From a virus, in the IMG/VR virus record IMGVR_UViG_3300036760_000324, positions 1-27,382 of that record: a DNA stretch of 27,382 nt. One strand, given 5' to 3'. Under the pieces are notes generated by a model that saw nothing but the letters and a program-made list of their open reading frames with translations, ran no database searches and was not told where the DNA came from. The translations under genes were made by a program, and so were the position numbers. Of the stretch, positions 1 to 27,382 are shown piece after piece. Position 1 is the stretch's first letter. Each line of letters begins with the position of its first letter.

Positions 1-2
1 TC

Positions 3-257
3 AAGGCCTCCAAGTATGGGACCACGATCCGCGACGTGTTCGACGCGCTCGCGATCACGCTGTCCATCTCGCTGCAACACGGAATCCCTCTGTCCGCGTA
101 TCCCCTCCGCGGCAAGGGCAACGAACTCACTGGCGAGGGGAACGAGCTCATCGACGCCATCATCGGCGCCGTGGAGGAACTGTGCATTCCCACCATTACG
201 TCCGCTCAGTCGCAGAGTTCCACGCCAAGCATGATGCCCCCATCGGCTGCGCCGTAA
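3..257 (+). CDS. C-terminal part of a TSCPD-domain / class II ribonucleotide reductase-related protein (5' end outside window)
   Basis: This open frame enters from the left edge with no start and stops with TAA at 255-257. The visible part carries a stretch with TTIRDVFDALAITLSISLQ followed by HGIPL. It resembles the helical segment of the TSCPD domain found at the C-terminus of B12-dependent ribonucleotide reductases and as stand-alone phage proteins, where the family pattern is roughly 'G-S/T-T-I-x-x-x-x-D-A-x-A-x-x-I-S-x-x-L-Q-H/Y-G-V/I-P-L'. A role in deoxynucleotide supply would fit the pyrophosphohydrolase and dCMP deaminase that follow. The last 76 bases overlap the next gene, and the Ser/Pro-rich tail encoded there is probably unimportant. 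Whether this is the end of a full reductase or a short TSCPD protein cannot be seen. The family call rests on pattern memory only. Confidence 0.5.
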   Translation, partial: KASKYGTTIRDVFDALAITLSISLQHGIPLSAYPLRGKGNELTGEGNELIDAIIGAVEELCIPTITSAQSQSSTPSMMPPSAAP

Positions 258-772
258 AGACGGCCAACCTCTGGGGTCAGGATGCTGGCATCCTCCGTGC
301 CTCCCTCATCTACGAGGAGGCTGGTGAGATCCTGCTCGCGATTCACGACAAGGACGAGCTGGAGTTGGTCGACGGTCTCGGCGACCTGCTCTACGTGATG
401 GCCGGAGCGTACGTCGCTCTCTACGGCAGCATCTACGAGCACGAGGTCGACCTCGCCCTCGGGCGGTTCGGTGGCATCCAGGCCGACCCTCTCTGGTCTC
501 CGAACTCCATCAACGTCATCCGCAACAACGTGGCTCTCTGCGTCGAGACCGCCAACAAGCTGCACATCGATCCCAGCGAGAGGGTTCTCGCCCAAGGGAT
601 CTGGGCAGGTGAGCGGGTGCTCGCGGTCTGCGGCTACGATCCGAAGGCCGTGTTCGACGAGATCCACAAGTCCAACATGACCAAGACGCCCACGAAGGGC
701 GACATCAGGGTGCGCGTCAAGGGTTCCGACTACCGGGCCCCGGACCTCACCCGTTTTCTCAGGGGTGCATGA
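182..772 (+). CDS. MazG-like / phosphoribosyl-ATP pyrophosphohydrolase-like all-alpha NTP pyrophosphatase
   Basis: 196 aa, GTG start with GGAGGA at 173-178 just upstream. The N-terminus has the 'V-x-E-F-H-x-K-x-x-x-P' opening typical of the phage/Cof-associated branch of all-alpha NTP pyrophosphatases. The acidic metal-binding helices are visible as EEAGE (residues 45-49) and DGLGD (64-68). The C-terminus carries the branch-specific FDEIHKSNMTK (158-168) and, near 180-193, the pattern K-G-x-x-Y-x-x-P-D-L. Such enzymes hydrolyse (d)NTPs to monophosphates and pyrophosphate and are thought to clean or rebalance the nucleotide pool. The protein is longer than a minimal MazG domain because about 85 residues separate the acidic motifs from the FDEIHKSNM segment. 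It sits between a reductase-like gene and dCMP deaminase, which supports a nucleotide-metabolism role. Substrate is unknown. Confidence 0.75.
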   Translation: MHSHHYVRSVAEFHAKHDAPIGCAVKTANLWGQDAGILRASLIYEEAGEILLAIHDKDELELVDGLGDLLYVMAGAYVALYGSIYEHEVDLALGRFGGIQADPLWSPNSINVIRNNVALCVETANKLHIDPSERVLAQGIWAGERVLAVCGYDPKAVFDEIHKSNMTKTPTKGDIRVRVKGSDYRAPDLTRFLRGA

Positions 773-918
773 TGGACGATCTGCTGCAGCAGATGAAGAT
801 GGCCATGGAGTCGCAGATGAACTGCGAGGTCGAGGTCACCGGTGAGGACGAGCTCTCGCTCTCCGTCACCGAGGGCGAGGAGACCAAGACCTACACGATC
901 ACGGTCCGCGAGGACTAG
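772..918 (+). CDS. small acidic protein, function unknown (48 aa)
   Basis: ATG at 772 shares its A with the TGA stop of the upstream gene (TGATG), and the frame runs to TAG at 916-918. The product begins MDDLLQQMKMAMESQ and continues as a strongly acidic, Thr/Glu-rich segment ending in VRED. It has no cysteines, membrane segment or motif I recognise. The stop/start overlap on the left and the 5-bp gap to the deaminase start on the right, with the next ribosome site AGGAG overlapping its stop codon, argue that this is a real translated gene in the nucleotide-metabolism operon. Confidence 0.6.
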   Translation: MDDLLQQMKMAMESQMNCEVEVTGEDELSLSVTEGEETKTYTITVRED

Positions 919-923
919 GAGCA

Positions 924-1322
924 GTGAAGGACAAGCTCCTCCGTCTGCACGCAGACTTCGCCACGCGAGTGGCGGAACTGTCGCACTGCATTCGACAACA
1001 GAACGCGTGCGTGCTGACATCCCTCGACGGGGAGCGGGTTCTCGCGTTCGGGTACAATGGGACGTGGAGGGGCGGACCCAACACGTGCACAGGTCCTAAC
1101 GAACCCGGTCGCTGCGAGTGCATCCACGCTGAGGTGAATGCTCTCATCAAGAGTCGTTCCCAAGAGGACTTCGCCGTCTTCGTCACCACGAGTCCCTGCG
1201 TGAACTGCGCACGGTGTCTCGTCAACTCAGGGTGCAAGATGGTGGTTTGCGGTCAGGCGTACCGCCTTACGGATAGCATAGCGCTCCTCCAAGGAGCGGG
1301 AGTGGAGGTTTCCTTTGTTTGA
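924..1322 (+). CDS. dCMP/cytidine deaminase-family protein
   Basis: 132 aa, GTG start, preceded by AGGAG at 917-921. The zinc-dependent deaminase signature is complete: HAE at residues 68-70 (His ligand and catalytic Glu) and PCVNC at 91-95 (two Cys ligands). The segment GYNGTWRGGPN near 44-53 and the Cys-rich C-x-C just before the HAE motif are typical of phage dCMP deaminases, which also carry a structural zinc site. The usual reaction is dCMP to dUMP, feeding dTMP synthesis. It could instead be a related cytidine or guanine deaminase, as specificity cannot be read from motifs. It closes the first operon: after its stop there are about 145 bases without a gene. Confidence 0.82.
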   Translation: MKDKLLRLHADFATRVAELSHCIRQQNACVLTSLDGERVLAFGYNGTWRGGPNTCTGPNEPGRCECIHAEVNALIKSRSQEDFAVFVTTSPCVNCARCLVNSGCKMVVCGQAYRLTDSIALLQGAGVEVSFV

Positions 1323-1327
1323 GGAAA

Positions 1328-1348
1328 GGAAAGGAAAACATCCTTTTT
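1328..1348 (+). terminator. weak U-rich hairpin after the deaminase gene
   Basis: A1330-A1335 (AAAGGA) pairs with T1341-T1346 (TCCTTT) across the 5-nt loop AAACA, with two possible G-T pairs extending it to 1328 and 1348. The 3' arm runs into five T's. It begins 6 nt after the deaminase stop and could be a weak intrinsic terminator. The stem is short and A/T-rich, and the same bases belong to the AGGA/TCCT repeat tract, so the pairing may be a by-product of the repeats. Confidence 0.3.
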
Positions 1349-1390
1349 ATTCCTCGACATTCCTTCTCACTCCTCGCGTTTCCTCTGGTA
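1341..1390. repeat. five TCCT units at exact 10-bp spacing, preceded by three AGGA units at 5-bp spacing
   Basis: TCCT occurs at 1341, 1351, 1361, 1371 and 1381, i.e. five consecutive 10-bp units whose other six bases vary (for example TCCTTTTTAT, TCCTCGACAT, TCCTTCTCAC). Just to the left, the inverse AGGA occurs at 1322, 1327 and 1332. The spacing is close to one DNA turn, so every TCCT would face the same side of the helix. The array ends next to a possible -10 element and precedes the ParB-domain gene, so it may be a binding site for that protein or another regulator. Confidence 0.6.
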
Positions 1391-1394
1391 AGAT
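1386..1394 (+). promoter_or_regulatory. possible extended -10 promoter for the ParB-domain operon
   Basis: TGGTAAGAT fits an extended -10 (TGn followed by TAAGAT, 4 of 6 matches to TATAAT). No convincing -35 hexamer lies 16-18 bp upstream, where the TCCT array is instead. Transcription would start near 1400 and give a leader of about 65 nt before the ParB-domain gene. The low-GC local sequence stands out in this GC-rich window. Without host sigma-factor knowledge this stays tentative. Confidence 0.35.
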
Positions 1395-1419
1395 AGATGT
1401 GAAGTTCGGGTGGTGTCGA

Positions 1420-1434
1420 GGGGCACGGTGCCCC
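1420..1434. promoter_or_regulatory. 15-bp palindrome GGGGCACGGTGCCCC, candidate operator
   Basis: Two perfect 7-bp arms (GGGGCAC and GTGCCCC) flank one central G, 33 bp upstream of the ParB-domain start codon. As DNA it looks like a dimer-binding operator or a parS-like site; as RNA a 1-nt loop cannot form, so an RNA hairpin would have to open inner pairs. It lies downstream of the proposed -10, where a bound repressor would block transcription. Confidence 0.45.
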
Positions 1435-1466
1435 GAGAAGAAGCCCGACAGACGGAGGTCTCAGTC

Positions 1467-2399
1467 ATGACGATTCGTGTCGCAGTGTTGGCGCTCGCCA
1501 ACATCGTCCCGCCGAAGGTCGCCCTTCGGACCGTGGACAAGGAAGACAGCAAGGGGGCGTACAAGGGGCTCGTGGCCTCGATCGCCGAGTCGGGTCTGCT
1601 CAACCCGATCGCCGTCAAGGAGGCGAAGATCAAGGATGAGCAGACCGGCGTCGAGCGGGACATGTACCAGATCATCGACGGTCTCCAGCGCTACTGCGCG
1701 TGCGTCGACGCGGGGCTGACGGAGATCCCCGTCCAGATCCTCGACGCCGACGAGGCCGAGGCTCTGGAGCTGCAGATCGAGGGCAACGTCCACAAGATCG
1801 AGACGAAGCCGATCCAGTACTCGAAGCAGCTGCTCAAGATCCTCGCCGCGCACCCCGAGCGCACCGTCAAGGTGCAGGCCAGCCGTCTCTCGAAGTCCGA
1901 GGGCTGGCTCAAGGACAAGCTGCGCCTGCAGAAGCTGATCCCCGAGGCGCAGACGCTCGTGGACGACGGCAAGATCCCGCTGAGCTCGGCGTACATCCTC
2001 GCCAAGCTCGACGACGATGAGCAGGACGAGTGGCTGGAGAAGGCGCAGACGCTGGCGCCCGACCAGTTCATGCCGCAGGTCGCGAACCGCATCAACGAGC
2101 TGAAGAAGCTCCACAAGGACGACCCGAAGCCGGAGCGCAAGCCGACGCCGCTGATCCGCAAGAAGGGCGAGATCCTGGAGATGTTCGCCAACCTCCCCGC
2201 TGAGCCGGCGGACGAGGCGGCGCGGGGCTTCAAGAAGGCCCTCGAGTGGATCGTCCAGATGGACGAGGCCAGCATCGCGGCCTGGCACGCGAAGGAGGCC
2301 GAGGAGACCGCGAAGCGCGAGGCGCGCAAGGCCGAGAAGGCGAAGGAGAAGGCTTCGAAGAAGTCCGAGCTCCCGAGCATCGACGACCTCCTGAAGTAG
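1467..2399 (+). CDS. ParB/Spo0J-like domain DNA-binding protein
   Basis: 310 aa from ATG 1467, which has GGAGG at 1454-1458 with 8-nt spacing; the frame stays open to 1410 but those starts lack a ribosome site. ParB N-terminal motifs are visible in order: S-I-A-E-S-G-L-L-N-P-I-A-V (box I-like), YQIIDGLQRY (in place of the GERR region) and EGNVHKIE (in place of E-N-x-H-R). A helical middle with IPLSSAYILAKL follows, where ParB proteins carry their helix-turn-helix. The last 45 residues are a charged Glu/Lys/Ala helix, probably coiled coil. ParB-type domains bind specific DNA and many are CTP switches; phage versions act in partition, transcription control or as nucleases. No ParA is in the window, so regulation or a DNA-processing role is at least as likely as partition. 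Direct repeats and a palindrome lie immediately upstream. Confidence 0.75.
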   Translation: MTIRVAVLALANIVPPKVALRTVDKEDSKGAYKGLVASIAESGLLNPIAVKEAKIKDEQTGVERDMYQIIDGLQRYCACVDAGLTEIPVQILDADEAEALELQIEGNVHKIETKPIQYSKQLLKILAAHPERTVKVQASRLSKSEGWLKDKLRLQKLIPEAQTLVDDGKIPLSSAYILAKLDDDEQDEWLEKAQTLAPDQFMPQVANRINELKKLHKDDPKPERKPTPLIRKKGEILEMFANLPAEPADEAARGFKKALEWIVQMDEASIAAWHAKEAEETAKREARKAEKAKEKASKKSELPSIDDLLK

Positions 2400-2454
2400 C
2401 CGAAGGCCTCCGGCCTCTCGACTACGCGCGTCCCGCCCTTGACGAAATGAGGGT

Positions 2455-2484
2455 AGCCGCTGGAGCCTCCGGGTTCCAGCGGCT
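2455..2484 (+). terminator. strong 10-bp hairpin after the ParB-domain gene
   Basis: AGCCGCTGGA (2455-2464) and TCCAGCGGCT (2475-2484) pair perfectly around a 10-nt loop. No T-run follows. Smaller hairpins flank it: AGGCC/GGCCT at 2404-2416 and GGAGGA/TCCTCC at 2495-2515. The 157-bp gap between stop 2399 and start 2557 therefore holds three nested or serial stems, and may act as a terminator without U-tract, a processing site or an mRNA stabiliser. I see no promoter in it. Confidence 0.4.
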
Positions 2485-2556
2485 CGCGTAGTTGGGAGGA
2501 CTGGTGTTCTCCTCCGACCGGCGCGGACTCGCCGAGACGAAAGAAGAGGACCTGAC

Positions 2557-3231
2557 ATGAGTGAAGAGAAGTCCGCCACCGACATGGTGGTCACCGGCAG
2601 TCAGCTCGACGCCGATTCGGCGATGAAGCTGGTCAACGAGATGAGCGAGGGCAACTACGTCCCGCGCATCGATCTCCTCCAGGCCGGCAGCGCCGCCCGG
2701 CGTTCCGGCGTCGGCAACGACGGGGAGTTCGTGCACAACGGCAGCACGAACCTCAGCAAGCAGTTCGTCGGTGTGTTCGCCGACTGGCGTCCGCACGCGA
2801 TCATGTTCGACGAGGACGGCAACGTCATCGCGGAGTCGTTCGACCCCGCGAGCGAGGTGTTCAAGTCGATCAAGGCCAAGGAGGCCGGTCCGAAGGTGAA
2901 GGGCGAACGGCCCGGATCCGGCGCCGACTTCCTCACGTGGATCCCGGAGCACGGGGTGTTCGGCATTCTCCCGTTGCTCAAGACCGCGCGCCGGCACATC
3001 AAGCCGGCGTACACGCTGCTGATGCAGAAGAAGCCGGCGGTCATCACCAGCCAGCTCGTCGAGGCTCGCGGTTACGCGTGGATGTCGCCGAACATCAGCG
3101 CGTTCCAGGGCAGCATCGACGCCCAGAAGGGACCGCTGCCGGAGCTCACGGAGAAGGCGACCCGCCTCTTCCGTTCCGGCGGACAGGTCGAACCGGCCGA
3201 GGCCGCTCCCGCCGACGGTCGTCCCAGGTAG
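2557..3231 (+). CDS. unknown 224-aa phage protein, possibly a DNA-binding replication factor
   Basis: ATG start with AGAGGA at 2545-2550. I do not recognise the family with certainty. The pattern Y-V-P-R-I-D-L-L-Q-A-G-S near residues 34-45 and a later hydrophobic strand region (WIPEHGVFGILPLLKTARR, about 128-146) suggest a beta-rich fold. The general layout reminds me of phage single-stranded-DNA-binding proteins, but the C-terminus is Pro/Ala/Arg and lacks the acidic tail of classical SSB. It has no cysteines and no membrane segment. Codon use is strongly biased to G/C-ending codons, like the ParB-domain gene before it and the tail tube gene, which hints at high expression. It stands as its own translational unit between two hairpin-containing gaps, just before the replication genes. 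Confidence 0.55.
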   Translation: MSEEKSATDMVVTGSQLDADSAMKLVNEMSEGNYVPRIDLLQAGSAARRSGVGNDGEFVHNGSTNLSKQFVGVFADWRPHAIMFDEDGNVIAESFDPASEVFKSIKAKEAGPKVKGERPGSGADFLTWIPEHGVFGILPLLKTARRHIKPAYTLLMQKKPAVITSQLVEARGYAWMSPNISAFQGSIDAQKGPLPELTEKATRLFRSGGQVEPAEAAPADGRPR

Positions 3232-3331
3232 TGAAGCTCTTCATGGGTGTAGAGCTAAAAGCACCCCGCGAGTCTCCGATCTCCTAGCTCTCTCCCCAGA
3301 GGGCCTCCGTTCGGAACCACGAAGACCCACG

Positions 3332-3359
3332 AGCCACCCGGTGAGGAGACCGGGTGGCT
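3332..3359 (+). terminator. perfect 11-bp hairpin ahead of the helicase gene
   Basis: AGCCACCCGGT (3332-3342) pairs perfectly with ACCGGGTGGCT (3349-3359) around the loop GAGGAG. No T-run follows. It ends 22 nt before the helicase ATG and 9 nt before its ribosome site, so it could be a terminator or attenuator, or it could shape translation of the helicase; the loop itself is Shine-Dalgarno-like. The rest of the 150-bp gap (3232-3381) contains a weaker AGAGCTA/TAGCTCT pair (3251-3257 with 3285-3291) and no ORF or clear promoter. Confidence 0.45.
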
Positions 3360-3381
3360 TAGGGCATTGGAGGGTCGCAGT

Positions 3382-5202
3382 ATGCCGGCAGTCAAACTCA
3401 AGGCGGGTGGCTTCCTAGTCCCCGTGGAGTTGACAGAGTACGGGGAGAACTGGGAGCTCGCGTTCCGCTACAACAAGGCGCTTCTGGACGAAGTCAAGTC
3501 CATGGAGGGTGCCCGCTGGAACCCATCCCAGAAGACCTGGACGGTCAAGCGCTCCGCGCGCAACAAGTTCGCCCTAGGCTTCATGCTCGGGAAGCCTGTG
3601 TTCGCCCCGTACGACGCACCTCTCGCGTACGTGAAGCCGAACCGCCCCGAACCTTGTGGGCACAAGATGCACCCGAACGGTCCTTGCCCGGTCTGCGGTT
3701 GTGCGTTCTGTCTCGGCAAGCACCAGATGGTGATGCTGAGCCACGTGATCACCCGCAAGCGCAGTATCCTGGCAGGCAAACCGGGAACCGGTAAGACGCT
3801 GGTGGCCATGGAGTTCATGGAGCTCACGAACCAACACCGTGATCTCCCGTGGTACATCGCTCCCGACTCAGGCCTTCAAGCGGTGATCGCGGACTTCCGC
3901 AAGCATCGCCTTGCGGTGCAGCCGCGACTCATGACCTACGACGGCCTCAAGAAGGAGTTGTCGAACTGGAAGGTCGGTCAGGCTCCACCGCGACGCGTCA
4001 TCATGGATGAGTCCTCTCGCGTCAAGGGTCACAAGACCCAGCGATCGGAGGCGGCGCTCTACCTTTCCCAGAGCATGGAGAACCATTGGAAGGGTGAGGA
4101 GTTCCTGATCGAGATGTCAGGCACGCCTGATCCCAACGAACCGGTGGACTGGTGGATGCAGTGTGAGATCGCGCGTCCTGGCTACCTCAAAGAACCGAGC
4201 TGGTATGCCGAACGTAAGCGCTTGGCGATCATTGAAGAACGGCAGGGGATGAATGGCCACTACCCTCATCTTCTCCAATGGAAGGACGGGTCTGAGTGTC
4301 TCGCCTGTAAGGAGAAGGCCGCGCAGCACGCGGCGCAACAGGCTGAGCTTGGCAAGTTGGACGATGACCCGAATAAGCAGGCACTTCTCGAGTCGATCAT
4401 GTTCAAGGAGTTCGACGCGGAGAACTGCCCGCACTGCAAGGGCACCGGTCGCGTTCCGGACGAAGTGGGTCTGCTATCGAAACGTCTCGACGGGTTGGTA
4501 CTGAAGGTAGAGAAGCCAGACCTGCCCGCGAAGATCTACCGAAGGATACAGTGCGAGGTCCCACCCGATCTCCTGCGTGCGGCCGAGATGATCGCGATGA
4601 CGAGCGAGAACGCTCTCGACGCGCTGAACCGACTCCGCCAGCTCTCGGACGGCTTCCTGTATGACAAGGAGACCCATGAGCCGAAGTACGCCGGTGGTGC
4701 GAAGGAGAAGATCCTCCGCAACCTTCTCGATGAGTACAGTGATCAAGGGCGTGTCATCATCTACGCCGCGTACACCGCCTCGATCAACCGTATCAAGGCG
4801 GTCTGCGAAGAGGAAGGTTGGCTCGTCTGGAAGTATGACGGTAAGAGTCTCGAGACTTGGGACGGTCGTGACTTTCAGTCTGCCTACTCGGCTTTCCAAG
4901 ATCGAAAGGGTTTCCCTCCAAAGATTGCTTACGTTGCTCACCCGAAGAAAGGGGCAATGGCACTCACTCTTACAGCCGCCGTCTGTGCCATCTTCTTCTC
5001 CAATGACTTCGAGGGTGAAAGCCGGGAACAAGGTGAAGATCGTATTCACCGCATCGGGATGGATCTCGATCTCGGCGCTACCATCATCGACATCCTGAAC
5101 CTCGGCACCGACCTACTCGTTCTCGAGCGACTGATCACGAAGCGAACCATGTCCGGTCTCACGATCCAACATGTGACCTCTGCCCTCAAGCTGGCAGCAT
5201 GA
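3382..5202 (+). CDS. SNF2-family (SMARCAL1/HARP-like) DNA helicase/translocase
   Basis: 606 aa from ATG 3382 with GGAGGG at 3369-3374; an in-frame TTG at 3367 is less likely. Helicase motifs appear in order: Walker A GKPGTGKT (132-139), Walker B-like MDESS (208-212), SGTPDP (246-251, motif III), GRVIIYAAYTASINRI (456-471, motif IV region) and EQGEDRIHRIGM (549-560, motif VI). The N-terminal segment RYNKALLDEVKSMEG then ARWNPSQKTW (29-53) resembles the HARP domain of SMARCAL1-type annealing helicases. Cysteines cluster at 92-110 and in two pairs at C306/C309 and C349/C352, the second pair in a DnaJ-like CPHCKGTG, so zinc binding is likely. It would move on double-stranded or forked DNA during replication or repair. 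It starts the train of overlapping replication genes. Confidence 0.85.
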   Translation: MPAVKLKAGGFLVPVELTEYGENWELAFRYNKALLDEVKSMEGARWNPSQKTWTVKRSARNKFALGFMLGKPVFAPYDAPLAYVKPNRPEPCGHKMHPNGPCPVCGCAFCLGKHQMVMLSHVITRKRSILAGKPGTGKTLVAMEFMELTNQHRDLPWYIAPDSGLQAVIADFRKHRLAVQPRLMTYDGLKKELSNWKVGQAPPRRVIMDESSRVKGHKTQRSEAALYLSQSMENHWKGEEFLIEMSGTPDPNEPVDWWMQCEIARPGYLKEPSWYAERKRLAIIEERQGMNGHYPHLLQWKDGSECLACKEKAAQHAAQQAELGKLDDDPNKQALLESIMFKEFDAENCPHCKGTGRVPDEVGLLSKRLDGLVLKVEKPDLPAKIYRRIQCEVPPDLLRAAEMIAMTSENALDALNRLRQLSDGFLYDKETHEPKYAGGAKEKILRNLLDEYSDQGRVIIYAAYTASINRIKAVCEEEGWLVWKYDGKSLETWDGRDFQSAYSAFQDRKGFPPKIAYVAHPKKGAMALTLTAAVCAIFFSNDFEGESREQGEDRIHRIGMDLDLGATIIDILNLGTDLLVLERLITKRTMSGLTIQHVTSALKLAA

Positions 5203-5390
5203 TGATCGTTGAACCGATCTTCCACGACGACGGTAAGACTCCGTGGATCGCGATAGGCTGCCCGTTCCAGGGTTGCAAGCACAAGTTCAAGGTCACCTGG
5301 ATGATCCCGACGGGACTGGTGGGTTTCAACCTGATGAACTACCATCTCATGCTGATGATCAAGAAGCACATCATGGCGGAGCACAAGTGA
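5199..5390 (+). CDS. small Cys/His protein, possible zinc finger (63 aa)
   Basis: ATG at 5199 (or the adjacent ATG 5202) overlaps the helicase stop, so it is probably translated by coupling. The only notable pattern is C21-x4-C26 and H49-x7-H57, which could form a C2H2 zinc site, with a hydrophobic Met/Leu-rich helix (NLMNYHLMLMI) between. Function unknown. Its position next to a helicase with its own zinc motifs is consistent with a DNA-binding accessory, but that is inference. Confidence 0.6.
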   Translation: MMIVEPIFHDDGKTPWIAIGCPFQGCKHKFKVTWMIPTGLVGFNLMNYHLMLMIKKHIMAEHK

Positions 5391-5851
5391 TCACCTTTCT
5401 CCCCAGCAAGAACTTCACCGTCTGCTCGAAGGCGCTCGATGATGCGAGGCTTGTCGCGCAGGTCGGTGAGGCGCGCATCATCCTCGAGGCCATCCTCGCG
5501 GGCTCGCAGATCGGGCAACCGGCCTTCGACATGTGGCGTCCGTATCCCGGTCATCTCGCGATCTACGGCCTCGTGATGTGTGGCGAGCACGCGATCCGCT
5601 TCTCCCCTCGCAAGGAGAGGGTCCTTTTCATCCAGCATACGCCTCAATGGTTCTATGCGGAGCAGATCTTTGACACTCGCCGGGATCCGCCGTGGCTCGG
5701 CGACAAGCGCCTCCACCTGTCCCATATCAGAAGTCTCTTCAACAAGGACCCCACGAAGTACGCGAAGTGGCACGACATCGTCAACCACCCCAACGTGCAG
5801 TGCTGTATCGGCTGCAATTACTGGTGGCCAACCCATGCTGGTGTCATGTGA
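5387..5851 (+). CDS. pyrimidine dimer DNA glycosylase-like protein (MSMEG_6728/DenV-related)
   Basis: 154 aa from GTG 5387, which overlaps the preceding TGA; the frame is open further upstream but that part reads as a shadow of the previous gene. The family pattern is clear: T-F-L-P at the N-terminus, then LDDARLVAQVGEARIIL (a variant of L-D-x-R-R-L-x-K-Q-R-x-E), FDMWRPYPGHLAIYGL (M-W-x-x-Y), DPPWLGD and LSHIRSLFNKDPTKYAKW, ending in Y-W-W-P. In T4 DenV this fold removes UV-induced thymine dimers. The Lys-Gln normally seen after L-D-x-R-R-L is Val-Ala-Gln here, so activity is not assured. The Cys-rich end (CCIGC) is an addition. It would act in DNA repair beside the polymerase and ligase. Confidence 0.65.
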   Translation: MITFLPSKNFTVCSKALDDARLVAQVGEARIILEAILAGSQIGQPAFDMWRPYPGHLAIYGLVMCGEHAIRFSPRKERVLFIQHTPQWFYAEQIFDTRRDPPWLGDKRLHLSHIRSLFNKDPTKYAKWHDIVNHPNVQCCIGCNYWWPTHAGVM

Positions 5852-6048
5852 ACTATATCCGTGTAATCGAGATCGACGCGGTAGCCATCCACCCAAAACA
5901 GTTCGGCGGGTGTGGTGGTGATCTGAAGCCAGTTCAACTCTGCTGCGTGAACGGAGATCAGTTCACGCTATGGTGGACCTCCGTCAAGAGCAACACGTCG
6001 CTTGACTTCTATAAGTGCGACAAGTGTGGAGAGATCGTGGCGGCATGA
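5848..6048 (+). CDS. small zinc-ribbon-like protein (66 aa)
   Basis: GTG at 5848 overlaps the upstream TGA (GTGA). The product has a GGCGG segment at about 20-24, a CC pair near 32 and a C-terminal YKCDKCGE, a knuckle typical of small zinc ribbons. No enzyme motif is visible. The tail NTSLDFYKCDKCG resembles the tail of the 8,631-8,921 product (NTSYKCGKCG), suggesting the two share a zinc-binding ending. Confidence 0.6.
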   Translation: MNYIRVIEIDAVAIHPKQFGGCGGDLKPVQLCCVNGDQFTLWWTSVKSNTSLDFYKCDKCGEIVAA

Positions 6049-6230
6049 CGATCCGCGTCAAGATCTACGTCGATGGTCAGATGAAGAAGGTCTTCACGAC
6101 CGACATCAGTGAGGACGAACACATCGGTCTCCAGAACACGCTGGTGATCCCTGTCTGCGGTCGTGAGATCGCGGAGTCTCGGGGTTCGTGGTCCAGGGAC
6201 GTGCGCTGGGAGATAGAGGTGATCAGGTGA
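6045..6230 (+). CDS. small protein of unknown function (61 aa)
   Basis: ATG at 6045 overlaps the preceding TGA (ATGA). The product starts MTIRVKIYVDGQMKKVF and reads as an alternating beta-strand protein with one Cys and a basic/acidic mix, ending W-E-I-E-V-I-R. No known motif was recognised. The tight stop/start overlaps on both sides are the main support for it being a gene. Confidence 0.55.
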   Translation: MTIRVKIYVDGQMKKVFTTDISEDEHIGLQNTLVIPVCGREIAESRGSWSRDVRWEIEVIR

Positions 6231-6451
6231 GTAAGGCCGATGGCAAAGACGGCACGCTCTGCGAGTGCGGTGGTTGGGTTGACTACACTGACCTAGGTTC
6301 CGTCTTCCATCATGAACACAAGGGACTTCCCGAACCGTGGGGAGTGGAGGGTAAGCGCATGAATGGCCTCGAGATGAAGTGCAGCTCGTGTAATCACGGC
6401 GGAACGTTCCGCGGTGAGAAGTGCACAACGTGCGGGGTAGACGTACTGTGA
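6227..6451 (+). CDS. small multi-cysteine protein, likely zinc-binding (74 aa)
   Basis: GTG at 6227 overlaps the preceding TGA. Three Cys pairs are visible: C-E-C near residue 12, C-S-S-C near 53 and C-T-T-C near 67, plus a His pair in FHHEH. This pattern fits one or two zinc ribbons. It is followed by the DNA polymerase gene, again with a GTGA overlap. Function is unknown; a DNA- or polymerase-binding accessory is possible but not shown. Confidence 0.6.
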   Translation: MSKADGKDGTLCECGGWVDYTDLGSVFHHEHKGLPEPWGVEGKRMNGLEMKCSSCNHGGTFRGEKCTTCGVDVL

Positions 6452-8634
6452 GGTTTCTCGACTCTGAGACAGCTGGGTTCGTAGGACCCGCCGTCATCTG
6501 GCAGCACGCGATCGACAACGATCCGATCCAGATCCACCACGTGTGGCGGCGACCGGTCCGTGAGACCCTGCAGCTCTTGGAGGACTTCACTGGTGAGTCG
6601 ATCTGCGGGTTCAACCTGACGTTCGACTGGTTCCACGCTAACAAAGACTACAACATCTTCCGTCACTTCAAGGATCTGTCGGACCCACCCACCATCGCGG
6701 AGTTCCGTGCCAATGAGCTCAAAGGAAGTCGTGAAGCGCTCTGCCTCAAACCTGCTAGTGCTCTCGACCTCTACCTGTATGCTCTGCGAGGGCCGATGCA
6801 GGTGCTTATGGACCGCGATCCAATCGTTATCAGACGGGTGCCGAAGCTACTCGCCCCTCTTCTCTGTGAAGAACTGGCCCGACTCGTCCACTTCGACAAG
6901 ATCCACTTCAAGTTCGGCAAGGACTGGTACGTCAGTCCGGAGTCCAAGGATCCCGACTTCCCTGATATTGTCCTGGCCTTCGGAGCCACCGCCGCTCTGA
7001 AGCCGATCATTCAGCACGTCTTCGGGATCGAGACCATCGACTTCCCGCTCCCGCAAGAGCTGCGCACCACGGACGACAAGAAGAACCAGTACTTCCCGTG
7101 GAGCGTCAAGCGTCAGTGGCCGGATAAGCTTCCCGGTCTGATCAACTACTGGGAGACCAACAAGAGGGCAATCGAGTATGCCACAGAAGACGTCGAACAC
7201 CTTCGAAGGCTATGGTATCATTGGGGACGACCCGAAGCCGGGGATGATGACTCTATCCTCGCTTGCGCAGTCGCTGCAACAAGGTGGAAGGGATTCAATC
7301 TCGATCGAGACAGAGCCCTCGCCCTCTACAAGTCCCAACTGGACCTCGCCCGATCAAGTGTCCGCTCTCCTACGGCAGTTCGATCCGGGCTTCTGCCACT
7401 GCTGTCGGACGTCGAGAAGCTCGTCGTCCAAGACACGCGCGCTGAGACTCTTGAGCAGCTGGTTCACTGGAATGTCGACGGATCCCATACGGGAGGCTTG
7501 GACGACGGTACTGCGATCGTCGGAGATCATCCTGCTGCGAAATATGCTGCAGGAGTCATTGGTGCCCGGACTGCCGAAAAGCGTGCTAACCTCGCCGGTA
7601 AGCTCTGGCGAGTTGGAAGCTTTCATCCGGATTTCAAGATACTTGGGGCGAAGTCCGCTCGAATGTCTGGAGCTGGTGGTCTCAATGCACACGGCATTGA
7701 TAACTGGGGACCCATGCGCGCCGTGTTTCCTTTCGCATTCCCCGGCGAGGGATTTTCTGGAGGAGACTTCGATTCCTTCGAGCCTAACATAGGCTGCGCG
7801 GTTTACGGCGACGTCAACCTCGAGCGAGACCTGAAGTCCGGCAGGAAGATCCACGGTCTCTTCGGTGAGATGGCGTACGAGCTAGACTACTCAATCATCG
7901 TGGCCAACAAGGCCGCTGGCTCACTCTACGACCGTGCTAAGAAGGGTTACCTCGCGTGGTCTTACGGCGGGCAGGCGAAGAAGATCGCCACCGTGCTCGA
8001 CAAGCAGGAGAAGGAGATCACCGCCTTCTTCACGCGGATGGGGCAGCGCTATCCCCAGATGCTAGCGTACCGTGAACGTCGCGCCATGGAGTTCTGCTCC
8101 ATGCGGCAGCCGCACGGCATCGGTACCCGCGTAGTCTGGCACAAGCCCGCGGAGTACGTTAGCTCCCTGCTGGGTGACAAGCGGTACTTCACGTTGGAGA
8201 ACCAGACCTGCGAGGCGCTGTTCAACCTAGCGCAGGAGATGCCGCGGGAGTTCATGGAGCTTGGGAGGTTCCAGGTCAAGCGGCGCGATCGTACGCAGAC
8301 CGCGACCGGAGCCTGTCAGAGCGCTCTCTACGCGGCTGCGTTCGGGATCCAAGGCTCGAACATGCGAGCCGCGCTGAACCACGAGATCCAGTCCACCGGT
8401 GCGCGTATCACCAAGGCGACGCAGCGCCGAGTCTGGGATCTCCAACCGTGCGGCATCCACGCGTGGCGTGTCCGTATCATGCAGGTCCACGACGAACTCC
8501 TCGTAGTCCACGACAACATCGCTGAGGCTGTCTACATCGCCGTGATGAACAGCATCGAGCATTTCAAACGCGTGGTCCCACTCCTGGCCATCACCTGGCG
8601 CAAGGAACTTCCCGATTGGAGCTACATGAAATGA
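6448..8634 (+). CDS. polA-like: family A DNA polymerase with 3'-5' exonuclease
   Basis: 728 aa from GTG 6448, overlapping the preceding TGA. The proofreading exonuclease is intact: FLDSE (D5, E7), FNLTFD (D60) and YATED (Y244, D248). There is no N-terminal 5'-3' nuclease domain, as usual for phage enzymes. Polymerase motifs follow: ARMSGAGGLNAHGI (404-417, equivalent of the T-G-R-L-S...N-L-Q-N-I-P region), motif A GGDFDSFEPNI (438-448, D440 and E445), motif B with RAKKGYLAWSYGG (496-508) and motif C VHDELLV (680-686). It should copy the phage genome. Motif A lacks the usual Y-S-Q-I (D-F-D-S-F-E), and ungapped alignment on the motif B YG places Leu502 where E. coli has Phe762 and T7 has Tyr526. 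It is embedded in the helicase-ligase gene train. Confidence 0.92.
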   Translation: MRFLDSETAGFVGPAVIWQHAIDNDPIQIHHVWRRPVRETLQLLEDFTGESICGFNLTFDWFHANKDYNIFRHFKDLSDPPTIAEFRANELKGSREALCLKPASALDLYLYALRGPMQVLMDRDPIVIRRVPKLLAPLLCEELARLVHFDKIHFKFGKDWYVSPESKDPDFPDIVLAFGATAALKPIIQHVFGIETIDFPLPQELRTTDDKKNQYFPWSVKRQWPDKLPGLINYWETNKRAIEYATEDVEHLRRLWYHWGRPEAGDDDSILACAVAATRWKGFNLDRDRALALYKSQLDLARSSVRSPTAVRSGLLPLLSDVEKLVVQDTRAETLEQLVHWNVDGSHTGGLDDGTAIVGDHPAAKYAAGVIGARTAEKRANLAGKLWRVGSFHPDFKILGAKSARMSGAGGLNAHGIDNWGPMRAVFPFAFPGEGFSGGDFDSFEPNIGCAVYGDVNLERDLKSGRKIHGLFGEMAYELDYSIIVANKAAGSLYDRAKKGYLAWSYGGQAKKIATVLDKQEKEITAFFTRMGQRYPQMLAYRERRAMEFCSMRQPHGIGTRVVWHKPAEYVSSLLGDKRYFTLENQTCEALFNLAQEMPREFMELGRFQVKRRDRTQTATGACQSALYAAAFGIQGSNMRAALNHEIQSTGARITKATQRRVWDLQPCGIHAWRVRIMQVHDELLVVHDNIAEAVYIAVMNSIEHFKRVVPLLAITWRKELPDWSYMK

Positions 8635-8921
8635 GCAAACCACTGATCGAAGTCAAGTCCGTCAACGCAGATGGCGTCTTCACGAGGATCACGCTCGACT
8701 TCGATGCGATCTTCGGGATGTCACCTCACCAGTCGAAGGTCCGGCTCGAGGCAGGACCGCAGGTGATCAACGGAGCGATCCTGATGTTCAAGAACGGGAA
8801 GGAGATGTTCGTCACCAACTCGTACGAGGAACTCTCCGACCAGTGGATCAAGCTCACCCACCCGTGCGTCAACACGTCCTACAAGTGCGGCAAGTGTGGC
8901 TTCAGTTGTGTGGACTCATGA
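8631..8921 (+). CDS. small protein with C-terminal zinc knuckle (96 aa)
   Basis: ATG at 8631 overlaps the polymerase stop (ATGA), so translation is probably coupled to it. The first 75 residues look like mixed beta strands without a known motif. The end, YKCGKCGFSC, holds three cysteines in C-x2-C-x3-C, with another Cys about 9 residues before, enough for a zinc site. The ending resembles that of the 66-aa product at 5,848-6,048. Function unknown. Confidence 0.6.
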   Translation: MSKPLIEVKSVNADGVFTRITLDFDAIFGMSPHQSKVRLEAGPQVINGAILMFKNGKEMFVTNSYEELSDQWIKLTHPCVNTSYKCGKCGFSCVDS

Positions 8922-9202
8922 ACAGATACGCGGTGCTCCTCGAGAAGCAGTCCAAGGATGGTGACACCAAGACCCGCTGGTGCATCGCCGGATCTCGCAA
9001 GCATGACATCGACTACGTCGAGGCCACGTGCAACATCAAGGGCAAGCAGTTCGGTGTCACGAAGAACGGTGGACCCGTGGCGTTCATCGCTCAGGCCATC
9101 GTGATCTGGGAGACGGCGGAAGACAAGCTCGACGCTGAGACCCGCGCGATCATCGAGAAATGGGCGAACGGTGACTTCGTCATCGATGCGAGTACCGCAT
9201 GA
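8918..9202 (+). CDS. unknown 94-aa protein
   Basis: ATG at 8918 overlaps the upstream TGA. The product begins MNRYAVLLEKQSKDGD, has two isolated cysteines, and ends in an acidic helix (EDKLDAETRAIIEKWANGD). No recognised motif or membrane segment. Its end overlaps the ligase start (ATGA). Kept as a real gene because of the continuous overlap chain and coding-like composition. Confidence 0.55.
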   Translation: MNRYAVLLEKQSKDGDTKTRWCIAGSRKHDIDYVEATCNIKGKQFGVTKNGGPVAFIAQAIVIWETAEDKLDAETRAIIEKWANGDFVIDASTA

Positions 9203-10131
9203 ACTTCGAACCGATGCTCGCCCAATCGCTGGACTACGAGTACCACGAGGAAACCCTCGAGCCGAAGTTCACCGAGCAGCAGTTCCAATGGGACGCTGAG
9301 GTCAAGCTCGACGGGATCCGCATGCTCGTATACATCGAGCCGAACTGCAACAACTCCCGTGCCCTGACCCGTGTGAAGGGGAAGCACACTGGGGCATACG
9401 CGAACAAAGGTCCACATCTCGCGTGGCTTCGAACAGATGGGTTGGTTGATGATCTCACGGTCCTCGACGGTGAGGTCACGTGGGGCAAGAACTCGCGGAC
9501 CACGATGGAGATCTTAGGGTGCCACGCAAATGAGAGCCTGAGGCGTCAGGTTGAGCTCGGTCCGCTGAAGTTCACCGCATTCGACATCCTCATGGGAGGT
9601 GGTCGGGACTTTCGCTACAAGACCTATGAGCAACGTCGCGACATCCTCCACGCGGTGATGTTCAACCTGAACACCCAGTTTCCCGGCGAGGTTGATTGGG
9701 TGATGCCCGGACCAGCGAAGGCGCTATGGGCAAAGGGTGGCGAAGGCATCATGCTCAAGGAGCCGATGCACAACTACCAGGCTGGATGCCGTTCTCCTTC
9801 CTGGCTCAAGGTCAAACGCTTCAAGAAGTACATCGCCGTGGTGACCGGTTACACGGCCGGCAAGGAAGGTAAGACCGGTCAGATGGTCGGTCTGATGGGG
9901 AGTCTGTGGCTCGGCATGCTAGACCACCGTGGTATCCTGATGCCGGTTGGCGCTGCCGGTACCGGCTTCGGCATGACAGAACGATCTCCGTTGGCGTGGC
10001 CCGTCCGCACAGTTGTGGAAGTGGCCTCATCCGACGTAACCGAGGATGGCAAGCTGTGGCATCCCAGGTTCCTGAAACGACGTCCCGATCTGAGGGTCGA
10101 AGACGCACAACTGTCACAGCTGGGGGTCTGA
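9199..10131 (+). CDS. ATP-dependent DNA ligase
   Basis: 310 aa, ATG overlapping the preceding TGA. The nucleotidyltransferase motifs are all present: motif I VKLDGIR with the adenylated lysine K36, motif III VLDGEV (E92), motif IIIa KFTAFDIL (124-131), motif IV GEGIMLKEP (181-189) and motif V WLKVKRF (202-208). A C-terminal OB-fold-like region ends with W-H-P-R-F-L-K-R-R-P-D (287-297), matching the motif VI area. The length fits the small phage ligases of the T7 type. It seals nicks with ATP during replication and repair and is encoded downstream of the polymerase in the same train. Confidence 0.9.
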   Translation: MNFEPMLAQSLDYEYHEETLEPKFTEQQFQWDAEVKLDGIRMLVYIEPNCNNSRALTRVKGKHTGAYANKGPHLAWLRTDGLVDDLTVLDGEVTWGKNSRTTMEILGCHANESLRRQVELGPLKFTAFDILMGGGRDFRYKTYEQRRDILHAVMFNLNTQFPGEVDWVMPGPAKALWAKGGEGIMLKEPMHNYQAGCRSPSWLKVKRFKKYIAVVTGYTAGKEGKTGQMVGLMGSLWLGMLDHRGILMPVGAAGTGFGMTERSPLAWPVRTVVEVASSDVTEDGKLWHPRFLKRRPDLRVEDAQLSQLGV

Positions 10132-10132
10132 C

Positions 10133-10348
10133 ATGGCGAAGAAGAAGGCTGACCTCGCATCTCTCGAGGTCGAGCTCCGTGACTCATTCCAGAAGTACAG
10201 GCGACGCTTGGACATGCTCACAAGATTCCGCTCCCTGGGCAAGGTGTCGGAAGACGAGGTCTCTTCGTTCGTCACTGCGATGAACGATGACGACGAACTG
10301 ACCGCCCGCAAGGTCATGAAGATCATTGAGGTGCAACGTGGCAGCTGA
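10133..10348 (+). CDS. small basic helical protein (71 aa), function unknown
   Basis: ATG at 10133, one base after the ligase stop. The sequence is rich in Lys, Arg, Glu and Asp and predicted by eye to be helical, with LEVELRDSFQKYRRRLDMLTR as its central helix region split here for description. No cysteines and no motif that I recognise. The next gene begins inside its last 11 bases. Confidence 0.5.
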   Translation: MAKKKADLASLEVELRDSFQKYRRRLDMLTRFRSLGKVSEDEVSSFVTAMNDDDELTARKVMKIIEVQRGS

Positions 10349-10526
10349 CGAGATCATGAAGAAGAACGCCAAGCTGGCGTACCGCTTCTTCGACCTCCCC
10401 GTGGAGGTGCGCTTGGGACAGTACATGGAGTTCGCCCGTCTGTGGGACTCCGGTCGCTACCACGAGGCCGAGCTCATGCTCGAGCGTCTGGAGAAAGCCG
10501 CGAAGGGAGTTCCCGCCGGTGGGTGA
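10338..10526 (+). CDS. unknown 62-aa protein
   Basis: GTG at 10338 is chosen because it overlaps the end of the preceding gene; ATG 10356 is an alternative and would give 56 aa. The product is helical and charged, with FFDLPVEVRLGQYMEFARLW in the middle and an Ala/Lys/Gly end. Its stop overlaps the start of the glycosyltransferase-like gene. No family recognised. Confidence 0.5.
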   Translation: MAADEIMKKNAKLAYRFFDLPVEVRLGQYMEFARLWDSGRYHEAELMLERLEKAAKGVPAGG

Positions 10527-11379
10527 GATCCACGTCACCATGCCGATGGGGATCGGTGACTGTCACTGGACCCTCATGAAGATGAGAGGGTTCCGGAAGC
10601 ACGTCGCCCCTCACAAGGTGATTGCCCACATCGCGCACGGGGAGCACCACAAGTCCACGGAGTTCGTGAAGCTCACACCGTTCTTCGACGACGTGGTGGA
10701 GGACCGCAACGCGCTTCGCGGGGTTCCGAACGAGCATCAGGACCCCAAGTGGTCCACGCTCGACGGATCCCACAACTGGAACGGGTTCGACTTCTGTCTG
10801 CAGGCGAACGGTCACCTCGAGCGGGGAGAACCCATCGAGACCTGGTTGCCGGAGATCCCGGAGATCGACTACCAGTACCCGATCAGACTCCCGCTGCTAC
10901 TCAGGGACATGATGGCCCCGCGGATCCTGCTCTACCCGTCAGGCACCGGACCGAACAACGGCTTCCGAACCGGGTGGCACAGGGATCAGTGGCAACCGAT
11001 CCTCGAGGTCCTCAACTTCCATGGCTACCGACCGACGTTCGTGGGAGCGAACACCCGGGATGACATGGAGTACATGCACTCCCTCAACCTGAAGGGAGAC
11101 TTCGAGAACCTGGTCGGGCAGACGACGCTAGAGCAGTACCTGACCCTGATCCACTGGTGCAAGGTCTGGTTCGGTCTCAACTCCGGCGGCGGGATCATGG
11201 CCGGAGCGATGCGGCGCCGTACAATCGTGCTGTGGAGCGACGTGACGTACGGTGGTCTGCTCCACCCGAAGATGCAACGAAGCTGGGTCGGCGACGCCCC
11301 AGACTACCACACCTTCTCCTACAGGTCTCCGGACATGGAGACCAAGGCGATGGCCAAACTCCTGGAGGTGCTGAAGTGA
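10519..11379 (+). CDS. glycosyltransferase family 9-like protein
   Basis: 286 aa, GTG start overlapping the previous gene by 8 bp. GT9 (heptosyltransferase-like, GT-B fold) features are visible: the N-terminal M-P-M-G-I-G-D (8-14) with the Gly-rich turn, ILLYPSGTG (136-144) at the start of the nucleotide-sugar domain, W-x-x-I-L-E-V-L with G170 after, and FGLNSGGGIMAGAM (218-231), the counterpart of the D-S-G-x-x-H-x-A segment, here with Asn for Asp. In bacteria these enzymes add sugars to lipopolysaccharide. In a phage the acceptor could be modified DNA, a virion protein or host surface glycan; nothing in the window decides this. It closes the replication-gene strand, just before another candidate glycosyltransferase on the opposite strand. 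Confidence 0.6.
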   Translation: MGEIHVTMPMGIGDCHWTLMKMRGFRKHVAPHKVIAHIAHGEHHKSTEFVKLTPFFDDVVEDRNALRGVPNEHQDPKWSTLDGSHNWNGFDFCLQANGHLERGEPIETWLPEIPEIDYQYPIRLPLLLRDMMAPRILLYPSGTGPNNGFRTGWHRDQWQPILEVLNFHGYRPTFVGANTRDDMEYMHSLNLKGDFENLVGQTTLEQYLTLIHWCKVWFGLNSGGGIMAGAMRRRTIVLWSDVTYGGLLHPKMQRSWVGDAPDYHTFSYRSPDMETKAMAKLLEVLK

Positions 11380-11678
11380 AGAAGGACAAGCTGATGGGGC
11401 GGTTCCGGGGTTGCTACCCGGTTCTGCAACGCTGCGGCATCACGGTCGAGAAGATCGCGATCGCAGAGAAGGCCATCGCAGGACTCGACGGTCCTGGCCT
11501 GTCGAAGAAGCACAAGTGGCTGCACCACGTCGAGATCGCGTGCAAGCACGAGGCGGAGCACTACGCCGATCTCACGCCGAAGGCGTGGCTCAATCTGGCG
11601 ATGCTGTCTCCCGGCAGCGAGGACATCAAGAAGCTCAGGCACTACCGGAAGCTGGTCAAGGTCGCGTTCAAGTCGTAG
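11376..11678 (+). CDS. basic unknown protein (100 aa)
   Basis: GTG at 11376 overlaps the GT9-like stop (GTGA). The product is Lys/Arg/His-rich, with W-L-H-H-V-E-I-A-C-K-H-E-A-E-H-Y near residues 45-60 and a C-terminus of K-L-V-K-V-A-F-K-S. The His/Glu helix is notable but matches no metal-enzyme motif I can name. It is the last plus-strand gene of this half; its stop lies inside the end of the convergent minus-strand gene. Confidence 0.55.
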   Translation: MKKDKLMGRFRGCYPVLQRCGITVEKIAIAEKAIAGLDGPGLSKKHKWLHHVEIACKHEAEHYADLTPKAWLNLAMLSPGSEDIKKLRHYRKLVKVAFKS

Positions 11679-12459
11679 GGGAGGTTTCGACCTTCCCGGT
11701 GGCCCGGGGTTTGGTGAGTCGCTGTTGACCCTCCAAGTTGCCGGCACTCCCGCCCCGGTGCCACCAAACCAGGTTCAGCTGATGGATCAGCGCAACCCGG
11801 TCGATGTTGTCGTTCACCGTCTTGTAGTTCCCCTCGGAACCAGGTCGCGGAGGAAGCTGGAGACTCTGGGCGTAGTCATCCTTGCCGGAGTCGTAGCCGT
11901 CGAACCCGACCATGACGAACGTCTTGATGCCCATCACGCCGGACATGATCTCCAAGGCGACGGGCGCCGTCTCGTATCCCGGCGAAGCGTGTTGTCCCCA
12001 CTCCCACACCGCCATATCTTTGAATGCCTGGTGGGACTGCTTCGGTTCGACGCACGCGACTGACTGCACGCGTCCCTGCGCGAGCTTGATCAGCGGTCCG
12101 TCGTCCAGCGCGAAGACGTACTTGCAGGGGTAGTGCAGTCCCGCCTCGTTGATCCCGATCGGGATGACGTGCCAGCGGTGACGCTTGCCCTCGACGAGGA
12201 AGCGGTCGAGTGAGGGACCCTTGCCCAGCATGAGCCCGACCATGCCCTCGTGGACATTCTTGTACTTCATGATGTCCAGGCGCTTGAACTCGCCGGGAGC
12301 CATCTCACGCCAGCGGAGTTCGCCAGGTCGAACCCTGAGCATAGTACGATCGAGGAACTCCTCGACCATCTTGTTCTCTTTTGTGAGCCAGATCGTTCCG
12401 TCTTCGTCCCGGCGAAGACCGTCACAGTTCCGGCATCCTGGGAGATCGACCCTGCTCAT
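11668..12459 (-). CDS. DUF115-like (MptE/sialyltransferase-like) candidate glycosyltransferase
   Basis: 263 aa, ATG overlapping the upstream stop (ATGA). The central region has GLMLGKGPSLD (75-85), which resembles the nucleotide-binding N-terminus of the DUF115/Rossmann-like group (G-x-G-P-S-L), followed by IPIGINEAGLHYPCKYVFALDD (99-120, described in parts: IGINEA, then a P-x-K-Y-V strand ending in DD) and FVMVGFDGYD (181-190), like the L-V-G-x-D segment of that group. The N-terminus has a C-x2-C (C9, C12). These proteins transfer sugars or pyrophosphate groups. It is the last gene of the minus-strand tail operon and converges with the GT9-like module. Family call is moderate; specificity unknown. 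Confidence 0.5.
   Translation of the reverse strand: MSRVDLPGCRNCDGLRRDEDGTIWLTKENKMVEEFLDRTMLRVRPGELRWREMAPGEFKRLDIMKYKNVHEGMVGLMLGKGPSLDRFLVEGKRHRWHVIPIGINEAGLHYPCKYVFALDDGPLIKLAQGRVQSVACVEPKQSHQAFKDMAVWEWGQHASPGYETAPVALEIMSGVMGIKTFVMVGFDGYDSGKDDYAQSLQLPPRPGSEGNYKTVNDNIDRVALIHQLNLVWWHRGGSAGNLEGQQRLTKPRATGKVETSPTT
11678..11697 (+). terminator. TTCG-loop hairpin at the convergent junction
   Basis: GGGGAGGT (11678-11685) pairs with ACCTTCCC (11690-11697), one pair being G-T, around a TTCG tetraloop; the closing pair is T-A. It begins at the last base of the plus-strand stop codon. No T-run follows. A UUCG-loop stem at the end of the replication operon is a plausible terminator for plus-strand transcripts; in the minus-strand RNA the G-T pair becomes an A-C mismatch. 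Confidence 0.4.
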
Positions 12460-12731
12460 TCTGCCACTCCATTCGTGAGGTAACCGTGCCAGTGGGACGG
12501 ACCGCCCTTGAACTCTTTCGCATCTATGCTGGGAGTGAGTGTCAAGAGCGGAAACTCTCCCTCAGCGTGCCAGATGAAGTTGTCGTCGTCGATCCTGAAT
12601 GCCGGACGATCCCTTACGAACCTCGCCATGACGCAGTCACCGTCACCCTTCGGGCAGGTGAACACCACGGCCTCGTAACCCTCATGGTGGGTGAGGTGTG
12701 CGCTAGGATCTTCAGCTAGAACTACCCTCAC
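12456..12731 (-). CDS. DUF6527-like phage protein (91 aa)
   Basis: GTG at 12731 overlaps the TGA of the upstream gene. Visible features fit what I remember of DUF6527: an early FTCPKGDG, then FIWHAEGEF, LTLTPSI (64-70) and HWHGYLTNG (80-88), the counterpart of W-x-x-x-G-x-x-x-x-P-T-x-x-P-S-I and C-H-x-x-x-x-x-G. The Cys and His residues could bind a metal. The family has no established function. It is coupled to genes on both sides and is encoded downstream of the tail tip genes. Confidence 0.5.
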   Translation of the reverse strand: MRVVLAEDPSAHLTHHEGYEAVVFTCPKGDGDCVMARFVRDRPAFRIDDDNFIWHAEGEFPLLTLTPSIDAKEFKGGPSHWHGYLTNGVAE

Positions 12732-13498
12732 AGATCCGCCGGAGTGGGTGGTGCAACGTAGCCGCCCTGACCCCTGTATGGACAACCAACCTGGTTTGGC
12801 GCGTTGGCAAGACCGTTGAAACAAGCAAAGGTCGGGTTCCACCCGCGGTACGCTAGCAGATCGGTTCCGATCCCCGCGGCGAATGCCGGCCAGTTGAGGT
12901 TCCCGGCTTGATCTTCGACATGGTAAAGTGGATTTCCGTAACCGACCTCGACTTGGAAGTGGATTGGGAACCAGGTGTCCTGGTTGCCGCCAGTGAAGAG
13001 GTACTGGTTGTTGTAGCGGATGATCAGGTTACCACCACCCAACCCCAACGCGAACCCGTTTCCGATCCGCGTGAACCCTTGGTTACCTTGCATAATCGCG
13101 CTAATCACGCCAGAGGGTGCGGGACTTGGTTGGGTCGTCCCATAGTACGCGATCATGTAACCACCACGCCAGAGTCCTCTCACCCGCCAGGAGTTGTAGC
13201 ACGAGTCATCACCTACCAGTACCGCCTGTGTGAAGTACTGCGTCAGATCGGCGTTGGCCATGTTGTCGACCCAAAGGTTCGACCACGTGAACGAGCCCAA
13301 CACCGCGGGTCCCGGACCGAGCTCCAAATTGAATGGCGTGTTCTCGAAGTACTGGTAGTAGTCCTCAGCGATCAGCCGCTTGCCGGTGAGAGCCCAGATC
13401 TCTTCCGCGGTCGGGATGTGGAGCGGCTCGTTCTCCCGTGCCGCGAGGAGGTGCGTGACCTCGTCAAGGTACTTCTCTTTGGAGACGTGGATCGCCAT
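12728..13498 (-). CDS. unknown tail-operon protein, Gly/Tyr-rich (256 aa)
   Basis: ATG at 13498 shares one base with the TAA of the upstream hub-like gene. An N-terminal helical part (LDEVTHLLAARE, then PTAEEIWALTGKR) is followed by a Gly-, Asn- and aromatic-rich part (for example FALGLGGGNLIIRYNNQYLF) and a Pro/Gly-rich end. No signal peptide, coiled coil or enzyme motif. The composition and location after the hub-like protein suggest a virion component, such as a tail tip or baseplate part, but I recognise no family. Confidence 0.5.
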   Translation of the reverse strand: MAIHVSKEKYLDEVTHLLAARENEPLHIPTAEEIWALTGKRLIAEDYYQYFENTPFNLELGPGPAVLGSFTWSNLWVDNMANADLTQYFTQAVLVGDDSCYNSWRVRGLWRGGYMIAYYGTTQPSPAPSGVISAIMQGNQGFTRIGNGFALGLGGGNLIIRYNNQYLFTGGNQDTWFPIHFQVEVGYGNPLYHVEDQAGNLNWPAFAAGIGTDLLAYRGWNPTFACFNGLANAPNQVGCPYRGQGGYVAPPTPADL

Positions 13499-16400
13499 TA
13501 GTTAGCTACGCGTGGTCGGATCAGCGGCAGGTACGCGATCCAGGAGTCCGCGACCTTCGTGACCATGACGATCGTCCCAGCCGTGATCTTCGCGGTCGAC
13601 TGAAGCCTGGGCGTCTTCGCCGTGATCGTTTCCGCCTTGGTCTCATCGAAGTCCGCCGTGGTGAAGCGCTTGCAATGGATGTTGTCCTTATCCGCGGTGT
13701 CCGTGCTCACGATCGCGATCCCGTACGGATTGTCGATCGGGAGAACCCACGCGGTCCCGTCATTCGCCACGTAGACCGGCAGCAGTTGCCCGTTGAAGAC
13801 GGAGTTGGTTCCCATCTTCCGACCGATTCGGTTCCCTGCTGACGTGGAGAATGCAGACCCGATCTCGGTCAGCGACATGCTCACGTAGTGGGTCTTCGTG
13901 CGATCCGGACTGACGTAGTTTGCTCCGGACCAGTAACCTGCGTAGTGCGGCATGAGGTATGCGTACTTGGACTCGTTGGAGAATGTGGGGTGGTTCGGCT
14001 TCTTGAAGGTATCCGGCCAGTGACCGGTGTTGGGATCCGCGGTGATCCCGGCCAGGAACGCACCACGGTAGTCGTAGTCCGCGCCAGAGTCTGACGGGGC
14101 GTTGATCAACTTCCACGCCACGAACTGAGACTCCTGCGTGGCGGTCAGCGTGGTGTTCCACCTGGTGTCGTTCGCGCCGGGAACGGTGTCAAACCCAGTC
14201 GGATCTCCATTCTCCTCGACCCGCATCGTTCCAACCATCGTCCCGCCACGTGAGGAGGTCCCGCTCGAACTCCCACCCTTCGTGGCGTAGAACGTTCCGT
14301 CCTCCGCCTTGTGGACAACGATCTGGTCACCCGCTTGGATCGGCGTGCCAGAGATGTTCTGGACCTTCACCTCGGTCTCGTAGACGTCACCGCTCGCGTT
14401 GTTGCTCTTGTAGAGCTTCGCGTTGAAGATGCCACCGATGGGGCCAGCGGGAGTCTCAGCCGTGGTGGCGACGCCCACATGGGTCTGCTTCTCGGAGAGC
14501 CCGAGGTCCAGCGCCGAGACCTCGATGATCTCAGCGATGTCGTCCCCAGCGGTGATAGAGAGCGCGGCAGGTGCTGTGTCCCCGGTGTCATCGAGGTAAG
14601 CTGAATTTGATTGGGTTGTGTTACCGACGACGACCGGGGTCCACAGCAACGCCGTGATCTGGTTCTCCTCTGTGTCATGCTCCAGTTGCTCGATCATCGC
14701 GTTCGTGGTGAGTTCCGACAACGTCGACTTCACGTCATCGTACACCGTCATCGCGATGGCATCGAGATCCCCGATGACACGCAGCTTCCGCCACGCGTTG
14801 GACCACCGGTTGAACCAGAACTGCGCGGTCTTCTGGACGAGGGTCTTGTGCCGGTAGACGAAGATCTCGAGGTCCCGCTTCTTCCTGCCGTACGCGAGGA
14901 CCGATGCAGCATCCTTGTAGTGAAGTCTCTCGGGGTGCTGCTGCGATCCCCTGCGATGCCACGTCACCCACAGGTCGTTGGTGATGTTCGTGGTCTCGGT
15001 CGACGTAACCTGAACCGTTCCCTCGAGCGTCGTGTCATCGTTGTACGTGAACGGGATCGAGGTCGGTGCCACGGACAGGTACTTCAGGTACGCGGTCGAT
15101 CCCAGGACCGAGAGACCGCAGCGACCTTGGAAGGCGATGTCCCCGGCAATCTGCAGCGCGTCCTTCCGCTGGGTGAACGAGAAGTTCATCGGGTACTTCG
15201 TGCAGGCGGCCTTGACCGACGCGAACGAGGTGGAGTCCACCGTGATGCCGGCGTCCGTCATCAGGTCAGCGATGATGTCCGAGACGTTGTCACCCTCTCG
15301 GGTAACCAGCGTCACGAAGAGGTCGTCCTGCCAACCCGTTGCGCGGGCAGACAACGGCTTCTCGAGGGTGATCGTCGTGCAGGCGTGACCAGCCAGCGTG
15401 TCGTTCAGATTGACAGTGTAGAAGTCGGAGGGTACCACAACCAGTTGTCGTTCCCGACCGCCACGACTGTCCAGCTGAACTTCTCGCCAGGCGCGGACCT
15501 GGAGGACGCTTGAAGAACGGCGGTCATTGGCAACGTATACCACGTTGGTGACCAGTCGAATTGAAGTCCCAGCCGGCCATAGGGTATCATTAGCATCCAG
15601 CACACCACGGATGTCGGCTCGCGCTCCCACCGTGATGTAATAGAGTCCGGAGGCAACGATCCAGGGGAACTGGCCACGGGTCGCGTCTCCCTTCTGATAC
15701 AGGATGTAGTTCTTGTAGCCGACGAACGACGGGACGCTGAACGACCCGTAGATGTGGGTAAAGCTCGAACTGTTCACATCGCTGATCGTACCGCCATCAG
15801 AGGCGTTCTCTGTGTCCAGCAGGAACAACCAGTTGCCAGCGAGGATCTTCCCCTGCGTATCCCACGACGAGTAGCGTGGGTCAGCTTCCCAGGAGTTGAA
15901 ACCGTTAGGGTCCTGCTCGATCGTGCTGAGCGTGGACCGCTGGTTCGAGAAAATGATGCCCTTGCTCACGTTGCGAGCATGAACATGGAAGCGGAGGATC
16001 ACGACCGGGTCTGTCGAGATCGACGTGAACGTCCCGGTCAGGTACTCATTTCCGATCTCCACCGTGACCTCGGTGTTGAGCGGGAAGGTAACGTCGTCCG
16101 CAACCTCGATGTCCACGTGGTCGAAGGTGGGTTGAAGTTCCCGGATCAGCGTGCCCTTCGGGGCATCCACGACGAGGACCGCTGGTGCATCGACCGGCGT
16201 ACCGTAGCACCGAGGCCACGGCTTGTTCCACGCGAACTCCTGTAGACCCGAACTTTCGTCCGGTGCGAACGGAACTTCGGTATCACTGTTGCTCTCGTAG
16301 AACGCGACGATGTCCAGTTGGAACGTCCGGTCTTCCTCATTCCAGACGACAGGTGATCCCACCCTTCCGACCATCAGCTCCACTGGGTCGGAGACGATAC

Positions 16401-16698
16401 CATCGAAGATCTGGAGAACCCTGGCAGTCCGTCCCTCGAGCCTAGTCCCACCGATCAGGGTCAGGAAGTAGAAGTCCTCATCGCTCATCTTCACGGAGAT
16501 GCTACCAGCCGTGGCCGGCGCACCTTCCGCGATCTGCATGTTCGCGTTGCCGAGCTCCATGATACGGCCGTCCGTACCGTCGAGGTCACGGTCTGCGAAG
16601 GTGAGTTTCCCGGCACCGGTGTCGATCTCGACGAGCGTCAGGGTCTCGTGGCCATCGGTCGCGGCCGCGAGCAGGTTGGCGGCGCTTACGCTTCTCAT
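13498..16698 (-). CDS. tail hub / tail tip structural protein (1,066 aa)
   Basis: ATG overlaps the stop of the upstream gene (ATGA). The first 160 residues (GSISVKMSDEDFYFLT, VELMVGRVGSPVVWNEEDR, FQLDIVAFYES) resemble the beta-barrel opening of siphophage hub proteins. The middle part has a helical D-N-V-S-D-I-I-A-D-L-M-T-D-A-G-I-T-V segment followed by a domain rich in beta strands, as in gp27-like hub proteins. A Gly/Ser linker (GGSSSGTSSRGG, near residue 810) separates this from a C-terminal half that looks like a separate beta-rich module, possibly receptor-binding. It lies directly after the modular tail protein, where hub or tip genes normally are. Product name is inferred from order and general look rather than from a signature motif. 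Confidence 0.6.
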   Translation of the reverse strand: MRSVSAANLLAAATDGHETLTLVEIDTGAGKLTFADRDLDGTDGRIMELGNANMQIAEGAPATAGSISVKMSDEDFYFLTLIGGTRLEGRTARVLQIFDGIVSDPVELMVGRVGSPVVWNEEDRTFQLDIVAFYESNSDTEVPFAPDESSGLQEFAWNKPWPRCYGTPVDAPAVLVVDAPKGTLIRELQPTFDHVDIEVADDVTFPLNTEVTVEIGNEYLTGTFTSISTDPVVILRFHVHARNVSKGIIFSNQRSTLSTIEQDPNGFNSWEADPRYSSWDTQGKILAGNWLFLLDTENASDGGTISDVNSSSFTHIYGSFSVPSFVGYKNYILYQKGDATRGQFPWIVASGLYYITVGARADIRGVLDANDTLWPAGTSIRLVTNVVYVANDRRSSSVLQVRAWREVQLDSRGGRERQLVVVPSDFYTVNLNDTLAGHACTTITLEKPLSARATGWQDDLFVTLVTREGDNVSDIIADLMTDAGITVDSTSFASVKAACTKYPMNFSFTQRKDALQIAGDIAFQGRCGLSVLGSTAYLKYLSVAPTSIPFTYNDDTTLEGTVQVTSTETTNITNDLWVTWHRRGSQQHPERLHYKDAASVLAYGRKKRDLEIFVYRHKTLVQKTAQFWFNRWSNAWRKLRVIGDLDAIAMTVYDDVKSTLSELTTNAMIEQLEHDTEENQITALLWTPVVVGNTTQSNSAYLDDTGDTAPAALSITAGDDIAEIIEVSALDLGLSEKQTHVGVATTAETPAGPIGGIFNAKLYKSNNASGDVYETEVKVQNISGTPIQAGDQIVVHKAEDGTFYATKGGSSSGTSSRGGTMVGTMRVEENGDPTGFDTVPGANDTRWNTTLTATQESQFVAWKLINAPSDSGADYDYRGAFLAGITADPNTGHWPDTFKKPNHPTFSNESKYAYLMPHYAGYWSGANYVSPDRTKTHYVSMSLTEIGSAFSTSAGNRIGRKMGTNSVFNGQLLPVYVANDGTAWVLPIDNPYGIAIVSTDTADKDNIHCKRFTTADFDETKAETITAKTPRLQSTAKITAGTIVMVTKVADSWIAYLPLIRPRVAN

Positions 16699-19600
16699 GA
16701 CGCCAGGATCCCTTCGAAGTCGAGCGTGAACTGCCCGCCACGGTCACGCGTCTCTTCGGCCAGGTCGATATCCGACGTGGTGATGTACCCGATCCACTTC
16801 CTGTTCTTCTCGTCGAGGTAGTAGATCTTCTTGCCCTTGCAGACACGCAGGAAGTTCCGGACCTGCTCGAGCTTCAGGTAGGAGAGGCTTTCAAAGGTGA
16901 TCGACTGCGGTTCGTAGGTCGGAGTTCTCGCGTGAGGTCGCAGCTTCCCGCCACGGGTCCGGTTGACCTTCACCTGCAGCGCTTGTCTCCGGGAGTTCCC
17001 GTATTCCGGCCGCTTCAGCTGAACCGTGAGGCTCGGCGACGGGAGAGGCCCGATCAGGTAGACGATGTTGACGTCGTCTTCCGAGGCAGGCAACGGTCGC
17101 TCAGGGGTGAAGCTCGGCTGGCAACCCTCATCCGCCTTCATGGCCACGAGGCCGACGAAGAAGTTCAGCACGTTGGACATCGTCTTCTTCAGGCTGGCGT
17201 TGTACGTGACCCGGGAAACGAAGGCGATGGACTGCGAGATGGTCTGACGCTTGATGATGTTCGCAACCAACACCCCGGAGAACGCGATGCTGTTGGTGAC
17301 CGTGCTCGAGACCACGCGGTTCAGGCGTGAGGTGAAGTTGATGGTCTGCGAGATCGACTTGATCGGGGACTTGATCCCGGAGAGCAGCGAGGTGAAGTTG
17401 ATGGTATGATGGATCGGCTGGGTGTTCAACGCAGCCTCGAGGTGCTGCTGGAAATCGATCGTCCCAGCCATCGTCCTCGTTCGCGCGAAGTTCAGACGTT
17501 GCGTGAAGTTCAAGACGGACGAGAGACCGATGCCGCGGATCGCCGACAGGGCCGACGTGAACGTGATCATGTTCGAGAGAACGCGGCGCTGGGTCGACAA
17601 GATGCTCGTGAAGTTGAGCGTGGTCTCCATCGCAGCCGCGTTGCCCGAGATGATATCTGAGGAGTAGAAGTATTCCTCCGATCCACGCATCGATCCCACC
17701 ACACCACGCGTGTAATTGAAGGACGAACCGTAGCTCGGACCGTGGACCGTGTTCACTGAGTCGCGGGTATTGGTCGTGATGTTCTGCAACGCCCAGGTCC
17801 CATCCGACCCACGCTTGGCGTAGACTGAGTAGTAACCCAGCCCGCTCGAGGACCAGCAGACCACGGCGGTGCGCTGGTTCAGCGAGAGCGAGGGGTATTC
17901 CTGATCTGCATCCACGTCATCGTGAACATACTCCACCGCAGCCCACGTGGTCGTCCGCTTGTAGTACGCCAGACGAACGCGACTCGTGTAGAGCGTGCTC
18001 CGCTGGCGGCAGGCGACGTGGACGTAACCCAGGTCGTCAACCGCGATGGAGATGCCCGAGTGGAAGTCACCGATGTTGTTGCCACCGTACCCGGTCGCGA
18101 TCGTCTCCTCGGTACCCCACGCTCCACCGCTGTACTTCCGATAGAAGAGCGTGTGGGTTGAGGAAGACCTGATCGAGTAAACCGCGTGGACATTATTCGA
18201 GGCATCCACGCACGCCGCAACTCGCCTGTACTTCTGCGGTCCCGTTCCGCTGGAGTCACCGTTCTTGATCTGCAACGACGTCCAGCTGGTCAGGTTCGTG
18301 GAGGTCCAGCAGTAGACCCGGCGATCTCCGGTCGACGTGATGTACCCGGAGACCAGCATGTAGGTCGTGCCGAAGTACAGGATCTGGACGCTCTCGGACT
18401 CCGCGCTCGGGGAGTTCAGCTGCTTCTTCAGGACCCACGTCGTCCCGTTCCACTGGTAGATGTAGAAGTCGTCGTTGCTCGCCTTGGTGAGGACGAGGAT
18501 CGGTGCGTCACCGGCTCCGATCGCGATCGCCATTCCGGTCGGGACCCACGTGGGTCCGACGGTGACCACGGTCCAGGTGAGACCGTTATCGCTGGAGTAG
18601 GACGTCTTGGTATACCCACCCTCGTAGTACACGTGCCACAGGACTCCGGCCGCCGTCTTGACGATCTGCCGGCCACCGCCCTGGATCTTGGTCACCGTGC
18701 TCGCGGTGATGCTCCGGATGATGAAGCCCTGCAGGCTGAGGGTCTGGCTGAAGTTGATCGCCTGAGCGATCGTCTTACTGAAGGTTTGAACGATATCGCT
18801 ATCGTTGATCGCCAGAGCAACGGAGCCGCCATTCGAGTTTGTCGGCGAGATGGTCTCATCCGAGTCGAGGTTGACCGAATCGTTCACAGCCCAGGTCTTG
18901 CCGTTCACCAGGTCGGAGTTCTTCGAGATCCCGGCACCGGTTCCCGCACCGGTCAGAGCGCACGTTGGCGAATCATGCGCTCCGTTCGTGCGGAGATACC
19001 AGTTGCTCGTCTTCGCCGCGCCGGGGCCGTTGAGCATCCAGACGTAGAACGCATGGCAATAGAACGTGCCAGGCATGTTCCAGCGAGTCGGACCCGTGCC
19101 GTCGAAGGGGTCAGTCGATTGCGGGTTTTGGTTCACCGAGAGGTTGTACGGTCCGCCCGGATAGAAGGCCGTCGCAGCATAAGTGCGTGGGTTGACGGTC
19201 GTGTTCCCACCCAGGTAGAACCAAACCGGTTGACCAACGCGGGTACCGCTCGGTACGAACCTCATTGAGTGTGAGCAGTTGAAGCTAGGGAAGGCGTCCG
19301 TGTGAACGGCCCTGATCGAGACGAGGTCACCCTTGACTACGGAGATGCTGTGGGTCAGGTCGCTACCTTGGGTAGCGAGAGCCGCCATTACAGCGACGAC
19401 TGTCGAGTCCACGCTATTGACCCGGACGGTGGAGGTGAGCGTCTTACCCGACGCCATCCCCGTGGTGACGTTGTTGTAGAGTTTGTCGAGCACACCGTCG
19501 CAGGGCATCACGAACTGGACGTTGGACTCCGTCACGCCCGAGGTCCCGGACTTAGCGCATACGGCGTGGTACATCGTCTGTGCCGACTGGTTCAGCGGCC

Positions 19601-20003
19601 CCATCGTGACGCTGCACTCACCCGCGGTCGTCGGGGTGAAGATGAAGCTAACCGCGTAGACGCGGAGGACGCTGCCGTTGTTCACGCACTGGACAGACAG
19701 CACGTCACCAGCGACCACGGCGACGCTCCCTGTCGCGCTGATCGTGGAGGTACTCGCCAGAATGGTGCAGGTGAGACCGGTCGAACTGCCGTTCTTGTAG
19801 AGGGTGAAGACGGACGTGCCCGCTCCGGCTGCGGTGAGCTGACGTACTGAGATCTTGGTGAAGTTGCCTGCGAGTGACCACACGCTCTTCATGTTTGTGA
19901 TAGAAGCGTTCGCAGTCGCCGTCCCATTGAGATCGTTGTAGACCGTCGCGAACGCGCCGACACGCATGCCACCCATGAAGAATGGGATCGTGGTCAATGA
20001 CAT
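16695..20003 (-). CDS. modular tail protein with propeller-like domain and nine-copy repeat (1,102 aa)
   Basis: ATG at 20003 with AGGAG about 10 nt upstream on the minus strand. The first 400 residues are Ser/Thr/Val-rich and beta-like. Residues about 430-780 contain an Asp-box (S-S-D-N-G-L-T-W, near 472) and repeated Y-x-x-W-type strands, as in sialidase/BNR propellers. Residues 796-952 are nine copies of a 17-20-residue repeat with the core [LI]-x-F-x-x-x-[LV]; a related single copy (INFSQTL) lies near 415, before the propeller. The last 145 residues form a separate domain with ESLSYLKLEQVRNFL and KKIYYLDEKNRKWIGYI, which looks like a tail attachment domain. The protein probably combines a fiber-like part with a tail-tip anchor. 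It has no visible catalytic triad. Confidence 0.65.
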   Translation of the reverse strand: MSLTTIPFFMGGMRVGAFATVYNDLNGTATANASITNMKSVWSLAGNFTKISVRQLTAAGAGTSVFTLYKNGSSTGLTCTILASTSTISATGSVAVVAGDVLSVQCVNNGSVLRVYAVSFIFTPTTAGECSVTMGPLNQSAQTMYHAVCAKSGTSGVTESNVQFVMPCDGVLDKLYNNVTTGMASGKTLTSTVRVNSVDSTVVAVMAALATQGSDLTHSISVVKGDLVSIRAVHTDAFPSFNCSHSMRFVPSGTRVGQPVWFYLGGNTTVNPRTYAATAFYPGGPYNLSVNQNPQSTDPFDGTGPTRWNMPGTFYCHAFYVWMLNGPGAAKTSNWYLRTNGAHDSPTCALTGAGTGAGISKNSDLVNGKTWAVNDSVNLDSDETISPTNSNGGSVALAINDSDIVQTFSKTIAQAINFSQTLSLQGFIIRSITASTVTKIQGGGRQIVKTAAGVLWHVYYEGGYTKTSYSSDNGLTWTVVTVGPTWVPTGMAIAIGAGDAPILVLTKASNDDFYIYQWNGTTWVLKKQLNSPSAESESVQILYFGTTYMLVSGYITSTGDRRVYCWTSTNLTSWTSLQIKNGDSSGTGPQKYRRVAACVDASNNVHAVYSIRSSSTHTLFYRKYSGGAWGTEETIATGYGGNNIGDFHSGISIAVDDLGYVHVACRQRSTLYTSRVRLAYYKRTTTWAAVEYVHDDVDADQEYPSLSLNQRTAVVCWSSSGLGYYSVYAKRGSDGTWALQNITTNTRDSVNTVHGPSYGSSFNYTRGVVGSMRGSEEYFYSSDIISGNAAAMETTLNFTSILSTQRRVLSNMITFTSALSAIRGIGLSSVLNFTQRLNFARTRTMAGTIDFQQHLEAALNTQPIHHTINFTSLLSGIKSPIKSISQTINFTSRLNRVVSSTVTNSIAFSGVLVANIIKRQTISQSIAFVSRVTYNASLKKTMSNVLNFFVGLVAMKADEGCQPSFTPERPLPASEDDVNIVYLIGPLPSPSLTVQLKRPEYGNSRRQALQVKVNRTRGGKLRPHARTPTYEPQSITFESLSYLKLEQVRNFLRVCKGKKIYYLDEKNRKWIGYITTSDIDLAEETRDRGGQFTLDFEGILAS
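17148..17618 (-). repeat. protein-coding tandem repeat, nine units of 17-20 codons
   Basis: Units begin at residues 796, 813, 831, 849, 868, 888, 906, 926 and 946 of the 1,102-aa protein. Each has Phe at the third position and Leu or Val four residues later; the best-conserved core is INFTSxL. At DNA level the plus-strand string GAGGTGAAGTTGATGGT occurs at 17329 and again exactly 60 bp later at 17389, but other units have diverged, so this is an old protein repeat and not a fresh DNA duplication. Confidence 0.75.
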
Positions 20004-20021
20004 GGCTCACACTCCTGAAGC

Positions 20022-20079
20022 CCGGCGCCCAGTTTTACCCAGGCGCCGGTGAAGAGAGGGAACGGCGCCGTGGCGCCGT
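20022..20079 (-). terminator. two GC-rich hairpins between structural genes
   Basis: The 90-bp gap 20004-20093 holds two stems, each using GGCGCC. CCGGCGCC (20022-20029) pairs with GGCGCCGG (20042-20049) around a 12-nt loop, and ACGGCGCC (20062-20069) pairs with GGCGCCGT (20072-20079) with almost no loop. Read on the minus strand, they follow the 286-aa virion protein and precede the ribosome site of the 1,102-aa gene. No T-run follows either stem. They may lower read-through or protect the upstream message. Confidence 0.4.
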
Positions 20080-20093
20080 GCGCACGACGAGGT

Positions 20094-20954
20094 CTAGCTC
20101 GCCGTGGTGCTCAGGGTGTAGGTGAGCTTCAGCGTGTCGCCGTTGCTGACCGTCTGGTTGCCGCCGCTGAACGTGGCGGTCATGAACAGCGTGCCCGTGG
20201 TGCCGGACTTCGTCGACACCGAAGTGAGGAAGCCTCCGGCCACCGTGCCGCTGCCGTTCATCGAGAAGTCGGACGTCGTGTTCGAGGTGTTGGACCCCGA
20301 AGCGGCCGCCGTCTCGTCCCACGCGACGCGGTTGGTCTGCGAGTACGTGGTGTACTCCGTCCAGCCGGCGTGCGAGCTCATCGTGTCTGCCGCGGCGAGC
20401 GTCGGCGTCGAACCGCCGTTGATCAGACCGAGGTACCACGTGGTCACCTGCGTGCCGGCGTGGAACTCGGTGTCGAGGATGTGGTTCAGGCCGGCGGTCG
20501 TGATCCCGTTGATCTCGGCCGTGCGCTCCGACTTGAGCTGGCCGTCCGGCCCGTAGACCTGCGACGTCAGCGCTCCGCCGAAGACGAGGAGCATCGCCAG
20601 ACCGGAGCGGATCGCGTACCGCTTGGTCCAGTTCCACGGCATGATCTTGGCGATCGCGGCGATCATCGTCCGCGCCTTCTTCCCGAGTCCCTTGAACGAC
20701 AGGACCAGCGTCTCCCCGAGCGTCTTCGCGCCCCGCTCGGCCTCGACCCGCATCTGCAGCTTGTCCCGCAGGTCGATCAGGTCATCGGGCGGGAGGTTCT
20801 CGAACTCCGCCCGCAACTGCTCGAAATCGTGGAAGCGCTTGAGGCGGAGATCGAAGTTCCTCGCCGCCGTACGCTTCGCCAACTCGGCGACACGCCGAGC
20901 CTCCTGTTCCGGCGTGAGCCGGACCACTTCCGCGTCGATCCGTCCTGCCTCCAT
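20094..20954 (-). CDS. membrane-segment protein fused to a phage virion-type beta domain (286 aa)
   Basis: ATG at 20954 with AGGAGG upstream on the minus strand; in-frame positions further up belong to the end of the tape measure gene. Residues 1-112 are charged helices (LTPEQEARRVAELAKR, then F-D-L-R-L-K-R-F). Residues about 113-135 form one hydrophobic segment (SGLAMLLVFGGALTSQVYG). Residues about 150-286 are Ser/Thr/Gly-rich beta sequence with patterns I have seen in uncharacterised phage virion proteins: TTWYLGLING, DTMSSHAGWTEY, GTTGTLFMTATF and GDTLKLTYTL. Codon use is strongly biased, like the tail tube gene, which suggests a highly expressed structural protein. It lies between the tape measure and the modular tail protein. 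Whether it sits in the virion or spans a membrane is unclear. Confidence 0.55.
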   Translation of the reverse strand: MEAGRIDAEVVRLTPEQEARRVAELAKRTAARNFDLRLKRFHDFEQLRAEFENLPPDDLIDLRDKLQMRVEAERGAKTLGETLVLSFKGLGKKARTMIAAIAKIMPWNWTKRYAIRSGLAMLLVFGGALTSQVYGPDGQLKSERTAEINGITTAGLNHILDTEFHAGTQVTTWYLGLINGGSTPTLAAADTMSSHAGWTEYTTYSQTNRVAWDETAAASGSNTSNTTSDFSMNGSGTVAGGFLTSVSTKSGTTGTLFMTATFSGGNQTVSNGDTLKLTYTLSTTAS

Positions 20955-20955
20955 G

Positions 20956-23900
20956 TCACTTCCTCCTGGTGAGAGCGGGTGCTTCGCCACGCTCGATGTG
21001 CCTGTGAATGTCCCTTGCCAGCTTCCGAGCATCTGCCTTCTTCGGCCCGCCATCACCGCCGGCATTGATGGTAGTGCCCCGCATGTCCACGTTCGTCGTA
21101 TTGCTTGTGTTGTTCTGCGTGCTCTTGGGTTCCGACGGTGTGATCGCCGGGGTTCCCTGCATCAGCAGGTTCTTCAGGTCCACGTCCTTCAACTTCAGCA
21201 GCAACTCGTCTGGCGCAGCGCTCAGCTCGAGCCGGAGTTCCTTCGCCTTCTCGATCATCTTGTCCAGGGCATTCAGAGCTGGATCGGATTGGACATTGAT
21301 GAAGAACTGGCTATCGGCCTCCAACTTCATGATCTTCTCTTTGATCGCCTTGAGCTTCTCGTCGGTCGGAACCTTGCCCAATTCCTCGAGCGCGCGACCC
21401 ACATCGGTGATACCCTGCTCGAATGACTTGAAGTGGGCCTCAACGTTGTTGGCCGCAGTGGTGAATGCCTTCTCAGCCTTCTCCGCCGTCTTCATCCGGT
21501 CTTCGATCGCGATCTTCTCTGCGCCGTAGACCTTGTCCATCTCTCCGCGCAGGCGAGTCAGTGCGTCGATGACCTTGACGCGGTTTTCCTTGGTGTTCGC
21601 ACCCTCGACGTTGAGGATCGACTCGTAGATCCCCGATGCCTCTTGCACGAGGCGCTGGACCTCGTCGCGATCGCCGATCTTCGCGGCCTTGTTCGCGCGG
21701 GCTTCGAGTTCCTGACCACGATCGATCCGCTGCTTGACCTGTTCGGCCGGCGTCCGGTCCGCGTCCTTGATCTTCTGGATCGTCTGCTCGACCGCGTCGT
21801 CGTACTTCTCCTGGTCCTTGACGAGGTCCTTGAGCTGCGCCTTCATCTTGCTGACCATCGACTTCTGCTCTTCAGCAAGATGACGATAGCCGGAGATGAT
21901 GCCCTTGATGGTATCGCGGTTGTCCGTGAGCCACTGCTTCAGCTGCTTGCCGCCGTCCTTCACCTGGTCGGTTATCGTGTCCGTGAAGATCCGCTTGAGC
22001 ATCGCGGACTCGTCACGCTTCGGGTTCAGTTCCTCTTGCGCCTTCTTGAGTTTCGCGAGATCCTGCGCAGCCTTCTTCGCATTGCCACCGTTCAGGGCCA
22101 TGAACTTCGCGAGTTGCTCTTGGTCATCCGCGGCCTCGCCGGTGACCTGACCAAGGTCCGCGATGTCCTGCTCGAGCTTCTGCACCGACTTGCGGTTTGC
22201 GTCCATCCCAGAAGCGTTCCACGCACTGACCCAGTCAGTGGTGAATGCGTCGGCGGCCCGCTTGCCTGCGGCGGCGAGACTTTCCACGGCACCATCCGCA
22301 AGTCCTTCGAAGGTCTTCTTGACCCTCTCCTGTCGCTTGAGGATCTCCTCGTCGCCGGTGTACTCGTACATCGCCTTGTTGTACTGCTCGGCGATCCACA
22401 TCGCGCCTGCGCCGATGCCCTTGAAGATCATGGCCCACACGTTGCCGAGAGCCACGATGAGGTCAATCACTGCCTCGAAGGCACCGATCAGGATCATTGC
22501 CACGGCCTCGAAGGGTGCGATGAAGAGACGAACCGCGAGTTCGATCCGCTTGAACGCCATCTCCATCTTCCGCATCGCGTTCTCAACGCCGCCCGAGCTG
22601 GTGATCCAATCGTTGAATGTCTTCATCGACGATTCACCGAACTCGATCATCGAGATCTTGAGTTGTGCCATCAACCGGTTCCACTTCACCTCCGTGGTCT
22701 CCATCATCTTCTTCGTGGCTTCGTCGCCCACGCCGATCCGGTTGGTCAGGTCCTCCATGATGGACTTCAGAGCTTCGAACTGGGAGCCGGTGATCTCACC
22801 CCACGCCCTCAGCTCGCGGAAGTCGTCGGTGATCTTCTCGATCAGACCTGGGTTCTTCTGCAGGGCGTCGTGGATCTTCTCGATCTGCTTCAGGAGACCC
22901 TGACCCTGGACGAACTCCGGACCAGTGGCGATGCCAAGAGCCTTCATGATCTTGACGGCTTCGGGACCCTGCTTCGAGATGAACTTGAAGAGGTTGATCG
23001 CCATCGTACCAGCCTGCTCGGGACCCTTGGTACGAGAGAGCGCGGCGAACACGGCGAGCATCTCTTGCACGTTCACGCCAGCGGTCTTCGCGACGGCGGC
23101 CATCTTGCCGATCTCACCCGCGAACTGATCCACCTCCACGCGACCACGGTCGGTCATCACGAAGATCATGTCACGCAACCGACTGAACGAATCCGTGCTG
23201 AGGTTGAACGCGTTCTTCATCATCGCGAGCATGTCGGCCGACTTCTCGATACTCACGTTCTGGGCGACGGACAACTTGCCCGCCTCCTCCATGAACTTCA
23301 TCGCTTCTTCCGGAGGCACGTCGCTGGAGATCGCGATCCGGAAGCCCTCAGCCGAGGCCATCGGCGAGAAGCCGAATTCCTTCGAGAGGCGCTTCACCTG
23401 CTCGGTGAGTTCGGGAAGCGTGGCCTCACCGTCCTTGACGAGGGTCATGATCCTGGCCATCGAGTGTTCGAACTCGATTGCGCTCTTGGCTGCGAGACCG
23501 ATCACCGCGCCACCGAGCATCGCCAGGAGACCACCTACCGAGGAGGTCATGAACGCGACCGCGTTGCCGGCTCCCTGGACCGCTCGACCGAGGGCGAGGA
23601 AGCCCTTCGAAGCGAGGGACGTTCCCTTCTCCATCGCCTTGAAGATCGCGCCGACCTTCGCCTCACCACCGACCCAGTCACGCATGTTGAACAGGTCGCG
23701 GGTCCAGATGCCCTTCGCGGAACCGATATACTTCTTTGCCGTCTGGTCCGGCATGCGGGCGTACATCTGATCCATCTCACGGTTCGAGAACCTCGCATGC
23801 CGACGCTCGGTCTCGAGGTCCTGCTTCCGCTCCAGCGCGTGCATCTGCTCACGAGCCTTGACCGCCTCGTTCAGTCGCGCCCTCATGAGACGGTAGTGAT

Positions 23901-24687
23901 CGAGCTCCGCCCTTTCCTTGTCCTTGATTGCGGTGAGCTCATCCTTGTCTGCAAGTTTCCGTGTGCTGGAGATGTCCCTGACGTGTTCCTTCAACTGATC
24001 GTGGTACATCTGAAGGCGCGCCATGTTGAGGCGCACCTTCTCGTCACCCATCATGATGGACGGGATCTTGAGCTCGTCCTCCCCGATCCCACCCTTCGCC
24101 GCGGTCTTCTTGATCTTCGCGATGGCGCGGTGGTACGCGATCGACTCGAGGTCCTGGTACGCCATCGGGTCGTTGGACTCGTACACGCTCGCGGAGCGTA
24201 CACGACCGCGGATCGGTTCGCCGGTGGAACCCAGGATCTGACCGCGCATCTCACTTGCGCGTGCCGAGGTCGTGGCCTGAACTGCCCTGACGCGCTCCAT
24301 CGCAACCGCGAGCCGGTCAGCGTCGATCGTCGCCTTCTCCCACGCGGCACCCAGGTGCTCGTAGGAGACGATCGTGGACTCGTTCCCCGCGAGGATGGCG
24401 CGGATCTGCGAGTTCATCTGGGACTCGGTCGATCCCAGGACTGACTGCACCTCCTCGAGGGTGGTGCTTCCCGCAGCGAGGAGTTCGATCTGCTCCTTCA
24501 CCACGGCAGACGCGATGCCCATCGTGTGGATTGCGGACGCGGCGTCGAGCGACTTCTCCTGGACGGCCTTGAGCTTGGAGTTCAACCGATCCATGAACCC
24601 AATGAACTTCGCGGCCTGCTCTTGGGTCTTCTGGAACCCATCGCCGCCGGCGTTCACATTCACAGAGAAGTTTGCGTCGTCACTCAT
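20956..24687 (-). CDS. tail tape measure protein (1,243 aa)
   Basis: ATG at 24687 overlaps the end of the frameshifted chaperone reading frame. It is the longest gene of the tail module, follows the chaperone pair and has the usual tape-measure make-up: long Ala/Lys/Glu/Gln helices at both ends and hydrophobic stretches near residues 380-405 (SSVGGLLAMLGGAVIGLAA) and 714-766. A central part (about 405-640), with FEHSMARIMTLVKDGE, FGFSPMASAEGFRIAI and AGVNVQEMLAVFAALSRTKG, matches the conserved core of TP901/phage minor-tail tape measure proteins. It sets tail length and is ejected with DNA; at about 0.15 nm per residue the tail would be roughly 185 nm. No peptidase or lysozyme motif was seen. 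The string N-A-G-G-D-G appears near both ends. Confidence 0.9.
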   Translation of the reverse strand: MSDDANFSVNVNAGGDGFQKTQEQAAKFIGFMDRLNSKLKAVQEKSLDAASAIHTMGIASAVVKEQIELLAAGSTTLEEVQSVLGSTESQMNSQIRAILAGNESTIVSYEHLGAAWEKATIDADRLAVAMERVRAVQATTSARASEMRGQILGSTGEPIRGRVRSASVYESNDPMAYQDLESIAYHRAIAKIKKTAAKGGIGEDELKIPSIMMGDEKVRLNMARLQMYHDQLKEHVRDISSTRKLADKDELTAIKDKERAELDHYRLMRARLNEAVKAREQMHALERKQDLETERRHARFSNREMDQMYARMPDQTAKKYIGSAKGIWTRDLFNMRDWVGGEAKVGAIFKAMEKGTSLASKGFLALGRAVQGAGNAVAFMTSSVGGLLAMLGGAVIGLAAKSAIEFEHSMARIMTLVKDGEATLPELTEQVKRLSKEFGFSPMASAEGFRIAISSDVPPEEAMKFMEEAGKLSVAQNVSIEKSADMLAMMKNAFNLSTDSFSRLRDMIFVMTDRGRVEVDQFAGEIGKMAAVAKTAGVNVQEMLAVFAALSRTKGPEQAGTMAINLFKFISKQGPEAVKIMKALGIATGPEFVQGQGLLKQIEKIHDALQKNPGLIEKITDDFRELRAWGEITGSQFEALKSIMEDLTNRIGVGDEATKKMMETTEVKWNRLMAQLKISMIEFGESSMKTFNDWITSSGGVENAMRKMEMAFKRIELAVRLFIAPFEAVAMILIGAFEAVIDLIVALGNVWAMIFKGIGAGAMWIAEQYNKAMYEYTGDEEILKRQERVKKTFEGLADGAVESLAAAGKRAADAFTTDWVSAWNASGMDANRKSVQKLEQDIADLGQVTGEAADDQEQLAKFMALNGGNAKKAAQDLAKLKKAQEELNPKRDESAMLKRIFTDTITDQVKDGGKQLKQWLTDNRDTIKGIISGYRHLAEEQKSMVSKMKAQLKDLVKDQEKYDDAVEQTIQKIKDADRTPAEQVKQRIDRGQELEARANKAAKIGDRDEVQRLVQEASGIYESILNVEGANTKENRVKVIDALTRLRGEMDKVYGAEKIAIEDRMKTAEKAEKAFTTAANNVEAHFKSFEQGITDVGRALEELGKVPTDEKLKAIKEKIMKLEADSQFFINVQSDPALNALDKMIEKAKELRLELSAAPDELLLKLKDVDLKNLLMQGTPAITPSEPKSTQNNTSNTTNVDMRGTTINAGGDGGPKKADARKLARDIHRHIERGEAPALTRRK

Positions 24688-25398
24688 CTTCAGGCACCTT
24701 TTCCTCCATGCGGAGGATAGTGTAGGCCATCAGCTCGACTTGCTCGTGGTACTGCAACTCGTTCCACGGTCTGCCGTAGTAGCTACGCGGATCGACCATC
24801 TCAACGGCGCGCAGCTGCCAGTACTCCAGCGATCTCCCAGAGTTCTTGGGGATCGGCTTCGGCTTCGCCGATCCCCTAACCCTGGGAGCGATCAGTTTCC
24901 CTTGGCCACCTCGATGTCATCCGCGATGTTCATGAGGCTAGTGATCTCGGACATCAGCCGACCGAGATCGCCCATCGTGAAGCCGAACGCGATGAGCTTC
25001 TGCCAGATGCCCTCGTAGAACTCGGGCTTCGTCTTGTCCTGACCCTCGATCTCGAAGTCGACGTTGGGGTCGTCGATCCCGTGGTAGATGATGTACGCCA
25101 TCCGGAGCTGCGTCATCTTGCGGTTCGCCGTGGTCCACTCCGGGGTCTCCACGTCGACGATCATCGTCTTCTTCGTGTCGGGATCCCGGATGAGGACCCC
25201 TTCGGGGTTCTTCGCCCACTGCTGAGGCTTCGGAGCTTCCGGGAAGAGCTCGAACATCTTCGAGTCGACCCCGACCGGAAGCGCCCGGACGCGGATCTGG
25301 AGCATCTCCTCCCCGGCTCCGTCGTCCCCGGAGGTCGCACGCTTCAGCGTGACGACCTTCCGGGGCGTTTCGAACTTCTCTTTGCCACGGATCTTCAT
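24680..25398 (-). CDS. tail assembly chaperone fusion (gpGT-like), made by -1 frameshift
   Basis: Translation starts at ATG 25398, follows the short-form frame to the slippery heptamer GGGAAAC (minus strand, 24901-24895), slips back one base, and continues to TGA at 24682-24680. The extension adds 71 residues, beginning LIAPRVRGSAKPKP and ending EEKVPEDE, for about 239 aa in total. The extension frame has no ATG, GTG or TTG before its middle, so it is only sensibly reached by frameshift. Its stop overlaps the tape measure start. Position directly ahead of the tape measure is exactly that of lambda G/GT and its many relatives, where the long form links to the tape measure during tail assembly. 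Confidence 0.8.
24834..24901 (-). promoter_or_regulatory. programmed -1 frameshift signal: GGGAAAC plus two-tier stem
   Basis: In minus-strand RNA the 0-frame reads AAG GGA AAC TGA, so G GGA AAC is a canonical X-XXY-YYZ site just before the stop. A 6-nt spacer follows, then an outer 7-bp stem (CTCCCAG, 24888-24882, with CTGGGAG, 24840-24834). Inside it is a perfect 10-bp stem (GGGGATCGGC, plus-strand 24848-24857, with GCCGATCCCC, 24867-24876) and a 9-nt loop. Spacer length and the slippery site match known phage tail-chaperone signals. Confidence 0.82.
24892..25398 (-). CDS. tail assembly chaperone, short form (gpG-like, 168 aa)
   Basis: ATG 25398 is chosen for AAGGAG placed 7-8 nt upstream; the frame is open to 25434 without a better site. 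The product starts MKIRGKEKFETPRKVV, has a Lys/Arg-rich first part, a middle TKKTMIVDVETPEW, and a helical C-terminal half containing GIWQKLIAFGFTMGDLGRLM. It ends K-G-N at the slippery site. No family motif is strong enough for a call by sequence alone; the assignment rests on its place between tail tube and tape measure and on the frameshift element at its end. Most ribosomes should make this form. Confidence 0.75.
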   Translation of the reverse strand: MKIRGKEKFETPRKVVTLKRATSGDDGAGEEMLQIRVRALPVGVDSKMFELFPEAPKPQQWAKNPEGVLIRDPDTKKTMIVDVETPEWTTANRKMTQLRMAYIIYHGIDDPNVDFEIEGQDKTKPEFYEGIWQKLIAFGFTMGDLGRLMSEITSLMNIADDIEVAKGN

Positions 25399-25447
25399 GA
25401 CTTTCTCCTTCTCTTCGGTGAAACGGTCTTTCAACCGCGATTACGGC

Positions 25448-25960
25448 CTAGACGCCGCGGGTGCTGGTCGGCTCGAGCGCAGCGCAGATGCCCGAGTACG
25501 TCATCATGTCGGCGTTGTCGCCCTCCTCGAACCCCACCTCGTCGCAGTGGTAGTCCGGGAACACGAGGCGCTCCGTCTGGTCGATGCCCGACGCCGCGCA
25601 CGGGTTGGTGAGGTCGAACCTCACGTCGACGCAGTACGGGCCGCAGTCCAGGCTGGAGACCCACGCCGAAGCGTTGCCCTTGTTGCGCAGCGCGTCGGGA
25701 ACGGAGGGGATCGTCGCGTACGCGGTGAGCGTACGGCCGCGCCACTCCTCGAACTTCGCCGAGAACGAGACGTTCATCGGCTCCTCGTTGCCTTCCGCGA
25801 GACCGGCGACACGGCCGCGGTTCATGATGACCTTCGCGGGCCGACGGACGCTGAACCGGAGGTTCCCGTCCTCGATGGGGACCACGAGGGTCTTCGGCGT
25901 CGTGCTGCCGTCGACCAAGGTGATCTGCCCGTTGGTCAGATTGCGAGTCCTCTGGCTCAA
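25448..25960 (-). CDS. major tail (tube) protein candidate (170 aa)
   Basis: The start is TTG at 25960, preceded by AGGAGG; no nearby in-frame ATG has a ribosome site, and the upstream gene's TAG overlaps this ribosome site. The product has an even beta-strand pattern (ITLVDGS, LVVPIEDGNLRFSV, PMNVSFSAKFEEW) with a Cys-containing loop (DCGPYCVDVRFDLTNPC) and a GFEEGDNADMMTYSGICA end, in keeping with a tail tube fold. Codon use is highly biased, as expected for an abundant protein. Position between the tail terminator and the chaperone is the standard place of the tube gene. A TTG start on an abundant protein is uncommon. Confidence 0.7.
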   Translation of the reverse strand: MSQRTRNLTNGQITLVDGSTTPKTLVVPIEDGNLRFSVRRPAKVIMNRGRVAGLAEGNEEPMNVSFSAKFEEWRGRTLTAYATIPSVPDALRNKGNASAWVSSLDCGPYCVDVRFDLTNPCAASGIDQTERLVFPDYHCDEVGFEEGDNADMMTYSGICAALEPTSTRGV

Positions 25961-25969
25961 CTTTTCCTC

Positions 25970-26464
25970 CTAGGCCGATGCGATTAGCACAGCCTGGAAC
26001 GTGACAACTACGCTGTGGATGTTACCTTGCTCCACTGCGAAATTGCCTTGTCCTTGAAACGTGATGTTGCGACGCGGCAGGTAACTTTGCCTCGCCTCCT
26101 TGATCTGAACTGCACCGAGGACGGTCTCCGGAGGAATACCGACCATGCTCAGCGGCACGTCAACCTTTTCGAGCGTCTTCCTGACCAGTGCCGCTAGTCT
26201 GAAAGGCGCCATCGTGTCCTTGTCATTCCGGGACTCTTGAAGCCGGGCGTCACAGACGATCTCGAAGAGAAGTAGACCACCCCACACTCCCCTACGGGTA
26301 CGCATGCGGGCGTCACCCATCGGGTTGAAGGTCACCCACTGCTCTTTGCCATCGGTGTCCGGCCGCATGCCAGGACCGATGAAGTGAACCGTCGGCATCT
26401 GCTCGCGCAGGTAGGCCTGAACGGAGAGCCAGGCGTAAACCTCCAGATCGTCAGGAACGCTCAT
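25970..26464 (-). CDS. probable tail terminator / tail completion protein (164 aa)
   Basis: ATG at 26464 overlaps the stop of the upstream gene (ATGA). The sequence has an N-terminal helix (EVYAWLSVQAYLREQMP), strands around WVTFNPMGDARMRTRRG and GLLLFEIVCDARL, then FRLAALVRKTLEKVDVPL and a C-terminal strand HSVVVTFQAVLIASA. This alternation of a helix, strands and a middle helix resembles phage tail-terminator (gpU/gp17-like) proteins. Main support is gene order: between the gp10-like protein and the tail tube. Confidence 0.6.
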   Translation of the reverse strand: MSVPDDLEVYAWLSVQAYLREQMPTVHFIGPGMRPDTDGKEQWVTFNPMGDARMRTRRGVWGGLLLFEIVCDARLQESRNDKDTMAPFRLAALVRKTLEKVDVPLSMVGIPPETVLGAVQIKEARQSYLPRRNITFQGQGNFAVEQGNIHSVVVTFQAVLIASA

Positions 26465-27382
26465 GGCTTCTTTCTCTCAGCCTTGGTGCGTTGCTTGAAC
26501 TCCGGGGTGCCGAACTGGCTCCACGCGTTCTGCAGCTCTTGTGCCTGTCGTTCGAGTTCTGACCTCGGCGACCTGACGTGCTGAACCACCGTGCGTGACT
26601 CGGTCCTCGTCCCGGAGATGTGACCCGCGAAGGTCTCTCCACTCCACTTGACCTTGGTCGTCGACCTGACCTGGCGGCTCTCGAAGATGTGCGTCGGCTC
26701 GTTGAACTCACCAACCGAATGCCAGTCCTTCGGGTCGTTGATCCGCATCGCGAGGTACGCGTCTGCGTTGAGGTGAGAAACGTTCCTGTCGAGCGGGAGA
26801 CGAGCTGCGAGTTCCGAGTAGAGACGGCGCCACGTGAGCGAAGGGAGCTTCGCTTCCAGCTCGTCCAGGCTGATCGGTTGGCCGGTTTGAGAAGCTTGAT
26901 CCCACCTGAAGCCGCGAAGTCTGTACTTCTCGTTCATCCACCACGTGGTCATGGTGTCCAGCAGGTTCCGCAGTTCGGTCTTCAACGCGAACATCGTGAC
27001 GCGGACCATGCCTTGCGGGGCTTGCTTCGAATGTCCGTGCTCCAGGAAGAGCATGTAGCCCACATCCGTCCCGATGCGGAAACCCACGCGACCGAGCTTG
27101 AACTTGCCCTTGCCGCGGATCTGCGGGGAGAGACGCCAACTGGCCGCAGCCTTGCCCGTCTCGTAGGGCGTGAGGTACACGACCTCCATGAAAGCCCAAC
27201 GGGCCGCGTGCCAGACCACGAAGCGTGCCCCGATGTGCGGAAGTCCGGCCATCGCCACGATGCGACCGAGCTCCATCTTGATCGCGCTGATGTCGACGAG
27301 ATCGTCCTTCTTGCCGAACTTGTCGTAGGGCGACATGCGGAACTGCGCGCCCACGGTGATGCTCGGCAGGAGACCGAAGTCT
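26461..27382 (-). CDS. HK97 gp10-like head-tail joining/tail completion protein (5' end probably outside window)
   Basis: Minus-strand frame stays open to the right edge. A GTG at 27354 and an ATG at 27336 exist but neither has a ribosome site, so the true start is probably beyond 27,382. The hallmark is Y-L-T-P-Y-E-T-G-K-A-A-A-S-W (about residues 60-73 from the GTG), then GRVGFRIGTDVGYMLFLEHG, which matches the P-x-x-T-G-x-L-x-x-S and Y-A-x-x-x-E-x-G core of HK97 gp10-like proteins. The C-terminal 150 residues go beyond the usual family length and look like an extra domain. Gene order supports a role at the head-tail junction. Confidence 0.6.
   Translation of the reverse strand, partial: DFGLLPSITVGAQFRMSPYDKFGKKDDLVDISAIKMELGRIVAMAGLPHIGARFVVWHAARWAFMEVVYLTPYETGKAAASWRLSPQIRGKGKFKLGRVGFRIGTDVGYMLFLEHGHSKQAPQGMVRVTMFALKTELRNLLDTMTTWWMNEKYRLRGFRWDQASQTGQPISLDELEAKLPSLTWRRLYSELAARLPLDRNVSHLNADAYLAMRINDPKDWHSVGEFNEPTHIFESRQVRSTTKVKWSGETFAGHISGTRTESRTVVQHVRSPRSELERQAQELQNAWSQFGTPEFKQRTKAERKKP

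Follow-up and report, generated by a model that had tools for sequence, protein, structure and literature searches.

Does the tail chaperone gene of this virus give rise to one protein or to two? Programmed -1 frameshifting in the chaperone gene is long known in tailed phages. The stretch analysed here, the 27,382 nucleotides of IMG/VR record IMGVR_UViG_3300036760_000324 (hereafter the window), from an uncultured tailed phage, raises the same question at the end of an open reading frame that precedes the tape measure gene. We consider it very probable that the element found there is a signal for programmed -1 ribosomal frameshifting, of the kind known from phage lambda G/GT, the slippage itself being what we infer from its parts. 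The genes concerned all lie on the minus strand and are, in the order in which they would be read:

26461 to 27354, minus strand: tail completion / Neck1 protein (phrog_169, E 1.4e-7)
25448 to 25960, minus strand: putative major tail (tube) protein, named from its position upstream of the chaperone gene
24892 to 25398, minus strand: tail assembly chaperone ORF, gpG-like, 168 aa (ATG at 25398, UGA at 24894-24892)
24680 to 24895, minus strand: -1-frame extension, gpT-like, 71 codons plus UGA, proposed to be read only after a slip
20956 to 24687, minus strand: tail tape measure protein, 1243 aa (PHROG tape measure families, best E 5e-28)

The identity of the chaperone rests on fold, position and frame because no sequence match was obtained. 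Searches of PHROG, Pfam and PDB sequences linked the ORF to no known family and gave nothing useful for its -1 extension, the Foldseek viral library held no match at E <= 0.001, and a phage collection searched as DNA and as protein returned no match to the region, the chaperone ORF, the extension or the capsid protein. A scan of genome contigs yielded a single 22-residue match, in a Moraxellaceae MAG (L022). The AlphaFold model of the ORF (pLDDT 78.7) finds its best structural match in the HK97 tail assembly chaperone 2ob9 (Z 8.5, 99 residues, rmsd 4.5), followed by YqbN 3klu (Z 7.2), with the next row falling to 2.8. An AAGGAG precedes the start codon at 25398. The assignment of the upstream ORF as a tail assembly chaperone, with a predicted fold closest to that of HK97, is supported; an earlier note on this DNA, made from the letters alone, had called it a tail chaperone gene, and both the predicted fold and the tape measure gene downstream agree with that naming.

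Besides the Neck1 gene, two upstream genes fit a tail terminator and a tube protein by position. The presumed tube protein is 84-91% conserved in close relatives and has no family match. The resulting gene order of tube (by position only), chaperone with -1 extension and tape measure is the one that the gpG/gpGT class requires. On the 3' side of the tape measure gene (13498-20003, minus strand), PHROG gives no significant match for two ORFs of 1066 and 1102 aa, by position putative tail tip or fibre proteins. Facing the tail genes, a replication module on the plus strand (1410-10131) encodes a ParB-like protein, a DNA helicase, a DNA polymerase and an ATP-dependent DNA ligase. Opposite the tape measure gene, an antisense ORF of 1003 aa (21433-24444, plus strand) is probably a composition effect, GC3 being about 0.83; the longest antisense open runs in relatives measure 613 to 1198 codons.

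If two products are made, the second frame should be a coding frame. It runs from CTG at 24895 to UGA at 24682-24680, has 71 sense codons and ends just inside the start of the tape measure gene (ATG at 24687), as the earlier note had described. We compared it with that of L002 (IMGVR_UViG_3300046716_000023), the sole close relative found with the chaperone protein, which is 88% identical. Between the two, codon changes in the -1 frame are synonymous in 14 cases and non-synonymous in 10, the corresponding counts for the other two frames being 4:22 and 4:23; dN and dS in the -1 frame are 0.095 and 0.52 (0.062 and 0.65 on the 3' side of the hairpin described below). Judged by this pattern of substitution, the -1 frame is under purifying selection, that is, protein-coding. 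The extension is conserved in five lineages, and the motifs GRSLxYWQLRAVE and DPRSYYGRPW are shared among relatives.

A coding frame that closely abuts the preceding ORF might also be a separate gene, with its own start or with re-initiation coupled to the stop, the heptamer then being incidental; translationally coupled genes do lie as closely together as these two ORFs. Yet no ATG, GTG or TTG occurs from the last upstream stop to codon 34 in the window (ATG) or codon 29 in L002 (TTG), counted from the heptamer. These first candidate starts stand at different places in the two genomes, with conserved sequence upstream of them, and a separate gene would not require the conserved heptamer and hairpin. 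We regard a separate gene as very unlikely. The claim that the frame lacks a start of its own near its beginning thus holds over some 30 codons, and the frame combines protein-level selection with the absence of an own start, as expected of an extension reached by -1 frameshifting.

How, then, might ribosomes reach it? The minus strand reads ...GAG GTG GCC AAG GGA AAC TGA TCG CTCCCAG..., in which the heptamer GGGAAAC lies in the phase G GGA AAC with the UGA stop of the 168-codon ORF adjoining. An in-phase X XXY YYZ before the 0-frame stop, as -1 frameshift sites require, is therefore present. Through a protein from the capsid region of L002, further relatives came to light; tblastn gives chaperone identities of 65% for L008 and 60% for L011.

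24895 to 24901, minus strand: slippery heptamer G GGA AAC, identical in L002, L008 and L011
24889 to 24894, minus strand: 6-nt spacer UGAUCG, which includes the 0-frame UGA and recurs in L008 and L011

The junction reads AAG GGA AAC TGA TCG in L008 and L011; in L002 the stop comes one codon further on (UCG UAA), and the spacer (UCGUAA) again measures 6 nt before the homologous stem start. GGGAAAC is the sole in-phase XXXYYYZ of the chaperone gene in the window and in L002, L008 and L011, and just two others occur in phase across eight other minus-strand ORFs checked (about 4,600 codons). The heptamer uses GGA, the rarest glycine codon of the window (13%). Most of what had been said of this site in the earlier note is borne out: the heptamer and its phase at the 0-frame stop (AAG GGA AAC TGA, 24901-24895), the 6 nt before the stem, and a C at Z, which is not unusual since KL1 and HCTV-1 also have GGGAAAC. 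It had also made its reading depend on heptamer and -1 frame being kept in relatives, and both are. A Shine-Dalgarno-like GAGGUG, 5 nt on the 5' side of the heptamer in the window and L002, is not conserved in L008 and L011 and was rejected as a frameshift stimulator. Transcriptional slippage is unlikely, the homopolymers of GGGAAAC being no longer than three.

A few nucleotides past the heptamer, where the -1 frameshift class requires an RNA structure, a 55-nt hairpin (24888-24834, minus strand) begins after 6 nt; its stimulatory role is putative. Its parts, drawn from folding and comparison with L002, are:

24878 to 24888, minus strand: outer stem, 5' arm CUCCCAGGGUU
24877, minus strand: A, the 5' side of the internal loop
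24867 to 24876, minus strand: inner stem, 5' arm GGGGAUCGGC
24858 to 24866, minus strand: apical loop GAAGCCGAA, 9 nt, identical in L002
24848 to 24857, minus strand: inner stem, 3' arm GCCGAUCCCC
24845 to 24847, minus strand: AAG, the 3' side of the internal loop
24834 to 24844, minus strand: outer stem, 3' arm AACUCUGGGAG, with three compensatory pairs at the stem top

The outer stem comprises 11 bp including one G-U pair, the internal loop is 1x3 (A / AAG) and the inner stem has 10 bp, so that the whole hairpin contains 21 pairs. Folding bears out the perfect 10-bp inner stem of the earlier note; its 7-bp outer stem was too short, the added pairs being backed by covariation. Indeed, each of the 8 differences between the window and L002 within the 55 nt lies in a stem and is matched by a change in its partner, which gives four compensatory pairs and breaks none; one belongs to the inner stem and three to the top of the outer stem. 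The chance of such placement is 4.9e-6; of 1,000,000 random sets of 8 substitutions, just 706 leave all 21 pairs intact.

With a minimum free energy of -39.8 kcal/mol, the hairpin is the lowest of all 54,656 55-nt windows on both strands. The 106-nt region has a z of -3.8 against dinucleotide shuffles, and none of 200 shuffles folds as well. Since this region is coding in frame -1, we applied a stricter control, in which synonymous codons were drawn at the window's own usage with the -1-frame peptide kept, in 2000 re-samplings. Sequences folding as well numbered 0/2000 for the window, 0/2000 for L002 and 1/2000 for L011. The L008 hairpin is a weak case, only weakly better than its synonymous controls, because 273/2000 re-samplings match its folding. 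L008 and L011 each have a two-tier hairpin whose outer stem begins at nearly the window's distance from the heptamer or 2 nt nearer to it; the register of its 3' partner is off by 2 nt relative to the window, and the inner helix is relocated. Strict covariation, at homologous positions, was consequently drawn from the window/L002 pair alone. On these alignments the architecture of the hairpin is conserved across L008 and L011, and its individual pairs are not. A pseudoknot was sought by eye, and the apical loop gives at most three pairs with downstream sequence.

So stable and GC-rich a hairpin could in principle be a transcription terminator or some other RNA element. No T tract follows it, however; a terminator scan found none at this place on the minus strand, and the hairpin matches no Rfam family. 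It is also part of a conserved coding frame and begins 6 nt from an in-phase heptamer, and each of the four close members has a hairpin at this position. We regard a role other than frameshift stimulation as extremely unlikely.

Taking the frameshift signal as the preferred reading, most ribosomes would terminate at the end of the chaperone ORF, on the UGA at 24894, and release the 168-aa gpG-like protein. The hairpin 6 nt downstream would obstruct the ribosome while GGA and AAC are held by their tRNAs, and in a minority of passages both tRNAs would re-pair one base back (GGA to GGG, AAC to AAA). Slipped ribosomes would read past the stop for 71 further residues, and their product would be a gpGT-like fusion of 239 aa (...KGN-LIAPRV...PEDE). 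During assembly both products would chaperone the tape measure protein, and the extension would bring in the tail tube protein, after the model of lambda. There the ratio of G to GT is about 30:1; the tape measure is bound by G and the tail tube protein by T (PMC5009743). We infer that ribosomes slip here, how often they do so and how the two products share the work, the last from lambda G/GT. An AAC site may be inefficient on bacterial ribosomes, given that in E. coli A_AAA_AAC is a far poorer slip site than A_AAA_AAG; on mammalian ribosomes, G_GGA_AAC is among the most shifty sites (PMC5009743). The covarying 21-bp hairpin thus offers a good test of whether strong structure can offset a heptamer that is possibly weak on bacterial ribosomes.

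The likeness to lambda G/GT lies in the position before the tape measure gene, the -1 direction, a GGGAAAN near the end of the 0-frame ORF and an extension frame that ends at the tape measure start. In contrast to lambda, Z is C and not G in the window, the extension has no sequence match to lambda T, and a hairpin of -41 kcal/mol stands where lambda has no significant structure within 62 nt (mono-shuffle z +1.7, against -7.6 in the window). Burkholderia phage KL1 has GGGAAAC directly before the UGA of the short product of gp18/gp19 (PMC3483164), adjoining the stop as in the window; KL1 differs in its weak downstream structure, in an extra gene before the tape measure and in proteins that are not detectably related. 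Profile comparisons revealed no relation, either between the chaperone and KL1 gp18 or between the extension and lambda T. The haloarchaeal virus HCTV-1, likened here from its published description, has a G_GGA_AAC site (PMC5009743), the same heptamer in the same kind of gene, but it is an archaeal virus. GGGAAAC as a slip site is already known from KL1 (PMC3483164) and HCTV-1 (PMC5009743), and so is not new.

Folding of the 62 nt past the heptamer gives -41.1 kcal/mol for the window, -46.0 for L002, -29.3 for L008 and -33.1 for L011, compared with -14.5 for lambda, -7.9 for KL1 and -20.1 for AH2. The hairpin is unusually strong among the few sites compared; the earlier note's view of a stem more elaborate than most stands as far as these three known sites go. 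By analogy only, with no relation by descent, the arrangement resembles the HIV-1 element in its two-stem model, in which, downstream of a slippery heptamer, a purine-rich break separates a lower from an upper stem (PMC12249494). The HIV-1 heptamer is another one, and its lower stem is reported to be flexible and unstable (PMC12249494), whereas in the window both stems are strong.

How far does the arrangement extend beyond the close relatives? A profile of the putative capsid protein found 80 loci, and profile searches detected the chaperone and -1 extension in L014 and in L029-L031, the latter three sharing the same junction sequence and counted as one. All keep the -1 relation and lack an early start codon. 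A single-base indel arising in assembly or sequencing can, as is generally known, produce a -1 frame change near a gene end, and might have split one continuous gene. The same frame relation nevertheless recurs in the independent contigs L002, L008, L011, L014 and L029-L031, and the junction has a heptamer and a covarying hairpin, leaving a negligible probability for such an error.

In L029-L031 (L030:14020-14260), U UUU UUG takes the place of GGGAAAC; it is in phase and precedes the stop by six codons. L014 (12100-12420) has the conserved start-less -1 extension with no canonical XXXYYYZ before the 0-frame UAG; its nearest candidate slip site is U UUU (TCT TTT GCA TAG), and about 16 nt past the stop stands a strong hairpin. 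One may speculate that frameshifting is kept while its parts turn over, an AAC that may be a weak A-site slip codon on bacterial ribosomes being offset in one branch by a very stable two-tier hairpin, UUUUUUG serving another branch and L014 managing without a canonical heptamer, possibly on U UUU; we hold this to be rather unlikely as it stands. The frameshift reading as a whole extends lambda-type G/GT frameshifting to a phage group that has no isolate in the phage collection searched and whose chaperone has no sequence match to known chaperone families, and it provides a clean natural set for comparisons of the heptamer, its hairpin and the protein of the -1 frame. A modest further interest attaches to how strong the hairpin is and to how the slip site turns over in the wider group. 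A heuristic heptamer scan before long ORFs in more distant loci gave GGGAAAG, GGGAAAC, AAAAAAC and AAAAAAA, as candidates only. In one distant capsid relative (31% identity; L099:12847), GGGAAAC stands directly before a UAG with an 8-bp stem nearby, in an ORF whose homology to the chaperone is putative.
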